Shown here piece after piece: positions 1 through 64,000 of a stretch of DNA of 64,000 nt (its first letter is position 1; every line of letters starts with the position of its first letter). Both the position numbers and the translations under genes were made by a program. Source of the stretch: Lentisphaerae bacterium GWF2_38_69. Its GTDB lineage: Bacteria > Verrucomicrobiota > Lentisphaeria > Victivallales > GWF2-38-69. The notes under the pieces were generated by a model. That model saw nothing but the letters and a program-made list of their open reading frames with translations. It was not told the origin of the DNA and ran no database searches. The stretch is taken from contig MHBE01000059.1 of NCBI GenBank assembly GCA_001803205.1, positions 1 to 64,000 of the forward strand. Direction: 5' to 3'.

Positions 1-152
1 GAATGTATTTTGCCATTATGTATATCTTTGAGACCTTTTTCTATTTTTTGTCCAACATATATTTCATACATGATATCGTCCCAGGTCGCATCATCGGGAA
101 TTCTGTCAATTAATAATTTTGCATTTTCTTTTACTGTAATAGTATGAGACAT
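1..152 (-). CDS. Small antitoxin-like protein, 3' end cut by window edge
   Basis: The minus strand opens with ATG at 152 and reads MSHTITVKENAKLLIDRIPD, followed by DATWDDIMYEIYVGQKIEKG, to the window edge, about 50 residues without a stop. The 'NAKLLIDRIPDDATWDDIMYEIY' style of N-terminus is typical of short antitoxin-like proteins that sit upstream of RelE/ParE-type toxins; I infer this from the pattern only. A possible ribosome binding site (AAGGGC) lies just upstream of the ATG. The expected toxin partner would lie beyond the window's left edge and cannot be seen. Confidence 0.6.
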   Translation of the reverse strand, partial: MSHTITVKENAKLLIDRIPDDATWDDIMYEIYVGQKIEKGLKDIHNGKIH

Positions 153-162
153 AAGCCCTTTT

Positions 163-268
163 AACCACGAATGGCACGAATATCACGAATTTGAATACAT
201 ATTATTTTCTATAGAAGCTTGAGAGCTTCAATTTTGATCAATTAGTGTAATCTGTGTAATCCGTGGTT
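163..268. repeat. Family-I palindromic intergenic element
   Basis: The left arm begins AACCACGAATGGCACGAA and the right arm ends ATCTGTGTAATCCGTGGTT, its imperfect reverse complement. Near the centre is a small perfect hairpin, GAAGCT-tgag-AGCTTC (about 213-228). A right half-copy alone follows at 313-341 and runs into the end of the next gene. This layout recurs throughout the first 7.5 kb. Confidence 0.75.
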
Positions 269-313
269 AATTAAGGACTTTTATATAATTCGTTGATAGA
301 AGAATGGTTTATA

Positions 314-985
314 TTAGTGTTCATTAGTGGCAATCAGTGGTGGGCTAGTGTTATCACTCAAGATATCTTGAATTTTACGAGCAGTTTTTTTGCCTATCCC
401 AGAGACATCCAATAGTTCCTTTTCCGAGGCATTAACGATGTTTTTTATACTTCCAAAATGGTGAAGCAGTGTTTTTGCTGATTTTAAGCCTATTCCCGGT
501 AACGCTATCAGGAAACGAATCTTCTGAGTATCAATTCTCCTTGCCTTGTGACTCAGTAACGGGCCTGAGTTTTCTCCAATTCTCTGGCGATGTTCGCATA
601 ACTGATTGATATACCATGCAGTATCTGATTCAGATGTGGTTCTTAGCACTGGAATATAAAATGTCTGAGCTATAGTTATCAGCGCTCCTTTAATTGCTTC
701 TTTCGACAAATCAGGATATTTTTCGCCGAAAAATGTTTCACCTTCGATAAGCATAATCGGGCGTTTGCAATGTTCAGCCAAACGGTAAGCCTGGTTAAAT
801 AATCTTCCATCGATAATAGAAACAAGGAAATCGCATGTGGTTTTTCTTTCAATAACAGTATCCGGAGGAATGAAATAATCCCCAAATTTCAGCGCAGTTG
901 TATTAATCTCTATCTCATATAAGGATTTAAGAGTATTAATTAAAGTTTCCGCTTTTTCTCTAAAATCCACATCTATTTTTTTCAT
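314..985 (-). CDS. ERCC4-domain (XPF/Mus81-type) nuclease with helix-hairpin-helix tail
   Basis: This 223-residue protein has an N-terminal ERCC4 nuclease domain (about residues 1-120) with the family signature GD (35-36) ... ERK (46-48) ... D52. A C-terminal helix-hairpin-helix pair follows (about 155-212: LPGIGLKSAKTLL and VSGIGKKTARKI). The layout matches the nuclease half of XPF/Hef-type structure-specific endonucleases, which cut branched or flapped DNA; such stand-alone forms are commoner in archaea than in bacteria. The start ATG at 985 is preceded by AAAGGATT. The last residues (about LIATNEH) and the TAA stop are encoded by the right arm of a family-I intergenic repeat, so the native C-terminus has probably been replaced or extended. 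Function in repair is inferred. Confidence 0.85.
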   Translation of the reverse strand: MKKIDVDFREKAETLINTLKSLYEIEINTTALKFGDYFIPPDTVIERKTTCDFLVSIIDGRLFNQAYRLAEHCKRPIMLIEGETFFGEKYPDLSKEAIKGALITIAQTFYIPVLRTTSESDTAWYINQLCEHRQRIGENSGPLLSHKARRIDTQKIRFLIALPGIGLKSAKTLLHHFGSIKNIVNASEKELLDVSGIGKKTARKIQDILSDNTSPPLIATNEH

Positions 986-1108
986 GCCTTAATCCTTTCA
1001 AGAAAATACCATGTAATATTAAAATTAGATTTTAGATATTCATGATATCAACCAAAAAATCCAACTAATTCAAGCCTTTTTAACTCAATTAGCCTCCATT
1101 ATAGATTT

Positions 1109-1308
1109 AACCACTAATCTACACTGATTTTCACTAAGTATAAAAAAACTCAGGCATAAATTATGCCTTAACCTGAAAAAGAAAAAATAGACAAACACTA
1201 TTTGTACTTTTTTTATTTTTTAAGGTTAGACTAGCAAAAGCTTGTGAGCTTTTTAAATAATCCATGAAACCTTCTTTTATTATTGCCCATTAGTGTCAAT
1301 CAGTGGTT
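1109..1308. repeat. Family-I palindromic intergenic element (long form)
   Basis: The left arm starts AACCACTAATCTACACTGAT and the right arm ends CATTAGTGTCAATCAGTGGTT, imperfect reverse complements 200 bp end to end. The interior carries two further perfect hairpins (1152-1168; 1236-1253), the second followed by T-rich sequence, so it could also act as a transcription terminator. Confidence 0.75.
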
Positions 1309-1361
1309 TACCATCCTGTATTTAATTGTCTTTCCTTAAATAAATATAAAACCTTTTTTCT

Positions 1362-1461
1362 AACCACTAATCTACGCTAATCTCCACTAACTTATTTTAT
1401 ATGAAGCCTTGCTTCAGTTAATACATATCTTATTAGTGTGCATTAGTGTCAATCAGTGGTT
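1362..1461. repeat. Family-I palindromic intergenic element
   Basis: A 100-bp element with outer arms AACCACTAATCTACGCTAAT and TTAGTGTCAATCAGTGGTT and a central GAAGC-ctt-GCTTC hairpin. Its right end overlaps the start of the 372-bp direct repeat. Confidence 0.75.
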
Positions 1462-1817
1462 TACTTATATTTTCTCTGCCACAGATTACTCAGATTTACA
1501 CTGATTATGTATTTCTTTAATCCTGTCTTAATCAGTGAAATCCATGGACGGAAAAACTAAAGACAAGGACTTATCAACGAATTAAACCAATTAAACGAAT
1601 TACTTAAAAGCATCGAAATAATGATATTATTTCCAAGAAGCTGAAAGTTGAAATCAAAATATATTTTAGATTTCTCACTTTTCAGTCTACTTGTTAAGCT
1701 ATGCTTAAGTTGCTTTTAAAAAACTTAATATATACCTAAACTTCGATAAATTCGCTCAATTCGGTGACAGAAAAAGGTATTACATTAGTGTTCATTAGCG
1801 CCAATCAGTGGTTTGTA
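1446..1817. repeat. Long direct repeat, copy A
   Basis: This 372-bp stretch is repeated almost exactly at 4813-5191. Differences by eye are a few substitutions plus a 7-bp tandem duplication in the second copy (GCTGAAA). Both copies end in the family-I right arm ('CAATCAGTGGTTTGTA'). No open reading frame of coding character runs through it. The two copies bracket the AlbA regulator, the cupin remnant and the Panacea pair. Confidence 0.9.
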
Positions 1818-3283
1818 ATAATAAAATATCCACCGGTTTTTTTACTGCCCCTCCTCTCGACTAGTCCTTTAGAAATAAAAAGCTTGACATATCTATCAAG
1901 CGTATCAATTGGTATGTTAGTTTTTTCTTTGAGTGTTTTAATTTGAATGCCTGGGTTCTCCTTTATAATTTCCAATGTATGAATCTGCCTGTCATTTAAT
2001 CCGTCATTTAATCCGTCATTTAATCCGTCATTTAATCCGTCATTTAATCCGTCATTTAATCCGTCATTTAATCCGTCATTATTTTTTTTAAGTTCACATT
2101 TATCGGAATTATACCCTTCCAGAGGAATCCTAACAGTAAATAAATCTTGCTCCATAAATTCCAGGCTGTCGCAGTTCGAATATGGTTTTATGTACTGGAA
2201 AACTTTTCTAATACCTGTCCCTAATTCTTCGGCAAGTCCTATTTGGACAAATATTTTCGCTATATTAGGGTTTTTGGGAAAAGGCTCAAATCTTCCAGGA
2301 TAAAGGGAGCCGTAAGAATGGGGCTTATTCGCGTTTTTCACTTCAACTCTATCTTTATAAATTATCAATGTAGCGGGACTGGCATTTGTATATTCGCGAT
2401 GAATAAGAAAATTAGTTATTATTTCACGAAAGATAGTATCTCTTAATGATATACGCTGTACTCCATCAAGGTAAAATTTATCAGGGAGATGCTTAGCGAT
2501 GAAATTCATCAGAATATCGTAAGCATTAATTAAATTGCATCTGATATTTTCTCTATCATCATAGCGCTCAAGGTCATTTCTACGCAAAAGAGCATCAATT
2601 TTATAATAAGGGACTGCGCTTTGAATGACTTCTTCTTTCCCGAATAATAGCAATGCAGCCAAAGTAAAACCTTCCTGATTTGTTGCGAAGTCTGTTCTGT
2701 AAAGTCCTGAGGAGATTAAAAAGTCACGATCTGAAAGATTATTCCACGGATGCTTTGGTCTCTGTATTTTAATCATAGAACGAACTCTTTCGACAATACC
2801 TGCCTCAAAGTGTTTTTCTTTAAGATAGGGATAAATTGTTCCTTCCGAATAGCAGAAGTTCTTTCTGGTATAAATATTTTTTATCTGTTCATCTGACTTA
2901 ACTTCGTAATCGCCATCTGCCGCTCGATCGAAAATTTTATTATCGCATCTATGAACTTGAGATGAAACAGGTACATGAATATAGAGCAATATCTTGCCTT
3001 CATATGAAACAACCTCACAATTAATAAGAAAGGATGGAAATAGTTTGTTTGGGTTGTTAGAAGAGTTTGCTATGTCCTTGCCGTAGGATTCGACTTTCAA
3101 TGGATCTATTCCTATTACAGTCTTGTCGTCTGCCACACCAAGAAGTATTGCACCGCCATTTCGATTCAAAAAAGCGCAAATGGTTTCAAAGAGATTTTTT
3201 GGCAAACCCCTTTCAGCAGATTTGAACTCAATAGAAATCCCTTCGCCTTTTTGTAAGATTTTATCAATATACTCTTTATTCAT
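1805..3283 (-). CDS. AlbA_2 / HATPase-type putative transcriptional regulator with NDGL tandem repeat
   Basis: This 492-residue protein has an N-terminal Schlafen AlbA_2 domain (about 1-130; ISIEFKSAERGLPKN, GGAILLGVADD), a RecG-C-terminal-like HATPase_c_4 region (about 270-390; REIITNFLIHREYTNA, EELGTGIRKVFQYI) and a C-terminal winged helix (about 435-485). Before the winged helix the protein has seven NDGL units encoded by a 12-bp DNA repeat (about 1993-2083), so unit gain or loss would keep the frame. Such proteins are usually annotated as ATP-binding or DNA-binding regulators; their ligand is unknown. The start ATG at 3283 follows the truncated cupin-like ORF by only 5 bp. The final TNH and TGA stop are encoded inside the end of the long direct repeat. 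Confidence 0.8.
   Translation of the reverse strand: MNKEYIDKILQKGEGISIEFKSAERGLPKNLFETICAFLNRNGGAILLGVADDKTVIGIDPLKVESYGKDIANSSNNPNKLFPSFLINCEVVSYEGKILLYIHVPVSSQVHRCDNKIFDRAADGDYEVKSDEQIKNIYTRKNFCYSEGTIYPYLKEKHFEAGIVERVRSMIKIQRPKHPWNNLSDRDFLISSGLYRTDFATNQEGFTLAALLLFGKEEVIQSAVPYYKIDALLRRNDLERYDDRENIRCNLINAYDILMNFIAKHLPDKFYLDGVQRISLRDTIFREIITNFLIHREYTNASPATLIIYKDRVEVKNANKPHSYGSLYPGRFEPFPKNPNIAKIFVQIGLAEELGTGIRKVFQYIKPYSNCDSLEFMEQDLFTVRIPLEGYNSDKCELKKNNDGLNDGLNDGLNDGLNDGLNDGLNDGLNDRQIHTLEIIKENPGIQIKTLKEKTNIPIDTLDRYVKLFISKGLVERRGSKKTGGYFIITNH
1993..2083. repeat. 12-bp in-frame tandem repeat (NDGL codons)
   Basis: About seven and a half copies of the unit CCGTCATTTAAT (read on the plus strand) code for Asn-Asp-Gly-Leu on the minus strand. 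All units appear identical, which points to recent expansion or homogenisation by slippage or recombination. Confidence 0.95.
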
Positions 3284-3288
3284 TGCCT

Positions 3289-3426
3289 CTATTTGCCTGA
3301 TTCTGATACATTTGCCATTTGCTGAGACATATCGTTTGATGTGAAAAACTCTATCCCTTCCTTATGGAACTCTTTTGTTACTATTATTCCCAGTAACTTC
3401 TGATTGTGTGAGATTTGTTTAATCAT
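3289..3426 (-). pseudogene. Truncated N-terminus of a cupin-like (WxcM/FdtA-style) protein
   Basis: The minus strand from ATG 3426 to TAG 3289 gives 45 residues containing LLGIIVTKEFHKEGIEFFTS followed by NDMSQQMANV. The 'F-x-x-x-GIEFFT-x-x-x-x-SQQ' pattern is the usual beginning of small cupin-like proteins of about 130-150 residues; here the cupin barrel is missing. I therefore read it as a remnant rather than a full gene. Part of it (3316-3341) recurs at 4636-4661. Its stop lies 5 bp from the AlbA gene start, so translation could be coupled. Confidence 0.55.
3316..3341. repeat. 26-bp direct repeat, copy 1
   Basis: An exact 26-bp match in the same orientation to 4636-4661. The copies flank the Panacea antitoxin and its partner. 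This copy is inside the cupin-like remnant and codes for the NDMSQQM segment. Confidence 0.9.
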
Positions 3427-3445
3427 TTTTTTATTTCTTATTATT

Positions 3446-3476
3446 AACCACTAATGGACTCTAATAAGCACTAATG
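3446..3476. repeat. Family-I element, left half only
   Basis: Reads AACCACTAATGGACTCTAAT and continues to CACTAATG, matching the left arm of the family-I elements. No matching right arm follows, as the partner gene of the Panacea antitoxin ends at 3498. Confidence 0.6.
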
Positions 3477-3497
3477 TAAGTCTTATTTAAGCGTTAA

Positions 3498-3959
3498 TCA
3501 TTTTCTAAATATATCCTTTATTTCTTTTGCTATCATAGGACTAGCTAGAATCCCTTTAATAATTAGCTCCAAATGCTTTTGCGGTAAGTCTTTCTTATAT
3601 TCTATCTGGTTTGAAGAGATTTTATCCAGCAAGTCAGTCAATGAAATCACAAAATATTTATTACAGTCTACAATAGATATTTTTGATAACTCGTCATACT
3701 CATCTACTGATATTTTAACTAATGTCTCATTAGGCATATCTGAACGGAATTTTTCTACTTTTTCCACCTGAGAAGTTATAACGCTTAAAAGTATTGTTTT
3801 TCCTTTCAAAGGACTGGGAGAAATAACTATGAAAAAATGCGACAGGGGAGAAGACAAATCTCTATGCTGAAAATAATAAACAGTGCCTTGCCGTAACGAA
3901 ATAGCTACCTGCAAAGGTATTGATTGGCTTTTACTGCCAGAGTTTTTCGAGGTTTTCAC
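3498..3959 (-). CDS. Putative toxin partner of Panacea antitoxin
   Basis: This 153-residue protein overlaps the end of the upstream Panacea gene by 29 bp, a spacing typical of toxin-antitoxin pairs. It begins with a polar, Ser-rich 15 residues and then RQGTVYYFQHRDLSSPLSHF, FIVISPSP and KGKTILLSVITS, a beta-rich pattern that loosely recalls PemK/MazF-type or other SH3-like barrels. I do not recognise a definite family. Assignment as a toxin rests on position and on the known habit of Panacea antitoxins to pair with varied toxins. The gene ends at TGA just before a half repeat element. Confidence 0.55.
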   Translation of the reverse strand: MKTSKNSGSKSQSIPLQVAISLRQGTVYYFQHRDLSSPLSHFFIVISPSPLKGKTILLSVITSQVEKVEKFRSDMPNETLVKISVDEYDELSKISIVDCNKYFVISLTDLLDKISSNQIEYKKDLPQKHLELIIKGILASPMIAKEIKDIFRK

Positions 3960-4515
3960 TATCTATATACATTTCTTTGCTTATTTCTAATCTAGCTTTA
4001 TTCATTTTGCAGTATTCAATATTTACATCAGATGAATCAAAGAAATCTATATAATCCATTTTTATTCTCGAACTTCCAGTCGCCAGTGAATTTTCATGCT
4101 TTTTCCATTCTGAAAACTTGTGGGTATATTCCACAAGATTTCCAAACTTTTCTTTCAGTTCAATAGCTTTGGAGGCAGCTTCAACTTCTGTTTCAGAAAT
4201 AACATCATAATCTACTTGTAATAAAGATTTAATTTGATGATGGTATATTGGCTTTATATATTTGCGCGAATATGCTCTTTCGTTATCTGATAATAAGCCG
4301 TTGTGTTCAAGAATATCTTTAACGGATGAGGCGACAGGGCCATATTGCATAGCAAAATATTCATCGTTAGTTATTGTTTGTCCGTACTTTCTTAAATGAT
4401 ATCTATCAGCTAGATAAACAAGCTTAAGCAATTCAAGCTTACTGAGATAGTGTTTGCCGCTATTACAAATGAAATAGTTAATTAATTGAGTTGCTTTTCT
4501 ATAATTAAAATTCAT
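3931..4515 (-). CDS. Panacea-domain (DUF4065/SocA-like) antitoxin
   Basis: This 194-residue protein starts MNFNYRKATQLINYFICN and contains LSKLELLKLVYLADRYHLRK followed by YGQTITNDEYFAMQYGPV. These are hallmark motifs of the Panacea (DUF4065) domain, found in SocA and in a promiscuous class of antitoxins that neutralise many unrelated toxins. The domain occupies about residues 1-140; the C-terminal about 50 residues would be the variable toxin-contacting part. It is first of two overlapping genes. The upstream region to 4700 is AT-rich and probably holds the promoter. Confidence 0.85.
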   Translation of the reverse strand: MNFNYRKATQLINYFICNSGKHYLSKLELLKLVYLADRYHLRKYGQTITNDEYFAMQYGPVASSVKDILEHNGLLSDNERAYSRKYIKPIYHHQIKSLLQVDYDVISETEVEAASKAIELKEKFGNLVEYTHKFSEWKKHENSLATGSSRIKMDYIDFFDSSDVNIEYCKMNKARLEISKEMYIDSENLEKLWQ

Positions 4516-4635
4516 TTTGTCCTTCCTTCTTTATGAGCTGCGAAAATATAACACCTAACTTGTTTGAAATTCGATGGATAGTCAATTATAATTCATAATT
4601 ACATATTTCCCAGCCCTTAATAACCATACCCAATA

Positions 4636-4661
4636 CATTTGCTGAGACATATCGTTTGATG
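4636..4661. repeat. 26-bp direct repeat, copy 2
   Basis: Exact copy of 3316-3341 in the same orientation; here it is outside any gene. Together the two copies bracket the Panacea module like target-site or attachment duplications. Confidence 0.9.
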
Positions 4662-4702
4662 CTATGGTTTATGCATTAACTTTATAAACTTTAAAACCTT
4701 CT

Positions 4703-4828
4703 CACCACTTATCTGTACTAATCTTCGCTAATTTTAAAAGCGTTGGAGCTATTTTAAAAAATCGGTCAATTCGTTTAATTCGTTGACAAAAGGTTTTTAT
4801 AAGTGCGTATCAGTGTCAATCAGTGGTT
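4703..4828. repeat. Family-I palindromic element (diverged)
   Basis: Left arm around CACCACTTATCTGTACTAAT, right arm ending CAGTGTCAATCAGTGGTT. A second imperfect inverted pair inside uses the AATTCGTTTAATTCGTTGAC motif. Its right end is the start of long-repeat copy B. Confidence 0.6.
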
Positions 4829-5191
4829 AACTTATATTTTCTCTGCCACAGATTACTCAGATTTACACTAATTATGTATCTCTTTAATCCTGTCTTAATC
4901 AGTGAAATCCATGGACGGAAAAACTAAAGACAAGGACTTATCAACGAATTAAACCAATTAAACGAATTAATTAAAAGCATCGAAATAATGATATTATTTC
5001 CAAGAAGCTGAAAGCTGAAAGTTGAAATCAAAATATATTTTAGATTTCTCACTTTTCAGTCTACTTGTTAAGCTATGCTTATGTTGCTTTTAAAAAACTT
5101 AATATATACCTAAACTTCGATAAATTCGCTCAATTCGGTGACAGAAAAAGGTATTACATTAGTGTTCATTAGTGCCAATCAGTGGTTTGTA
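4813..5191. repeat. Long direct repeat, copy B
   Basis: 379-bp near-identical copy of 1446-1817, offset by 3367 bp at its start and 3374 bp at its end because of a 7-bp tandem duplication. It ends 1 bp before the stop codon of the vapC remnant. Confidence 0.9.
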
Positions 5192-5192
5192 C

Positions 5193-5312
5193 TTATTTAT
5201 TTTTTTCAAAATAAATTACACTTGGTAAATCTTTAAGATGTTTATCCTGTGTGTATAGCGTAGCTTTAAATAGCTTTGCCGTGGCATAGACAATACTATC
5301 TGCTGTTGAAAG
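5193..5312 (-). pseudogene. VapC (PIN-domain) toxin remnant, C-terminal 39 residues
   Basis: On the minus strand an open frame reads LSTADSIVYATAKLFKATLY, then TQDKHLKDLPSVIYFEKNK and TAA. This is the standard C-terminal end of a PIN-domain VapC toxin: S-x-x-D-x-x-x-x-A-T-A, then T-x-D-x-x-(F/L)-x-x-L-P-x-V. A TAG stop lies immediately upstream in frame and there is no start, so the N-terminal two thirds of the toxin, with the first acidic active-site residues, is gone. The remnant overlaps the last codons of the antitoxin gene in another frame, which marks the deletion junction near 5312-5320. Confidence 0.8.
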
Positions 5313-5520
5313 CTAAGAATCGGTCATCTTCTCTTTCAATTTTAGTATTAATTCCCTTTAAGAACCCTCTCATCTCTGAAGCTTTTTTCAAAGGCATTAA
5401 TTCAATTCTGCCATCAAAATTGATAAGTTGTATTTTTTGCCCTCTCTGTATTTTGGCTTTATGTCTAATCTCGGCTGGAATTACAATTTGGTATTTAGGC
5501 GATACGGTTACTGTATTCAT
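5296..5520 (-). CDS. AbrB/MazE-type VapB antitoxin, now orphaned
   Basis: The 74-residue protein MNTVTVSPKYQIVIPAEIR, then HKAKIQRGQKIQLI, has the swapped-hairpin AbrB fold signature (KYQIVIPAEIR). The segment after residue 48 (EMRGFLKGINTKIEREDDR) is the usual toxin-binding tail of VapB proteins. The last residues, FLAFNSR, do not fit the family and come from reading across the deletion into the vapC remnant. A good Shine-Dalgarno (AAGGAG) precedes the ATG. The gene may still express a DNA-binding antitoxin without its toxin. Confidence 0.85.
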   Translation of the reverse strand: MNTVTVSPKYQIVIPAEIRHKAKIQRGQKIQLINFDGRIELMPLKKASEMRGFLKGINTKIEREDDRFLAFNSR

Positions 5521-6076
5521 GTAGCACTCTCCTTTTATCGATACTAAAAGTGTAATACAGCAGAACTATAAAACAAGCGGATGCTTGTAAGCTTTTTATA
5601 TAATTCGTTTAATCCGTAATACTATCCATAATATTCTTGTTTTTTTTTGATGTTTTTCATTCAGTTATATGAATAACAAAATTAATTCATTTTTTGCCAC
5701 TGATGAGACAGATGGAATTAACCTGAGATTCAGCTGATTGAAAATTTTAAACCGGTAAAGTTTTAAAATTCTTATCAACTGAATCTGAAAATGCGTTTAC
5801 GCATTGCTGTTTCCTAGCGGTTAATTCCTTCACGGATAAATAAATCAGTGTTCATCGGTGTGTATCCGTGGCTAAAATATAACTCTTTTATAATATAATT
5901 TTTCTGTCCGAAATTCATTAGTAAAGCAAGCCTAAGCAGGGTTGCTTTCAGATAGTTCAATGTTTGAGTTATATAAGTAACCTTATATCGATTGTTTATC
6001 AATTAGCACATGATGTTTTTAACTTGGTTGCGGCTATGCTGCTCTAGGTAATTCATGGACAAATAAAGGTTTTATG
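5521..6076. other. Gene-free region with family-I element
   Basis: No credible coding sequence. The main structure is a long imperfect palindrome at 5696-5872. The antitoxin promoter is probably in the first 100 bp (minus strand). Confidence 0.7.
5696..5872. repeat. Family-I palindromic element (GCCAC...GTGGC variant)
   Basis: Left arm GCCACTGATGAGACAGATGG, right arm ATCGGTGTGTATCCGTGGC, imperfect reverse complements. Inside is the perfect hairpin AATGCGT-tt-ACGCATT (5790-5805). Confidence 0.7.
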
Positions 6077-7408
6077 TTAATGGTTAAGAATTGAGCCGAA
6101 GAGGGTCATGGAGCTTGAACGGTCGATATGCACTTCAATAATATCTCCGGTTTTCAGCGATTGGTTATAATCAAAGACCGTTACTTTGTTATTTGTGGTT
6201 CTGCCGCACCACCTTTCCGGATTTCTCTGACTGGGGCCTTCGACGAGAATTTTAAATATTCTGTCTTCCATCAATTTGTTATGTTCTGTCGTTCTTTCTT
6301 TGAGATCGGCCAATAGTATTTGGTTTCTTTCTTCTTTGATATGCTGCGGAATCTGATCCTGATATTTTGCAGCAGGGGTACCTTCTCTGGGCGAATACTT
6401 GAAAATATAGGCATTATCGAAACCAACTTCATTCATGATGTTTCTTGTACAGTTAAAGTCTTCATCTGTTTCGCCAGGAAAAGCTACTATGACATCTGTA
6501 GAGAAAGTTATATCAGGAACTATTTTTTTAAGTTTTTTAACAATTTCCATATACATGGCAGAATCGTAACGGCGATTCATAAGTTTGAGAATCCTGTTCG
6601 AACCGGATTGCAGAGGCAGATGGATATTGTTGCAGACTTTTTCGCACTCAGCAATAGTGTTTATCAGTTTGTCATTGAAAAAGAACGGATGTGGAGAGAT
6701 AAATCTGACTCTCTCAATACCTTTGATGCTGTTAATTTCTCTCAGGAGGTCAGCAAACGGCGATTCTGAGGGTCTTGTTTTAGAATTCTGTTCTAAACCG
6801 AATGCTGAGACATTCTGGCCAAGAAGCATAATTTCCTTTATGCCTTTATCCGCAAGTTTTTTGGCTTCATCAGCTATTTCAGCAATCTCTCTGCTCTTCT
6901 CTCTGCCTCTGACATAGGGAACAATGCAGTAGGAACAAAACATATCACAACCTCTCATTATGGCAATGAAGTCAGAAACGCTGTTTGTCTCGAGGTGCTG
7001 TGCCATACTTTGCGAAATATCTGTATTTGTTTCGGTAAATGAAAGCTGTTCTCTTTTAGCAAGTTCCATTTCAATAATATCAGGCAGTTTCTGAAGCTGA
7101 TCTGTGCCTATGACAAAGTCAAGGTGGGGTAATTTCTCTAAAAGTGTATTGCCTTTGCTTTGAGCCATACAGCCAAGCATGCCGATTAGAATATGAGGTC
7201 TGACTTTCTTTAACTTTTTAAGGATGCCTACTTTGCCTATAGCCTTAAGTTCAGCTTGTTCCCTTACGCTGCATGTATTGAAAAGAAGAATATCTGCTTC
7301 TTTCTCATTATCGGTAAGCTCATAACCTCTTTGCAGAAGGGCTGCTCCAAGAGCGTTTGAATCTCTCTCGTTCATCTGGCAGCCGTATGTTTTTATATAG
7401 ACTTTCAT
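6077..7408 (-). CDS. miaB: tRNA-2-methylthio-N6-dimethylallyladenosine synthase MiaB
   Basis: This radical-SAM methylthiotransferase converts i6A37 to ms2i6A37 in tRNAs reading UNN codons. The UPF0004 domain has the three cluster cysteines C10, C46 and C80 (YGCQMNERDS, NTCSVRE, MLGCMAQ). The radical SAM domain has C154-x3-C158-x2-C161 (GCDMFCSYC), and a TRAM domain occupies the last about 65 residues. I chose ATG 7408 because it begins the canonical MKVYIKTYGC; a GTG eight codons upstream (7432) lies inside a family-I repeat. From this start the protein has 443 residues, normal for MiaB. It is the last of three minus-strand genes after clpC and the permease. Confidence 0.95.
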   Translation of the reverse strand: MKVYIKTYGCQMNERDSNALGAALLQRGYELTDNEKEADILLFNTCSVREQAELKAIGKVGILKKLKKVRPHILIGMLGCMAQSKGNTLLEKLPHLDFVIGTDQLQKLPDIIEMELAKREQLSFTETNTDISQSMAQHLETNSVSDFIAIMRGCDMFCSYCIVPYVRGREKSREIAEIADEAKKLADKGIKEIMLLGQNVSAFGLEQNSKTRPSESPFADLLREINSIKGIERVRFISPHPFFFNDKLINTIAECEKVCNNIHLPLQSGSNRILKLMNRRYDSAMYMEIVKKLKKIVPDITFSTDVIVAFPGETDEDFNCTRNIMNEVGFDNAYIFKYSPREGTPAAKYQDQIPQHIKEERNQILLADLKERTTEHNKLMEDRIFKILVEGPSQRNPERWCGRTTNNKVTVFDYNQSLKTGDIIEVHIDRSSSMTLFGSILNH

Positions 7409-7426
7409 AACTTTAAAACCTTTTTT

Positions 7427-7514
7427 AACCACTAATATACGCTAATTTTCACTAAGTATAAAAAGCTCAGGAGCTTTTTATAAAATCAGTGTCTATTAGT
7501 GATAATCAGTGGTT
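7427..7514. repeat. Family-I palindromic element (compact, 88 bp)
   Basis: The clearest example of the family: left arm AACCACTAATATACGCTAAT, a perfect inner hairpin AAAAAGCTC-ag-GAGCTTTTT, and right arm ATTAGTGATAATCAGTGGTT. It fills the gap between the permease stop and the miaB start. The inner hairpin followed by T residues could terminate transcription on either strand. Confidence 0.85.
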
Positions 7515-7537
7515 TGTCAATATATCTCTTTTCTCAT

Positions 7538-8707
7538 TTAATCACCGATGCTCTTTCTGGCGCCTTCTCCTACAAGGTTAAGGAGAAATATAGATAAAAA
7601 TATCATCATACCCGGCCATAGTGTCAAATTCCAATATCTGAGAGGGTCAGAAAATGCCTGCTTGAGAAGTTCACCCCAGCTTGCCGTTGGGGACTGGACA
7701 CCGAAACCGAGAAAACTCAGCGCACTTTCCGCAAGTATATTTGATGCTATCGCAAAAATAATTGTTACAATGACAGGCCCTAGAATATTTGGGAGGATGT
7801 GAACAAACATAATCCTCCTATTAGACATTCCGAAGACCTTGCAGGACTGAATATATGGAAGTTCTCGCTGTTTAAGAGTCTCTCCTCTTACGATTCTGGC
7901 AAAAGAAGTCCAGCTCAAGATACCTATAACCGGAATCAGAATCAGCCCTGACTGTTCGAATTTCAAATCCATCATAGAAGCTACAAGTATTAAAAGAAGC
8001 AGAAAGGCTGGAAAACATATAAAGATTTCTATGAATCTCATGATAAAAATATCAATCCACCCTCCAAAATAACCTGAAGTTAAACCCATAGCAGTACCAA
8101 TTATCAGAGAAATAAGAGTGGCGAAAAAGCCAACGGCAATTGAGATTCTTGCACCAAAAATAATTCTAGACAGAATATCTCTGCCTATCCCGTCAGTGCC
8201 TAAAAAGTGCTTCATTGACGGCGGCTCATAAGGTTCGCCTGAAAGTTCATAGGGAGTGTACCTGACAGGGGAAGAGAGAACAAATGATGAATTGTTATCC
8301 GGCCTGGAAGCTTCGTCCCATCTATAAGAAATATGCCATTTCCATAAAAAAGGAACAGCCAGCAGAAGAGCCAGAATTAAAAAATATCTTTTCCTGAAGC
8401 GCAGCATGCGAAAGATCAGCAACAGTGGGATAAAAAAGATGAGGTAATTATATATTTTATCAAGAAGCAGCTCAGGCCCGTCAGGATTAAAAACATAATA
8501 AACAAATGGAAAATGAAAATTAAAGTTGCCTTCAATGATGATTAAAGGAGCAGAGCCTGCCAGCAGTGGGGCATAAACCGCAACCAGGAAGATTATTATT
8601 ATTCCGACCAGAGCATAGAATGAAAGCGTCTGGCTGCGAAATCTTAGCCATGTTTCTCTAACGATTGAATATTGCTCCGGCATTTTTGCTATCTTAAGTT
8701 TATCCAA
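7538..8707 (-). CDS. ABC transporter permease, OppC/DppC/YejE type
   Basis: This 389-residue inner-membrane protein has one N-terminal membrane segment (about 29-50), then about 130 residues with two further hydrophobic stretches, and the BPD_transp_1 domain from about 175 on (FLGTDGIGRDILSRIIFGAR, then five hydrophobic segments). The EAA-type loop reads SWTSFARIVRGETLKQRELPY. The family forms half of the channel of oligopeptide/dipeptide importers with an OppB partner, two ATPases and a binding protein. None of these partners is nearby: the gene sits 17 bp after clpC and before miaB. The extended region between the first and second membrane segments resembles YejE. Substrate unknown. Confidence 0.88.
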   Translation of the reverse strand: MDKLKIAKMPEQYSIVRETWLRFRSQTLSFYALVGIIIIFLVAVYAPLLAGSAPLIIIEGNFNFHFPFVYYVFNPDGPELLLDKIYNYLIFFIPLLLIFRMLRFRKRYFLILALLLAVPFLWKWHISYRWDEASRPDNNSSFVLSSPVRYTPYELSGEPYEPPSMKHFLGTDGIGRDILSRIIFGARISIAVGFFATLISLIIGTAMGLTSGYFGGWIDIFIMRFIEIFICFPAFLLLLILVASMMDLKFEQSGLILIPVIGILSWTSFARIVRGETLKQRELPYIQSCKVFGMSNRRIMFVHILPNILGPVIVTIIFAIASNILAESALSFLGFGVQSPTASWGELLKQAFSDPLRYWNLTLWPGMMIFLSIFLLNLVGEGARKSIGD

Positions 8708-8724
8708 GCTGGAAGCCTATCATC

Positions 8725-11196
8725 CTACATTTTCTTAGGGATAAATACCAGTGTATTATTGTCGAGCCTGACTTCTACTATCGCGCCATTCAGGATTATA
8801 CCTGAGAGGATATCTTCAGAAACAGGATCTTCCAGATATTTCTCAATAGCTCTCCTGAGGGGTCTGGCTCCGTATTCCGGCTGATATCCTTTTTCTATAA
8901 GAAAATCTAATATCTCGTCTCCGAGAGCAAGGGAAATATCCCTATTTTTCAGCCTGTCACGGATTTTTCCGACTTCCAGGCTGACGATTTTCCGTAAGTC
9001 TTCGCGGTTAAGTTTTGAGAAAATAATAACATCGTCAACCCTGTTTATAAATTCGGGTTTAAAGTATTTCTTCGCCTCTTCAAGGAGTCTTTCTTTGTCT
9101 TTCTCGCTCTCTGCAGTAGTATCGGCTGAACCAAATCCTAAGGCTTTTCCCTGTATTATCTTATGAGCTCCAAGGTTGCTAGTCATTATTACAATTGTGT
9201 TTTTGAAATCAATAACTCTTCCGACATTGTCAGTAAGTTTGCCTTCTTCAATGATCTGCAGCAGCATGTGGAGGACATCTGGATGAGCCTTGTCTATCTC
9301 GTCAAAGAGAACAACACTGTAAGGCCTCCTGCGGATTTTTTCAGAAAGCTGTCCGCCCTCGTCATGCCCGATGTAACCGGGAGGAGAACCTACCAGTCGG
9401 CTGATATTGAATTTCTCCATATATTCAGACATATCAAGCTGAACGATTGCCTCCGGATCGCCAAAGATAAATTCGGCAAGAGCTTTTGCCAACAGTGTTT
9501 TTCCCACACCTGTAGGGCCAAGGAATATAAAGGAGCCGATCGGCCTTCTAGGATCTTTTAGATCAGCTCTTGAACGGCGCAGAGCCTTTGAAATTATCTT
9601 TACCGCATCATTTTGGCCTATGACTACTTTCGCAATATCATCTTCCATTCTGAGAAGTTTAGCGCTCTCCTCTTTCTGCATCTGTTTTATCGGAATTCCT
9701 GTCAATTTAGCGACAATTTCAGATACTTCGCTATCAGTAATTTTGACTCTGTTTAATTTTTTATTTTCAGACCAGCTCTTGCGGACTTCTGCAATTTGGG
9801 AAGTTATCTGCTTTTCCAGGTCTCTGCATCTGGCGGCTTCTTCATATTTCTGAAAAGCTACCGCACTGTCTTTTTCTTTTCTGGCTTTCTCGAGCTGGAT
9901 CTCAAGTTCTTTTGTATCGGGAGGCTGGACTACTTCTGTAATTCTGGTTCTAGCTCCCGCTTCATCCATAATATCTATAGCCTTGTCGGGCAAAAAACGG
10001 CCGCTGATGTATCTATCAGAAAGAGCAGCGGCAGCTACAAGAGCAGATTCTGTATAATTTACACAGTGGTAGTCTTCGTAATGGTCTTTTATCCCTTTCA
10101 GGATTTCAATTGTTTCATTTACTGACGGAGGATTTACAATTATCGGCTGGAACCTTCTTTCCAATGCGGAATCTTTCTCAATATACTTTCTGTATTCATC
10201 CATTGTAGTAGCTCCGACACATTGGAGTTCGCCCCTGGCAAGAGCTGGTTTCAGGATATTTGAAGCATCCATAGCTCCTTCAGCTCCTCCTGCTCCAACA
10301 ATTGTGTGTAGTTCATCAATAAAGACAATTACTTTCCCTGATGCTTTTATCTCTTCAATCACTGAATGAATTCTTTCTTCAAACTGTCCTCGGTATTTAG
10401 TCCCCGCGATCATAAGTGGAAGGTCCAAACCAAAGACAAATTTATCCTGAAGCACTTCAGGAACCTGTTTTGCAATAATAGCCTGAGCCAGACCTTCAAC
10501 AATAGCTGTTTTTCCGACCCCGGCTTCCCCTATAAGGACAGGGTTATTTTTATTCCTTCTGCACAATATCTGAATAAGCCTTTCAATTTCATTTTTCCTG
10601 CCTATGACAGGATCCAATTCTCCTCTCTGGGCAAGTTCCGTAAGATCTCTTCCAAAGGCTCTGAGAGTGGAAAATTCACTTTTCTGCTGTGAAGAAGTTC
10701 CATGAGGCTGGGATGTTCCCTGTTGCTGATTCTGCGGGGCTTCATTTTCAGCCGGTACAAAGTTCGGGTCAAGAGCCATCATGACTTCCTGTTTCACTTC
10801 ATTAATATTGACATTTAGGTTTTTGAGAAGTTTCGCTGCGGCGTTTTCACCTTCGGCAAGTATCGCAAGAAGAAGATGTTCGGTCCCTATAAAATTGTAA
10901 TTCATATTCCTGGCTTCCATAGCTGACAGGGTAAGGACTTTTTTAAGAGAGGCATTGAAAGGAAGCTCCCCTTTTATTTGAGTAGCGCCCTGGTTTCCGT
11001 ATATTTTCTCTACTTCAAGTCTGACCACATCAAGGTTTAGCCCCATTGATTTAAGAACTGAAACCGCGACTCCCTGTCCAAGTTTAATCAGCCCAAGAAG
11101 CAGATGCTCGGATCCCACATAATCATGGTTAAACCTGACAGCTTCCTGCTGCGCCAAAATGAGAGACTGTCTGGCTCTCGGAGTAAGATTATTCAT
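8725..11196 (-). CDS. clpC: ATP-dependent Clp protease ATP-binding subunit ClpC
   Basis: This 823-residue AAA+ unfoldase has two N-terminal Clp_N repeats (1-145), a first AAA+ domain with [16 protein letters not shown] (about 222-238), a central UVR-like helical segment ([19 protein letters not shown], about 435), a second AAA+ domain with [17 protein letters not shown] (about 560), and the C-terminal D2-small domain ending in [14 protein letters not shown]. The UVR segment and overall length mark it as ClpC rather than ClpA or ClpB. ClpC feeds substrates to ClpP, usually through adaptors such as MecA/McsB. It is divergently oriented to argJ with 160 bp between them; no clear Shine-Dalgarno was seen at the ATG. 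Confidence 0.95.
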
Positions 11197-11356
11197 AAGT
11201 AATAAGTTCTGTTAAGATTGCATTAGTATTTCGACACAATACGACCAAAAACGGTGTTAAGCAAATAAGTTAATATTTACTCTTGGAAATTGCTTTTTCC
11301 ATTATAGAAGTAAAGGGTTAGCAAATAATATAAATAAATCAGGATACTTTAAGACA

Positions 11357-12589
11357 ATGAGTAAAATATCTCATATTCAGTCGGGATCCATCACCTCACC
11401 AAAAGGATTCAAAGCCTCAGGGATTAAATGCGGACTCAAGGCAAGCGGCAGCCTTGACATGGCTTTGATTTTTTCAGAAAAAGATGCGGTATGCGCAGGG
11501 GCATTCACGAGCAATCTCTTCGCTGCCGCGCCAGTCCAATGGTGCAGGAACAAGCTCTCAACTTCGCCTTTCGCTCAAGCTGTAATTATAAATAGCGGCA
11601 ACGCCAATGCCTGCACAGGAGAACAAGGATACAAAAATGCCTTGGAAATGGCAAAGCATACGGCAAAATTCCTTAACATTTCACACGACCATGTATTTGT
11701 GGCTTCGACAGGCAGGATAGGAGTCCAGATGCCTATGGACAAAATTAGAGATGGAATTGAATCAGCATCAAAAAATCTCTCAGCTAAAGGAGGACATGAT
11801 TCGGCTCTTGCGATTATGACTACAGATACAAAACCAAAGGAAACAGCTGTTTCATTCCAGATAGATGGCAATACTGTTACTCTGGCAGGGATGGTCAAGG
11901 GAGCCGGGATGATAGCTCCGTCAATGAATACTCATCCCCATGCCACGATGCTTTGTTTCATAACTACTGATGCAAATGTTTCACCTGAATTCTTAAGCAG
12001 CGCTCTTAACGATGCCGTGGAAAATTCATTTAATAAAATTTCAGTTGATGGAGACATGAGCACGAATGATACAGTGATAGTATTAGCAAACGGTATGTCC
12101 GGAACTGCAATGTTGAAAGGCAATTGCGAGGACTCAAAAATGTTCGCGGACGCGCTCAAAGCCGTCACTTCAGACCTTGCCAGAAAAATCGTAATGGACG
12201 GAGAAGGAGCAACTAAATTTGTCACAGTTGAAGTAAACGGAGCATCTACACTTCAGGATGCAAAAAAATGCGCTATGGCCATAGCAAATTCCCTTTTATG
12301 TAAAACAGCATGGTTTGGAGGTGATCCCAACTGGGGGCGCGTAATCGCAGCCGCAGGATACTCAGGAGCATCTTTTGATCCTGATAAAGTAAATCTTTTT
12401 TATGACAGAGAACAAGTCGTTAGAGATGGAGGTGATGCAGGAGCAAAAGAACAAGATCTGGCAGATATTATAAGGAAGAAAGAATTCACTGTAAGGCTTG
12501 ATCTTAATTCAGGTGCTCATGGTTTCACAGCCTGGACAAGTGATATCTCCTATGAATATGTCAAAATAAATGCCGATTACCATACTTAA
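11357..12589 (+). CDS. argJ: Bifunctional glutamate N-acetyltransferase / ornithine acetyltransferase ArgJ
   Basis: This 410-residue ArgJ transfers acetyl from N-acetylornithine to glutamate in the cyclic arginine pathway. The self-cleavage site that creates the two chains is visible as HATMLCFITTDA, with Thr197 as the expected nucleophile (preceded by KGAGMIAPSMNTHP). Other family motifs are INSGNANACTGEQG (79-91), STGRIGVQMP (117-126) and the C-terminal GDPNWGRVIAAAGYSG. It is followed 187 bp later by argB, with a structured palindrome between them. No other arginine genes are in the window. Confidence 0.95.
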   Translation: MSKISHIQSGSITSPKGFKASGIKCGLKASGSLDMALIFSEKDAVCAGAFTSNLFAAAPVQWCRNKLSTSPFAQAVIINSGNANACTGEQGYKNALEMAKHTAKFLNISHDHVFVASTGRIGVQMPMDKIRDGIESASKNLSAKGGHDSALAIMTTDTKPKETAVSFQIDGNTVTLAGMVKGAGMIAPSMNTHPHATMLCFITTDANVSPEFLSSALNDAVENSFNKISVDGDMSTNDTVIVLANGMSGTAMLKGNCEDSKMFADALKAVTSDLARKIVMDGEGATKFVTVEVNGASTLQDAKKCAMAIANSLLCKTAWFGGDPNWGRVIAAAGYSGASFDPDKVNLFYDREQVVRDGGDAGAKEQDLADIIRKKEFTVRLDLNSGAHGFTAWTSDISYEYVKINADYHT

Positions 12590-12609
12590 ATTGGTTGATA
12601 GTTGTCAGT

Positions 12610-12723
12610 CAATGTCATTGAATTAAGAGCAGGTAGGGCGTGTCTCTCCGAGACCGCCGAAGAAGATTATACGCATTTCGGACGGCTACGGAGAGCCGTC
12701 CCTACCTTAATTCAACCCCATTG
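12610..12723. repeat. Family-II palindromic intergenic element (GGTAGGG...CCCTACC)
   Basis: Between argJ and argB lies a long imperfect palindrome: left CATTGAATTAAGAGCAGGTA, right GTCCCTACCTTAATTCAACC. Inside are the hairpins GTCTC-tcc-GAGAC (12642-12654) and GGACGGCT...AGCCGTCC (12680-12701). A related element lies at 14873-15024. It could attenuate or process the argJ-argB transcript. Confidence 0.8.
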
Positions 12724-12776
12724 AGTTGTTAGTTATCAGTTGAAATTGTCTTAGACAATATAAAAAGGAAAAACAG

Positions 12777-13655
12777 ATGAAAACAGCCATAGAAAAATCA
12801 GCGGTGCTTCTTGAAGCGATGCCATATATACAAAAATTCAAAGGATCAACCGTAGTAATAAAATTCGGCGGCAGCGTTCTTGAAAATCAGGAACTTTCAA
12901 ATCAAGCTCTCAGAGACATAGTATTTCTTGAACTCGTAGGAATAAAACCCGTAATAGTCCATGGCGGAGGCAAGGAGATAAGCGCTGAACTTGAAAAACT
13001 TGCGATACCGGTACAATTCATAAAAGGACAGAGATACACATGTAAAAAAACTATAAAGGTAGTAGATGATGTGCTTCACAATGTAATTAACCCCAGAATA
13101 GTCTCTACAATTGAAGCAAATGGAGGAAAAGCAGTAAGGCTTTCCGGAAAAAACATCCTCACAGGACATAAATTCGAATCCTCAGAAGAGACTGACTTTG
13201 CCGATCTTGGATTTGTGGGCGAAGTGCATAGTGTTAATTCAAAAGAGATAAAAGACATACTCAAAGATAACATTATCCCGGTTATTACCCCTCTTGCACT
13301 AGGAGAGGATGGAAAAACTGTTTATAACATCAATGCCGATATAGCCGCGGCTAAAGTTGCTGAAACACTTCAGGCAAACAAACTTGTATTTATCAGCGAT
13401 GTCCCTGGAGTTCTGGCAGATCCAAAGGATGAATCAACCCTTATTTCTACTATGTACTCGAACGAAACAGACAGTTATATAAAGAACGGGACTATCTCAG
13501 GCGGAATGATTCCTAAAATCAAGAGCGCGATGAAAGCTCTGAATGCAGGGACAAATAAAGTTCATATGATTGACGGAAGACTGAAGCATTCAATTTTGCT
13601 CGAAATCTTTACTGATTCAGGCATCGGCACTCAAATCCTCAACCCGGCAAAATAA
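12777..13655 (+). CDS. argB: Acetylglutamate kinase ArgB
   Basis: This 292-residue amino-acid kinase phosphorylates N-acetylglutamate in arginine synthesis. It has KFGGSVLENQEL (about 29-40; nucleotide binding), VIVHGGGKEISAELEK (about 60-75; substrate Gly-Gly loop), NINADIAAAKVAETL (about 184-198) and GGMIPKIKSAMKAL (about 243-256). The length and the N-terminal helix (MKTAIEKSAVLLEAMPYI) match the arginine-sensitive class, so feedback inhibition by arginine is likely. The start has a good Shine-Dalgarno (AAGGA). Confidence 0.95.
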   Translation: MKTAIEKSAVLLEAMPYIQKFKGSTVVIKFGGSVLENQELSNQALRDIVFLELVGIKPVIVHGGGKEISAELEKLAIPVQFIKGQRYTCKKTIKVVDDVLHNVINPRIVSTIEANGGKAVRLSGKNILTGHKFESSEETDFADLGFVGEVHSVNSKEIKDILKDNIIPVITPLALGEDGKTVYNINADIAAAKVAETLQANKLVFISDVPGVLADPKDESTLISTMYSNETDSYIKNGTISGGMIPKIKSAMKALNAGTNKVHMIDGRLKHSILLEIFTDSGIGTQILNPAK

Positions 13656-13678
13656 AAAGGAATTTACAGAGAAGAGAT

Positions 13679-14860
13679 ATGAATAACATGCACGATGGGT
13701 TTCTTTTTAAAGAAATGGAAAAAGATGAAATCAAAAAACAAACTTCCTTGAAAATAATCAAACCCAAAACCCAGCTTTCGAAAGAACAGCAGGCATTTAA
13801 CAGATTAACAAAAAGAATAGAAAATCTGGAAAAAGAGATTATTGACAGGACAGAAAGATATAGAAGATTTTCAATTCTCTATGCAAAGGAAGTAGCTCCT
13901 CTTAGAACAGAAAAAGCCGAAAGCTGCATAAAGCTGGCAAAGGCATTATCTGAAGCTTCCAAATATACAAAATTTACAAGAACCAAGCTTGAAGACATAA
14001 GAGAGACTATTCTTTCACTTCTTGAAAACTCTTTCAGAGAGGTTGAACCTGACCAGGAAGTCAAAAATTTATACGATAAATGGTCTCCTGCAAGTTATGA
14101 AGAAGAAGAGACTTACCAGAAAGAAGAAATAAAAGACCATATTCAGGAAATGATTGATTCTGCTTTCGGCGTCGATATTGATATGGAAGATTTCGACCAC
14201 ACTCTGAAAGGAATCGAAAAGTTGAGAGAAAAACTATTTGCCGAACTTGAGGAAAAGGAAAAAAAGAGAAAAAGTTCAAAGAAGACAAAGAAACAGCTCG
14301 AATACGAAAAGAAAGAAAAGCTCCAGAATGAGTTAAAAAAGAAAGGCATCAGGGATATTTACATTACCCTTTCAAAATTGCTTCATCCCGATACCGAGCT
14401 AGATCCCGCAGTTAAACTGCAAAAAGAAGAGATAATGAAAAAAGTCACTACCTCTTATAAAAATAAAGATTTGTTATCTTTGCTGAAACTTGAGATTGAG
14501 TGGGTTCATAAGGAAAACGAGCATCTTGATAAAATTTCATCCGAAACAATGCAGATGTATTCAAATATTCTGAAGGAACAGATTGCCAAGCTGGAAATGC
14601 AGCTTAGATCACTATCTCTTGACCCGAGATTTGCCAATATAGCTGATCTGGCAAATTGCAACGATGCAGTCGCTTCGTATTCAATCTCCAGAGAAGGAGA
14701 ACAATTACGGCAGGCTATAAGCAAATATAAGGCTTTGGCATCCGAATTTGAAAAACCTGTTTCAAAGCCGAAAATTCTTAAATTTGTAGAGAATTACCTG
14801 AAAGAATATTCAGAAATTAAACTCCAAAACATTATGTCAATGTTCAGAGAGCAATGGTAG
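13679..14860 (+). CDS. Coiled-coil protein with degenerate J domain
   Basis: This 393-residue protein is highly charged and mostly helical. Long coiled-coil segments cover about residues 35-130 and 175-225, and the Lys/Glu-rich stretch 190-222 is lysine dense. Residues 223-275 read IRDIYITLSKLLHPDTELDP, then a helix ending in YKNKDLLSLLKLEIEW. The HPD tripeptide (236-238) flanked by helices is the signature of J-domain proteins, which stimulate Hsp70 ATPase; this variant, with the 'DLLSLLKLE' tail, resembles atypical J proteins seen in various bacteria. It lies 23 bp after argB. A link with the Hsp70 genes at 22-26.7 kb is inference. Confidence 0.7.
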   Translation: MNNMHDGFLFKEMEKDEIKKQTSLKIIKPKTQLSKEQQAFNRLTKRIENLEKEIIDRTERYRRFSILYAKEVAPLRTEKAESCIKLAKALSEASKYTKFTRTKLEDIRETILSLLENSFREVEPDQEVKNLYDKWSPASYEEEETYQKEEIKDHIQEMIDSAFGVDIDMEDFDHTLKGIEKLREKLFAELEEKEKKRKSSKKTKKQLEYEKKEKLQNELKKKGIRDIYITLSKLLHPDTELDPAVKLQKEEIMKKVTTSYKNKDLLSLLKLEIEWVHKENEHLDKISSETMQMYSNILKEQIAKLEMQLRSLSLDPRFANIADLANCNDAVASYSISREGEQLRQAISKYKALASEFEKPVSKPKILKFVENYLKEYSEIKLQNIMSMFREQW

Positions 14861-14872
14861 TCTGTGCTTCTT

Positions 14873-15024
14873 CGTAAGTATTCAGTGAACTATGTTATCA
14901 AACCAACGGACAGCTCGGAGATCTGTCCCTACCACATATCCGTAAGAATCGTTCGGCAGGGCGTGTTTCTCCGTAAACCGCCGCTATACTAAATGTGCTT
15001 TGCTGAATATGTACGCTTCTTCTT
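14873..15024. repeat. Family-II palindromic element between convergent genes
   Basis: Contains GGACAG-ctcggagat-CTGTCC (14908-14928) and a second stem built from CGGCAGGGCGTGTTTCTCCG...CGCCG, with outer arms around TATTCAG and CTGAATA. It shares the GTCCCTACC and AGGGCGTGTxTCTCCG words with 12610-12723. Its place between two converging genes suits a bidirectional terminator. Confidence 0.6.
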
Positions 15025-15030
15025 TTTCTT

Positions 15031-16260
15031 TTAAAGTTTTTTTACTATTTCGCCATTCTTAATGATTAAAGGCATATTCTGTTTATAATCCAGCATAATG
15101 GAGATATCCTGCAGAGGATTGCCTTTTATGGCAACAATGTCAGCAAAAGCCCCTTCAGAAATAACTCCTATCCTGCCTTCCATCTTAAGAAGTTTAGAGT
15201 TTACATAAGTAGCTGAATTAAGGGTTTCAAATGGTGTTTCACCGCCTTTGGCTCTGAGCGTAAATTCATGCAGCTGATATTCCATAAGCGAACCAAGAAG
15301 ATCAGTGCCGAAACCAAGTTCAACTTTATTTTTTCGCGCGATTCTTATTGATTCAAAACTTCGTTCTACTATTTCCCTGAGCTTTAGTAAAGACTCCTTT
15401 GGGAAACCCAGAGTCTCTCCTTTCTCATAGATTATATTATGAACAGACAGTGTAGGAACTACAAAAGCGTTATTGCTTCTTACTAATCTGGCAGCTTCAT
15501 CGTTTATAAGAGTTCCATGCTCTATTGACCTTACGCCCAGCCGAACGCAGCGCATAATACCTTCAGGAGTATAAACATGAGCCATTACATAGGTTCCGGC
15601 ATTGCCGGCTTCTTCTACAACGGCTTTTATCTCTTCTTCGGAAAATTGAAGATTAACTACTCTGTCAGTAGGTGAAGCGACTCCTCCAGCAGCCATTATT
15701 TTGAGTTGGCTTGCGCCGTTCCTGAGCTGTTCCCTGGCAATTTTTCTTACACTATCAACACCATCGCATATAATTGAAATTGACGAACCGCATTTTGTTG
15801 TATGAGTCCCTTCATAAATACCGCTTGTCCTGAGTCTGAAATCACCATGCCCGGAAGTCTGGCTTAAAGCTTTGGAGCTTGCAAAGAGTCTGGGCCCCCG
15901 AATAATCTTGTTTTCTAGCGCGAGGCTCAAGCCGTAATCTGCCCCTCCGGCATCTCTGGTACTTGTAAAACCTCTCATAAGCATTTCTTCCAATGCTTTT
16001 CCTGAACTGATATTTATGTAACTTTCAGGCAGTCTGTCCTGATAGAGGTCAACCTGAGCGGCTCCTGATACATGCGTGTGAGCATCTATCAGACCTGGAA
16101 TAAGAGTCATTCCTTTGATGTCTATTCCCTTATCACTTTTAATGTCGGAAGATTTAGTAATTTTAACAATCAGGTTGTTATCTATGAGGATATTCATCCC
16201 CTTATAAAGTTTATTTTCCTTTCCATTAAAAACATTCGCATTCTTAAGTAAAATTCTCAT
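15031..16260 (-). CDS. Metal-dependent amidohydrolase (prolidase/imidazolonepropionase-like)
   Basis: This 409-residue protein has the amidohydrolase-superfamily layout. A small N-terminal beta sandwich precedes the metal site H61-x-H63 (GLIDAHTHVSGA). Then come a probable carboxylated lysine in QLKIMAAGGVASP, histidines in VMAHVYTPEG and SIEHGTLIN, and the catalytic Asp in ELGFGTDLLGS. The closest pattern known to me is the Xaa-Pro-dipeptidase-like group, which cleaves hydrophobic or cyclic dipeptides or acts on hydrolytic xenobiotics. No signal peptide is seen. It diverges from the acylphosphatase gene 91 bp away. The substrate cannot be told from sequence. Confidence 0.85.
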   Translation of the reverse strand: MRILLKNANVFNGKENKLYKGMNILIDNNLIVKITKSSDIKSDKGIDIKGMTLIPGLIDAHTHVSGAAQVDLYQDRLPESYINISSGKALEEMLMRGFTSTRDAGGADYGLSLALENKIIRGPRLFASSKALSQTSGHGDFRLRTSGIYEGTHTTKCGSSISIICDGVDSVRKIAREQLRNGASQLKIMAAGGVASPTDRVVNLQFSEEEIKAVVEEAGNAGTYVMAHVYTPEGIMRCVRLGVRSIEHGTLINDEAARLVRSNNAFVVPTLSVHNIIYEKGETLGFPKESLLKLREIVERSFESIRIARKNKVELGFGTDLLGSLMEYQLHEFTLRAKGGETPFETLNSATYVNSKLLKMEGRIGVISEGAFADIVAIKGNPLQDISIMLDYKQNMPLIIKNGEIVKKL

Positions 16261-16351
16261 GCTTTAGAGTCTCTGATTTGTTGTTTAGCAATTCAAAAAG
16301 GTTAGAATTAATTTTAACAGAAACAACTTCGCAGATAAAGAGTCTAAACGA

Positions 16352-16636
16352 ATGAAAATACAATATGAGGCCTATCTTGTAAAAATAACGGGAAGAGTAA
16401 CAGGAGTAGGTTTCAGGTATTGCACAAGAGATTTTGTCGGCCAATTTTCAGAGGTTAGAGGCTATGTAAGAAATGTAGCTTCGGGAGAAGTTGAAGTTCT
16501 GCTTCAAGGCAAGAAGGAACACCTGGATGTAATTCTTGCCTGGCTTGCCCATGGACCATCTTACGCAAGAGTTGATGAGATAAAGATAAACATAATTCCC
16601 CTCTCGGACGAGCTGGGATATTTCAAAATTAAATAA
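16352..16636 (+). CDS. acyP: Acylphosphatase
   Basis: This 94-residue enzyme hydrolyses acyl phosphates such as carbamoyl phosphate or acetyl phosphate. The signature GRVTGVGFRYCTRD (14-27) carries the catalytic Arg22, and GYVRNVASGEVEV carries the catalytic Asn41. It is standard family length. It is followed after 10 bp by the acetolactate decarboxylase gene, so the two are probably cotranscribed, although no functional link is obvious. Confidence 0.92.
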   Translation: MKIQYEAYLVKITGRVTGVGFRYCTRDFVGQFSEVRGYVRNVASGEVEVLLQGKKEHLDVILAWLAHGPSYARVDEIKINIIPLSDELGYFKIK

Positions 16637-16646
16637 GGATAGCTAA

Positions 16647-17426
16647 ATGAAAAAGTTATTACTCTCAATAATATTTTGTACTCTTTTTTTTGCATCTTTT
16701 GCAGGCGAACTTTATCAGCTTGGAACAATCGATTCCATGATGAAAGGTTACTATGAAGAAGTTAAAGACATAAGTGAAGTTAAAGCAATGGCTTCCATGG
16801 GACTGGGCACCACAACAGAACTTGGCGAAGTAATCGGGATTGACAAAAAATTTTATCTTGCAGATGCAAAAGGCAATGTCAAACAACTAAGCGCCAAAAC
16901 ACTCACCCCGTACATGACTTGTTCGTCTTTTAACTCCAAAATATCCTTCAGGCAAAATACTCCGGTAAACAGTTCAAAAGAGTTCTATACTATGCTTGAA
17001 AAAAAATATCTTGAAGGCGAAAATATTTTTTACGCGATCAGAGTTGATGGAACTTTTCAGAAAGTTGATGCCAGAAGCGAAGATTCTTTCACGGGAAAAC
17101 CCGAGCCTCTAGCCGAATGGCTCAAGACTCATCAGAAAAGTTTTGTTTTTAACAACATACAGGGAACTCTTGTTATATATAAGTACCCTCAATATATGAA
17201 CGGCATAGGAGTGGGAGGCTATCACGCTCATTTCTTATCAGACAATAGAAAGTTTGGCGGACATGTTTTTGATTTTTCATTAATAAATGGGAAGGTTTCA
17301 ATCGAGCCTTATTATCAAATCACGCTAATGCTTCCTGAAACTGACAAATTTGTAAAAGCCGATATGGGCAGTTTGAATAACGATGAAAAAGAATCGATTC
17401 ACAAAATTGAAACAAAAGATAATTAA
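16647..17426 (+). CDS. Alpha-acetolactate decarboxylase, secreted
   Basis: This 259-residue protein has a signal peptide (MKKLLLSIIFCTLFFASFAG) and the acetolactate decarboxylase fold. The metal-binding signature GGYHAHFLSDNRKFGGHVFD (about residues 191-210) supplies the three zinc histidines. The enzyme turns 2-acetolactate into acetoin. No acetolactate synthase or butanediol dehydrogenase gene is near, so it may act on acetolactate that leaks from the cell or arises from valine and isoleucine synthesis. The periplasmic or extracellular location follows the pattern of several exported members of the family. Confidence 0.9.
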   Translation: MKKLLLSIIFCTLFFASFAGELYQLGTIDSMMKGYYEEVKDISEVKAMASMGLGTTTELGEVIGIDKKFYLADAKGNVKQLSAKTLTPYMTCSSFNSKISFRQNTPVNSSKEFYTMLEKKYLEGENIFYAIRVDGTFQKVDARSEDSFTGKPEPLAEWLKTHQKSFVFNNIQGTLVIYKYPQYMNGIGVGGYHAHFLSDNRKFGGHVFDFSLINGKVSIEPYYQITLMLPETDKFVKADMGSLNNDEKESIHKIETKDN

Positions 17427-17563
17427 TTAAATCTCTCTTTGATATTTTACTTTTCCGATATAGTTTTTCCCTTTTTATCTGAATGAAATGATAAAACCGT
17501 TCAAGGGATAGACTAAAAAACTATGGTCAGAGTTTTAATAATTATATATATAGCGAACTAATT

Positions 17564-18490
17564 ATGAAAAAATTATTCATCTTAGTAGTAGTGGCAAGCG
17601 TATGGGTTGCCCTTGTAGTCTTTATTTTTGAAGCAATACAAAACGACGCAGATACCAGTTGGGTTCAAAAGAAGTATCTCGACATTCAATATGCATCTGA
17701 AAGCCGCTCCGAATATCTTGATATCTATTATCCAAATGAGGGAACAGGGCCTTTCCCTGTAATCGTTGTAATACACGGAGGAGCTTTTAAATTCGGAGAT
17801 AAACAGGATGCTATGTTAAATCCTATGCTTGAAGGATTAAAAAAAGGTTATGCTGTCGTTTCCATCAATTACAGATTAAGCGGAGAAGCCAAATGGCCGG
17901 CTCAAATCAATGATGTCAAGGCAGCGATAAAATTCATAAGAGCTAATGCTCAGAACTTGGAGTTCCAGGAAGATAAAATTGCCGTATGGGGCGGATTAGC
18001 AGGAGGAAATCTTGCGGCTCTGGCAGGAACATCAGGCGATACAAAAGCTTTGGAGGATCCGAATCTTGGCCACAATGGAGTATCTGCAAAAGTCCAGGCA
18101 GTAGTTGACTACTTTGGCCCAATGAATTTCCTTACAATGGATGATCAGTGGAAAGTTCTGGGAGTCAAAGGACAGCAACACGACGATGCTAACTCATATG
18201 AATCCAAGCTTACGGGACAAAAAATTACTGAAACTCCAAGACTTGTTGAAACATCTAATCCTATCTCTTATATAGACGGCAATGAGCCTCCTTTCTTCAT
18301 TCAGTGCGGAACTAATGATAAAACAGCACTGCCGCTTAAAATCAAAGAATTTGCAGATATTCTGCAGCAAAAATCAAAAAATGAAGTCACTTTTGAGTAT
18401 ATAAAAGAATCCGGTCATGGAGATCAGGCTTTTGAAACAAAAGATAATCTTGACAAAATTTTTGCATTCCTTGACAGGCATTTAAAGTAA
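17564..18490 (+). CDS. Alpha/beta hydrolase (BD-FAE-like) with Leu in place of catalytic Ser
   Basis: This 308-residue exported or membrane-anchored protein has an N-terminal hydrophobic segment (5-24) and an esterase/lipase-type alpha/beta-hydrolase core: oxyanion motif VIHGGAFKFGDKQ (69-81), the nucleophile-elbow position VWGGLAGGNLAAL (141-153), an acid in QCGTNDKTALP and a histidine in ESGHGDQAF. In active relatives the elbow reads G-x-S-A-G-G; here residue 145 is Leu (codon TTA, 17996-17998), one base from TCA. The Asp and His are kept. The protein is therefore either inactive as an esterase, altered by a recent point mutation, or a sequencing error. Confidence 0.85.
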   Translation: MKKLFILVVVASVWVALVVFIFEAIQNDADTSWVQKKYLDIQYASESRSEYLDIYYPNEGTGPFPVIVVIHGGAFKFGDKQDAMLNPMLEGLKKGYAVVSINYRLSGEAKWPAQINDVKAAIKFIRANAQNLEFQEDKIAVWGGLAGGNLAALAGTSGDTKALEDPNLGHNGVSAKVQAVVDYFGPMNFLTMDDQWKVLGVKGQQHDDANSYESKLTGQKITETPRLVETSNPISYIDGNEPPFFIQCGTNDKTALPLKIKEFADILQQKSKNEVTFEYIKESGHGDQAFETKDNLDKIFAFLDRHLK

Positions 18491-18500
18491 ACATCTTTCC

Positions 18501-19307
18501 ATGCCTGATAATTCCATTTTGTTTTTTATTATATTCCCTATTGTTGGAATATTTACGGGATTCCTATCCGGGATGTTCGGCATCGGCGGATCTATAATTA
18601 TCATTCCTGCCCTGTATATGATTTTTGACAAAATTGGAATCCCGAAAAGCGAATTAATGCATTTCTCTATAGGCACGGCTTTCAGCATCATGATTTTTAC
18701 TTCAATAACCAATACTGTATCTCATATAAAACTTGGGAATACCATGCCAGGAATCATAGCTAAAATGATTCCATCACTCATAGCTGGAGTAATAATAGGC
18801 ACTTGGTCTATAAAATACATTGGCAGCGAATCACTTAAAAAGATATTTGCATCGTTTCTTATTTTGATAGCTATTGACCTGTTTATAAAATTAAGCAAAC
18901 GAATCAGAAAAAGTGAAACTCCATGTCCGAAAACTTTGCCTTTCGCCGGAATAATAATCGGTTCAATCTCAGGATTAATGGGAATTGGCGGAGGCTCCAT
19001 CGTTATTCCTTTTCTTCTCTTTCTTGGATATGAGACCAGGAAAGTTATAGGCACGAGCGCCGTACTTACTTTACCTATAGCACTAACCGGAGCTGCAATA
19101 TCAGCGCTTCACATGATAGACATCCATACAAGTGTGCCCATGTCGCTGGGATTTATTTACTTTCCTGCCTTATTGACAATTTCTGCATTTTGTGTAATAA
19201 GCGTCCCTATCGGGGCTAAAACTCTCGGTTTTATTCCACAGGAACGAGCCAGGCAGATTTTTGCAATACTGCTTTTTATAACTTCACTAAGAATGTTCTT
19301 TTTCTGA
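18501..19307 (+). CDS. TauE/SafE-family sulfite exporter-like permease
   Basis: This 268-residue polytopic membrane protein has about eight hydrophobic segments arranged as two related halves. Each half starts with the family's glycine-rich loop: GFLSGMFGIGGSIIIIPALY (about 20-39) and GSISGLMGIGGGSIVIPFLL (about 155-174). Members export sulfite, sulfoacetate or other organosulfur anions. It is 10 bp after the hydrolase gene and 2 bp before the CapC-like gene, so the three are probably one transcript. The substrate is not deducible. Confidence 0.9.
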   Translation: MPDNSILFFIIFPIVGIFTGFLSGMFGIGGSIIIIPALYMIFDKIGIPKSELMHFSIGTAFSIMIFTSITNTVSHIKLGNTMPGIIAKMIPSLIAGVIIGTWSIKYIGSESLKKIFASFLILIAIDLFIKLSKRIRKSETPCPKTLPFAGIIIGSISGLMGIGGGSIVIPFLLFLGYETRKVIGTSAVLTLPIALTGAAISALHMIDIHTSVPMSLGFIYFPALLTISAFCVISVPIGAKTLGFIPQERARQIFAILLFITSLRMFFF

Positions 19308-19309
19308 CA

Positions 19310-21286
19310 ATGAATATATTCCCGGAAGGAAGCTTATCTGTATCACTAATTACCACTGTATGGGCTGGACTTTTTGTTATATGTTTTTTCAATCTCAGAC
19401 TGGGCTGGACTATTTCAGGGCTGATAGTTCCAGGATATCTGGCTCCGCTTCTTATTCTCAAGCCATGGAGTGCTGTCGCAGTAATTATAGAAGCTGTTTT
19501 TACATATCTGGCAGTCATTGGATTCTCGCGTTTTGGTGAAAAGACAGGGCTCTATTCTGAAGTATTCGGGAGAGACAGATTTTTCTTTATACTTTTACTT
19601 TCAGTAGCAATGCGTTTGCTTTTTGATGACGCGGTCTTCCCATGGTTTACATCAATTTTGAGCCAACATCTTGAAATAGAATTTCTCTATAGGGACGGTT
19701 TATATTCAATCGGGCTTGTAATCGTAGCCTTGACTGCCAATCAATTCTGGACTTCAGGGCTCAGGAGAGGTCTTTTCCAGCTTGCTGTAACTCTCACAAT
19801 AACTTTCCTTATCATAAAATACATACTCATAGGATATACAAACTTCAGGCTAAATGAATTGGCCAATGTCTATGAAAATCTGGCCACATCAATACTTGCT
19901 TCTCCGAAAGCATATATTATTCTTCTTACGACAGCCTTCATAGCCTCACGGATGAATTTATTATATGGGTGGGAGTTTAGCGGTATAGCTATTCCCGCAT
20001 TGCTGGCATTGCTCTGGTATAAACCCCAGGAAATTCTGATTTCCGTCGCAGAAGCTGTTATTATCTATTTCATTGCCTCTTTACTGCTTCGAACAAAATT
20101 CTTTTCAAAGATGTCGATTGAAGGGGCAAGAAAAATCCTTTTTTTCTTTAATATAGCGTTCTTTTATAAACTTGTCTTAGGCTTTATTTTGCCATTATTT
20201 TTGACAAATATAGCACCTAATGATTATTATGGCTTTGGCTATATGCTCACTTCGCTCATTGCAATTAAAATGCACGATAAAGGTTTCGGAGCCAGGATAA
20301 TCGGTTCTACTGTCATCACTTCTGCCATATCAATAGCCGCAGCTACATTGATAGGATTTTCACTTACTTTCCTAAGCAAGAATGAAATTCCGCAGCCCTC
20401 TCCTCATCCCCAAAAAACAATTGAGATGAAAACTCAAAAAGCATGGTCAAACATTCCCATCAGGTACAGTACAGGCAAACCTCTGCCTCTACTGTCTTCT
20501 CCCTTCGAAAAGATCGAAATAAAATCCAATAACAGGAAACTAGGGATTGATGAACTTAGGTTCATTGATGAAACGATTTTTGTTCCTCTATTCAAACTGT
20601 CAGAAACTTCTGATAAAAATCTCTCGACAATTGAGCTCATCATGAATAAAGCCGCAAAAGCCGCGGATTATCCTGGAATAAAGATAATGCTATTTGGGAA
20701 CAAAGCTTTCAGCCCTGATTTTATCGAATTAAAAAGCAGCTTAGAATCAGGTTCCGCAGCATCTTTCTATTTACGCTTTAACGAAGGAAGCAATATTCTC
20801 CTGGAATCGGATTGTCACTCGATAAAATCCCTTTGCCTTATGAGACTTATTGAAAGTGAATTTAAGCCGAAAGTTATTCTTCTAAATGGGTTATTCTCAC
20901 GCGGCGATGAAGGGACAATTGAAACAGAAACGGCAAAAACCTATGTTAAATCCTCACTCTTTGACCTTTTCAATCAGATTTCCATGCGGGAAATGGATAA
21001 ACTGAAAGATAATTTAAACATAATTCTGGTAAAAACGGCTCCGAAAAAAAATAATCTTAATAAAAACTTTGTGTATGTTTCTTCGAATACCGGAGCCTAT
21101 TCGCCTGATACTCTTAATGAAGTTCAGCAAAAACTAATAAATTTACTAGTTAATAAAAGTTATTCCGTAAAATTTGTAAACGGCCTTCCTGAGACATCCG
21201 GACTGGAAACAGATAATCTTCTATCTTCAAGATATCTCCCCATGACAAAAAACACTTCTATGATAGTCTTATGGGTTTCTGAATAA
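19310..21286 (+). CDS. Double PgsC/CapC-domain membrane protein
   Basis: This 658-residue protein has two copies of the CapC/PgsC membrane domain. The first has RLGWTISGLIVPGYLAPLLI (about 31-50) and the second NLLYGWEFSGIAIPALLALL (about 219-238). About ten hydrophobic segments reach residue 360, and a soluble C-terminal region of roughly 290 residues follows, which I do not recognise. CapC/PgsC normally works with the ligase CapB/PgsB to make and export poly-gamma-glutamate. No CapB or CapA gene is in the window, so the product need not be polyglutamate. It follows the TauE gene by 2 bp. Confidence 0.75.
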   Translation: MNIFPEGSLSVSLITTVWAGLFVICFFNLRLGWTISGLIVPGYLAPLLILKPWSAVAVIIEAVFTYLAVIGFSRFGEKTGLYSEVFGRDRFFFILLLSVAMRLLFDDAVFPWFTSILSQHLEIEFLYRDGLYSIGLVIVALTANQFWTSGLRRGLFQLAVTLTITFLIIKYILIGYTNFRLNELANVYENLATSILASPKAYIILLTTAFIASRMNLLYGWEFSGIAIPALLALLWYKPQEILISVAEAVIIYFIASLLLRTKFFSKMSIEGARKILFFFNIAFFYKLVLGFILPLFLTNIAPNDYYGFGYMLTSLIAIKMHDKGFGARIIGSTVITSAISIAAATLIGFSLTFLSKNEIPQPSPHPQKTIEMKTQKAWSNIPIRYSTGKPLPLLSSPFEKIEIKSNNRKLGIDELRFIDETIFVPLFKLSETSDKNLSTIELIMNKAAKAADYPGIKIMLFGNKAFSPDFIELKSSLESGSAASFYLRFNEGSNILLESDCHSIKSLCLMRLIESEFKPKVILLNGLFSRGDEGTIETETAKTYVKSSLFDLFNQISMREMDKLKDNLNIILVKTAPKKNNLNKNFVYVSSNTGAYSPDTLNEVQQKLINLLVNKSYSVKFVNGLPETSGLETDNLLSSRYLPMTKNTSMIVLWVSE

Positions 21287-21315
21287 TCTATTAAATTCTT
21301 GAATAATAGATTATT
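21282..21315 (+). terminator. Hairpin overlapping the stop codon of the CapC-like gene
   Basis: Perfect 11-bp arms AATAATCTATT and AATAGATTATT around a 12-base loop; the gene's TAA is inside the left arm. It is AT-rich and lacks a clean T tract, so termination is only possible, not certain. Confidence 0.45.
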
Positions 21316-21388
21316 AGTTGTAATTTATTTCCCTTCTAAAAATGATTTTAGTTATGTACTTGAACAACAATAAGAAGAGGAAATTTTT

Positions 21389-22027
21389 ATGAATATAGTT
21401 CAATTATTGGGGACATCTTGCCCGTTTGTCGGCCTTTGCGATACAGAAATGGGAAAAGGAATTCTGTTTGGCGCATTAGGAATGGCAGTTCTGATACTCA
21501 TTATTTCGCTGATTCAAAATGCTGTCTCAAAAAATAAGGTAAAAGCTTCTTCATATGACTCTAAAAAAATTGAGGAAAGCGAGATTAAAATAGCCGAACT
21601 TGGAATGGCTCTTGCAGCAGAAAAAGAAAGTTCATCAAAAAAATTCGATGACGGAGCTCTCTATTCTCTGGTTCTACTTCAGAGAGAGGGCAGATTTGTA
21701 GACTTTATCAGAGAAGATATCAAAAACTATGATGATTCACAGATCGGAGCAGCAGTCAGACAGATTCATGCTGGCTGTTCAAAAGTTTTAAGTGAAAATT
21801 TCAATTTGAAAGCGTTATACGACAAAAATAATGAAGGAGATACAATAACACTTGGAGAAAACTTCAACGCCGAAGAAGTCAGGCTCAGCGGCAATGTACC
21901 GTCCAAAGGACCATACAAAGGAATTCTCAGACATAAAGGCTGGGCTTCAGCATCTGTCAGTTTGCCGAAGAAAACCATAAAAACTTCTTCATTGGTAGTC
22001 TGTCCGGCAGAAATAGAAATAGAATAA
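21389..22027 (+). CDS. DUF2760 membrane-anchored protein of the Hsp70 set
   Basis: This 212-residue protein has one transmembrane helix (about 25-45, KGILFGALGMAVLILIISLI), a helical linker (about 50-90) and the C-terminal DUF2760 domain, with LQREGRFVDFIREDIKNYDD and ending in SSLVVCPAEIEIE. DUF2760 genes are known to stand directly upstream of atypical Hsp70 genes, as here. A membrane-tethered scaffold or adaptor for the two Hsp70 proteins is inference from this order. A GAGG Shine-Dalgarno precedes the ATG. Confidence 0.85.
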   Translation: MNIVQLLGTSCPFVGLCDTEMGKGILFGALGMAVLILIISLIQNAVSKNKVKASSYDSKKIEESEIKIAELGMALAAEKESSSKKFDDGALYSLVLLQREGRFVDFIREDIKNYDDSQIGAAVRQIHAGCSKVLSENFNLKALYDKNNEGDTITLGENFNAEEVRLSGNVPSKGPYKGILRHKGWASASVSLPKKTIKTSSLVVCPAEIEIE

Positions 22028-22096
22028 CTTCCAACATCGAACTTTGAACATTCAAACTCGATGTTTAGCGTTGGATGTTCGATGTTTCAAAGTTTA
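22027..22096. repeat. Palindromic repeat of the AACATCGAAC type upstream of Hsp70 gene
   Basis: The gap between the DUF2760 and Hsp70 genes is made of short related words (CCAACATCGAACTTTGAAC, then GTTGGATGTTCGATGTTTC) that form an imperfect inverted repeat. The Hsp70 ribosome binding site (AAGGAG) follows immediately, so the hairpin would lie in the leader of that gene. Confidence 0.65.
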
Positions 22097-22108
22097 AGGA
22101 GAATTAAC

Positions 22109-23908
22109 ATGATTCGTTATTTAATAGGTATTGACCTGGGAACGACAAACTCTGTCGTTTATTATATTGACAAAACAAAAGAGAAACCTCTTCCTGAACT
22201 CTTCAAAGTTCCTCAGTTGACTGAAGCAGGAGAGATTTCAGAAGAAGAATTGCTCCCATCATTTATTTACATTCCTGACGACAAGGAGTTGCCGGACGGA
22301 AGTTTAAACACCGAATGGAACGGCAAAGCTTCATTCTGCGTTGGAGAGTTTGCTAAAAAGAGTTCGCCAAAAGTCCCGCTCAAAGTTATCACTTCGGCAA
22401 AATCATGGCTTTGTGCCGAAAATATTGATAAAAATTCGCCGGTACTGCCATGGAATAGAAACAATCCTGAGAAGCAGTTGTCCCCTGTTGAAGCAATCAA
22501 ATCAATTCTTGAGCACATCAAAAATGCCTGGAATTATAAGATGGCATCAACCGATAAAAATCTTTCAATGGAAAAACAGATAATAGTAGTTACAGTCCCA
22601 GCTTCTTTCGATACTGTAGCAAGAGAATTAACTGTCAAAGCTGCCGCTCAGATTGATTTAAAAATAATCCTTCTGGAAGAACCACAGGCTGCTTTCTATT
22701 CCTGGCTCAATAACAATGGCGAAATGTGGCGAAAAAAAGTTTCTACTGGAAATACAATCCTTGTTTGTGATATCGGAGGAGGAACAACTGACTTTAGTTT
22801 GATAAAAGTGCGGGATGAATCCGGCAATCTGGCTCTGGAAAGAGTAGCAGTGGGAAACCATATCCTTCTTGGCGGAGACAATATGGATCTGACAATGGCT
22901 TATAAAGTTGCCACAAAAATTAATGCCAAAAATAAGATAACTCTTGACACATATCAGATACATGGCCTTACATATGCCTGCAGAGAAGCCAAAGAAGCAC
23001 TAATGGCCGATCCCAAAGCAAAAGCTCAAAAACTGACCGTTCTTGGAAGGGGAAGCAGCGTAATAGCAAGCACTATTTCATCCGAACTTTCCCGCGGAGA
23101 AGTCGAAGAAACTATTATCGACGGTTTCTTTGCCGAGTGCGCACTTGATGACGCGCCTGTTGACTCAAGGCGTTCAGGATTTAAGACTTTCGGTTTGAAA
23201 TATGAAACAGATCCATCCATCACAAAACATCTTGCGCAATTTCTTAAAACTAATTGCAAAACACAAGAAGAATTGCCAAACTGTATTCTTTTTAATGGCG
23301 GCGTAACTAAAGCCAACTCCATAAGAGAAAGAATTACTTCGGTAATAACAAAATGGGCAAACCATGAAATAAAAGTCCTTAGCGGGACTAATCCTGATCT
23401 TGCAGTAGCTATGGGCGCAAGCTGCTATGCCAATGTCCGTGAAGGAAAAGGAATCAGGATAAAAGCCGGAAGCTCCTACGCGTACTATCTCGGGATTGAA
23501 ACATCTATGCCGGCAGTGCCTGGTTTTGTTCCTCCGACTCAAGGCCTCTGTGTACTTCCTATCGGAACTGAAGAAGGCTCTGCTTTCGACTTGGATTATT
23601 CCGGACTTGGTTTGATAGTTGGAGAAAACAGCGAATTCAGGTTTTATTCATCCAAAATAGCCAGAGAGGATAAATTTGGAAAAATTATTGATGATATTGC
23701 CAAAGAAAGTTCTATCGAAGAACTTCCTCCTCTTGCAGTTACATTACCCCCTACAGCCGACATTCCGGCAGGCAGCCTTGTTCCTGTGAAGCTTCGCATA
23801 GAGTTTACTGAAACAGGCACGCTTCAGGTCTGGTGTATAAATGAAAAAACCAAGAGCGAATGGAAACTGGATTTCGAAGTACGTAAAGACTCTTCATCGG
23901 CTAATTAA
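22109..23908 (+). CDS. Hsp70-family protein (DnaK-like, first of pair)
   Basis: This 599-residue Hsp70-like ATPase starts MIRYLIGIDLGTTNSVVYYI. Further actin-fold motifs are VPASFDTVARELTVKAA, EEPQAAFYSW, CDIGGGTTDFSLI and NHILLGGDNMD. The C-terminal about 150 residues are a short beta-rich region (GTLQVWCINEKTKSEW); the long helical lid of DnaK is not evident. The ATG at 22109 is chosen because of AAGGAG nine bases upstream; an earlier in-frame ATG (22061) lies in the repeat. It is probably translated with the DUF2760 and second Hsp70 genes. The client is unknown. Confidence 0.9.
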   Translation: MIRYLIGIDLGTTNSVVYYIDKTKEKPLPELFKVPQLTEAGEISEEELLPSFIYIPDDKELPDGSLNTEWNGKASFCVGEFAKKSSPKVPLKVITSAKSWLCAENIDKNSPVLPWNRNNPEKQLSPVEAIKSILEHIKNAWNYKMASTDKNLSMEKQIIVVTVPASFDTVARELTVKAAAQIDLKIILLEEPQAAFYSWLNNNGEMWRKKVSTGNTILVCDIGGGTTDFSLIKVRDESGNLALERVAVGNHILLGGDNMDLTMAYKVATKINAKNKITLDTYQIHGLTYACREAKEALMADPKAKAQKLTVLGRGSSVIASTISSELSRGEVEETIIDGFFAECALDDAPVDSRRSGFKTFGLKYETDPSITKHLAQFLKTNCKTQEELPNCILFNGGVTKANSIRERITSVITKWANHEIKVLSGTNPDLAVAMGASCYANVREGKGIRIKAGSSYAYYLGIETSMPAVPGFVPPTQGLCVLPIGTEEGSAFDLDYSGLGLIVGENSEFRFYSSKIAREDKFGKIIDDIAKESSIEELPPLAVTLPPTADIPAGSLVPVKLRIEFTETGTLQVWCINEKTKSEWKLDFEVRKDSSSAN

Positions 23909-23920
23909 CACTAACTCGTA

Positions 23921-23941
23921 ACACGGGCGGGACGCCCGTGT
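23921..23941. repeat. GC-rich hairpin between the two Hsp70 genes
   Basis: A perfect 8-bp stem, ACACGGGC-gggac-GCCCGTGT, stands out in AT-rich DNA. It lies 13 bp after the first Hsp70 stop and 15 bp before the second start. It may be a mobile palindrome, a processing site or a partial terminator. Confidence 0.8.
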
Positions 23942-23956
23942 ATCTTTATTATAAAA

Positions 23957-26701
23957 ATGAAAGACTCCCGCTATATAATCGGAATTGATCTCGGAACAAC
24001 AAATATCGCAGTCACATTTGTTGATTTGAAATCAGAGAACAAAACTATAAATCTTTTTAAGGTTCCCCAGCTGGTTGCGCCTGGAGAAATTGACGAATTG
24101 GCGCTTTTCCCGTCATTCTGCTTTTTTTTCGATGAAAATCTAAATAAAAAAGAGCACATGAACCCCTCATGGAACTCCGAAAATTTTTATACGGTCGGAG
24201 CTTATGCAAGAGATTTTGGCGCAACAATCCCAAACAGGTTCATATCATCGGCTAAATCCTGGTTGTGCCACAGCGGCGTTGAACGCAGGGAAAAGATTCT
24301 TCCCTGGGGCGGAAATATCCAGGAAGTAATGCACTCACCATTGAAAGTTTCTTCATATTATATCGACTATATTAAAAATGCATGGAACCATAAATACGGA
24401 AATCATAAAGACTCTCATGGCAATCCGTGCGTATTCGAAGAGCAGAATGTGGTTCTCACTATTCCCGCAAGTTTTGATGAAACAGCCAGAGGACTTACAA
24501 TAGAAGCTGCGAAATTATCCGGCTGCAGGCATATAAGCCTTATTGAGGAACCTCTTGCTGCTTTTTATTCATGGCTGGACATAAACATGGCCTCATGGCA
24601 GGATAATATAGCAATAGGCGAAAAAGTTCTTGTAATAGATGTCGGCGGCGGAACGACAGATTTTTCTATTATTGAACTCAATGAAAATGGCTCCCTGGAA
24701 AGGACTGCCGCAGGCAATCACCTTCTTCTTGGCGGGGATAATATCGATATCGCAATTGCCAGGAAAATCGAAGAACATTGGAATAAAAAACTTCCTAATG
24801 CTGATTGGCTTACCCTTTGTCAGAAAACGCGCCAGGCCAAAGAAGTCCTTCTGAATGATCTCAACCTGAAATCAACTGATATTACCCTGCTTTCCCAGGG
24901 CAGTTCAGTTATCGGTAACCATAAAAAATATATTCTAAAAAGAAGCGAGCTTGAAGAACTTCTAATTGAAGGTTTTTTCCCTGTAATTAATAGTGATGCC
25001 CCCTCCCCTCAGAGGAAAAAAGGCATTCAGAAAATGGGGCTCCCATATGAGACAGACCCTTCCGTAAGCGCGCATCTATTGCATTTCCTGAAATATGCTC
25101 AAAGCATATCCTGCAATCCGACAAAAGACAGCGATGCGCTCTTCCCGGATAAGGTTCTTTTTAACGGCGGAACCATGATTCCCAAAATTCTACGCGAAAG
25201 AATAATCAGATGCATTGAGGGCTGGTTTAAAGACAGGAAAATAGAAGAGTTCGCCTCAAGAGATTTAAGTCTGGCCGTAGCCTTTGGAGCATCGTATTTT
25301 GGCAGAACAAAATCATACGGAGGAATAAAAGTAAAAACTGCTTCTACAAGGTCGTACTATCTTAAAGTCGCCGAAGATTCAGACAAGAAAAACCTTGCTA
25401 AAGTCCTTTGTATTATGCCAAGAGGTTCCGAAGAAAATAAACTAATCAGAACTCCAGGTGAATTTCTTGTCGAAACAAATAGGACAGTGCATTTTCCTCT
25501 GCTGAGCAGTTCGACCCGGACAAAAGATAAAGAAGGCGATTTCATTTCTGATAATGAAGAACTTTCTTCAGTATCTTCACTTTTCAGTATGCTCAAATAT
25601 GGGAAGAACCATGAAAAAACAGCAATTAAAGTTTCAATCGCTGCAGAGCTTACTGAAAGCGGAGTCCTAAAAATTGAACTTGATTCAGAAACTACTTCCC
25701 ATAAATGGCCTCTTAAATTCGATGTCAGGCTTATTTCTGATGAAGAACAAGCTCCTGATTCATCAAAGGCAATAACCTTTGAAACCGATATCTATGATAA
25801 TGCTAATGCTGTTATTAAATCTTATTTCGATTCAAAGCAAACTCATAAGAACCTCTTGAAAGAGCTGGAAAAAATTACAGCTTCTTCAAAAGATAAATGG
25901 CCTATCCATTTTCTCAGACACCTTGCAGATACGCTTCTTGCAATTGACTATAAAACTCTCAAACAGCCTGTGATCGAAAGCAAATGGCTGAATCTGTGCG
26001 GTTTTTCTCTAAGACCCGGCTTTGGAGATCCGGAAGATGAAATAAGGCTTAGAAAAGTCTGGCAGATGTGGCAGGAAAACCCTAATAATCCAAACGACAC
26101 GCAAACAATTTCAGAATGGTGGGTTTTCTGGCGCAGAATAATGCCAGGGTTCAAATCCGGGCATCAGCTCTCGATGTATCAGGAATTATCCAAAGAGCTT
26201 TTCCCAAAAAACATATATCAGCAAAGAATCAAACTTGGCGAACAGCCCAAAGCAGAAATGTATAAGTGTCTTGGAGCTCTTGAACTCTTATCGGAAAAAC
26301 AGAAAAAGATTATCGGAAATATTCTGATTCAAAGAGCAAATAAATTACAGCCGTATGAGTATTGGGTTCTTTCAAGGCTTGGATCCAGAAAACTTTTCCA
26401 TGCTCCAACTAATGCTGTTCTACACACAGATACAGTGGAAAAATGGGTTCTTGAACTTCTTGACGACCAATCTAACCGTTGCAGTGAAAAGCTTTTTGCT
26501 GTGTCAAGAATGGCTTCATTGACCCCGGATAGAGCCTTAAACTTATCGTCTCAGACTGTTCATAAGGCTATTTCTTTCCTCAAAGATTCGAAAGCTCCCA
26601 CACACTGGATTAAACATCTGGAATCTGTCATCGAAGACGATACTCAGGAACAGGCAAAACTCCTAGGCGATTCCATCCCATTTGGCTTATCAATAGGTTA
26701 G
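23957..26701 (+). CDS. Hsp70-family protein with DUF3731 C-terminal domain
   Basis: This 914-residue protein begins with an Hsp70 nucleotide-binding domain (YIIGIDLGTTNIAVTFVD; VLVIDVGGGTTDFSIIELNE; HLLLGGDNID), paralogous to the preceding gene in most of its first 600 residues. Residues from about 610 form a large alpha-helical region with SEWWVFWRRIMPGFKSGHQL and NKLQPYEYWVLSRLGSRKLF, which is the DUF3731 extension. The repeated helices may form a client or partner platform; this is inference. The gene stops with TAG, one of several intact genes that show TAG is a normal stop here. Confidence 0.9.
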   Translation: MKDSRYIIGIDLGTTNIAVTFVDLKSENKTINLFKVPQLVAPGEIDELALFPSFCFFFDENLNKKEHMNPSWNSENFYTVGAYARDFGATIPNRFISSAKSWLCHSGVERREKILPWGGNIQEVMHSPLKVSSYYIDYIKNAWNHKYGNHKDSHGNPCVFEEQNVVLTIPASFDETARGLTIEAAKLSGCRHISLIEEPLAAFYSWLDINMASWQDNIAIGEKVLVIDVGGGTTDFSIIELNENGSLERTAAGNHLLLGGDNIDIAIARKIEEHWNKKLPNADWLTLCQKTRQAKEVLLNDLNLKSTDITLLSQGSSVIGNHKKYILKRSELEELLIEGFFPVINSDAPSPQRKKGIQKMGLPYETDPSVSAHLLHFLKYAQSISCNPTKDSDALFPDKVLFNGGTMIPKILRERIIRCIEGWFKDRKIEEFASRDLSLAVAFGASYFGRTKSYGGIKVKTASTRSYYLKVAEDSDKKNLAKVLCIMPRGSEENKLIRTPGEFLVETNRTVHFPLLSSSTRTKDKEGDFISDNEELSSVSSLFSMLKYGKNHEKTAIKVSIAAELTESGVLKIELDSETTSHKWPLKFDVRLISDEEQAPDSSKAITFETDIYDNANAVIKSYFDSKQTHKNLLKELEKITASSKDKWPIHFLRHLADTLLAIDYKTLKQPVIESKWLNLCGFSLRPGFGDPEDEIRLRKVWQMWQENPNNPNDTQTISEWWVFWRRIMPGFKSGHQLSMYQELSKELFPKNIYQQRIKLGEQPKAEMYKCLGALELLSEKQKKIIGNILIQRANKLQPYEYWVLSRLGSRKLFHAPTNAVLHTDTVEKWVLELLDDQSNRCSEKLFAVSRMASLTPDRALNLSSQTVHKAISFLKDSKAPTHWIKHLESVIEDDTQEQAKLLGDSIPFGLSIG

Positions 26702-26805
26702 TACCTTTGAAGACTAAATCTAGACTATTGTTTTGAGCAGATAAATCCTTACAATTTCCTATAATTCCTTTATTCTCATTATTAATTTAGGCTAAAGCAG
26801 GTAAT

Positions 26806-29800
26806 ATGGATTATTCTTCCATCAGAGACAATCATAAGAACGGAACAGTAGGAGATTTTCTCAAAAAAACTATTTCTACTAATTCTGAAGTCTCAATAGT
26901 TTCTGCCTACTTCACTATTTACGCCTACGGACAACTGAAAAATAATCTGGACAGTATTAAAAATCTTAAGTTCCTATTTGGCGAACCAAGATTTATAAAA
27001 TCTATGGATCCGGACAAAGTAAATACAAGAGATTTTCAAATTGAAGACGATAAGCTAACTATTCCGCTCGCTAGCAGACTTACACAGAAAAACATGGCTA
27101 GAGAATGTTCTGAATGGATTAATAATAAAACCGAGATTCGCTCAATGGTAAAACCCAATTTCTTACATGGAAAACTTTATCATGTCAGACAAGAGTGTGG
27201 AATAGAGAAAGCTATTGCCGGAAGCTCAAATTTTACTGTTAATGGCCTGGGTCTTGGCGGAAGCAAGAATATCGAACTTAATCTAATAATTGATAGTGAC
27301 AGAGACAGACAGGAACTGAAAGAATGGTTCGACTCTATTTGGAACGACAATACAGGACTTGTCGAAGATGTTAAAGATCAAGTCATAAAGTATCTTGAGC
27401 AATTATATGTAGAGAATGAGCCGGAATTCATTTATTTCAAAACACTTTATCACATTTTCGAGGAATACCTTAATGAGCAGAAAAAAGGTGGTTTATTAGA
27501 CGAGAAAACTGGATTTTATGATAGTGAAGTTTGGAATATGTTATATGCTTTCCAAAAAGATGGAGTCAAGGGGGCAATTAATAAGATATTAAAGCACAAC
27601 GGATGCATCATTGCTGACAGCGTAGGATTAGGCAAGACTTTCGAAGCTTTGGCTGTAATCAAATATTTCGAACTTCTCAATGCTCGTGTCCTTGTAGTTT
27701 GCCCTAAAAAACTAACCGGGAACTGGACTATATATCAGGCAAGCCAAAATCATTCATTAAACCCTTTCAAAAAAGATCGCTTCAACTACACAACATTATA
27801 CCATACGGATATGGGAAGAGAATCAGGCCGTTCTGACGCTAATGGTATAGACCTTGAAAACTTTAATTGGGCTGCATACGACCTTGTCGTTATTGACGAA
27901 TCTCATAATTTTCGCGGCAATCCCATGGATAAAGTAAAAGATGACGGCGAAATCAAGATGAACCGCGCAAAGTGGTTAATGGAAAAGGTTATAAAATCAG
28001 GAGTCAAAACAAAAGTTTTAATGTTGTCAGCCACTCCTGTAAATAATACCCTCCGCGATTTGAGGAATCAGATCTCTTTTATTACTGAAGGAAAGCCTGA
28101 TGCTCTTTATGAAAGTTGCAAAATAAAGGACATCGGACAGGCTCTGAAGAATGCTCAGACACACTTTACAAATTGGGCTGATCCCAAGAAGAACCCTCAA
28201 AGAAATATGAAACAGCTCCTAGAGAAGCTCGATTCATCTTTTTTTAAACTCCTGGATGAACTTACTATTGCCCGTTCCAGAAAGCATATAACAAGTTTTT
28301 ATCATCTTGATTCGGTAGGCAAGTTCCCTGCCAGGAATAAACCTCATTCGGTATATCCTGACATTGACCTTAAAAAGCGTTTTCCTTCATATGATAAAAT
28401 CAATAAGCAAATACTTGATTACAAGTTGTCGATATTCAATCCGTCAGCGTATGTGAAAATTGAAAAACAGAAGAAATATGAGGAAATGGCCGGGACTCAA
28501 GTCCTTGGGTTCAAACAAGCTGATCGTGAGTATTACCTGATCAATATGATGAAGGTTAATTATCTGAAACGCCTGGAAAGTTCCATAGAATCATTTGAGA
28601 TATCTCTCGAAAGAACCATTAAAAAAATAGAACAGCTTGAGGAAAAAATTGAAGCTTTCAAAGAACTTGGCAGCACTTCTCAGGAGGAAACATTAGAATC
28701 CTATACTCCCGGTGAAGAAGAGATTGATGACAATGGAGGAGATATTGAGGATTGGCAGGTAGGCAGGAAATTAAAATTTGATCTGGCTGATTTGGAACTG
28801 GGCAAATGGATAGAAGATTTAAAAAGAGACAAAGATGCCCTTATTACCCTCCTGAACAACGCGTGCGAAGTTACCCCGGAAAGAGATGCAAAACTTAAGG
28901 AATTGAAAAAGCTGATCCAGGCTAAAGCAGAAAATCCAATTAACTATTCGAATAAAAAAGTATTAGTATTTACTGCTTTTGCAGATACTGCCAAATATAT
29001 ATATGACAATATCAAAGAGTGGATCAGCAGTGAATTAGATCTTCATTCTGCTTTGGTTTGCGGCAGTTATACCCATACAACTTTAGGCAAGAATGACTAT
29101 GACAGCATATTAGTCAACTTCTCTCCCCTTTCAAAAAACCGCTCAAAGATGATTTCTGCCAATAAAACTCAAGAAATAGACATTCTTATAGCAACCGACT
29201 GTATCAGTGAAGGGCAGAATCTGCAGGATTGCGATTATTTAATCAACTATGATATACACTGGAATCCAGTCCGCATCATTCAGCGCTTTGGCCGTATAGA
29301 CCGATTAGGAAGTATTAATAAAACCATCCAGTTAGTCAACTTCTGGCCAACTAAAGACCTCGACAACTATATCAACCTGAAAGAGCGCGTCGAAGCCAGA
29401 ATGGCACTTGTAGATGTGACAGCTACAGGAGAAGATAATATACTTAATACCGAACAGATAGAGGAACTTATTACTGATGAACTTAAATACCGTAATCAAC
29501 AGTTAAAGAAGCTTAAAGAAGAAGTCCTGGATTTGGAAGAGATGAATGAATCTATTTCCCTTACTGACTTTACACTTGATGATTTCAGGGTTGAACTCTT
29601 AAACTTTATTGAAACCAACCGCCGCAGATTGAAGGATTCGCCTATGGGGCTTTATGCTGTAGTTCCGGCTCCGGGAGGAGACCATGTAGGACTGATAGCC
29701 AATAGAGATATTTCATCAAGCCAAAAAGAAATAATTAAGCCAGGTGTAATTTATTGTTTAGCACAAAAAGGGCAATCTGATGGCAATGAAGAGGTCAATC

Positions 29801-30144
29801 CTTTAAACCCGTATTTCCTTATTTATATCCGTAATGATGGAACAGTCCGATACAATTACACGAACGCAAAACAGATTTTGGAAATCTACCGTCTTTTATG
29901 CAATGGGAAAAAGGCTCCCTATGACGAACTCTGTACTTTGTTTAACGATGAGACAGCTAACGGCGAAAAGATGGGCAAATATTCTGATCTGCTAAAGAAG
30001 GCTGTTAATGAAATTGTGCATGTCTTTAAGAAGAAAAGTAACATCAAGCTGACCAGTGACCGCGGGGCTCTGCTGATACCGAAATCAAAACAGATTAATG
30101 AAATGGAAGATTTTGAACTTATAACATGGCTCGTGATAAAATAG
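26806..30144 (+). CDS. PLD-like nuclease/SNF2-type helicase fusion
   Basis: This 1112-residue protein has an N-terminal phospholipase-D-like domain (about 20-190) with FLHGKLYHV (H121, K123) and AGSSNFTVNG, and a superfamily-2 helicase: Walker A SVGLGKT (272-278), DESH box (364-367), LSATPVNNT (407-415), and motif VI QRFGRIDRLG (about 826-835). An acidic coiled-coil insert (about 600-690) separates the two RecA lobes. Such PLD-SNF2 proteins are common in restriction-modification and antiphage islands, where they are thought to translocate on and cut DNA. It opens the island, 105 bp after the Hsp70 gene. Confidence 0.9.
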   Translation: MDYSSIRDNHKNGTVGDFLKKTISTNSEVSIVSAYFTIYAYGQLKNNLDSIKNLKFLFGEPRFIKSMDPDKVNTRDFQIEDDKLTIPLASRLTQKNMARECSEWINNKTEIRSMVKPNFLHGKLYHVRQECGIEKAIAGSSNFTVNGLGLGGSKNIELNLIIDSDRDRQELKEWFDSIWNDNTGLVEDVKDQVIKYLEQLYVENEPEFIYFKTLYHIFEEYLNEQKKGGLLDEKTGFYDSEVWNMLYAFQKDGVKGAINKILKHNGCIIADSVGLGKTFEALAVIKYFELLNARVLVVCPKKLTGNWTIYQASQNHSLNPFKKDRFNYTTLYHTDMGRESGRSDANGIDLENFNWAAYDLVVIDESHNFRGNPMDKVKDDGEIKMNRAKWLMEKVIKSGVKTKVLMLSATPVNNTLRDLRNQISFITEGKPDALYESCKIKDIGQALKNAQTHFTNWADPKKNPQRNMKQLLEKLDSSFFKLLDELTIARSRKHITSFYHLDSVGKFPARNKPHSVYPDIDLKKRFPSYDKINKQILDYKLSIFNPSAYVKIEKQKKYEEMAGTQVLGFKQADREYYLINMMKVNYLKRLESSIESFEISLERTIKKIEQLEEKIEAFKELGSTSQEETLESYTPGEEEIDDNGGDIEDWQVGRKLKFDLADLELGKWIEDLKRDKDALITLLNNACEVTPERDAKLKELKKLIQAKAENPINYSNKKVLVFTAFADTAKYIYDNIKEWISSELDLHSALVCGSYTHTTLGKNDYDSILVNFSPLSKNRSKMISANKTQEIDILIATDCISEGQNLQDCDYLINYDIHWNPVRIIQRFGRIDRLGSINKTIQLVNFWPTKDLDNYINLKERVEARMALVDVTATGEDNILNTEQIEELITDELKYRNQQLKKLKEEVLDLEEMNESISLTDFTLDDFRVELLNFIETNRRRLKDSPMGLYAVVPAPGGDHVGLIANRDISSSQKEIIKPGVIYCLAQKGQSDGNEEVNPLNPYFLIYIRNDGTVRYNYTNAKQILEIYRLLCNGKKAPYDELCTLFNDETANGEKMGKYSDLLKKAVNEIVHVFKKKSNIKLTSDRGALLIPKSKQINEMEDFELITWLVIK

Positions 30145-30159
30145 TATTGGAGAATTGCG

Positions 30160-30200
30160 ATATACTTTGGAGTGCGACGATTCATCTTCGCATTGAAAAT
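30160..30200. repeat. Partial TTTGGAGTGC element
   Basis: ATACTTTGGAGTGCGACGAT followed by a CGACGA/TCTTCG-like stem matches the left end of the larger element at 31747-31833, without its right arm. It lies in the 87-bp leader of the next gene. Confidence 0.5.
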
Positions 30201-30231
30201 CTGAAACTTCAGAAAATAAAGAGCATACAAA

Positions 30232-31575
30232 ATGAATATTTTAAATAAAAACGAGTCCGACATGCTGGAGTTCAAAAGCCAGTGGAGCGAGGACTGCCTT
30301 AAAGCTGTTAGCTCTTTCGCAAACAGTAAAGGTGGAATTTTATATATCGGCATTGACGATAAGGGGCGGTCTGTAAAACTTCATAACTATGCCAAAGCCC
30401 TTGAAGACATTCCAAATACTATCAGGAATAAACTTGGCATCCTTCCGCTTGTTACATCTGAAAAACTCAATAGTGATATGGTCATAAAGATTGATGTCGC
30501 TCCTTCTTCAGTCCCGATATCCTTTAATGGCAAATTCTATATAAGAAGCGGCTCGACTGTTCAGGAATTGCAGGGAAAGCATCTTGCGGATTTTCTGATA
30601 AAAAAATCAGGTTTAACCTGGGATCAGATAGTGGAGGAGAGAGCAGATTTGAACAGCTTAAACCTTGAGACTATTGAGGATTTCAAGAGATTCTCGAAAG
30701 ACAGAATTCCATCTATATCGCAGGAAACTGATATCCGGATAATTCTGAGAAAGCTAAACCTTCTGAAAGACGGCGCTATAACAAGAGGAGCCGCACTTCT
30801 TTTCGGAAAAGAACCTCAGAAACTCTATATTCAGGCAATAGTTAAAATAGGCAAGTTTCTTTCTGAAACAGATATACAGACCACTGACATAGTGAAAGGC
30901 AACCTCTTTACTCAACTGGAAATGACTCTCGAAATTCTCAGGACAAAGTATCTGAAGAGCAATATACATTTCGAAGGCATTCACAGGCGGGAAATTCTCG
31001 AATACCCTTATGATGCGCTTAGAGAAGCAATCATTAACTCTCTTATCCATAGAGATTATCTCGGCACATCGCACATTCAAATAAGAGTTTACGATGACAA
31101 ACTTATAATTATGAACGAAGGAAAACTTCCGCCTGAAGTGCCTGTGGAAAAACTTAAAACCAATCACCTTTCAGTGCCGAGAAACTCTCTGCTTGCAGAA
31201 ACATTCTATCTTGCAGGATTCATTGAGTCTTGGGGCAGAGGAACAGTCAAGATTGTGGAAAAGTGCAGGGAACAGGGACTTCCTGAACCAGATTTCACAG
31301 AAGAAAACGGCGTCATGACAGCGACTTTTTACTGCAATAGATTAAATGAGAAAAAATTTATTGAGATGGGATTAAACAGCAGACAGGCCAAATTAATTTT
31401 ATATTTGAGGCAGCATGTAGAATCTGCTATTGCGGATTTATCTCAAGTCGCTGATGGAGTATCTATTAAAACAATCCAAAGAGATATGGATGAACTCTTC
31501 AAAAAGGGTTTTATTTCTTTCAAAGGAGAAAAAAAAGGAAGAAAATATTTTTTATCGGACATTTATCGGACATGA
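30232..31575 (+). CDS. AlbA_2 / HATPase ATP-binding protein of the island
   Basis: This 447-residue protein starts MNILNKNESDMLEFKSQWSE, with GGILYIGIDDKGR (AlbA_2 domain, about 1-115). The middle is a HATPase_c_4 domain (REAIINSLIHRDYLGTSHIQ and FIESWGRGTVKIVEKC), and a winged helix follows (about 385-440). It lies between the helicase and the methylase, so it is the candidate ATPase component of a helicase-ATPase-methylase system. Its last residues, FLSDIYRT, are encoded by the first of two 30-bp tandem units (31545-31603), so the repeat expansion reaches into the stop codon. Confidence 0.85.
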   Translation: MNILNKNESDMLEFKSQWSEDCLKAVSSFANSKGGILYIGIDDKGRSVKLHNYAKALEDIPNTIRNKLGILPLVTSEKLNSDMVIKIDVAPSSVPISFNGKFYIRSGSTVQELQGKHLADFLIKKSGLTWDQIVEERADLNSLNLETIEDFKRFSKDRIPSISQETDIRIILRKLNLLKDGAITRGAALLFGKEPQKLYIQAIVKIGKFLSETDIQTTDIVKGNLFTQLEMTLEILRTKYLKSNIHFEGIHRREILEYPYDALREAIINSLIHRDYLGTSHIQIRVYDDKLIIMNEGKLPPEVPVEKLKTNHLSVPRNSLLAETFYLAGFIESWGRGTVKIVEKCREQGLPEPDFTEENGVMTATFYCNRLNEKKFIEMGLNSRQAKLILYLRQHVESAIADLSQVADGVSIKTIQRDMDELFKKGFISFKGEKKGRKYFLSDIYRT

Positions 31576-31603
31576 TATTTTTTATCGGACATTTATCGGA
31601 CAT
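31545..31603. repeat. Two 29-bp units (30-bp period) of TTATCGGACAT words
   Basis: Each unit (31545-31573, 31575-31603) contains TTATCGGACAT twice, giving four copies in 59 bp. The first unit encodes the C-terminus of the AlbA protein and overlaps its TGA; the second lies outside the gene. Confidence 0.9.
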
Positions 31604-31746
31604 TCTGAATGGTTCAAACGGGCACCATAGGGGCATTGCACAATAATTGCACAATCAAAGTGGAACTGAATGATTAATATGAGGCTAATAATTGCACATT
31701 AATTGCACAATCAAACGGCTAAGGAAACAAACATGTATTGATATAG

Positions 31747-31833
31747 TTTGGAGTGCTATGGCTTGACATAGCTTTCAATACTCTGAGGCATGGCTCAGAT
31801 AAACAAAGCGTAAACAACTTTCCGCACTCCAAA
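31747..31833. repeat. Three-stem TTTGGAGTGC...GCACTCCAAA element
   Basis: The outer perfect 10-bp arms TTTGGAGTGC and GCACTCCAAA enclose GCTATG-gcttga-CATAGC (31755-31772) and CTGAG-gcatgg-CTCAG, plus a weak AAAG...CTTT arm. Folded as RNA it would form a cloverleaf-like junction. Confidence 0.8.
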
Positions 31834-31840
31834 ATTAAGG

Positions 31841-31907
31841 TAGCCACATGCGTAAGCGTGTGGTTTAGTGAGTAAAAACGAACAAAGCTCTCCTGAATGG
31901 AGTTGCG
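31841..31907. repeat. 67-bp structured direct repeat, copy 1
   Basis: Shares TAGCCACATGCGTAAGC, TGTGG, AAAAACGAACAAAGCT, TCCTGAA and GGAGTTGCG with 32090-32158. It holds the hairpins CCACATGC-gtaa-GCGTGTGG and CTCC-tgaat-GGAG. Confidence 0.8.
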
Positions 31908-31946
31908 GTAGAAATGGAGGGTTTTGCGCCGTCAAAACCGTTAACT

Positions 31947-32012
31947 AAACCCATCAAACTCGATGGGTTTAAAGATAAAATTATAATTAATTCCACCGAA
32001 TTCGATGGAATT
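31947..32012. repeat. Two hairpins of the CCATC...GATGG type
   Basis: AAACCCATC-aaactc-GATGGGTTT (31947-31970) is perfect. AATTCCAC-cgaattcg-ATGGAATT (31989-32012) is near-perfect and similar in layout. They sit 18 bp apart in the gap before the methylase gene. Confidence 0.75.
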
Positions 32013-32089
32013 TAAAAATAATAATATTGAAGAAATGATAATTTTAATTGCGGCGAATTAGCCATAATTAAAAGCTGATCTGGATTATA

Positions 32090-32158
32090 TAGCCACATGC
32101 GTAAGCTTGTGGATAAAATTATGCAAAAACGAACAAAGCTATCCTGAAGGGAGTTGCG
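32090..32158. repeat. 69-bp structured direct repeat, copy 2 (methylase leader)
   Basis: Second copy of the motif at 31841-31907 with a few substitutions (GTAAGCTTGTGG; ATCCTGAAGGGAG). It ends 32 bp before the methylase ATG and so probably lies in its 5' leader, where it could affect translation. Confidence 0.75.
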
Positions 32159-32190
32159 ACAGGAAAATAAGATTTATATAAGGTGAAACT

Positions 32191-35100
32191 ATGCCAGATC
32201 TAGATACGAAAATAGCCATACAAAACGCTCTGAAAGCCTTCTCTTCAGGAAGTCTCTCTGACAAAGCCATTTCTCTCTTCACTTCTCTTGGATATAACAC
32301 CGAACGGCATAATCCTTTTGACCAGAAAGATTACGCTTTCTTTAAAGAATCGTTTTTAGAAGGAAATACACGCTTCAATGAAGAGAAGGCATTAGTGAAG
32401 GAATGGAAATCTATTGACCTCTTATTCCAGCTCACACAGGAAGAGCTCTCAGCCCAGCAAAGTTTATTTGATACAAAGAAAGTTAACAATACCATAATTG
32501 AAACCTATCTCTTCTTTGCCATAGAACTCTCAAAAGCAGAATATTCCAGAACAGCATTGGCGCAGATAACCCGTGAAATTAACAAAGTCTTTCCGATGCC
32601 GGCAATGATTCTTTTCAAACACGGTTCACACCTGACTTTATCAGTGATAAACCGACGACTGCATAAAAGAGACGAACAAAAAGATGTTCTGGAAAAGGTA
32701 ACGCTCATCAAGGACATTTCGATACTCAATCCACACAGAGCGCATATTGAAATACTTTTCGACTTATCATTTCATGAGTTACTGCGCATTCACAGATTTA
32801 CTAACTTCGTCGAACTTCACAATGCCTGGCAGAAGACTCTCGATACTAAAGAGCTTAACAAGAGATTTTACCGCGAACTCTCCAACTGGTATTTTTGGGC
32901 GATCAGAACCGTTTCATTTCCTAATGATGCTGAAAATGACAAAGATGACACGGTTTTCAATTCTGAAAGCGTCATTAGATTGCTTACAAGGCTTATTTTT
33001 ATCTGGTTTATCAAGGAAAAGAATCTTGTTCCTGAAATGATATTCGGTCATAAAAAAATTTCATCGATTATCAAAGGGTTTATGCAGGACGGCTCAAATG
33101 TTTATTATCGTGCTATTCTTCAAAATCTATTCTTCGGTACTTTGAACCAGAAAATTGAGGATAGAGGTTTTGCAGTTGAAGGAAATCTAGCCCAAAATGC
33201 AAAAAACTACGGCGTTAAAACTCTCTACCGCTATGCCTCTGATTTCCAGATTCCAAAAGAAGAGGTTGTCAAACTCTTCAAAGGCGTGCCGTTTCTTAAT
33301 GGCGGGCTTTTTGATTGTCTGGATAACGAAGACAGCAGTTGCAAAGTCTTGTATCTGGACGGATTTTCCCGTAATCCCAAAAAGCAGGCAAATGTGCCTG
33401 ACGAACTCTTCTTCTCCGACGAAAGAACTATAGACCTGAGCGAAATCTATGATGACAAAAAGAAGAAAAATGAAAAGGTAAAAGGCCTCTTTGAAATATT
33501 TAACAGCTATAAGTTTACCATAACAGAAAATACTCCGATAGAAGAGGAAATAGCACTTGACCCCGAACTCCTCGGCAGAGTTTTTGAAAACCTCCTGGCA
33601 AGCTATAACCCGGAAACCAAAACCACCGCCCGTAAACAAACAGGAAGCTTCTATACTCCGAGAGAGATCGTCAACTACATGGTGGATGAATCCTTAATTG
33701 CTTACTTTAAAGCTAGACTTCTTTCAGAATTGCCGGGATATGAAGAACTTGCCGACAGGCAGTTAAAACTTTTCAGTAGCAGTGAACTTTCTAATCAGCC
33801 AAAATTTGAAATGAAACTCGATGAAAGCTCCTGGAACGGCAAAGAAGAAGAACTTGAAACTGAACTCAGAAATTTGCTCTCTTATTCAGAAACAGAGTCA
33901 AAATTCTCACAGTCAGATAAAGACAAACTAATTGAAGCCATCGATAACTGCAAAATCCTTGACCCTGCCTGCGGTTCAGGTGCTTTCCCGATGGGCATCC
34001 TCCACAAACTCGTCCATGTCCTGCATAAACTCGACCCGCAGAATAAGGGATGGGAAGAACGGCAGATAAGGAAAGCATCGCTGATTGATGATCCTACTAT
34101 CCGTGACAAACTGATTGCTGACATTGAAACAGCCTTCAGCAATAATGAACTAGACTACGGCAGAAAACTCTATCTTATTGAAAACTGCATCTACGGCGTG
34201 GACATCCAGCCCATTGCAACTCAGATAAGCAAACTGCGCTTCTTTATCTCTCTAATCGTTGACCAGAAAACAGATAAAAACAAAGATAATTTCGGTATCA
34301 GAAGTTTGCCAAACCTCGAAACAAAGTTTGTCGCAGCAAATACTTTGATAGACTTGCCTGAAGTTGGTCTTTACAATCATAATGTTGAAGAACTCGCAAA
34401 AGAATTAAAAAACACTCGTCATAATATTTTTAGTGCTAAAACAGCATATGATAAAAAGAAATTGCGAGATGAAGATAGAAAAATCAGGGAGCAAATAAAA
34501 TCGGAACTCCTTAGCGGTGGATGGGATGAAAAAAGTTCCACTCTTATTGCTAAATGGGATCCTTATAACCAGAATGCCAGTTGTTCATGGTTCAATCCCG
34601 AATGGATGTTCGGCATCAGAGACGGCTTCGATATCGTTATCGGCAATCCGCCGTATATGATAATTCAAACATTAACTGAAGCTTTTCCTGAACTCGTCCC
34701 TTACTATAAAAACTCTTATGCCTCTGCTACTGGAAAGTTTGATATTTATTGTCTATTTATTGAGAAAGGCATATTGATGCTAAGACATGACGGAATTCTC
34801 AATTATATCGTGCCTAACAAATGGACTGTTGCAAAGTTTGGATTTGGTCTTCGAAAATTAATTTCTGAGAAAAAATCTTTATATAAACTAATATCTTTTA
34901 ATGATTATCAAGTATTCAATGCTTCAACATATTCTTCACTTATTTGGTTATCTAAGACATCACATAACTTTGCTTCTTTTGCAAGTTTAGATAAAGATTT
35001 ATCTGATTCCCGTGAATTAGATTTATGGTTAGACAACCTGTTCAATTCTATTAATACTGTGATAGATAATTCAAAATTATCAGATAATCCATGGATACTG

Positions 35101-36153
35101 GGAAATGAAAATGAAACAAATATTGTCAAAGTAATTAATAAACATCCACATATTGAAAGATTTCTTGAAGGAATTTTTCAAGGAATAGTTACCGGCGATA
35201 ATGATATTTTTTGGCTGTATGATTGCATAGTAAGCGATTATTATGTTAAGGGTTATTCTAAAGCACTTCAGCAAAAAGTAGAAATAGAAAAAGAAGTCAT
35301 ATACCCTTTCTTAAATGGCAGAACTATTGGAAGATATAAAAATAATTTTGATAGTACTTTTTTAATTTATCCATATAGAACCCAATCAAATAAAACTGTC
35401 ATCATTCCAGAAGATGATTTAAAGCTTGAATACCCCAACTTGTATAAATATTTTATATCCCTCAAAGGCAGATTAGAAAACCGTGGTTCCGAATCAATGA
35501 TTTACCCTTGCTGGTACTCTTTATGGAATTTTAGAAACATAAATAAATTGGCAGCAAAGAATAAAATATTAACTCCTGATGTTTGCCAACACGGCAGTAT
35601 GTGGAATGATATATATGGCAATTATTTTCATTCCGATACTACATATTCAATCATAGTCAAAGATAGCTTTTTACATATAATTCCTTCTCTGTATGCTATT
35701 CTAAACTCCCAGTTATGTTGGTTTTATTTGCAGCAAACAAGTTCTATTCAAAGAGGAGGGTTTTTTAGGTTTAAAACTTCATATTTAAAACCTTTCCCAA
35801 TTCCTGATATAATAGATGAATTCAATAGTAAACTCTCTAAGCTAGTAAATATTATTGAATTCCTTACACAAAAGGAAGATAGAAATAAATGGGTTACCTT
35901 TATTGAAGGCTTTATCAATAGTTTGGTTTACGCGCTTTACTTTCCTGAACAAGTCAAAGCGGCTAATGCAGAAGTTCTAAAGCATCTGACCAATCTGCCT
36001 GAAATCAAAGAAGATTGGAGCGACGAGAAGAAACTGAAAGTCATCGAGAAGGTTTATCAGGAGTTATCCGATCCGAATCACCCTGTTTCAATCGCCATGG
36101 AACGACAGAAATCTGTCCCGGAAATCCGCATCATCGAAGGCCTGGGAAAATAA
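32191..36153 (+). CDS. Eco57I-type DNA methyltransferase / Type IIG-like restriction protein
   Basis: This 1320-residue protein has a helical N-terminal region (about 1-480), QTGSFYTPREIVNYMVDESL (about 480), the SAM-binding motif DPACGSG (591-597), a central helical part, and catalytic motif IV NPPY (819-822), which predicts N6-adenine methylation. The C-terminal about 450 residues resemble target-recognition regions (FLNGRTIGRY; SIQRGGFFRFKTSYLKPFPI). I could not pick out a PD-(D/E)xK nuclease site, so whether it also cuts is open. The last residues, VSIAMERQKSVPEIRIIEGL, recur as fragments at two later gene junctions. Shine-Dalgarno AAGGTG. Confidence 0.9.
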   Translation: MPDLDTKIAIQNALKAFSSGSLSDKAISLFTSLGYNTERHNPFDQKDYAFFKESFLEGNTRFNEEKALVKEWKSIDLLFQLTQEELSAQQSLFDTKKVNNTIIETYLFFAIELSKAEYSRTALAQITREINKVFPMPAMILFKHGSHLTLSVINRRLHKRDEQKDVLEKVTLIKDISILNPHRAHIEILFDLSFHELLRIHRFTNFVELHNAWQKTLDTKELNKRFYRELSNWYFWAIRTVSFPNDAENDKDDTVFNSESVIRLLTRLIFIWFIKEKNLVPEMIFGHKKISSIIKGFMQDGSNVYYRAILQNLFFGTLNQKIEDRGFAVEGNLAQNAKNYGVKTLYRYASDFQIPKEEVVKLFKGVPFLNGGLFDCLDNEDSSCKVLYLDGFSRNPKKQANVPDELFFSDERTIDLSEIYDDKKKKNEKVKGLFEIFNSYKFTITENTPIEEEIALDPELLGRVFENLLASYNPETKTTARKQTGSFYTPREIVNYMVDESLIAYFKARLLSELPGYEELADRQLKLFSSSELSNQPKFEMKLDESSWNGKEEELETELRNLLSYSETESKFSQSDKDKLIEAIDNCKILDPACGSGAFPMGILHKLVHVLHKLDPQNKGWEERQIRKASLIDDPTIRDKLIADIETAFSNNELDYGRKLYLIENCIYGVDIQPIATQISKLRFFISLIVDQKTDKNKDNFGIRSLPNLETKFVAANTLIDLPEVGLYNHNVEELAKELKNTRHNIFSAKTAYDKKKLRDEDRKIREQIKSELLSGGWDEKSSTLIAKWDPYNQNASCSWFNPEWMFGIRDGFDIVIGNPPYMIIQTLTEAFPELVPYYKNSYASATGKFDIYCLFIEKGILMLRHDGILNYIVPNKWTVAKFGFGLRKLISEKKSLYKLISFNDYQVFNASTYSSLIWLSKTSHNFASFASLDKDLSDSRELDLWLDNLFNSINTVIDNSKLSDNPWILGNENETNIVKVINKHPHIERFLEGIFQGIVTGDNDIFWLYDCIVSDYYVKGYSKALQQKVEIEKEVIYPFLNGRTIGRYKNNFDSTFLIYPYRTQSNKTVIIPEDDLKLEYPNLYKYFISLKGRLENRGSESMIYPCWYSLWNFRNINKLAAKNKILTPDVCQHGSMWNDIYGNYFHSDTTYSIIVKDSFLHIIPSLYAILNSQLCWFYLQQTSSIQRGGFFRFKTSYLKPFPIPDIIDEFNSKLSKLVNIIEFLTQKEDRNKWVTFIEGFINSLVYALYFPEQVKAANAEVLKHLTNLPEIKEDWSDEKKLKVIEKVYQELSDPNHPVSIAMERQKSVPEIRIIEGLGK

Positions 36154-36165
36154 GGAATATGAAGA

Positions 36166-37302
36166 ATGAACGATAATAAACATATTGAAATGAAATTTGA
36201 GAATCTTTTACAGCTTTTTGAACAGACTCAGACTGAAATGCGCAGACAGGCCGCCAGGTCTGTGGACATAGCCTTAGTGGTGCGCAACTGGCTCTTCGGA
36301 TGGTATATAGTAGAGTTTGAAAATGCCGGAGCTGAGAGGATTGATCTTTATGGGAAACAACTTATGAAGAATCTTGCCGATAAACTTACAAGTAGGCTGG
36401 GAAAAGGTTTTTCCAAACGCTCATTGGAGCTTTACCGGCTTTTCTTCATGAACTATAAAGAGATTACGCAGACAGTGTCTGCCCAATCTTTATCGCTCAT
36501 AAATCATTGCATTCAAGATAGTTTACCCATTGCTCCAATTTCCTTCAAGCCCGAAGAATTGATGAAATACTTCAAACTGGGTTGGTCTCACTATGTAACT
36601 CTTATTACAATACGAAATAGTGAAGAAAGAAGATTCTATGAGATAGAAGCTATTGAAAACAACTGGAGCGTCAGAGAACTTCAAAGGCAGCTAGAGTCTT
36701 CGCTTTACGAAAGGCTTGCTTTAAGCAGAGATAAGAGAAAAATAAAAGAGTTGTCTGAAAAAGGACAAGTTGTTGGTTTTGCTGAAGATATAATTAAGAA
36801 TCCATACATATTGGAATTCCTCAATCTCCCTGAGCATCCACATTATTCTAAACACGAACTGGAAACAGCTATAATTGACAAGATAGAACACTTTTTGCTG
36901 GAGCTTGGAAAGGGGTTTCTTTTTGAAGCCAGACAGAAAAGGTTTACTTTAGATGACGATCATTTTTATGTAGATCTGGTTTTCTATAACAGGCTGCTTC
37001 GGTGTTATGTACTCATTGACTTGAAAAAGGATAAGCTGACACATCAAGATTTAGGCCAAATGCAGATGTATGTAAATTATTTTGACAGGTTTGTAAAGAA
37101 AGACTATGAGAATCCTACTATCGGTATTCTTCTCTGCCACAGGAAAAATGACGCTCTTGTAGAACTGACTCTTCCTGAAAAATCCAATATCCGCGCATCT
37201 GAGTATCAGCTTTATCTGCCAAGTAAGGATGAATTAAAAAAACAGCTTGAAGATATACAAAAAGACTTGACTGAAGAGAAAAAGCATGATGCAACTTCCT
37301 GA
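36166..37302 (+). CDS. DUF1016/YhcG-type PD-(D/E)xK nuclease
   Basis: This 378-residue protein has the DUF1016 N-terminal helical domain (about 1-190, with WYIVEFENAG, LGKGFSKRSLELYRLFF and WSVRELQRQLESSLYERLAL). The C-terminal PD-(D/E)xK-like nuclease domain (about 200-350) has FYVDLVFYNRLLRCYVLIDL, D270 and then D285-L-K287; most relatives have E-L-K. Proteins of this type are frequent next to methylases in restriction and defence loci. It starts 12 bp after the methylase. Its end overlaps a 15-codon echo of the methylase tail (37289-37333). Confidence 0.85.
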   Translation: MNDNKHIEMKFENLLQLFEQTQTEMRRQAARSVDIALVVRNWLFGWYIVEFENAGAERIDLYGKQLMKNLADKLTSRLGKGFSKRSLELYRLFFMNYKEITQTVSAQSLSLINHCIQDSLPIAPISFKPEELMKYFKLGWSHYVTLITIRNSEERRFYEIEAIENNWSVRELQRQLESSLYERLALSRDKRKIKELSEKGQVVGFAEDIIKNPYILEFLNLPEHPHYSKHELETAIIDKIEHFLLELGKGFLFEARQKRFTLDDDHFYVDLVFYNRLLRCYVLIDLKKDKLTHQDLGQMQMYVNYFDRFVKKDYENPTIGILLCHRKNDALVELTLPEKSNIRASEYQLYLPSKDELKKQLEDIQKDLTEEKKHDATS

Positions 37303-37333
37303 AGTGCGCATCGTCGAAGGCCTGGATAAGTAA
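37289..37333 (+). pseudogene. Methylase C-terminal tail echo 1
   Basis: In a frame different from the DUF1016 gene, ATG 37289 to TAA 37333 reads MQLPEVRIVEGLDK. This matches the real methylase end VPEIRIIEGLGK (ending 36153) in 8 of its last 12 residues. It is followed by AGGAGCAAAAAATTTATGAA, the ribosome binding site and start of the next gene, very similar to the sequence after echo 2. Confidence 0.75.
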
Positions 37334-37348
37334 AGGAGCAAAAAATTT

Positions 37349-39001
37349 ATGAATACAGATAATTTGAAAAAACTATTGGAAGAGCTGCTCTCTCAAACAA
37401 CTGAAGCTCAATGGTTGGAGTTAAAGAAAGATTTATCCGGGAAGTATGAAGAAACCGGCAAGTATATTTCGGCTTTGTCCAATGGAGCAACAATATCGAA
37501 TAAAGATTTTGCTTATCTTGTTTTTGGGATTGAAGACTCGACGCATAAGATTCTGGGGACAAAATTCAGGCCGTCCATCGAAAAGATAGGGAATCAGGAT
37601 TTTGAACTGTGGCTTAGAAGCATGATTAATCCGAAGATTCATTTTGAGATATTTGATTTTGATAGCGATGGCAAAAGAGTTGTCCTTTTCCGTATCCCAA
37701 AAGCAATGGGAGAACCTACATATTTTCAGTCAAAGGCTTATGTGAGAGTCGGAAGCCATACTACTGATCTTGTGAATTATCCTCCCCAACTGCAGAAAAT
37801 ATATAATTCACTTGAGGACTGGTCTGCAAAAACTATTCCTGATGCGTCTGTAAAAGATTTGGATCCTGATGCTTTGAAAATTGCAAGAGAAAAATTTAAA
37901 GAGAAATCTGTAAATGAAGCATTCTATAAGAATATTGATAGATGGGACAATATAACTCTTCTTGATAAAGCAAGAATTACAATTAATGGGAAGATAACAA
38001 ATACAGCCATAATCTTGTTGGGTAAGCCGGAATCTTCTCACTACTTGCTTCCTTCAATAGCTGAAATAACTTGGAAACTAGAAACTGAAGAAAAAGCCTA
38101 CGAACATTTTGGCCTGCCGTTGCTTCTGAATACGACAAAGCTTCTAAACAGAATCCGCAATATAAAGTACAAATTCTTCCCTGACAACGAATTGATTTCA
38201 ATAGAAGTGAACAAATATGAAACAAGAGTCATACTTGAAGCACTGCATAACGCAATAGCCCATCAGGACTACAGTTTGAACTCAAGAATTGTTGTAACTG
38301 AAAAGATTGACAGATTAAGCTTTACTAATGCAGGTTCATTTTTTGAAGGTTCCCCTGAAGATTATTTTTTAGGAAACAGGACGCCTCAAAGATATCGAAA
38401 TCCATGGCTTGCTCATTCTATGGTAAACCTTAACATGATTGACACTGTCGGTTATGGGATTCATACAATGTTTCTGGAGCAGCGCAAAAGATTTTTCCCT
38501 CTGCCCGATTATTCTAAATCTCAGAATAATCGCGTTGTGCTTGAGATATACGGGCACTGTATTGATGAAAATTACTCTAAATTGCTGATGGAAAGGAAAG
38601 AGGAGCTTAGTTTGACGACAGTTCTATTGCTCGATCGCATCCAGAAGAAGTTGCCTGTAAATGAAAAAGAGGCGCTCTTGCTTAAAAAAGATAACCTCAT
38701 TGAAGGAAGGAGGCCGAATTATTTTGTCTCTGCCAAAATAGCCGATGCTACAGGAAAGATGGAAGAGTATGTAAGGTATAAGGCCTTTAATGATAAATAC
38801 TACAAGGATTTAATCTGTGAGTTCGTAAGAAAACAAGGATACGCAAAAAAGTCAGAAATTGCCACGCTTGTTTATGACAAGTTATCTGATTCCCTTAGCG
38901 CTAAACAGAAAACGCATAAAATCCAAAATTTATTACAAGCACTTAGAAAAGAAGGTATTATTTATCCTGATGGAAAAATATGGAAAGTTAAAAATAGCTA
39001 A
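37349..39001 (+). CDS. AlbA_2 / HATPase ATP-binding protein, longer form
   Basis: This 550-residue protein has an AlbA_2 domain (about 15-150: TEAQWLELKKDLSGKYEETG, KDFAYLVFGIEDSTHKILGT), a HATPase-like region (about 280-400: ALHNAIAHQDYSLNSRIVVT; MIDTVGYGIHTMFLEQRKR) and a C-terminal winged helix (about 480-547). It follows a methylase-tail echo and a strong AAGGAG Shine-Dalgarno. The stop codon is followed at once by five 10-bp repeats. Likely an accessory regulator of a restriction cassette; the exact role is unknown. Confidence 0.82.
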   Translation: MNTDNLKKLLEELLSQTTEAQWLELKKDLSGKYEETGKYISALSNGATISNKDFAYLVFGIEDSTHKILGTKFRPSIEKIGNQDFELWLRSMINPKIHFEIFDFDSDGKRVVLFRIPKAMGEPTYFQSKAYVRVGSHTTDLVNYPPQLQKIYNSLEDWSAKTIPDASVKDLDPDALKIAREKFKEKSVNEAFYKNIDRWDNITLLDKARITINGKITNTAIILLGKPESSHYLLPSIAEITWKLETEEKAYEHFGLPLLLNTTKLLNRIRNIKYKFFPDNELISIEVNKYETRVILEALHNAIAHQDYSLNSRIVVTEKIDRLSFTNAGSFFEGSPEDYFLGNRTPQRYRNPWLAHSMVNLNMIDTVGYGIHTMFLEQRKRFFPLPDYSKSQNNRVVLEIYGHCIDENYSKLLMERKEELSLTTVLLLDRIQKKLPVNEKEALLLKKDNLIEGRRPNYFVSAKIADATGKMEEYVRYKAFNDKYYKDLICEFVRKQGYAKKSEIATLVYDKLSDSLSAKQKTHKIQNLLQALRKEGIIYPDGKIWKVKNS

Positions 39002-39050
39002 TTTATACATTTTTATACATTTTTATACATTTTTATACATTTTTATACAT
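39001..39050. repeat. Five 10-bp tandem repeats after an AlbA gene
   Basis: Unit TTTTATACAT repeats five times (first unit ATTTATACAT), starting in the stop codon of the AlbA gene. The period of about one DNA turn would put all units on one face of the helix, as expected for cooperative protein binding. Confidence 0.95.
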
Positions 39051-39151
39051 TTGCCCCCCACAATGGCGGCACAATAAAAGTGTTTAGTTATCAAGGAAAT
39101 ATCAATTGTGACAATAAAATCATATGCAAAGAGGAAGGAGGTAAGGAATTT

Positions 39152-39262
39152 ATGAATGAAGAAAGTTTAGTAGTATTTGAGAACGGAAATTTCGAAGATA
39201 TTATCAGCCTGATTATTATCTATTCTTATATGGTTATAAAAAGGAAATGCAGTCATGAATGA
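39152..39262 (+). CDS. Small ORF of 36 residues, unrecognised
   Basis: MNEESLVVFENGNFEDIISL and then IIIYSYMVIKRKCSHE, preceded by a strong AAGGAGGT Shine-Dalgarno about 8 bases upstream, and overlapping the start of the next gene by 8 bp. The first 12 residues resemble starts of Bro-N or RhuM-type proteins, so it may be the stub of a larger accessory gene rather than a functional peptide. No function is proposed. Confidence 0.35.
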   Translation: MNEESLVVFENGNFEDIISLIIIYSYMVIKRKCSHE

Positions 39263-39945
39263 AACAAATATATTTGAGAAAAAATCACTTAAGTATGTGA
39301 TTGGCAAGTCTGCAGACTGGAATGAACTAGCAAAAGACTGGGTAGGAATGGCGAACGCTCGCGGCGGTATCATAGCTCTGGGAATTGAAAACGAAGATAC
39401 TCAACCTCCTCCTGATCAAAAGATAGATAAAGAATTGCCTGGAAAGGTTAATAAGCGCATATCAGAGCTTACTATCAATGTCGGAGTAGCATCTCAAATC
39501 ATATTGTCTGAAAATGGTGGTGAGTATATTGAAGTAAAAGTTTATCCCAGCATAAGCACAATAGCCTCAACCACAGACGGCAAATATTATTATCGCATAG
39601 CCGATGGATGCAAACCCCTGCTCTCGGATGAACTAAGTCGTTTGCTCAATGACAAACCGTCATTTATATGGGAAACAAGAATTGTAAAATCTGCCAAAAG
39701 AAATGACTATAACGCGAACAAATTTGAAGCAAATTGAGAAACATAGGCTCAAGGAACTAATCTATCAGGATATAAAAACATATCCTAATAGCTCTATTAG
39801 TGAAATAAATGATAGAATTGGAAAAGAAATAGCGTCAAGAAAGATAAAGTCGATGATAGATAATATGACTTCTAATAAAGAAATTGAGGCTATTGGACAA
39901 AACCGTTGGAGGGAATATTCTATCAACAAACAGGGCGTGAAATAA
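39255..39945 (+). pseudogene. AlbA_2 protein gene broken by internal deletion
   Basis: Reading frame one (39255-39737, 160 residues) is a good AlbA_2 N-terminus: FEKKSLKYVIGKSADWNELA then KDWVGMANARGGIIALGIEN. Frame two (39703-39945) reads EKHRLKELIYQDIKTYPNSS and ends RWREYSINKQGVK, the winged-helix C-terminus expected at the far end of the same kind of protein. The HATPase middle of about 250 residues is missing and the two parts are in different frames. The parsimonious reading is one gene that lost its centre. A truncated AlbA_2 protein might still be made. Confidence 0.7.
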
Positions 39946-40005
39946 AAGAGGTTTTGTTGATAGAATGTCGATAGGAAATGTTGATAGAATTAAAAATTAT
40001 CAGTA

Positions 40006-40137
40006 ATGCCTCTGACAAAAAAAGAATTTGAGATTATTAAACAGAAGGGTTCAGCTACTCCATATCCTGTTTCAATAGCCATGGAAAGGCAGAAATCTAT
40101 CCCTGAATTGCGCATCATTGAAGAACTGAATAAATAA
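40006..40137 (+). pseudogene. Methylase C-terminal tail echo 2
   Basis: ATG 40006 to TAA 40137 gives 43 residues whose second half, PVSIAMERQKSIPELRIIEE, then LNK, aligns directly with the methylase end PVSIAMERQKSVPEIRIIEG, LGK. The first 18 residues (MPLTKKEFEIIKQKGSAT) do not match that region. It is followed by GGAGCAAGAAACTTATGAAT leading into a truncated DUF1016 gene. I read it as the leftover 3' end of a second methylase gene. Confidence 0.8.
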
Positions 40138-40151
40138 GGAGCAAGAAACTT

Positions 40152-40655
40152 ATGAATGTTATAAAGCAGTCTTATGAAAATCTTACTCAGCAGATAGGCG
40201 AACTTCTCAGAAAAGGGCGCGAACAGGCAGGAAGAGCTGTTAATACCATATTGGTTCAAACCTATTGGCAGATAGGAAGGCATATTGTTGAGTTTGAGCA
40301 ATCAGGCAAAGAGAAAGCTGAGTACGGTTCAAACCTCCTTGACAGGCTTTCAAAGGATTTAACTCTCTATTATGGAAAAGGTTTCAGCAGGTCAAACTTG
40401 TTTCAAATACGGCAATTTTACCTAAAGTTTCCAAAAATCCAGACACTGTCTGGACAATTGACATGGAGCCATTATAACGAAATTTTAAAAGCAGACGATG
40501 AGCTTGAGATTGGCTTTTACTCCCGTCAATGTGAGAAAGAGAATTGGAGTGTCAGAGAACTCAGACGGCAGATGAAAAGCATGCTTTCTCACAGACTTGC
40601 ATTGAGTAAGGACAAAGAGGGCGTAATGGAGCTTGCCGAAAAAGGAGCGGAATGA
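40152..40655 (+). pseudogene. DUF1016 protein truncated before its nuclease domain
   Basis: The 167-residue product has a full DUF1016 N-terminal domain (GRAVNTILVQTYWQIGRHIV, YGKGFSRSNLFQIRQFYLKF, NWSVRELRRQMKSMLSHRLA) but stops after LSKDKEGVMELAEKGAE, where relatives continue into the PD-(D/E)xK nuclease. The two other DUF1016 genes in the window (36166 and 41645) keep that domain. It may be nonfunctional, or act as a stand-alone N-domain. Confidence 0.75.
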
Positions 40656-40680
40656 TATCAACAAAACACAAAGAGAATAA

Positions 40681-40827
40681 TCAACAACAAGCATCGAACG
40701 CCTGGAATATCTGTTTAAACTCTATGAACAGATGGTTGATGAAGAAAAAGAAAGGACAGGAAAATTGAATCCTGAACCAATCAAAACCAAAAAGAAAAAT
40801 CACAATGAGCGATATAAAATTATTTGA
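40681..40827 (+). pseudogene. Unrecognised gene fragment
   Basis: Between the truncated DUF1016 gene and the DinD-like gene a stop-free frame reads SIERLEYLFKLYEQMVDEEK and continues to KLNPEPIKTKKKNHNERYKI. It has no start and overlaps the next gene by 23 bp. It looks like the C-terminal tail of a larger protein lost by deletion; I do not recognise the family. Confidence 0.35.
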
Positions 40828-41635
40828 AGAAAAAAAAGTACGCAGGTATTGGGATTCAGAAAAAGAAATATGGTATTTCAGTATCACAGACATCGTGTCC
40901 ATTCTTACTGAAAGCAAAGACCCTTTAGCCTATTGGCGTAAGTTAAAGGAACGCCTCAAACAGGAAGGAAATGAAACCGTGACGAATTGTCACGCTTTGA
41001 AAATGGTTGCCGCTGACGGAAAAATGCGCTTAACTGATGTTGCTAATACAGAGCAGCTTCTTCGCCTCATTCAATCCATACCATCACCCAAAGCAGAACC
41101 CTTCAAACAATGGCTTGCAAAAGTAGGACATGAACGAATGCAGGAAATAGCCGACCCGGAACGAAGCCTCGATAGAGCAAGGGAAAATTGGCAGAAACTG
41201 GGGCGTAGTGGAAAATGGATTCAACAGCGCATGACGGGGCAGGAAACTCGTAATAAACTTACTGATTACTGGAAACAAAGCGGAGTAGAAAAATCAGATG
41301 AATTTGCCTTGCTCACCAATATTATCCATCAGGAATGGACAGGTCTAACAGTAAAGAAGCATAAGGACTTAAAAAACTTAAAATCACAAAACCTAAGAGA
41401 CCACATGAATGAAGCCGAACTTATCTTTACGGCATTAGCAGAGTTATCTACGCGCCAAATAGCCGAAACAGAAGAAGCAACAGGGTTAACAGAAAATGCA
41501 AAAGCAAGTAAAAAAGGCGGAGCCATTGCCAAGGATGCGCGATTGGCATTAGAAGCAAAAACCGGCAAGAATGTAGTGACAGGAGAGAACTTTTTACCGC
41601 CTGCGAAAGAGAAAAAGCAAATTGAACACAAATAG
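40805..41635 (+). CDS. DinD-like protein with Bro-N antirepressor domain
   Basis: This 276-residue protein has an N-terminal Bro-N domain (about 1-110: VRRYWDSEKEIWYFSITDIV, followed by SILTESKDPLAYWRKLK). The C-terminal part shares the DinD pattern (EFALLTNIIHQEWTGLTVKK, NLRDHMNEAELIFTALAELS, then KASKKGGAIAKDARLALEAK). DinD of enteric bacteria is a DNA-damage-induced protein that acts on RecA filaments; Bro-N forms are common in phages and next to restriction genes. Role here: possible SOS- or phage-linked regulator of the island. It ends 9 bp before the next DUF1016 gene. Confidence 0.82.
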   Translation: MSDIKLFEEKKVRRYWDSEKEIWYFSITDIVSILTESKDPLAYWRKLKERLKQEGNETVTNCHALKMVAADGKMRLTDVANTEQLLRLIQSIPSPKAEPFKQWLAKVGHERMQEIADPERSLDRARENWQKLGRSGKWIQQRMTGQETRNKLTDYWKQSGVEKSDEFALLTNIIHQEWTGLTVKKHKDLKNLKSQNLRDHMNEAELIFTALAELSTRQIAETEEATGLTENAKASKKGGAIAKDARLALEAKTGKNVVTGENFLPPAKEKKQIEHK

Positions 41636-41644
41636 GAAAAGTAA

Positions 41645-42670
41645 ATGAGAGAGAATCTTTTAGACTCTGCTGGTTATGCAAATTGGCTCAAAGAAATAAA
41701 AGAGCGAATAAGGATAGCTCGTCAAAAAGTGGCTCTGGCTGCCAATAGTGAACTTATAAGTTTTTATTGGGATTTGGGAAAAATGATGGAAAAGCTATCT
41801 GCTAGTGCCTTATGGGGTAAAAATTGGATTGAAGCTTTGTCGAAAGATTTGCAAGATGAGTTTCCTGACATGGAGGGGTTTTCAAAGACCAACTTATACA
41901 ATATCAAAAGGTTATACCAGTTTTACAAAGACGATGTATTTTCCCACCAGGCTGGTGGAAAAATACCATGGCGGCATCATGTAGAGATATTCACTAAAGC
42001 TAAATCGATGGAAGAAGCTCACTTTTACATCAAAGAAACAATAGAAAGTGGTTGGGGGCGGGAAGTTTTGGCTTTGCAAATCAAATCACAGTTATACCAA
42101 AGGCAGGGCAAATCCATTAGTAACTTCAAAAAGACTCTGCCCGAACCTCTCTCAGATTTGGCTCAACAGACCTTAAAAGACCCCTATGTATTTGATTTTT
42201 TAACGATGACCAAGCCCTTTCATGAAAAAGATATCGAACAGCAATTGATCAATCATATAACCAAGTTTTTACTGGAATTGGGGAAAGGTTTTGCTTTTAT
42301 AGGCAAGCAATTTCATCTGATGGTGGGAGAAACCGATTATTACATAGATTTACTCTTTTATCATACCAAACTGAAATGCTATGTGGCAATAGAGCTTAAA
42401 AATACCAAATTTATCCCCGAGTATGCAGGAAAGCTGAACTTTTATCTTTCTGCGGTTGATAGTTTAATAAAACAAGATGACGATAAGCCTACCATTGGCA
42501 TATTGCTGTGTAGAGATAAAAATAATTTTGAAACTGAATTTGCTTTAAGGGATATTCATAAACCAATGGGTGTAAGCGAATTCAAGTTGACAGAAATATT
42601 ACCAGAGGAATTAAAATCAAGCTTGCCAAGCATCGAAGAAATTGAAAGCGAACTAAAGAAGTTAGAATAA
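41645..42670 (+). CDS. DUF1016/YhcG-type PD-(D/E)xK nuclease, intact
   Basis: This 341-residue protein has a DUF1016 N-domain (IRIARQKVALAANSELISFY; MEGFSKTNLYNIKRLYQFYK) and a C-terminal nuclease domain with D235 (YYIDLLFYHTKLKCYVAIEL) and E250-x-K252, the full PD-(D/E)xK signature. It is diverged from the copy at 36166, so the two are probably separate acquisitions, not a recent duplication. It is the last intact gene of the island. Confidence 0.87.
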   Translation: MRENLLDSAGYANWLKEIKERIRIARQKVALAANSELISFYWDLGKMMEKLSASALWGKNWIEALSKDLQDEFPDMEGFSKTNLYNIKRLYQFYKDDVFSHQAGGKIPWRHHVEIFTKAKSMEEAHFYIKETIESGWGREVLALQIKSQLYQRQGKSISNFKKTLPEPLSDLAQQTLKDPYVFDFLTMTKPFHEKDIEQQLINHITKFLLELGKGFAFIGKQFHLMVGETDYYIDLLFYHTKLKCYVAIELKNTKFIPEYAGKLNFYLSAVDSLIKQDDDKPTIGILLCRDKNNFETEFALRDIHKPMGVSEFKLTEILPEELKSSLPSIEEIESELKKLE

Positions 42671-42671
42671 T

Positions 42672-42740
42672 ATGCCGGACATAGTACATGTGACATACGC
42701 TCAAACAGGGCAAAGCTCTAAAACCAATTGCCTTGGATAA
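42672..42740 (+). pseudogene. N-terminal stub of a DEAD-box helicase/restriction protein
   Basis: ATG 42672 to TAA 42740 reads MPDIVHVTYAQTGQSSKTNC, then LG and stop. The 'TYxQTGxSxKTNxLG' start is, as I recall, that of large DEAD/DEAH helicases in restriction loci, which normally continue with a 'MREMQ' segment and a Walker A. Here only 22 codons remain, one base after the DUF1016 stop, so the gene was cut and the break marks the right edge of the island. Confidence 0.6.
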
Positions 42741-42758
42741 ATATATAATAAAAGTGTT

Positions 42759-43487
42759 ATGAATACTGAAATAAAACAATTTCCAAAAGCATTGTGGCTG
42801 CTTCAGGTAGCATATGTATCGGTAATACTGCTTGCAAACTGGTTTGATATCAGAATTATTGAATTTGGGCCTATTGCTACTGATGCAGGCACACTTATTT
42901 TCCCGTTTACCTTTCTGCTGTCCGATCTGATAACGGAAGTTTATGGATATAAATTTGCAAGGCGTGCCATCTGGACAGGATTTGTATTTAACTTTATATT
43001 TGTTGCATATTCCCAGATTGTTATAAGTTTTCCATCTCCGGCATACGCGCTTGAAAGCAATACGAAATTTGATTCCCTGATGGGTTTTAACATCAGAATA
43101 ATCATTGCTTCTACAATTTCTTATCTTCTGAGCGAGCCGGTTAACTCTTATATTATGGCAAAACTCAAGATAAAAACCAAAGGCAAATATATGTCCTTCA
43201 GGTTTGTCTTTTCTACTTTTATAGCTTCATTTTTTGACAGTTTCATATTCGGAACAATTGCCTTTTATGGCATTATACCAGGGATAGATCTCATCAAGTT
43301 CAATGCGGCAATGTGGCTTATTAAAGTAGTCGTTGAACTCATTGGCTTAGTTTTTTCGATCAAACTTACAAAAAAGCTTAAAAAGTTTGAATGCCTTGAC
43401 ATGTACGACCACAAAACCAACTTTAATATATTTAAGCTTGACGCTGCATATTCCCACGATTCGAATTTCTATATGAAATTCAAATAG
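42759..43487 (+). CDS. Queuosine precursor transporter (YhhQ/VUT family)
   Basis: This 242-residue inner-membrane protein has about six hydrophobic segments and family motifs FGPIATDAGTLIFPFTFLLS, then DLITEVYGYKFAR, with ATIAFYGIIPGI-like sequence near the end (GTIAFYGIIPGI). The family (COG1738) imports queuosine precursors such as preQ0 or preQ1 for tRNA modification. No queuosine synthesis gene is in view, consistent with salvage. I saw no PreQ1 riboswitch in the 90-bp leader. Confidence 0.85.
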   Translation: MNTEIKQFPKALWLLQVAYVSVILLANWFDIRIIEFGPIATDAGTLIFPFTFLLSDLITEVYGYKFARRAIWTGFVFNFIFVAYSQIVISFPSPAYALESNTKFDSLMGFNIRIIIASTISYLLSEPVNSYIMAKLKIKTKGKYMSFRFVFSTFIASFFDSFIFGTIAFYGIIPGIDLIKFNAAMWLIKVVVELIGLVFSIKLTKKLKKFECLDMYDHKTNFNIFKLDAAYSHDSNFYMKFK

Positions 43488-43555
43488 TCGCATTTAAATA
43501 TTATAGAATTAGAGTAAGTTGTAATTTTTATAATATTTACAGATAAGAGGTTTAA

Positions 43556-44776
43556 ATGAAAAGCATAGTTTTTCTAGCAGATGGAATGGCGGATGAACCT
43601 TTGCCGGAACTAAACGGTAAAACGCCCCTTGAGTACGCTAATACTCCAAATATGGATTTTATCGCCAGAAATGGAGCTAATGGTTTATTCGTATCTTTGC
43701 CGGAGGGATTTCCTACTTCTTCTGATGTGGCTAATATGTCCGTGTTAGGTTATGACCTTGCGCAATATTACCCTGGGAGAGGGCCAATTGAAGCTGTAAG
43801 CCAGGGAATTGAGCTCAAACCTGATGATATAGCCTTCAGGTGCAATCTCATTACAATTAAAGATGATATTTTGACGGATTACTCGGCAGGGCACATTGAT
43901 AATTCAGATTCGACTGAGCTTATTAACTTTATTCAACAAAAACTGGGAAATGAAAAAGTCACATTCTATCCCGGAGTGAGCTATAGGAATATCCTTGTGC
44001 TGAGCGGAAATGAGTTTTGCCCGAATGTAGAATGCGCAAAACCGGATTCCTGCCAGGGAATGAAACTCTTTGAACTTCCATATAAACCTCTGGCAAATTC
44101 CAAAGAAGCAGCAAACACAGCCAGTATTCTTACTGAACTTGTCAGCGAAAGCCGCAGACTCTTTGCAGAGAATGAACTTATTAAGAAGAAGAATCTGGCA
44201 GTTAGTGCTATCTGGCCTCACAGTCCGGGAAGGAAACCGGCCTTTCCTAAATTCAGCAACTTGTATTCGGGCAAGAAAGGAGCAATTATCAGCGCTGTAG
44301 ATGTTATCTTCGGAATTGGCATATGTGCCGGCATGGACATAATAAAAGTTCCGGGAGCTACAGGATTTATAGATACTAATTATGAAGGCAAAGCTGATGC
44401 TGCGGTCAAAGCATTGGAAGATCATGACTTTGTATATTTGCATGTGGAAGCCATTGATGAATGCTCTCATATGGGCAGGCTTGATCTGAAACTTAAAGCT
44501 ATTGAGGAGTTTGATTCCAGGATAGTAGGCCCTGTCCTTAATAAACTTCAAAATGTTAAGGATATCTCATATGCGCTTTTACCGGATCATCCAGTACCTG
44601 TCAAACTAAGAAAGCACACCAGAACTCCTGTTCCTGCGGCAGTAATGGGACCGCATATTAAACCTGATAGCATTACTTTTTATTCAGAAAATGAAGCCTC
44701 CCGCGGAGCTTTGGGATTCATCAAAGATGAAGAACTTATGAAAATACTTATGAATTTAATCAAAAAGCCTATTTAA
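43556..44776 (+). CDS. apgM: Cofactor-independent phosphoglycerate mutase, archaeal type (ApgM)
   Basis: This 406-residue alkaline-phosphatase-superfamily enzyme interconverts 3- and 2-phosphoglycerate. It starts MKSIVFLADGMADEPLPELN with the metal-binding Asp9, followed by NGKTPLEYANTPNMD, and has the catalytic serine region FPTSSDVANMSVLGYD, then VEAIDECSHMGRLDLKLKAI and LLPDHPVPVKLRKHTRTPVP. This form is found in archaea and in scattered anaerobic bacterial lineages. It is 4 bp upstream of the CGGC gene and likely cotranscribed. Confidence 0.93.
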   Translation: MKSIVFLADGMADEPLPELNGKTPLEYANTPNMDFIARNGANGLFVSLPEGFPTSSDVANMSVLGYDLAQYYPGRGPIEAVSQGIELKPDDIAFRCNLITIKDDILTDYSAGHIDNSDSTELINFIQQKLGNEKVTFYPGVSYRNILVLSGNEFCPNVECAKPDSCQGMKLFELPYKPLANSKEAANTASILTELVSESRRLFAENELIKKKNLAVSAIWPHSPGRKPAFPKFSNLYSGKKGAIISAVDVIFGIGICAGMDIIKVPGATGFIDTNYEGKADAAVKALEDHDFVYLHVEAIDECSHMGRLDLKLKAIEEFDSRIVGPVLNKLQNVKDISYALLPDHPVPVKLRKHTRTPVPAAVMGPHIKPDSITFYSENEASRGALGFIKDEELMKILMNLIKKPI

Positions 44777-44780
44777 GCTT

Positions 44781-45200
44781 ATGGAAATAAAATATATAGT
44801 CATTGTCCAATGCCATATAGTCACAGAAAAATGCCCCGGCTTCTTTTGCGAAAATGCCTTCACTAAAAGAGTTGGAGCGTTTACTGAATATAAAGGCAAT
44901 TCCCACATCCGCTGCATCACTGTCAGCTGCGGGGGCTGTTGCGGAAGAGCTGTTCATAGAAAACTTTCTCTTCTGCTTAAGACACTAAAGAAAAGAGAAG
45001 GCATAGAAAAAGAGAGCGTAATTGTTCATCTTGCGTCATGCATAGCATTCGATAATTTTCACGCACCTCCATGCCCCCATATAAATTATCTTAAAGAACT
45101 TATAGGCGTAAAACTCGGACTGCCTATAAAAGAAGGAACAAAAATCAGCGATCTTTCGGAAAAACGCCGTTCAGAATGCCTTTACCAACCCAGAAGCTGA
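44781..45200 (+). CDS. CGGC-domain protein
   Basis: This 139-residue protein has the cysteine-rich pattern of the CGGC (pfam08821) domain: QCHIVTEKCPGFFCENAFTK, CITVSCGGCCGRAVHRKLSL (motif CGGC) and HLASCIAFDNFHAPPCPHIN. The conserved Cys and His residues suggest metal or cluster binding; the biochemical role is not known. It stands between apgM and the persulfide/CoA-disulfide oxidoreductase, which fits a redox or sulfur theme, but that is inference. Confidence 0.85.
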   Translation: MEIKYIVIVQCHIVTEKCPGFFCENAFTKRVGAFTEYKGNSHIRCITVSCGGCCGRAVHRKLSLLLKTLKKREGIEKESVIVHLASCIAFDNFHAPPCPHINYLKELIGVKLGLPIKEGTKISDLSEKRRSECLYQPRS

Positions 45201-45225
45201 AAAACCATCATTGGAGAAATATAAA

Positions 45226-47661
45226 ATGAAACTCATCATAATTGGAGGCGTTGCCGGAGGCGCAAGCGCTGCTGCAAGAGCCAGAAGAAACAGCGAGAAT
45301 GCTGAAATTATTCTCTTTGAAAAAGGAGAATATGTTTCATTTGCAAATTGCGGACTCCCGTACCATATAGGTAATGTGATAGAAGACAGAGATGACTTGC
45401 TAGTAATGACTCCTGAATCCTTCAAAGAAAGAGCCAATATCGAAGTAAGAATCAAAAGCGAAATTACAGCAGTCAATACTAAAGAAAAAAGTATTACAGT
45501 CAAAGATCATCTCACTGCAAAGATTTATACTGAAACTTATGATAAGCTAATTCTCTCACCTGGCTCCTCTCCATTCATCCCGCCTATTCCAGGAACAGAT
45601 GATCCTGATATCTGTGTACTTTGGACTATTCCTGACATGGACAAAATTATATCTAAAATTAAAGATGGAGCAAAGAATGCCATTGTTGTAGGCGGAGGTT
45701 TTATCGGCCTTGAAGTTGCCGAAAACCTTATACAAAGAGGCATAACAACAACTCTTATTGAAAAGATGCCAAACCTATTGGTTCCATTTGATGTGGAAAT
45801 GGGCGCTCCATTGACAGATGAAATGGCTTCACATGGAGTTAAGCTTTTATTGAATAATGGGATAACCAAAGTAGAAAAGACTCTTGATAAAAAATTTATT
45901 GTTTCAACTGATACCGGACATAAAATAGCTACTGACCTTCTGATACTTTCTATAGGAATAAGGCCAAACACTGCGTTCTTGAAGAATTCAGGAATTAAAC
46001 TCAACGCAATTGGCGCGATAGTGACAGATAAATATCTATGCACTAGCGATCCGGATATTTATGCTGTTGGGGACGCAATTGAAGTAAATGATCTTATCCT
46101 CAGCAAACAGGGAATGATCCCTCTTGCAGGACCTGCAAATAAACAAGGCAGAATAGCATCAGACAATGCGATGGGCTCTAGAAAAGAGTACAAGGGATCT
46201 CTTGGTACCGCAATTTGTAAAGTATTCAGCTTGTCTGCTGCCTGTGCAGGCCTTAATGAAAAGAAGCTTAAACAAGCAGGCATTGATTACATCAAATATT
46301 ATATCCTGCCACAGTCCAATGCTTCATACTTTCCCGGCAGTGAAAGAATGTATATCAAAATGATTATTGCAAGAGATGGCCGTATCCTCGGATCCCAGAT
46401 AGTAGGAGGAAAAGGAGTAGATAAAAAAATCGATCTCATAGCTACAGCTATGAGAAACGGCCTTAAAGTTACGGATTTAAGCGAACTGGAATTGTCCTAT
46501 GCTCCTCCTTATAATTCAGCAAAAGATCCGATTAACTTTGCAGGCTTTGTAGGTGAAGACATCCTTGAAGGCAAAAGTCAGATTGTGCACTCAGACAATA
46601 TTACAAAGGAACTTTGTCTTATTGATGTAAGAGAAAAAGATGAAGTTGAAATGGGGACAATTCCCAATTCAGTCAACATCCCCCTTGGTCAAATCAGAAG
46701 CAGGCTTTCAGAACTTCCGAAAGACAAAACCATAGTAACTTTCTGCAAAGTAGGATTGAGAGGTTATTTAGCCGAAAGAATCCTTAAAGAAAATGGCTTT
46801 GATTCAAGAAACTTAAGCGGCGGTTTTGAAGTGTGGAAACTTTTCAACACCATCAAAAAAACTGTTCCAGACTCAATCCAGCCGACAACTCAGAACTTGC
46901 GGCAGGAAAATAATAATATGAATGTTAATATAGAAATAAATGCCTGTGGGCTGCAATGTCCCGGACCTATCATAAAAGTAAAAGACGCGATTAACAAAAT
47001 AAAGGAAGGTGAGATCCTTAAAATCAGAGTCAATGACAGAGGATTTTTAAACGATATTCCCGCATGGTGCCACGCAACGGGAAATGAACTTATCTCCCTG
47101 GAGCAAGAGGATAAAAATGGAGTAACTACAGTTTTAATCAGAAAAGGTTCTCATTCTCCAAAAATAGATCATCCGTCTTGCTCTGTCCAGGAAAAGAAGA
47201 CAGCCATAGTATTATTTTCTAATGATCTTGATAAAGCCATGGCTGCCTTTATTATGGCAAGCGGATTCGCTTCGCTCGGGCACAAGGTTTCTATATTCTT
47301 TACATTCTGGGGCCTTAATGTGCTAAGAAAAGAAAATCCTCCGGCAGTGAAGAAGGACTTTCTGAGCAAAATGTTCGGCATAATGATGCCAAGAGGAGCA
47401 AAAAAACTCGCTCTCTCCAAAATGCACATGATGGGAATAGGAACAGCTATGATGAAACATGTCATAAAAAGCAAAAATATAAATTCCCTTCCTGAACTTA
47501 TCTCCCAGGCTCAATGCATGGGTGTCGAATTTATTGCCTGCGATATGGCAATGAATGTAATGGGGCTGAAAGAAGAAGAACTAATAAGCGGTATTAAAAT
47601 AGCGGGCGTAGGTAATTTCGCAGCCCTCTCGGAACAATCCGCTGCGACATTGTTCATCTAA
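45226..47661 (+). CDS. Four-domain CoA-disulfide reductase-rhodanese-TusA-DsrE fusion
   Basis: This 811-residue protein has, in order, a CoA-disulfide/NADH oxidase-type flavoprotein (1-445; GGVAGGASAAARARR; active C42 in FANCGLPYHIG; second dinucleotide fold VVGGGFIGLEVAENL), a rhodanese domain (about 465-550; catalytic C507 in TFCKVGLRGY), a TusA domain (about 566-640; CGLQCPGPIIK with C578), and a DsrE/F-like C-terminus (about 655-811). All catalytic cysteines seen are intact. Such fusions handle persulfide sulfur and thiol balance. The ATG at 45226 has GGAGA nine bases upstream; a TTG five codons earlier is less likely. Confidence 0.92.
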   Translation: MKLIIIGGVAGGASAAARARRNSENAEIILFEKGEYVSFANCGLPYHIGNVIEDRDDLLVMTPESFKERANIEVRIKSEITAVNTKEKSITVKDHLTAKIYTETYDKLILSPGSSPFIPPIPGTDDPDICVLWTIPDMDKIISKIKDGAKNAIVVGGGFIGLEVAENLIQRGITTTLIEKMPNLLVPFDVEMGAPLTDEMASHGVKLLLNNGITKVEKTLDKKFIVSTDTGHKIATDLLILSIGIRPNTAFLKNSGIKLNAIGAIVTDKYLCTSDPDIYAVGDAIEVNDLILSKQGMIPLAGPANKQGRIASDNAMGSRKEYKGSLGTAICKVFSLSAACAGLNEKKLKQAGIDYIKYYILPQSNASYFPGSERMYIKMIIARDGRILGSQIVGGKGVDKKIDLIATAMRNGLKVTDLSELELSYAPPYNSAKDPINFAGFVGEDILEGKSQIVHSDNITKELCLIDVREKDEVEMGTIPNSVNIPLGQIRSRLSELPKDKTIVTFCKVGLRGYLAERILKENGFDSRNLSGGFEVWKLFNTIKKTVPDSIQPTTQNLRQENNNMNVNIEINACGLQCPGPIIKVKDAINKIKEGEILKIRVNDRGFLNDIPAWCHATGNELISLEQEDKNGVTTVLIRKGSHSPKIDHPSCSVQEKKTAIVLFSNDLDKAMAAFIMASGFASLGHKVSIFFTFWGLNVLRKENPPAVKKDFLSKMFGIMMPRGAKKLALSKMHMMGIGTAMMKHVIKSKNINSLPELISQAQCMGVEFIACDMAMNVMGLKEEELISGIKIAGVGNFAALSEQSAATLFI

Positions 47662-47723
47662 TCCTTGAATAGCTTTCTTAATTACCCTAACAAGGCGCTA
47701 TATATGAAAAAGATGCATAATAC

Positions 47724-49124
47724 ATGAAAATAGCTTTAGTAGAACTGACAAGCCGTGATCTGCTCAATATTTACTCTGTAATCACAATGCCGCGGGGAAT
47801 TCCGCTTCTTGCCGCAATTATTAAAGATCTGGGGCATAAAGTAGATTGCTTTGTAGATAATATTCAAAAATTTAATTGGAAAGAGCTGCTTAATTATGAC
47901 TTGATTGGCTTTAGCATTATTTCCTGTACTGCTAATCCAACATATAATATGATTAAAAAGCTGAAGAACGCTAAATATAAGGGGAAAATAGTAACAGGAG
48001 GGCCTCATGCTACAGCCTTGCCAAATGAATCTTTAAATACAGGTGCTGATATAGTAGTTCGGCAGGAAGGCGACAAAACTTTTCCTCAATTAATTCATGC
48101 GCTTGAACAACATCTTTCTTTAAATAATGTGCTTGGAATCAGCTGGAAAACAGAAACTGACACACTAAAACACAATCCTAATCAAAAGCAATTGACAAGC
48201 ATTGAGCTTTCAAACTTGCCGCCTCCTGCTTTTGACACAATTCGCGGATATAAGAATATTCGTCAGATACCTCTGGTTTTCAGCCGGGGCTGCCCTTATG
48301 ATTGTATTTTCTGTGCAGTTCGTTCTATTTTCGGAACTTATCGCTTTTCAACTGTCGCATCCCGCATATCACAGCTAAAAACATTTAAAAACGCCTACCC
48401 TTGGTTTTGGAAAAACTGCATGTTTTTCTTTGCTGATGATAATTTTTTTGGTGACCGTGAAAGTTTACCGATAGCAAAAGAAATGCTAAAACAGATGATT
48501 GCAGGAGATCTTATACCTAAAAAAGGCTGGGTGTGCCAAATGAGAGTAACTGATGCAAATATCGAAACAGCTCAGTTATTAAAAGAAGCTGGCTGCAAAG
48601 TCGTATGCCTAGGAATTGAAACTACTGATGCAGTAGCGCTCAAATCAATTCAGAAAGGCCAGACACCTGATGATATTAGAAATGGATTAAGTCATCTTCA
48701 CACTCAAAAGATAAAGACATTGGCAATGACTATTACTGGTATTGGCACAGAGACATTTTGGTCTTTTTTCAAAGGAATCCGCACATTGCGCCAGTGGGGC
48801 ATTACTTATATTCAGATTCTTGCAATGGTACCTTTTCCAGGCACAAAAATGACAAATCAGCTAGAAAGCATGCAAGTAAAATTTTCCCATAATTACGATT
48901 TATATAATGGAATGCATGTCTTGATTAAGCCCGCTAAAATGTCTGTCCCTGCTACATGGATGTCAGTCTATCTGACAACCATCTGGTTTTATTTTTTTAC
49001 AGTTCACGGCTTAAAACTTTTTATAACTGAATTTAGACATTATCTGAAAATGCTGACTCTACTTTTTCTGCAAGGGATAACTTGGCCAATACGACTCGTC
49101 AAAGAGTGTTTCATTTATCGCTAA
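47724..49124 (+). CDS. B12-binding-type radical SAM protein
   Basis: This 466-residue protein has an N-terminal Rossmann-like cobalamin-binding-style domain (about 1-140: MPRGIPLLAAIIKDLGHKVD, YDLIGFSIISCTANPTYNMI, VTGGPHATALPNE). The radical SAM domain has C190-x3-C194-x2-C197 (RGCPYDCIFC). The usual DxHxxG cobalamin-histidine motif is not evident, so cobalamin binding is uncertain. The C-terminal about 60 residues contain a hydrophobic stretch (TIWFYFFTVHGLKLFI). Family members perform methylation or ring-forming steps in lipid or natural-product chemistry. Substrate unknown. Confidence 0.85.
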   Translation: MKIALVELTSRDLLNIYSVITMPRGIPLLAAIIKDLGHKVDCFVDNIQKFNWKELLNYDLIGFSIISCTANPTYNMIKKLKNAKYKGKIVTGGPHATALPNESLNTGADIVVRQEGDKTFPQLIHALEQHLSLNNVLGISWKTETDTLKHNPNQKQLTSIELSNLPPPAFDTIRGYKNIRQIPLVFSRGCPYDCIFCAVRSIFGTYRFSTVASRISQLKTFKNAYPWFWKNCMFFFADDNFFGDRESLPIAKEMLKQMIAGDLIPKKGWVCQMRVTDANIETAQLLKEAGCKVVCLGIETTDAVALKSIQKGQTPDDIRNGLSHLHTQKIKTLAMTITGIGTETFWSFFKGIRTLRQWGITYIQILAMVPFPGTKMTNQLESMQVKFSHNYDLYNGMHVLIKPAKMSVPATWMSVYLTTIWFYFFTVHGLKLFITEFRHYLKMLTLLFLQGITWPIRLVKECFIYR

Positions 49125-49145
49125 AAGCTTAACTCTTTTATACAA

Positions 49146-49171
49146 AAAAGCACGGCTGAAGCCGAGCTTTT
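49146..49171. terminator. Bidirectional rho-independent terminator
   Basis: AAAAGCACGGCT-ga-AGCCGAGCTTTT forms a GC-rich stem flanked by A and T tracts, between the convergent radical SAM gene and a secreted-protein gene. It fits termination in both directions. Confidence 0.85.
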
Positions 49172-49189
49172 GTAGTTTCTTTTTACCCC

Positions 49190-49771
49190 TTAAACTTCTG
49201 AATTAGGGATTTTTGCAATGCTATCTTTTGGTGAATCATCAGTCTTTGTCGAATCAGCAAGAAATGGTTCGTAATCAACGATCCACCCTGTAGGAGACCC
49301 GTCATAACCCAAATAAACAAAGAGAAGTCCATTGCCCATTGTTATTTCAGGCTCAATTCCCTCTTCCGGGTCTTCATCTATCCCAGAGGAATATGGCAGA
49401 GATGCAAGTTGACTTGTAGTATCATTAGTTAAATTTATCCCTATAACATCTAGATTCTCCACGCTTTGAATAACTATAATTGCTTTGCTCTGGTCTAACT
49501 GTCCTTTGCTATCCTTTGCAAGTTCAAAAAAAACTAGATTGGAAGATAAATAGTCTGGGATATTCATTATTTTATCCCATTTTTTTGTTTGATAATTAAA
49601 AGAGGCAATATACGCTCTATTTGAAAAGTTCGTAAAATAACCAAATGTTTTCGAACCGCTATGAATAATATTTTGACAACCAGTCAGAGCAGTAACTGGT
49701 ACATTCAGACCATCAGCATAAACTGCTATAGTAATTAAAATAGAAAAAAACATCACTATTATTTTTTTCAT
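49190..49771 (-). CDS. Secreted protein of unknown function
   Basis: This 193-residue protein has a signal peptide (MKKIIVMFFSILITIAVYAD) and a beta-rich body with SKTFGYFTNFSNRAYIASFN and LLFVYLGYDGSPTGWIVDYE. It ends in a polar, Asp/Ser-rich tail. The content resembles measured-value or propeller-type repeats like those of the neighbour upstream, and the two genes (61 bp apart) are probably cotranscribed. No family was recognised. Confidence 0.65.
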   Translation of the reverse strand: MKKIIVMFFSILITIAVYADGLNVPVTALTGCQNIIHSGSKTFGYFTNFSNRAYIASFNYQTKKWDKIMNIPDYLSSNLVFFELAKDSKGQLDQSKAIIVIQSVENLDVIGINLTNDTTSQLASLPYSSGIDEDPEEGIEPEITMGNGLLFVYLGYDGSPTGWIVDYEPFLADSTKTDDSPKDSIAKIPNSEV

Positions 49772-49832
49772 ATTACTCCTCTTTTAAATTTATATTTCAA
49801 TGATTTCAAAATAATGGCAAACCATTACTTCT

Positions 49833-51269
49833 TTATGGAAGATCGTTGAGTATTTCATTTACATTCCCGGTTTCTGTACCGCTTTCTTCTGATCCTGCCT
49901 GTTGCTCTTCAACATGTTCTTTAGCAAGAGTTGTATCCTGATAAATAGCAGTCCACTTTGTCCCATTAAAGAAAAAAGCCGCATCATTCTGAATATCAGC
50001 TACAACGACATAAGGATAACTGCTTCCATTAAATTGTACCCTTATAATAGATGATTTCCCGTTCAGAGGGCTCTGCGAAAGGTTTTTGTTCCCACTATTA
50101 AGTACCAACCATTCAGTCCCATTAAAAAACTTAATGACATTAAAATTATCGCCTGCCAATATGTAGGGATTATTCGTGCCGTTGAATTGCGTATAAAGTT
50201 TTGTAATAGTTATTTCTGGGTTTGGTATTTTATTCCATGTTTTTCCATTATAAAAAGCCAATCCAGAAGTCATTGTTGAAGCAAGAACATATGGATTATC
50301 AGTCCCATTGAACTGAATATCAAACAGTCCTGTCATTGGAGTAGAAGTATTTAAAAGATTAATCCATGAAGAGCCGTTATAAAAAACAATCTTGTATGCC
50401 TGCACTGGAAGGGAACTATTAGGCAGAATAGAGAAAGCCATTACAAAGTTTGAAGCGCTAAACTGGGCATATACTTCTCCAATACCATGATCCATTGCTG
50501 ATGCCTGAACAAGAGGCTGCCACGCTTGCGTGCTTGATTTGTAATAACATATATATTGGGGATTGGTTGTATCAATCGGCCACATATAAGCTATCATTGA
50601 AGGAGGATAATTGGTATCATCCTGGTCTGGAAAAATATTTTGAGTCGTGTATCCTAAAGTATAACTATTCCAATTTGTTTTCGGATTGATTTTATCCCAT
50701 GAAAGATCTGAATTTCCGTTAAAAAGGTTAATGTCTCCATCTCCCTGACCGTACCCAGCTACCACTGAAGGAAGATTTGTTCCGTTAAATTTAACATCCA
50801 AAAAGCTTACATTTGCATAATAAAAATTCCTTGTCGATATTGCCTGCCATGTACTGCCGTTATAAAAGTCTACAAAACCTCCCCACTCTCCTACTACAAT
50901 ATAAGGATCGCTCCCCTGATTAAACTTTGCTTTCAGTTTGGAAACAATCTTCGTTGTTCCTCCTCCAGCATCATGAAGCCCGCCGTCCCAACCAGTTCCG
51001 GAGTGAATAGTTTTCCATTTATAGTTAGAATTTCCGTCATAATACTTAATAATAGCGTTATCCAATACTAACAGTACCTGAGGATTATTTGAACCGTTAA
51101 ACTGCACTTCTAATTGTGAAAGATCATTTTGATCAACAAGTTCAGGGTTAATTGGATGGGACTGACTTGTAAAGCTTATCGGAGTAGGAAGATTAATACT
51201 TGCATTCGCACTGAAATTAATAATGCAGCAAGAAATTCCTGCGAAGAGGAGTCCTAGAGATTTCTTCAT
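49833..51269 (-). CDS. Secreted repeat protein, probable eight-bladed beta propeller
   Basis: This 478-residue protein has a signal peptide (MKKSLGLLFAGISCCIINFS). About eight repeats of roughly 45-55 residues follow, each with a core like QFNGTNNPYILAGDN and ending in a 'F-x-N-G-x-x-W' box (for example FFNGTEWLVL, FYNGKTWNKI, FFNGTKWTAI). The repeat number and pattern suit a beta propeller; blades 4 and 5 are more diverged. The last 30 residues are a Glu/Gln-rich tail. The protein is likely periplasmic or extracellular; the ligand is unknown. Confidence 0.7.
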   Translation of the reverse strand: MKKSLGLLFAGISCCIINFSANASINLPTPISFTSQSHPINPELVDQNDLSQLEVQFNGSNNPQVLLVLDNAIIKYYDGNSNYKWKTIHSGTGWDGGLHDAGGGTTKIVSKLKAKFNQGSDPYIVVGEWGGFVDFYNGSTWQAISTRNFYYANVSFLDVKFNGTNLPSVVAGYGQGDGDINLFNGNSDLSWDKINPKTNWNSYTLGYTTQNIFPDQDDTNYPPSMIAYMWPIDTTNPQYICYYKSSTQAWQPLVQASAMDHGIGEVYAQFSASNFVMAFSILPNSSLPVQAYKIVFYNGSSWINLLNTSTPMTGLFDIQFNGTDNPYVLASTMTSGLAFYNGKTWNKIPNPEITITKLYTQFNGTNNPYILAGDNFNVIKFFNGTEWLVLNSGNKNLSQSPLNGKSSIIRVQFNGSSYPYVVVADIQNDAAFFFNGTKWTAIYQDTTLAKEHVEEQQAGSEESGTETGNVNEILNDLP

Positions 51270-51437
51270 AAATAAAATTCCCTATGTTTTGTTTCTTATT
51301 TTATGGTATTATGATTGATTCAGTTGAGAGATTGTAATTGATTGAATAATTTTTGTCAACAATCTGTCGTTTTTAATTCAACCCATTGACCATTAATATT
51401 CTTTAAGTTTTTTCATTTTTTGACTGTTAAATCCTTA

Positions 51438-52838
51438 TCATAAAGGCTTGAATGGTTTTCTATGAATAAATTTGCCGTTCCCTGCTTGTCCCAGGAATTC
51501 TACCTTGTCTTTATTCCACTGAGCTACTTTTTTTCCTCTTGAGAAAACCATATACGGCATACCTGTGACTTCTTTTCCTTCGTAAGGATTGTAATCGACA
51601 TTCATATGGAGTGTCTTATAACTAATCGTGTATTTCTGTTTTGGATCAAAAATTACGATGTCGGCATCTTTTCCGACTGTTATTTCTCCTTTATTATTCA
51701 TCCCGAAAAGCCTGGCTGTATTTGTGGATAATACTTCTACCATTTTCTCCAAAGATATCTTTCCCTTCAGAACGCCTTCCGAGTGCAAAAGCATGAGCAG
51801 TGTCTCCACGCCTGGAGCTCCTCCTAAAATCTTTTTATAGTCATTTTTTCCGAATATATCTTTTGTGCCATTCAGAAAAAATGGACAATGGTCTGAACCA
51901 ATCGTGTCAATATTCCCGCTGGCTATAGCTTCCCACAAGGCATTGCAGCTTTCCCTATCTCTTAGAGGCGGAGAAATAACATATTTTGCAGCGTCCCATC
52001 CTTTAGTTTCATAGCAAGTTTCATCAAGAATCAGATACTGAGGGCAAGTTTCCACATATACATTTAATCCTTCTTTTCTTGCCTGAATAGTTTTCCTGAG
52101 AGCTTCTTTTGTAGATATATGTACAATATAAAGTTCAGCATTTGTAAATTTTGCAAATGCTATCGCTCTCGATACAGCTTCCTCTTCCGCAATATTAGGA
52201 CGGCTTCTGGGATGATATTCTACTCCCAGGTTTTTTTCTTTTTCGAACTTTTCATTCATTATGTTTATAATTGCATTATTTTCTGAATGCAGCTGCACTA
52301 TTGCTCCAAGTTCAGCGGCTCTTAGCATAAAATTTATCAAGGCTTTATCATTTACCTTGAAATCATATGTCGTGTATAACTTGAAATTTGGAGAACCATA
52401 TGAGTTTACAACATCATAAAGCTCAGAATTTATCTGCTTATTAAACACAGAGTATGATGCATGAAATCCGTAATCAATAACAGATTTTTCAGATGCTAAT
52501 TTATGTTTCGCTGAAAAAGCTTCTTTTGTTGTTTTGTCTGGTGCAACAAGCTCAAAATCAATCAGAGAAGTCGTACCTCCGCAGGCAGCAGCTATTGTGC
52601 CTGTTCTGAAATCATCGCTCGAATAAGTTCCTCTGCAAGGCATTTCAAGATGTGTATGAGGGTCTATGACTCCAGGAAAAACATATTTGCCTTTAGCCTC
52701 TATAATTTCAGTTGTGCCAGTTTCTTCAATATTAATCTTTTCCTTAACTGATACAATTCTGTCTTCTTCAATAAGAACATCTCCTTCAAATCTTCCGTTG
52801 GAAGATATAATCAATCCATTTTTTATCAGTGTATTCAT
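51438..52838 (-). CDS. Dihydropyrimidinase/hydantoinase, second of tandem pair
   Basis: This 466-residue cyclic amidohydrolase opens dihydropyrimidine or hydantoin rings. The metal site is H61-x-H63 (DPHTHLEMP), a carboxylated Lys153 is expected in NFKLYTTYDF, and further ligands lie in QLHSENNAI, IVHISTKEAL and TIGSDHCPFF. Its closest visible relative is the upstream gene, with which it shares most motifs and the C-terminal pattern GNGKFIHRKPFKP. It follows that gene by 45 bp. Substrate stereochemistry cannot be inferred. Confidence 0.92.
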   Translation of the reverse strand: MNTLIKNGLIISSNGRFEGDVLIEEDRIVSVKEKINIEETGTTEIIEAKGKYVFPGVIDPHTHLEMPCRGTYSSDDFRTGTIAAACGGTTSLIDFELVAPDKTTKEAFSAKHKLASEKSVIDYGFHASYSVFNKQINSELYDVVNSYGSPNFKLYTTYDFKVNDKALINFMLRAAELGAIVQLHSENNAIINIMNEKFEKEKNLGVEYHPRSRPNIAEEEAVSRAIAFAKFTNAELYIVHISTKEALRKTIQARKEGLNVYVETCPQYLILDETCYETKGWDAAKYVISPPLRDRESCNALWEAIASGNIDTIGSDHCPFFLNGTKDIFGKNDYKKILGGAPGVETLLMLLHSEGVLKGKISLEKMVEVLSTNTARLFGMNNKGEITVGKDADIVIFDPKQKYTISYKTLHMNVDYNPYEGKEVTGMPYMVFSRGKKVAQWNKDKVEFLGQAGNGKFIHRKPFKPL

Positions 52839-52883
52839 ATTGCATCTTTATTTTTATATATTGTTTAGTCACTTAAAAGATTC

Positions 52884-54284
52884 TCAAATTTTGGAAGGTC
52901 TTCTTTTAATAAATTTACCATCTCCAGCTTTTCCTATAAAATCGACTTTGTCTTTATTCCATTTTGCAACTTTCTTTCCTCTGTTAAAAACCATCCAAGG
53001 CATGCCTGTAACTTCAATGCCTTCGTAAGGGCTGTAATCAACATTCATATGCAATTTATTGGCTGATATGGTGAATTTTTGTTCGGGATCAAAAATAACG
53101 ATGTCTGCATCTTTTCCTGGATCGATATCACCTTTATCTGTCAATCCAAATATCCTTGCTGTGTTAGATGAAAGTACGCTTACCATTTCATTAATTGTGA
53201 TTTTTCCTTTTCTAACGCCCTCAGAGTATATCAAAGGCAAGATAGTTTCTATCCCGGGAACACCATTAGGAATTTTCTTGTAATCATCTTTGCCAAACAT
53301 GTCTTTGCGCCCTTTAAAATCAAACGGACAGTGGTCTGATCCTATTGTCTGAATATTTCTTCTTTTTATTCCTCTCCAAAGCGAATCGTTACTCTCTTTT
53401 GTTCTGAGTGGAGGCGACATAACATATTTGGCTCCTCCCCAGTCAGGCTCCTCATATTTCTCTTCTGTAAGAATAAGATACTGCGGACAAGTTTCGGCAT
53501 AAATTTCCAGTCCTCTTTTCCTCGCAGCTCCAATCTCTTCCAGCCCTTCTCGCGTAGAGAGATGAACTACATAGACATTTGAATCGGTCAGCTCTACAAA
53601 TTTTATCAGTCTGGATACTGCATCAAGCTCCGCTAAGTTCGGTCTGCTCTTTGCATGATAAATAGGAGAAAGTTTTCCCTGCGCTTCAAGCATTTTATTC
53701 ATATACTCAATGATGTAGTAATTCTCGGCATGTACCTGAATTAGTCCACCGGTATGCTTCGCTTTCGTCAGCATTTGAAGGATAACTTCATCATTCACTC
53801 TAAATGAGTATGTCATAAAAAGTTTTATACTTGGAGTTCCATAATTTAAAATTGCATCTTCAACTTCATTTAAAACATGCGGGTTTAAATCTGTAATTCC
53901 ACTGTGCAAAGAATAGTCAATTGCGACTTTGCCAATGGCAATGCTGTGTTTTCTGTCATGTGATTGCTTTATTGTTTCGCCTTTCTGCTGGAGAGCAAAA
54001 TCAATTAAAGTGGTCACCCCTCCGCACGCAGCTGCAATAGTGCCGCTTTCATAGTTGTCCTGTGCGCAAGTTCCCATAAAAGGCATAGAGATATGAGTAT
54101 GCGGGTCAATCACTCCAGGAAGTATATATTTACCTTCAGCATCAATTACTTCTTCAGCGGAACTAAGAAACTGTGGCGATAAGTTTACACCTATGGCTGA
54201 AATCTTTTCATTTTCGACATATATATCTCCCTTATAGTTTCCTGCCGTTGTAATAATTAAACCTGACTTTATAAGTAAGCTCAT
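52884..54284 (-). CDS. Dihydropyrimidinase/hydantoinase, first of tandem pair
   Basis: This paralogue of the next gene has the same active-site set: DPHTHISMP, SIKLFMTYSF for the bridging lysine, QVHAENYYI, VVHLSTREGL and TIGSDHCPFD. I use the ATG at 54284; a GTG two codons upstream (54290) is also possible and the Shine-Dalgarno (GGTG) is weak. It is divergent from the M20 carbamoylase gene (116 bp between), which is the natural next enzyme in hydantoin or pyrimidine breakdown. Confidence 0.92.
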   Translation of the reverse strand: MSLLIKSGLIITTAGNYKGDIYVENEKISAIGVNLSPQFLSSAEEVIDAEGKYILPGVIDPHTHISMPFMGTCAQDNYESGTIAAACGGVTTLIDFALQQKGETIKQSHDRKHSIAIGKVAIDYSLHSGITDLNPHVLNEVEDAILNYGTPSIKLFMTYSFRVNDEVILQMLTKAKHTGGLIQVHAENYYIIEYMNKMLEAQGKLSPIYHAKSRPNLAELDAVSRLIKFVELTDSNVYVVHLSTREGLEEIGAARKRGLEIYAETCPQYLILTEEKYEEPDWGGAKYVMSPPLRTKESNDSLWRGIKRRNIQTIGSDHCPFDFKGRKDMFGKDDYKKIPNGVPGIETILPLIYSEGVRKGKITINEMVSVLSSNTARIFGLTDKGDIDPGKDADIVIFDPEQKFTISANKLHMNVDYSPYEGIEVTGMPWMVFNRGKKVAKWNKDKVDFIGKAGDGKFIKRRPSKI

Positions 54285-54399
54285 CTTCACACCGTTTTTT
54301 TTAATTTAATTCAAAAATCTCCACTTAACCGTTGTTTGTCATTATATTCGGGAATCTCCTTATGACAACTTTATTGAAAAACAATTCTTACAGGCTATA

Positions 54400-55674
54400 A
54401 TGAACGACATTCAAATCTATCAATGTGAGAGCCAACCTATGAATTTTGACCTGAAGCAAGCTGCAAAACATGTAGTTGCCGACCTCAGAGAACTGGCAAA
54501 ATTAACATCTGACGCAAAAGGCGCCCAGCGCGTAGCATGGACACCCCTATGGCAGAAGAGCAGGGATTGGTTTGCCAATAAAGCTAAAGAATCAGGCGCT
54601 TCTATAGAAATAGACTCCGCTGGCAATACCTGGGCCACCATCAAAGGTAAAAGTTCTGATGCAGTAGTTGTCGGAAGCCACATTGACTGTGTGCCTAATG
54701 GCGGATGGCTCGATGGTTGCCTCGGCGTAGTAGTCACTCTTGAAATTCTTCGCAGATACGGCAATGGTGGACAGAAACCTGAAAAAACAATCCATGCTGT
54801 AAACTGGGCAGATGAAGAAGGCGCTCGCTTCGGAAGAAGTCTAATGGGAGCCTCTGCCGCAAGCGGAACAATGGATGTAAAAGAATTGATAAATCTCGTA
54901 GACAACGATGGTAACAAAATCAAGGATGTACTTGCTAAATACAATGTCCATCTTGATAAAATTTTAAACGCTCATCGCGAATTTAAGAAACGCAATGCCA
55001 TAGCCGCTCTTGAACTTCATATAGAACAGGGACCTGTTCTCGAAAACCAAAATAAAAATGTAGCCTGCGTTTATGGAATAACAGGTGTTGAAAGACATTT
55101 TATTAAATTTACCGGCCAGGCAGCCCACGCAGGATCTTTCCCGACAGAGATCCGTCAGGATGCATTCCTTACCGCGGCAAAATCGGCTTTGGCATTCAGA
55201 GAAATTGCTCTTAAATACAATGGAGTTTGCACTGTCGGGAAAGTAAAAGTTCATCCTGATGTCGTAACAATTGTTCCTGATGAATGCGTAATTTCACTTG
55301 ATCAGCGCTCAATCGACAAGAAACTCCTTGCCAAAATGTACAAGGATGCTCAGACAGCGACTAAGAAATTTGCTGAAAAAGATAAAGTCAAAGTAGAATG
55401 GAGCAAAATCTGGACAATAGAGCCTACAATCTTTGATAAAAAACTTGTTAAACTTTGCAAAGAATCTGTCAAAGAAGAAACAGGCGAAGACACAACCATG
55501 TATTCAGGTCCGCTGCATGACATTGCAGAAATGGCAAAAATAATACCTTCTGTAATGATGTTTGCCATGTCTAAGAGAGGTTTGTCTCATTGCAAAGAAG
55601 AGGACACTCCAGACTCAAAATTAGAAACATCCATACGCGCATTTCTCAGACTAGTTAATAAAGTTGTTTGCTGA
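54400..55674 (+). CDS. M20 amidase: allantoate/N-carbamoyl amino acid amidohydrolase
   Basis: This 424-residue zinc hydrolase removes the carbamoyl group from N-carbamoyl amino acids, ureidopropionate or allantoate. Visible metal ligands are H94 (VVGSHIDCVPNGGWLDGCLG, with D105), the Glu pair at about 139-140 (WADEEGARFGRSLMG), a His in LELHIEQGPVLEN, and a final His in SGPLHDIAEMA. It faces the two dihydropyrimidinases across a shared promoter region, so the three are likely one pathway: ring opening, then decarbamoylation to an amino acid. It is 24 bp before deoB. Confidence 0.88.
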   Translation: MNDIQIYQCESQPMNFDLKQAAKHVVADLRELAKLTSDAKGAQRVAWTPLWQKSRDWFANKAKESGASIEIDSAGNTWATIKGKSSDAVVVGSHIDCVPNGGWLDGCLGVVVTLEILRRYGNGGQKPEKTIHAVNWADEEGARFGRSLMGASAASGTMDVKELINLVDNDGNKIKDVLAKYNVHLDKILNAHREFKKRNAIAALELHIEQGPVLENQNKNVACVYGITGVERHFIKFTGQAAHAGSFPTEIRQDAFLTAAKSALAFREIALKYNGVCTVGKVKVHPDVVTIVPDECVISLDQRSIDKKLLAKMYKDAQTATKKFAEKDKVKVEWSKIWTIEPTIFDKKLVKLCKESVKEETGEDTTMYSGPLHDIAEMAKIIPSVMMFAMSKRGLSHCKEEDTPDSKLETSIRAFLRLVNKVVC

Positions 55675-55710
55675 CATTAACGAATAACTGTTAATATAAT
55701 GGAGAGTTTA

Positions 55711-56958
55711 ATGAAAAGAACAGTAATAATCATTCTTGACTCGTTTGGAGTCGGTTGTGCTAAAGATTCTGATAAATATGGAGACACTGGATCGGACACC
55801 CTTGGGCATATTGTCGATATGTGTCTGGCCGGAACTGCTACAGGAACAGTCAAAAGAGGAAAAACTCCTCTTACTCTGCCAAATCTGGCAAGACTTGGAC
55901 TCCAGAAACTTGCAGAAGAAAGCAGAGGTAAAGCCCTCTCTCATGGCCTTGGATACAATGGAGATATTGAAGGCGCATATGGGTATGGCATTGAAAGATC
56001 CAAGGGGAAAGACACTCCCAGCGGACACTGGGAAATTGCAGGAGTACCTGTCATGTTTGACTGGGGCTATTTTCCGAAAACAAAACCTACATTCCCCATT
56101 GAACTCACGAGAGCCTTTATCGAGAGAACAAAGGTTCCTGGAATACTTGGAGACAAGCATGCTTCCGGAACAGAAATTCTTGATGAACTTGGAGAAGAAC
56201 ATATAAGGACAGGCAAGCCTATAGTTTACACTTCGGCTGACAGCGTCTATCAAATAGCCTGCCATGAAAAACATTTCGGCCTGGACAAACTATATGAAAT
56301 ATGTGATATTGCCAGGGAAATACTCAATGAAATGGAACCCAAAATAGGTTGCATCGGCCGCGTTATAGCAAGACCGTTCATAGGAGAATCAAAGGGACAC
56401 TTCACAAGAACTGGAAACAGACATGATATAGCAGTAAAACCTCCAGAACCAACTCTTCTGGATTTAATGAAAGAGCAAGGCGGACAAGTTGTTTCAATCG
56501 GTAAAATTGCAGACATATTTGCTGACTGCGGAATAACAAAAAAAGTCAAAGCCACAGGGATTGATGCTCTATTCGAAACAACAATGAAAGAATTGTCTAT
56601 TGCAGGCGACAAGACCATAATATTTACGAACTTCGTAGATTATGACGCTTCATTTGGACACAGAAGAGATGTATCAGGATATGCATGGGCTCTTGAACAT
56701 TTTGATGAATTGCTTCCAAGATTCGAAAAAGCCCTGCAGCCAGGAGATCTTGTCATAATTGCAGCTGATCACGGATGTGATCCGACTTGGAAAGGCACGG
56801 ATCATACAAGAGAACATATTCCTATAATAATGTTCGGACCAGAAGTAAAAGCAGTTAATATTGGCGGAAGGCAATCTTTCGCTGATATCGGACAGACAAT
56901 AGCAAAACATCATGGCTTGCCTAAACTAAATCACGGCACTGCCTGCAATATTTTCTAA
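55711..56958 (+). CDS. deoB: Phosphopentomutase DeoB
   Basis: This 415-residue (from ATG 55711) manganese enzyme moves phosphate between C1 and C5 of ribose or deoxyribose in nucleoside salvage. It starts [20 protein letters not shown] with the metal Asp, has [16 protein letters not shown] near residue 95 with the catalytic Thr, and [20 protein letters not shown] and [26 protein letters not shown] lies 6 bases upstream of the chosen ATG; an ATG four codons earlier (55699) overlaps this site. Its place beside the pyrimidine-ring genes suggests a nucleoside/pyrimidine catabolic group. Confidence 0.95.
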
Positions 56959-56975
56959 AATTATTGTTTCTATTA

Positions 56976-57022
56976 AAACGAGGCTAATTTGAATTGAATC
57001 TCAAATTGGTCTTGTTTTTTTT
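56976..57022 (+). terminator. Rho-independent terminator after deoB
   Basis: AAACGAGGCTAATTTGA and TCAAATTGGTCTTGTTT pair along 17 bp with G-U wobbles and are followed by a run of eight or more T. It ends the carbamoylase-deoB transcript. Confidence 0.85.
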
Positions 57023-57079
57023 AAAATCTGCTTAGAATCTCTCTTTAAAAAGACTTTCCGATCATATCATTTATTACTT

Positions 57080-58147
57080 ATGCCTGAAAGACAAAAAATA
57101 TTAATAGTCGACGACAGTAAAATAGGGATGGATGTGAACCTTCGCCTTCTTGAAGGAATAAATGCTGATTTATGCACTGCGTTTTCCGGAAAAGAGGCTG
57201 TTAAAAAAACGAATAAAGAAGATTTTGATCTGATATTAATGGATGTCATGATGTCAGGCATTGATGGCTTTGAAACCATAGAGCTCATAAGAAAAAACGA
57301 AGCTAATAAAATGATTCCGGTGCTTTTCCTTACGGCTTTCCCAGGCAATGAACTTCGAACAATCAAAGGACTTTCTTTAGGAGCTATCGACTTTATTATC
57401 AAACCCATATCAAAAGAAATCCTGCAGATTAAAATAAAAAACCTCCTGGATTTGCAAAAATATAGAAAATCGATTGAAACAACCACGATAGAGTTGAAAA
57501 AGGCTATCGGGGAAATTCAATTCCTCAAAGAAGAAGCTGAAATGAAAGCACAAAAAGGCTACCAGATAATCGCAAAAGCTTCCATGGATGGGTTTGTAAC
57601 TACTGACAGAAAAGGAAGATTTCTTGAAGTAAATGATATATACTGCAAAATGTGTGGCTATTCCTATAATGAAATGTGTTCGATGCATGTTGCTGATGTT
57701 GAAACTATTGAAGATAAGCCAACTGTAATTAAGCGTATTCAGAAAATCCTCTCTTCAGGCTCGGATAAATTCGAGACTGTTATTAGGAAAAAAGACGGCT
57801 CCCTATTACCTGTTGAGATTGGAATTAGGTATGACAGGGAAAACGAACAGATGTATGTCTTCGTCAAAGATATTACAGTCAAAAAAGAGCTTGAAAAATC
57901 CCAGTACACTCTAAAAGAGATTATTTCCGAAAAACAGAATCTGATAGAGGAATTAAATTCAACACTTTCAAAAATAAAAACTCTTAACTCTCTCCTGCCA
58001 ATTTGCACATGCTGCAAAAATATCCGAAACGATACAGGATACTGGGAAAAATTGGAAGATTATATTAAAACACGCACAGATATAAACTTTTCACACAGCC
58101 TCTGTCCTGAATGTGCTCAAAAACTATATCCTGAATTAAAAACTTAA
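57080..58147 (+). CDS. Response regulator with PAS domain and CxxC/CxxC tail
   Basis: This 355-residue protein has a receiver domain (1-125; VDDSKIGMD, phospho-acceptor Asp in DFDLILMDVMMSG, Lys in FIIKPISKEI), a PAS domain (about 165-275; FVTTDRKGRFLEVNDIYCKM), a short coiled coil (about 275-305) and a C-terminal zinc-ribbon-like tail, LLPICTCCKNIRNDTGYWEK, with a second pair in HSLCPECAQKLYPEL. This tail is widespread in bacterial PAS regulators, often linked to output domains of unknown type. No histidine kinase is nearby. It reads toward the STAS pseudogene. Confidence 0.88.
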   Translation: MPERQKILIVDDSKIGMDVNLRLLEGINADLCTAFSGKEAVKKTNKEDFDLILMDVMMSGIDGFETIELIRKNEANKMIPVLFLTAFPGNELRTIKGLSLGAIDFIIKPISKEILQIKIKNLLDLQKYRKSIETTTIELKKAIGEIQFLKEEAEMKAQKGYQIIAKASMDGFVTTDRKGRFLEVNDIYCKMCGYSYNEMCSMHVADVETIEDKPTVIKRIQKILSSGSDKFETVIRKKDGSLLPVEIGIRYDRENEQMYVFVKDITVKKELEKSQYTLKEIISEKQNLIEELNSTLSKIKTLNSLLPICTCCKNIRNDTGYWEKLEDYIKTRTDINFSHSLCPECAQKLYPELKT

Positions 58148-58170
58148 AAAAAACAAGATTCTCAGATTTA

Positions 58171-58482
58171 TCAGGAAACCATCGAGATTAATTGAAAGAA
58201 AGTCATAATCCCTGACATATGTAATAAATTTTTAACACTTTCTGATGGATTTATTATTATAGGCTTAGTTTTATTTATCAAATGTTGCTTTTTTGCAATG
58301 ATAACCAATTTTCTAAGGCCGCTAACGCTCAAAGATGTGACATTCTTCATGTCGTACTCCAGTTTCTAAAGCTCATATCCATTAATGGCTTGGTCGAACA
58401 GAGCAGCCGACCTTGCATCAAAGTCACCATTCAGCTCTACTTTGTAAAAGTCTTCTTCTTTTTTTACTGATATGTCTAGCAT
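58171..58482 (-). pseudogene. STAS-domain (anti-sigma-factor antagonist-like) gene with in-frame amber
   Basis: The minus strand from ATG 58482 to TGA 58171 is a 103-codon frame with one internal stop. Residues 1-38 read MLDISVKKEEDFYKVELNGD, then FDARSAALFDQAINGYEL; after TAG (58366-58368) come KLEYDMKNVTSLSVSGLRKL, then VIIAKKQHLINKTKPIIINP and HMSGIMTFFQLI. The pattern 'E-L-N-G-D-F-D' plus 'D-x-x-N-V-T-S-L-S-x-S-G-L-R-x-L' is that of a STAS domain. A Shine-Dalgarno (GAGAGG) precedes the ATG. The position of the amber would suit CAG (Gln). Likely a recent pseudogene. Confidence 0.75.
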
Positions 58483-58788
58483 GGTTTACCTCTCTTTAAA
58501 TGATTTTTTATTTTCCCTCAGAGTTTCTCAAGTTTTAAGCAGCAATTACCATGCCAAACGAAGAAAATCATTCGTAAGTAATTTATAGTAGTCTGGAAAC
58601 ATAAAAAGTGCTATTTTTAAGAATCAGATATTTGATAGGAAACGGCAAACTTTGCCAGTTATAATGAAACATTGCCAAAGCTTGCCGCCTTAAGTGAATT
58701 TTGTTTCTTGAAGCTGAAAGCTAAAATTTAGGCTCTGCAATCTTCTTGCAGCAATTTTATTCGTGCATTATAATGAAATATCTTATTT
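58483..58788. other. Gap downstream of efflux operon
   Basis: No gene was found. At 58643-58687 an imperfect inverted repeat, CGGCAAACTTTGCCA...TTGCCAAAGCTTGCCG, forms a long stem. It may end the efflux transcript, or be another mobile palindrome. Confidence 0.6.
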
Positions 58789-61700
58789 TCAACGAGTGAT
58801 CTGTAAGTTCTTATTTTCTCGTTTCTTCTTCTTAGCTTCTTTTGTTTTTTGAATAATCGCGTAAAAAGATGGGATTAAAATTGTACCAATAACACCTGTT
58901 GCCAAGGCGCCGCCAAATACAGCAGTTCCTAGAGATTGCCTGCTTGCGGCTCCGGCTCCACTTGCTATCACCAAAGGTAGGACTCCCAACAAAAATGCTG
59001 ATATCGTCATTATAACTGCTCTGAACCTCAAATTTGCGGCTTTCGTAGCAGCTTCCATTATGGAACTTCCTGATTCTCTCTCTTTTTTAGCAAATTCTAC
59101 GATAAGAATAGCAGTCTTAGCCGCAAGACCAAAAACAAGTACGAATCCAATCTGAGCATAGATATTGTTATCTATCCTTGCAATGGTTATAGCAATCAGC
59201 GCTCCGATGAAGCCTATTGGGACAGAAAGCATTACTGCCAAGGCTAATGTCCAGCTTTCGTACTGAGCTACCAGAAAGAGATATATAAAAATAATAGCCA
59301 GAATAAATATAAGAATGACAATATTTCCAGCTAAGATTTCCTGATATGCTGTACCAGTCCAGGAATAAATCATCCCCTCAGGCAGATCGTCTTTAGCAAT
59401 CTTTTCCATTGCTTTAATTGCCTCTCCTGAACTGTATCCTGATGCAGCTGAGCCATTAATAGTTGCCGAAGGTAACATGTTATAGTGATAAATTACTTCT
59501 GGTTCAAATATTTTTTTAACATTTACCAGCGTTCGCAATGGAATCATTTCTCCATTTTCATTTCTCACATATAGATTGCCTATATCATCTTTATTTTTTC
59601 TGTATTGAGCCATTGCCTGAACATATACTTTATAAGTCTTTCCAAACTTATTAAAATCATTCACATAAATTGATCCGAGATATGCCTGTAATGTAGTAAA
59701 TACATCAGATAACCCTAACCCTAGTTTTTTTACCTTTTCTCTGTCAATATCAAGATAAATCTGAGGGACACTTGCTCTGTACATGCTGTAAGCAAATGCT
59801 ACAATAGGAGTCTGCATTGCGCTGTTTACTACTGAATTAACTACTTCATATAACCTTTTAGGATGATTTCCTGTAGTATCCTGAAGAACAAGCTCGAAAC
59901 CTCCTGTTGTTCCTAATCCTGAAATTGGAGGAAGCACAAATGCAAATACACTAGCTCCCGGGACTTCTTCAGCTATCGTTCTATTTATATTCTGCGTTAT
60001 TGCGTCAGAAGACTGTTCTTTTAGTTTTCGTTGATCCCAGGGTTTTAACATTGCTATGATCATAGCATTATTTGAACCGCATGAATTTGAAAGCATAGAG
60101 TAGCCATTAACAGCCTGTACATCTTGAATTTCTTTTATTTTTAGCAAAATATCTGTAATCTTGTGAACTACAGAGGAAGTTCTTTTAAGGGAAGCGTTAT
60201 CTGGCAATTGAACATTCAACATTATGACTCCATGATCCTCAGCGGGCAAGAAACCTGTCGGAGTATTTGTGTACATAAAATATATGGAGCAAAATAAGAG
60301 AAGCATGAAAATGATGATTGTCTTTGGTCTGGCAAGAGTAAAACTTACAATGCAGTTATAATATCTTTTTATTGAGTCAAAGATTCTGTTAAACCATATA
60401 AAAAATTTTGATTTTGTACTATGTTCATTTGTAAGCAATGTCGCGCATAACGCCGGGCTAAGAGTTAACGCGTTAATCGCTGAAATTCCCACAGCAACAG
60501 CGACAGTTATTCCAAACTGCCTGTATAGCTCTCCTGTAATCCCTGGCAGGAATGTTACAGGTAGAAACATGGCCATAAGGACTAAAGTAGTTGCTACTAC
60601 AGGCGAAGTTACCTGAAGCATTGATTTTTTTGTTGCCTCTTTAGCAGAAAGTCCCTCTTCAGACATTATTCTATGGACATTTTCTATCACAACGATTGCG
60701 TCATCTACTACTATTCCTATTGCCAGGATTAACCCAAAAAGAGTTACTGTATTAATACTATACCCAAAAGCCATAAGAACCGCGAATGTCCCTATAAGTG
60801 ATACAGGCACAGCTAAAGTGGGAATAAGAGCAGCTTTCCAATTCTGCAAAAATAGAAATGTTACAAAAATTACCAAACATACAGCTATAATCAAGGTTTT
60901 TATTACTTCTTTAATTGATAGCCTTACATAAGTAGTTGAATCATATAGTATATTAACAGCAATCCCCTTGGGGAACTGTTTCGAAAGAGTATCGAGCTTT
61001 TTATAAACATGATCTACTACTTCAAGAGCGTTAGATCCTGGCAATTGATATATAGCCAATAGCGCGCATGGTTTTTTATTGAGTTCTCCAAAAGCATTAT
61101 AAGAATAAGATCCAAGCTCAACTCTTGCTACATCTTTGACTTTGACTATGCTGCCGTCTGAGTCCTCTCGTAAAATCATATTCTTGAATTCTTCAACATT
61201 GGATAATCGCCCTTTAGCTCGTATCGTATATTGAAGTTTCTGGTTACTTGCTGAAGGTTCAGATCCCACTACTCCTGCAGCAACCTGAATATTTTGTTCT
61301 TCTATTGCCTTAAGAACATCTCCTACGGTAAGATTCAAACTGGTAAGTTTATCAGGATCCAACCAGATTCTCATAGAATAGTCCTGCCCCCCTAGAAGTG
61401 TGGCATCTCCTACTCCAGGAACTCGCATCATCTCATCTCTAATATTCAGAGACGCATAATTACTGAGAAATATCCCATCATGTTTTTCATCAGGAGAATA
61501 AATGTCTATAATAGCTAGCATATCCGTTGATTTAGCTTTTACAGTAACTCCTTGTTTTGTAACAGTATCAGGTAGGGAAGAAAGAGCCTGGGCAACACGG
61601 TTTTGTGTATTTACCGTATTTATATCATGATCTGTTCCTATGTTAAATGTAACATCAATACTTGCTGAACCATCATTTGAAGAAGTTGAAGACATATATA

Positions 61701-61929
61701 ACATATTCTCAACCCCGTTGATTTGTTCCTCGAGAGGAATTACAACAGTTTGTTCTACAGTTGACGCATCAGCTCCAGGGTAGTGAGTTGAAACATTTAC
61801 CACTGGAGGAGTTATTTCCGGATATTGTGCTACAGGCAACATTGCGATCGCAATCAGGCCTGCGAGTACTATCAAAATAGAAACAACGAATGCAAATTTG
61901 GGTCGCTCTATGAAAAAATGACTGAACAT
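58789..61929 (-). CDS. RND efflux transporter, AcrB/HAE1 family
   Basis: This 1046-residue inner-membrane proton antiporter has the 12-segment RND layout with two large periplasmic loops. It starts MFSHFFIERPKFAFVVSILI, and the proton-relay pair is in GIVVDDAIVVIENVHRIM (segment 4). Other marks are PVAQYPEITPPVVNVSTHYP, GFLPAEDHGVIMLNVQLP and AKTAILIVEFAKKERESGSS. It extrudes drugs, detergents or hydrophobic compounds together with the adaptor encoded just upstream. No outer-membrane TolC-type gene is seen, so one would have to be supplied elsewhere. Confidence 0.95.
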   Translation of the reverse strand: MFSHFFIERPKFAFVVSILIVLAGLIAIAMLPVAQYPEITPPVVNVSTHYPGADASTVEQTVVIPLEEQINGVENMLYMSSTSSNDGSASIDVTFNIGTDHDINTVNTQNRVAQALSSLPDTVTKQGVTVKAKSTDMLAIIDIYSPDEKHDGIFLSNYASLNIRDEMMRVPGVGDATLLGGQDYSMRIWLDPDKLTSLNLTVGDVLKAIEEQNIQVAAGVVGSEPSASNQKLQYTIRAKGRLSNVEEFKNMILREDSDGSIVKVKDVARVELGSYSYNAFGELNKKPCALLAIYQLPGSNALEVVDHVYKKLDTLSKQFPKGIAVNILYDSTTYVRLSIKEVIKTLIIAVCLVIFVTFLFLQNWKAALIPTLAVPVSLIGTFAVLMAFGYSINTVTLFGLILAIGIVVDDAIVVIENVHRIMSEEGLSAKEATKKSMLQVTSPVVATTLVLMAMFLPVTFLPGITGELYRQFGITVAVAVGISAINALTLSPALCATLLTNEHSTKSKFFIWFNRIFDSIKRYYNCIVSFTLARPKTIIIFMLLLFCSIYFMYTNTPTGFLPAEDHGVIMLNVQLPDNASLKRTSSVVHKITDILLKIKEIQDVQAVNGYSMLSNSCGSNNAMIIAMLKPWDQRKLKEQSSDAITQNINRTIAEEVPGASVFAFVLPPISGLGTTGGFELVLQDTTGNHPKRLYEVVNSVVNSAMQTPIVAFAYSMYRASVPQIYLDIDREKVKKLGLGLSDVFTTLQAYLGSIYVNDFNKFGKTYKVYVQAMAQYRKNKDDIGNLYVRNENGEMIPLRTLVNVKKIFEPEVIYHYNMLPSATINGSAASGYSSGEAIKAMEKIAKDDLPEGMIYSWTGTAYQEILAGNIVILIFILAIIFIYLFLVAQYESWTLALAVMLSVPIGFIGALIAITIARIDNNIYAQIGFVLVFGLAAKTAILIVEFAKKERESGSSIMEAATKAANLRFRAVIMTISAFLLGVLPLVIASGAGAASRQSLGTAVFGGALATGVIGTILIPSFYAIIQKTKEAKKKKRENKNLQITR

Positions 61930-61964
61930 GCTTTTCCTTTTTATATTACTGCTTTAGATTATTT

Positions 61965-63128
61965 TCATCCATTCTTATCGCTGTCAATTATAGGATTAAC
62001 AGTCACACCTTCTTTCACCTTCTGTATTCCTTCTACGATTATTTGTTCTCCTTGCTGTACGCCAGAAGTAACAATATAATATGTCTCGAATTCGTCTTTG
62101 ACCTCAATGTGTCTTAGTTCTACTTTTTTATCCTTATTAACCACATATAAGAACTTCCCTGATTGATTCTCCTGAACAGCATCCTGTGGAACAAGAAGAG
62201 AGTTTACCGGGTTTGCCTGAGACAACATGACTTTGACATAAGCACCAGGAAGAATCAGGTGATTCGGATTGGAGAAAAGAGCTCTTAAGTTAATTGTTCC
62301 TGTCGTTTTGCTGATATTGTTATCTACAAAGTATATCCTGCCTTCAAGAGGATATTCTGTTCCATTTGAGAGAATAAGCTTAGGCACAACATTCTGACTT
62401 TTTAACTCCTTATTTATATTTGTTATCTCGCCAGGATCTTTTTTATCTCTTTGAAGGGCGCTGACTAATAAATCTTCGCTGATTGAAAATTGAATTTCTA
62501 TTGGATCTATCATGGCTAAAACGCCAAGGGGTTTGCTTGAAGAGCCTACAAGATTCCCCACATCATAATTTGAAGCGCCAAGTTTCCCGTCACACGGAGC
62601 AATAACATCAGTATAGCTAAGATTTAAATTTGCTGTCGCAAGTTCTGCTTTGGCTTTCAATAAAGCCCCTTCCATAGAATATTTTGTTTGAGTTGCTCTA
62701 TCCATGTCTTGTTGGCTTGTAGCATTTGATTTGATTAGTTTTTCCTGTCTTTCATATTCTATTTTTGCATCAGTGTAATTTGCTTCAGCTTGAAGGAGAT
62801 CACCTTGCGCTGAATTACAATCGGCCTGGTATTGATCTTTCTCAATTACAAAAATAATATCGCCTTTTGAAACATAGGAACCATCCTCAAAATTTTTCTT
62901 GACAAGAAAGCCCGTGACTCTTGCGCAGAGATCTACTGTCTCTCTTGCAATAGCTTCCCCTATAAAACTCTTAGCAGGAAATATGGGCTTTTCTATTACC
63001 TGAGTAACAATTACATTTTGAGGCGGACGAGAATGTTTTTCTTTAGTACATGCACAAAGAACTATTAAAGCCGTCATCAACATAATGCATGCTAAGTTTA
63101 ATTTAAAAAAGGATCCATGCCCAATCAT
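61965..63128 (-). CDS. RND efflux periplasmic adaptor (AcrA/MFP), lipoprotein
   Basis: This 387-residue adaptor has an N-terminal signal ending in a lipobox-like LIVLCAC, so it is probably lipid-anchored. The order is barrel, lipoyl half (FPAKSFIGEAIARETVDLCA), helical hairpin (about 105-175; SAQGDLLQAEANYTDAKIEY), second lipoyl half (TDVIAPCDGKLGASNYDVGN) and beta-barrel/membrane-proximal domain (VPQDAVQENQSGKFLYVVNK). It precedes the AcrB gene by 35 bp and is likely cotranscribed. No regulator gene is adjacent. Confidence 0.94.
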   Translation of the reverse strand: MIGHGSFFKLNLACIMLMTALIVLCACTKEKHSRPPQNVIVTQVIEKPIFPAKSFIGEAIARETVDLCARVTGFLVKKNFEDGSYVSKGDIIFVIEKDQYQADCNSAQGDLLQAEANYTDAKIEYERQEKLIKSNATSQQDMDRATQTKYSMEGALLKAKAELATANLNLSYTDVIAPCDGKLGASNYDVGNLVGSSSKPLGVLAMIDPIEIQFSISEDLLVSALQRDKKDPGEITNINKELKSQNVVPKLILSNGTEYPLEGRIYFVDNNISKTTGTINLRALFSNPNHLILPGAYVKVMLSQANPVNSLLVPQDAVQENQSGKFLYVVNKDKKVELRHIEVKDEFETYYIVTSGVQQGEQIIVEGIQKVKEGVTVNPIIDSDKNG

Positions 63129-63400
63129 ATATTCTCCTATATTATTTTTGATTTGTTAATCTCTTTATTAAGCGGATCATCATTTAGAGAGTGGAATTTA
63201 TTTTCATTGTCAAAATGATCAGTATGATAGTAAGTCTAATGAAAAACAGAAAATTTGCATCTTGTCTAAATACAGATTCTGGTAAATAATATACTTCCAC
63301 TTTCAACTGATTAATTTATCAGGAAACCAAAGAAATTGACATTCTAAATCAATTAAGTTATCCTTCTATTAGGTCAGAAAATTACAGGAAAGAAACTCTT

Positions 63401-63592
63401 ATGAATAATGTTTTATTAAAAGATGGCAACAAATACAGCGGCAACTATGTCGCTACAAAATCTTTCTCTGATAGAGCTGTTATCAATTATGGAAAAGACT
63501 TGAACAGTGTTTATAATGAAGCTGTTAAGCGTGGAATAGTTGACCCTGTTGTCTTTTATGTCCCTGAAAAGAATATGGTTCAAATCTACTAA
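63401..63592 (+). CDS. DUF5678 small protein
   Basis: This 63-residue protein (MNNVLLKDGNKYSGNYVATK, GKDLNSVYNEAVKRGIVDPV) matches the DUF5678 pattern of small proteins that are often encoded directly before a retropepsin-like protease, as here. Its stop overlaps the next start (TAATG). The function is unknown; an inhibitor or partner of the protease is only a guess from the coupling. Confidence 0.7.
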   Translation: MNNVLLKDGNKYSGNYVATKSFSDRAVINYGKDLNSVYNEAVKRGIVDPVVFYVPEKNMVQIY

Positions 63593-64000
63593 TGCCGCTC
63601 AAAGACTGCTCATTTATCAGAATCAACCCGGACGATATTCTTCGCCCAGCGCTTCCCATTAAAATTATAAATCCTCACACCGGCAAGAGTTTTATTTCCT
63701 ACGGCATCATAGACACGGGCGCTGATGAGTGTGCAATACCGGCAGATATTGCATTTATCCTTGGACATAAACTTGAGGAAGGCAACAAGAAAGAGATATC
63801 AACCGGCAATTGCATTACTGCAGCCTATTCGCACACGACAAAGTTTGAAGTATATCATCCAGATACTTTAAACTTAGCTCTTACAATAAATGACACACCG
63901 ATTGACTTCTAGCCTAACTTGAATGTCATTCTTATTGGAGTCAGAAACTTTCTTGGTAACTATATTTTAAATGTTGACTACACAAAAGAGAAGTTTTCTA
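63592..64000 (+). pseudogene. Retropepsin-like aspartic protease gene with in-frame amber
   Basis: The first frame (63592-63912, 106 residues) has the active-site motif IIDTGADECAIPADIAFILG with Asp41. The TAG at 63910-63912 falls after TINDTPIDF, but the same frame continues PNLNVILIGVRNFLGNYILN, then VDYTKEKFS, to the window edge. That stretch is the standard C-terminal 'ILIG-x-x-F-L' strand of the fold. The gene is therefore interrupted near its end rather than complete. A truncated protein lacking this segment would probably not fold as an active enzyme. Confidence 0.75.

Follow-up and report, generated by a model that had tools for sequence, protein, structure and literature searches.

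Orphan methylase gene ends ahead of accessory genes in a defence island of Lentisphaerae bacterium GWF2_38_69: probable relics of C-terminal displacement

Introduction

In a 64,000-nucleotide stretch of the genome of Lentisphaerae bacterium GWF2_38_69 (hereafter the window), the 3' end of a DNA methylase gene, M, recurs at two later gene junctions. Why should the end of one gene stand, without its body, ahead of other genes? The earlier note on this DNA took the two copies, here called echo 1 and echo 2, for scars of methylase-accessory cassettes stacked or exchanged at the methylase tail, in a locus that changes its accessory gene while keeping the methylase. Gain and retention of unrelated genes in defence islands have so far been described mostly in statistical terms. 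If orphan tails are marks of acquisition, they would record single acquisition events and could show their order, would tell which accessory gene belonged to which methylase, and would account for spurious short ORFs where defence genes meet.

Results and discussion

The island and its genes

A Pfam scan places the defence island at 26806-42740, with ordinary chromosomal genes on both sides, an HSP70-related gene to the left and a vitamin transporter to the right (Table 1). In brief, a PLD-SNF2 helicase, the core gene of a restriction-modification (R-M)-like system, is followed by AlbA0, M, DUF1016a, AlbA1, an AlbA2 relic, a DUF1016 relic, Bro-N and DUF1016c. M has an Eco57I catalytic domain (PF07669, 6.6e-39) and a TaqI-like C-terminal specificity domain (PF12950, 2.4e-9). 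M and the helicase match the families of type IIG-like systems, in which an Eco57I-TaqI_C methylase occurs with a PLD-SNF2 helicase; unlike in those systems, the accessory genes here (AlbA, DUF1016, Bro-N) have no fixed number or place.

The closest relative of the helicase (69% identical) is found in locus L026, from a Bacteroidales MAG, where the gene separating helicase from methylase is a different one and not AlbA. In locus L025, the last 60 residues of the methylase are 67% identical to those of M and the target-recognition part only about 30%, and a DUF1016 protein 38% identical to DUF1016a is encoded upstream of the methylase.

Table 1. Genes, relics and repeats of the defence island, in window positions
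Feature	Position	Strand	Evidence
PLD-nuclease + SNF2 helicase	26806..30144	+	Pfam PLDc_2, SNF2-rel_dom, Helicase_C
AlbA0: SLFN_AlbA_2 + HATPase_c_4 + HTH	30232..31575	+	
Short repeat arrays after AlbA0	31545-31715		
M: Eco57I/TaqI_C-type methylase	32191..36153	+	Pfam PF07669, PF12950
Intact tail of M, PVSIAMERQKSVPEIRIIEGLGK	36082-36150	+	
DUF1016a: DUF1016_N + YhcG_C PDDEXK nuclease; end runs into echo 1	36166..37302	+	Pfam
Echo 1: orphan methylase tail LPEVRIVEGLDK, directly ahead of AlbA1	37298..37333	+	Pattern; profile E 4.5e-4
AlbA1: SLFN_AlbA_2 + HATPase_c_4, wHTH-like end	37349..39001	+	Pfam
Array TTTATACATT x5, directly behind AlbA1	39002..39052	+	
AlbA2 relic: AlbA_2 domain 5', out-of-frame wHTH-like 3' end, middle gone	39255..39945	+	
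Duplicated junction module: AlbA2 end + TTGATAGA repeats + 43-aa ORF ending in echo 2	39920..40137	+	
Echo 2: orphan methylase tail PVSIAMERQKSIPELRIIEELNK	40066..40137	+	Similarity + profile search
DUF1016b relic: N-terminal domain only	40152..40655	+	Pfam DUF1016_N 6e-47
MmeI-type methylase 3' end relic (ERLEYLFKLYEQM...), directly ahead of Bro-N	40687..40804	+	DNA match to sister-genus relic
Bro-N family gene	40805..41635	+	Pfam
DUF1016c, complete	41645..42670	+	Pfam
Relic: first ~22 codons of DEAD/DEAH helicase (MPDIVHVTYAQTGQSSKTN), island edge	42672..42740	+	

The two echoes and their leaders

The last 36 nt of M (36118-36153) recur at 37298-37333 and at 40102-40137. A pattern of the 27 nt common to all three tails, allowing up to 3 mismatches, matched the window only at 36118, 37298 and 40102, with 0 matches expected from 100 shuffles. 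The three tails lie and read as the earlier note had placed them. Echo 1 is 81% identical to the end of M over 36 nt; for echo 2 the match runs to 75 nt, at 83% identity (E 2e-15). Echo 1 has only 12 codons, and is identified by its position, its leader and its profile score (4.5e-4). It is out of frame with DUF1016a, the stop codon of which (37300-37302) lies inside it. Echo 2 makes up the C-terminal half of a 43-aa ORF (40006-40137), for which searches of Pfam, NCBIfam and PADLOC gave no family.

Both echoes are followed by nearly the same leader, as had been noticed: tail and leader together share 57 nt (37298-37354 versus 40102-40157; 82%, E 6e-9), with 14-15 nt from tail to next gene, whereas the leader of M itself is different. 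The genes behind the echoes had been read as AlbA and DUF1016; AlbA1 does follow echo 1, but echo 2 stands ahead of a truncated DUF1016 gene, in which Pfam finds no YhcG_C nuclease domain.

Echo 2 is also part of a junction module of about 215 nt, a second copy of which is found on contig C42 of the same genome (C42:56374-56588; 83% over 207 nt, E 2e-52). The module has sharp borders, and the C42 copy has unrelated genes on both sides. The 43-aa ORF is open in both copies, and the leader is 87% identical between them.

Across 388 genomes of the phylum, the tails were specific to methylases and methylase relics, bar one marginal match. Chance similarity of the tails was rejected, on the shuffles and on their recurrence in other contigs and genomes. 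An assembly artefact is unlikely, the same relics being present in separate genomes at 75-97% identity.

Orphan tails in a second island

Contig C42 (locus L023) holds a second island with another PLD-SNF2 helicase, AlbA, AAA_15, DUF3226, DUF6577 and AbiEii. Three orphan methylase tails of different subfamilies are found here, each before another accessory gene or relic; this count is a lower bound for the genome, as very weak copies elsewhere may escape. Tail 1 (LTPEEIRIIEGVDK, L023 6497-6538) lies ahead of AAA_15 and is preceded by 46 codons of a methylase N-terminus. This N-terminus matches the methylase of locus L029, with a score above all 1000 shuffles, and in L029 a 60%-identical helicase is followed by an intact methylase. 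A plasmid search with the N-terminus gave no match, and the parent was therefore assigned by synteny with L029. The earlier note had proposed to look for the missing methylase body in this way, and one case is thereby explained; this scar (C42 6343-6538), in which a tail has been joined onto the N-terminus of a methylase, has the appearance of a plain internal deletion. Tail 2 (PVSITMERQKSVPEIRIIEGTSK, ending at 8592) belongs to the second copy of the 215-nt module, and shares an ATGA overlap with the start of DUF6577/AbiEii. Tail 3 (LYGLTKEETEFIKNYEIE, about 10604-10657) matches the L026 methylase at its end (E 2e-6), and two apparent small gene stubs lie behind it.

M and a C42 tail differ by 5 synonymous changes and 1 non-synonymous change in 20 codons (p 0.005), this being the one significant pair of the three tested. 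Since the differences are largely synonymous, the tails probably diverged while they were part of working coding genes, and are not copies of the present end of M.

Relics in the sister genus and other relatives

The nearest genome compared belongs to another genus (G001). Its contig C8 (L050) encodes an AlbA1 87% identical and a Bro-N 97% identical to those of the window. There, an intact methylase ends 3 nt ahead of AlbA1 and shares only 27% identity with M. It is therefore the methylase, and not AlbA, that has changed, the reverse of a locus keeping its methylase. The DNA block common to both genomes (37328-39031, 84.7%) starts inside the last codons of echo 1.

Other methylase families have left similar relics. 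The MmeI-type relic of the window is a 92% DNA match to a relic on C8 of the sister genus, which itself matches Pfam MmeI_C (2e-9) and overlaps the start of a DUF1016 gene (DUF1016') by ATGA; such ends thus stand upstream of both Bro-N and DUF1016. A further tail, AMETQKIVPEVRIIEGLET, comes directly after DUF1016', and on contig C94 of the same genome a methylase N-terminus is kept after the same helicase-AlbA pair. Scattered likewise are LYGLTKEE-type methylase ends and helicase gene 5' ends. The 5' end assigned from plasmid records to a DEAD/DEAH helicase (PDIVHVTYAQTGQSSKTN; PDIVHVTYAQ) is present in three copies in the sister-genus island; in the window, a single copy marks the island's right edge. 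Among these repeats, some share 94-97% identity over stretches of 90-263 nt, and exchange within the island is therefore recent. No viral relatives of the methylase or of AlbA1 were found.

The L026 methylase tracks M to about residue 930 and is wholly unrelated from there on. At 125-305 nt downstream of its stop codon lies a frameshifted tail relic of the window/L025 type (E 3e-11 to L025). As read from these sequences, the C-terminus of this methylase is swapped, the old one having been displaced and not removed, with its tail now 140 nt further down. What follows the same or a related methylase differs between genomes, as the earlier note had anticipated: DUF1016 in the window, AlbA in the sister genus (behind a different methylase), an AAA-like gene and a second gene in G289, and a gene for a 290-aa protein in G144.

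How the island may have grown

Based on these observations, we suggest, with a probability of roughly 60%, that the echoes were left by earlier, diverged methylase genes of which only the 3' end survives, and that the island grows by C-terminal displacement. In brief, incoming DNA would gain its anchor by recombining homologously with the conserved methylase body or with neighbouring genes, bringing along its own accessory gene and a replacement for the 3' part of the methylase, with target-recognition domain and tail. The new segment would then join illegitimately near the end of the old methylase. The old tail would stay before the old accessory gene, with start signals overlapping or adjoining, and both would shift downstream; after several such rounds, accessory genes would stand in a row, every one with a short methylase tail before it. 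A tail probably survives because the start signals of the next gene adjoin or overlap it, as in the ATGA of C42 tail 2 and of the sister-genus MmeI relic, and would be kept through translational coupling. The order of events, the position of the joints, the one-sided homologous and illegitimate joining and the coupling we infer from sequence comparison.

Such displacement has been described for Rhs genes and type VI effector-immunity arrays in Vibrio cholerae, for which homology-facilitated illegitimate recombination was proposed (PMC5361080), and recombination that is homologous on one side and illegitimate on the other has been measured (PMC3240628). As in those arrays, we see a conserved 5' part, a replaceable 3' part and orphaned downstream genes with remnants of displaced ends. 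Orphaned 3' ends of anchor genes are found downstream on the same strand (the echoes and the C42, G001, L026 and MmeI_C relics), the 3' part of an anchor with a conserved 5' part is swapped (L026 versus M, with the break near residue 930), and a retained gene is found directly behind an intact anchor elsewhere (AlbA1 in the sister genus, one pair only). Unlike in the Rhs and type VI arrays, the anchor is an R-M-like DNA methylase, several methylase families take part, and varied accessory defence genes are retained. Recombination also swaps target-recognition parts in the R-M domain movement of Helicobacter (PMC3077401); there, repeats mediate shuffling within S and type IIG genes, whereas here the old C-terminal ends remain with the downstream genes. 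It counts against displacement that neither a donor nor a strain from before the event was seen for any of the window's junctions, and that the scattered 5' gene ends, such as the helicase PDIVHVTYAQ, need extra deletions.

Plain decay would produce similar scars, if complete methylase-accessory operons once stood side by side and lost their methylase bodies by internal deletion, the ends being kept for downstream expression. Some relics also fit such deletion: the methylase N-terminus is kept after the same helicase-AlbA pair both at C42 6343-6538 and on contig C94 of the sister genus, and the AlbA2 relic has both ends and no middle. Yet no methylase 5' end precedes echo 1, the sister-genus tail or the L026 tail, which abut a DUF1016 end or a new methylase C-terminus, and tandem complete operons were not found at the loci examined in relatives. 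We therefore regard decay as an unlikely explanation of the whole pattern, if one to be taken seriously. Much less probable is that DUF1016a entered at the methylase end and duplicated its last ~36 nt, although this would account for the order tail-DUF1016a-tail and for an AlbA gene directly behind a methylase in the sister genus. Some mobile R-M genes have been proposed to insert with long target duplication (Nobusato et al. 2000, as cited in PMC3077401), and duplicated gene ends flank the inserted segment there too. Compared with that proposal, the flanking copies here have diverged, to only 81% identity, and more than one methylase family is involved; the end of M cannot yield the ends of other families that stand at other junctions.

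We find it highly improbable that the tail is a DNA site for a recombinase, integron- or attachment-like, that stacks accessory genes, even with tails at many junctions on one strand and the 215-nt module in two islands with unrelated flanks. The tails vary at synonymous positions, keeping the peptide rather than the DNA, methylase families of unrelated sequence behave alike, and the Pfam-scanned genes of the island and its direct surroundings contained no integrase, resolvase or transposase domain. The integrase with conserved attC-like sites that marks an integron cassette array is thus not seen here. Equally hard to credit is that the 43-aa ORF is a working small gene, a leader peptide or antitoxin conserved before accessory genes. 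Its open frame in both copies and the conserved leader would fit this, but it was not found beyond this genome in 137 genomes of the order, plasmids or viral contigs, and its first 20 codons have 3 synonymous and 8 non-synonymous changes, as expected without protein constraint.

With displacement as the preferred reading, stacking or exchange at the tail is supported in part. It does not hold for the echoes as copies of the tail of M, since they are relics of several diverged methylases and other methylase families are scattered likewise. More tentatively, and with some doubt, we raise the possibility that accessory defence genes generally enter at the 3' end of R-M methylase genes. Islands would then be readable as ordered arrays in which a tail marks each accessory gene with the methylase that came with it, in several methylase families and phyla.

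Repeat arrays behind AlbA genes

AlbA_2-type genes here are often trailed by short direct-repeat arrays with a gene-specific unit; at the position matching the array behind AlbA1, the sister genus has TTTAGATATT x3. A 9-mer occurred at least 4 times in the 150 nt behind 7 of 46 AlbA genes and behind 4 of 270 other genes (p 2e-4), and the same comparison gave no excess of 9-mer repeats upstream of AlbA genes. Direct-repeat operators are known to control an R-M island through RptR (PMC12255303), and by this analogy the arrays behind AlbA genes suggest a possible regulatory role. The conserved leader of echo 2 resembles an AlbA-type repeat array.

Repeats downstream of AlbA_2 genes

Direct-repeat arrays with units of approximately 10-20 nt lie immediately 3' of AlbA_2 stop codons, and the unit (among them TTTATACATT, TTTAGATATT, TTTATGAGTA, TTTATCGGACA and TTGATAGA) differs from gene to gene. 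At least four copies of a 9-mer within 150 nt downstream were found for 7 of 46 AlbA genes versus 4 of 270 other genes (p = 2e-4). The arrays are possibly operators for the C-terminal winged helix.

In the AlbA gene of contig C42, from a second island in the same genome, a 12-nt in-frame repeat (VEAQ, four times) directly precedes the winged-helix part.

Other repeats and the Bro-N gene

A helicase 5' end is present three times in the island of the sister-genus genome G001, within overlapping repeats of 90-263 nt with 94-97% identity, which points to recent exchange inside the island. The Bro-N gene is 97% identical across genomes of two genera with dissimilar adjoining genes, which suggests either recent transfer or strong constraint. 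The peptide end VYRALCRLVWNRISKA is repeated at more junctions in both genomes, and a direct repeat pair (84%, approximately 68 nt each) lies between the first AlbA gene and the methylase start.

Coordinates of repeats and associated genes
Feature	Locus	Positions
AlbA_2 downstream arrays	window	39002-39052; 31545-31715; 39955-39990
	L090	9297-9360
	L050 (G001, contig C8)	3290-3343
	L089, L126, L112	
AlbA gene with VEAQ repeat	L023 (C42)	4911-6380
Helicase 5' ends (approximate)	L050	3079-3202; 1568-1691; 26-288
Bro-N gene	window	40805-41635
Repeated peptide end	L023	10690-10760
	L068	9962-10022; 8812-8858
Direct repeat pair	window	31841-31907; 32090-32158
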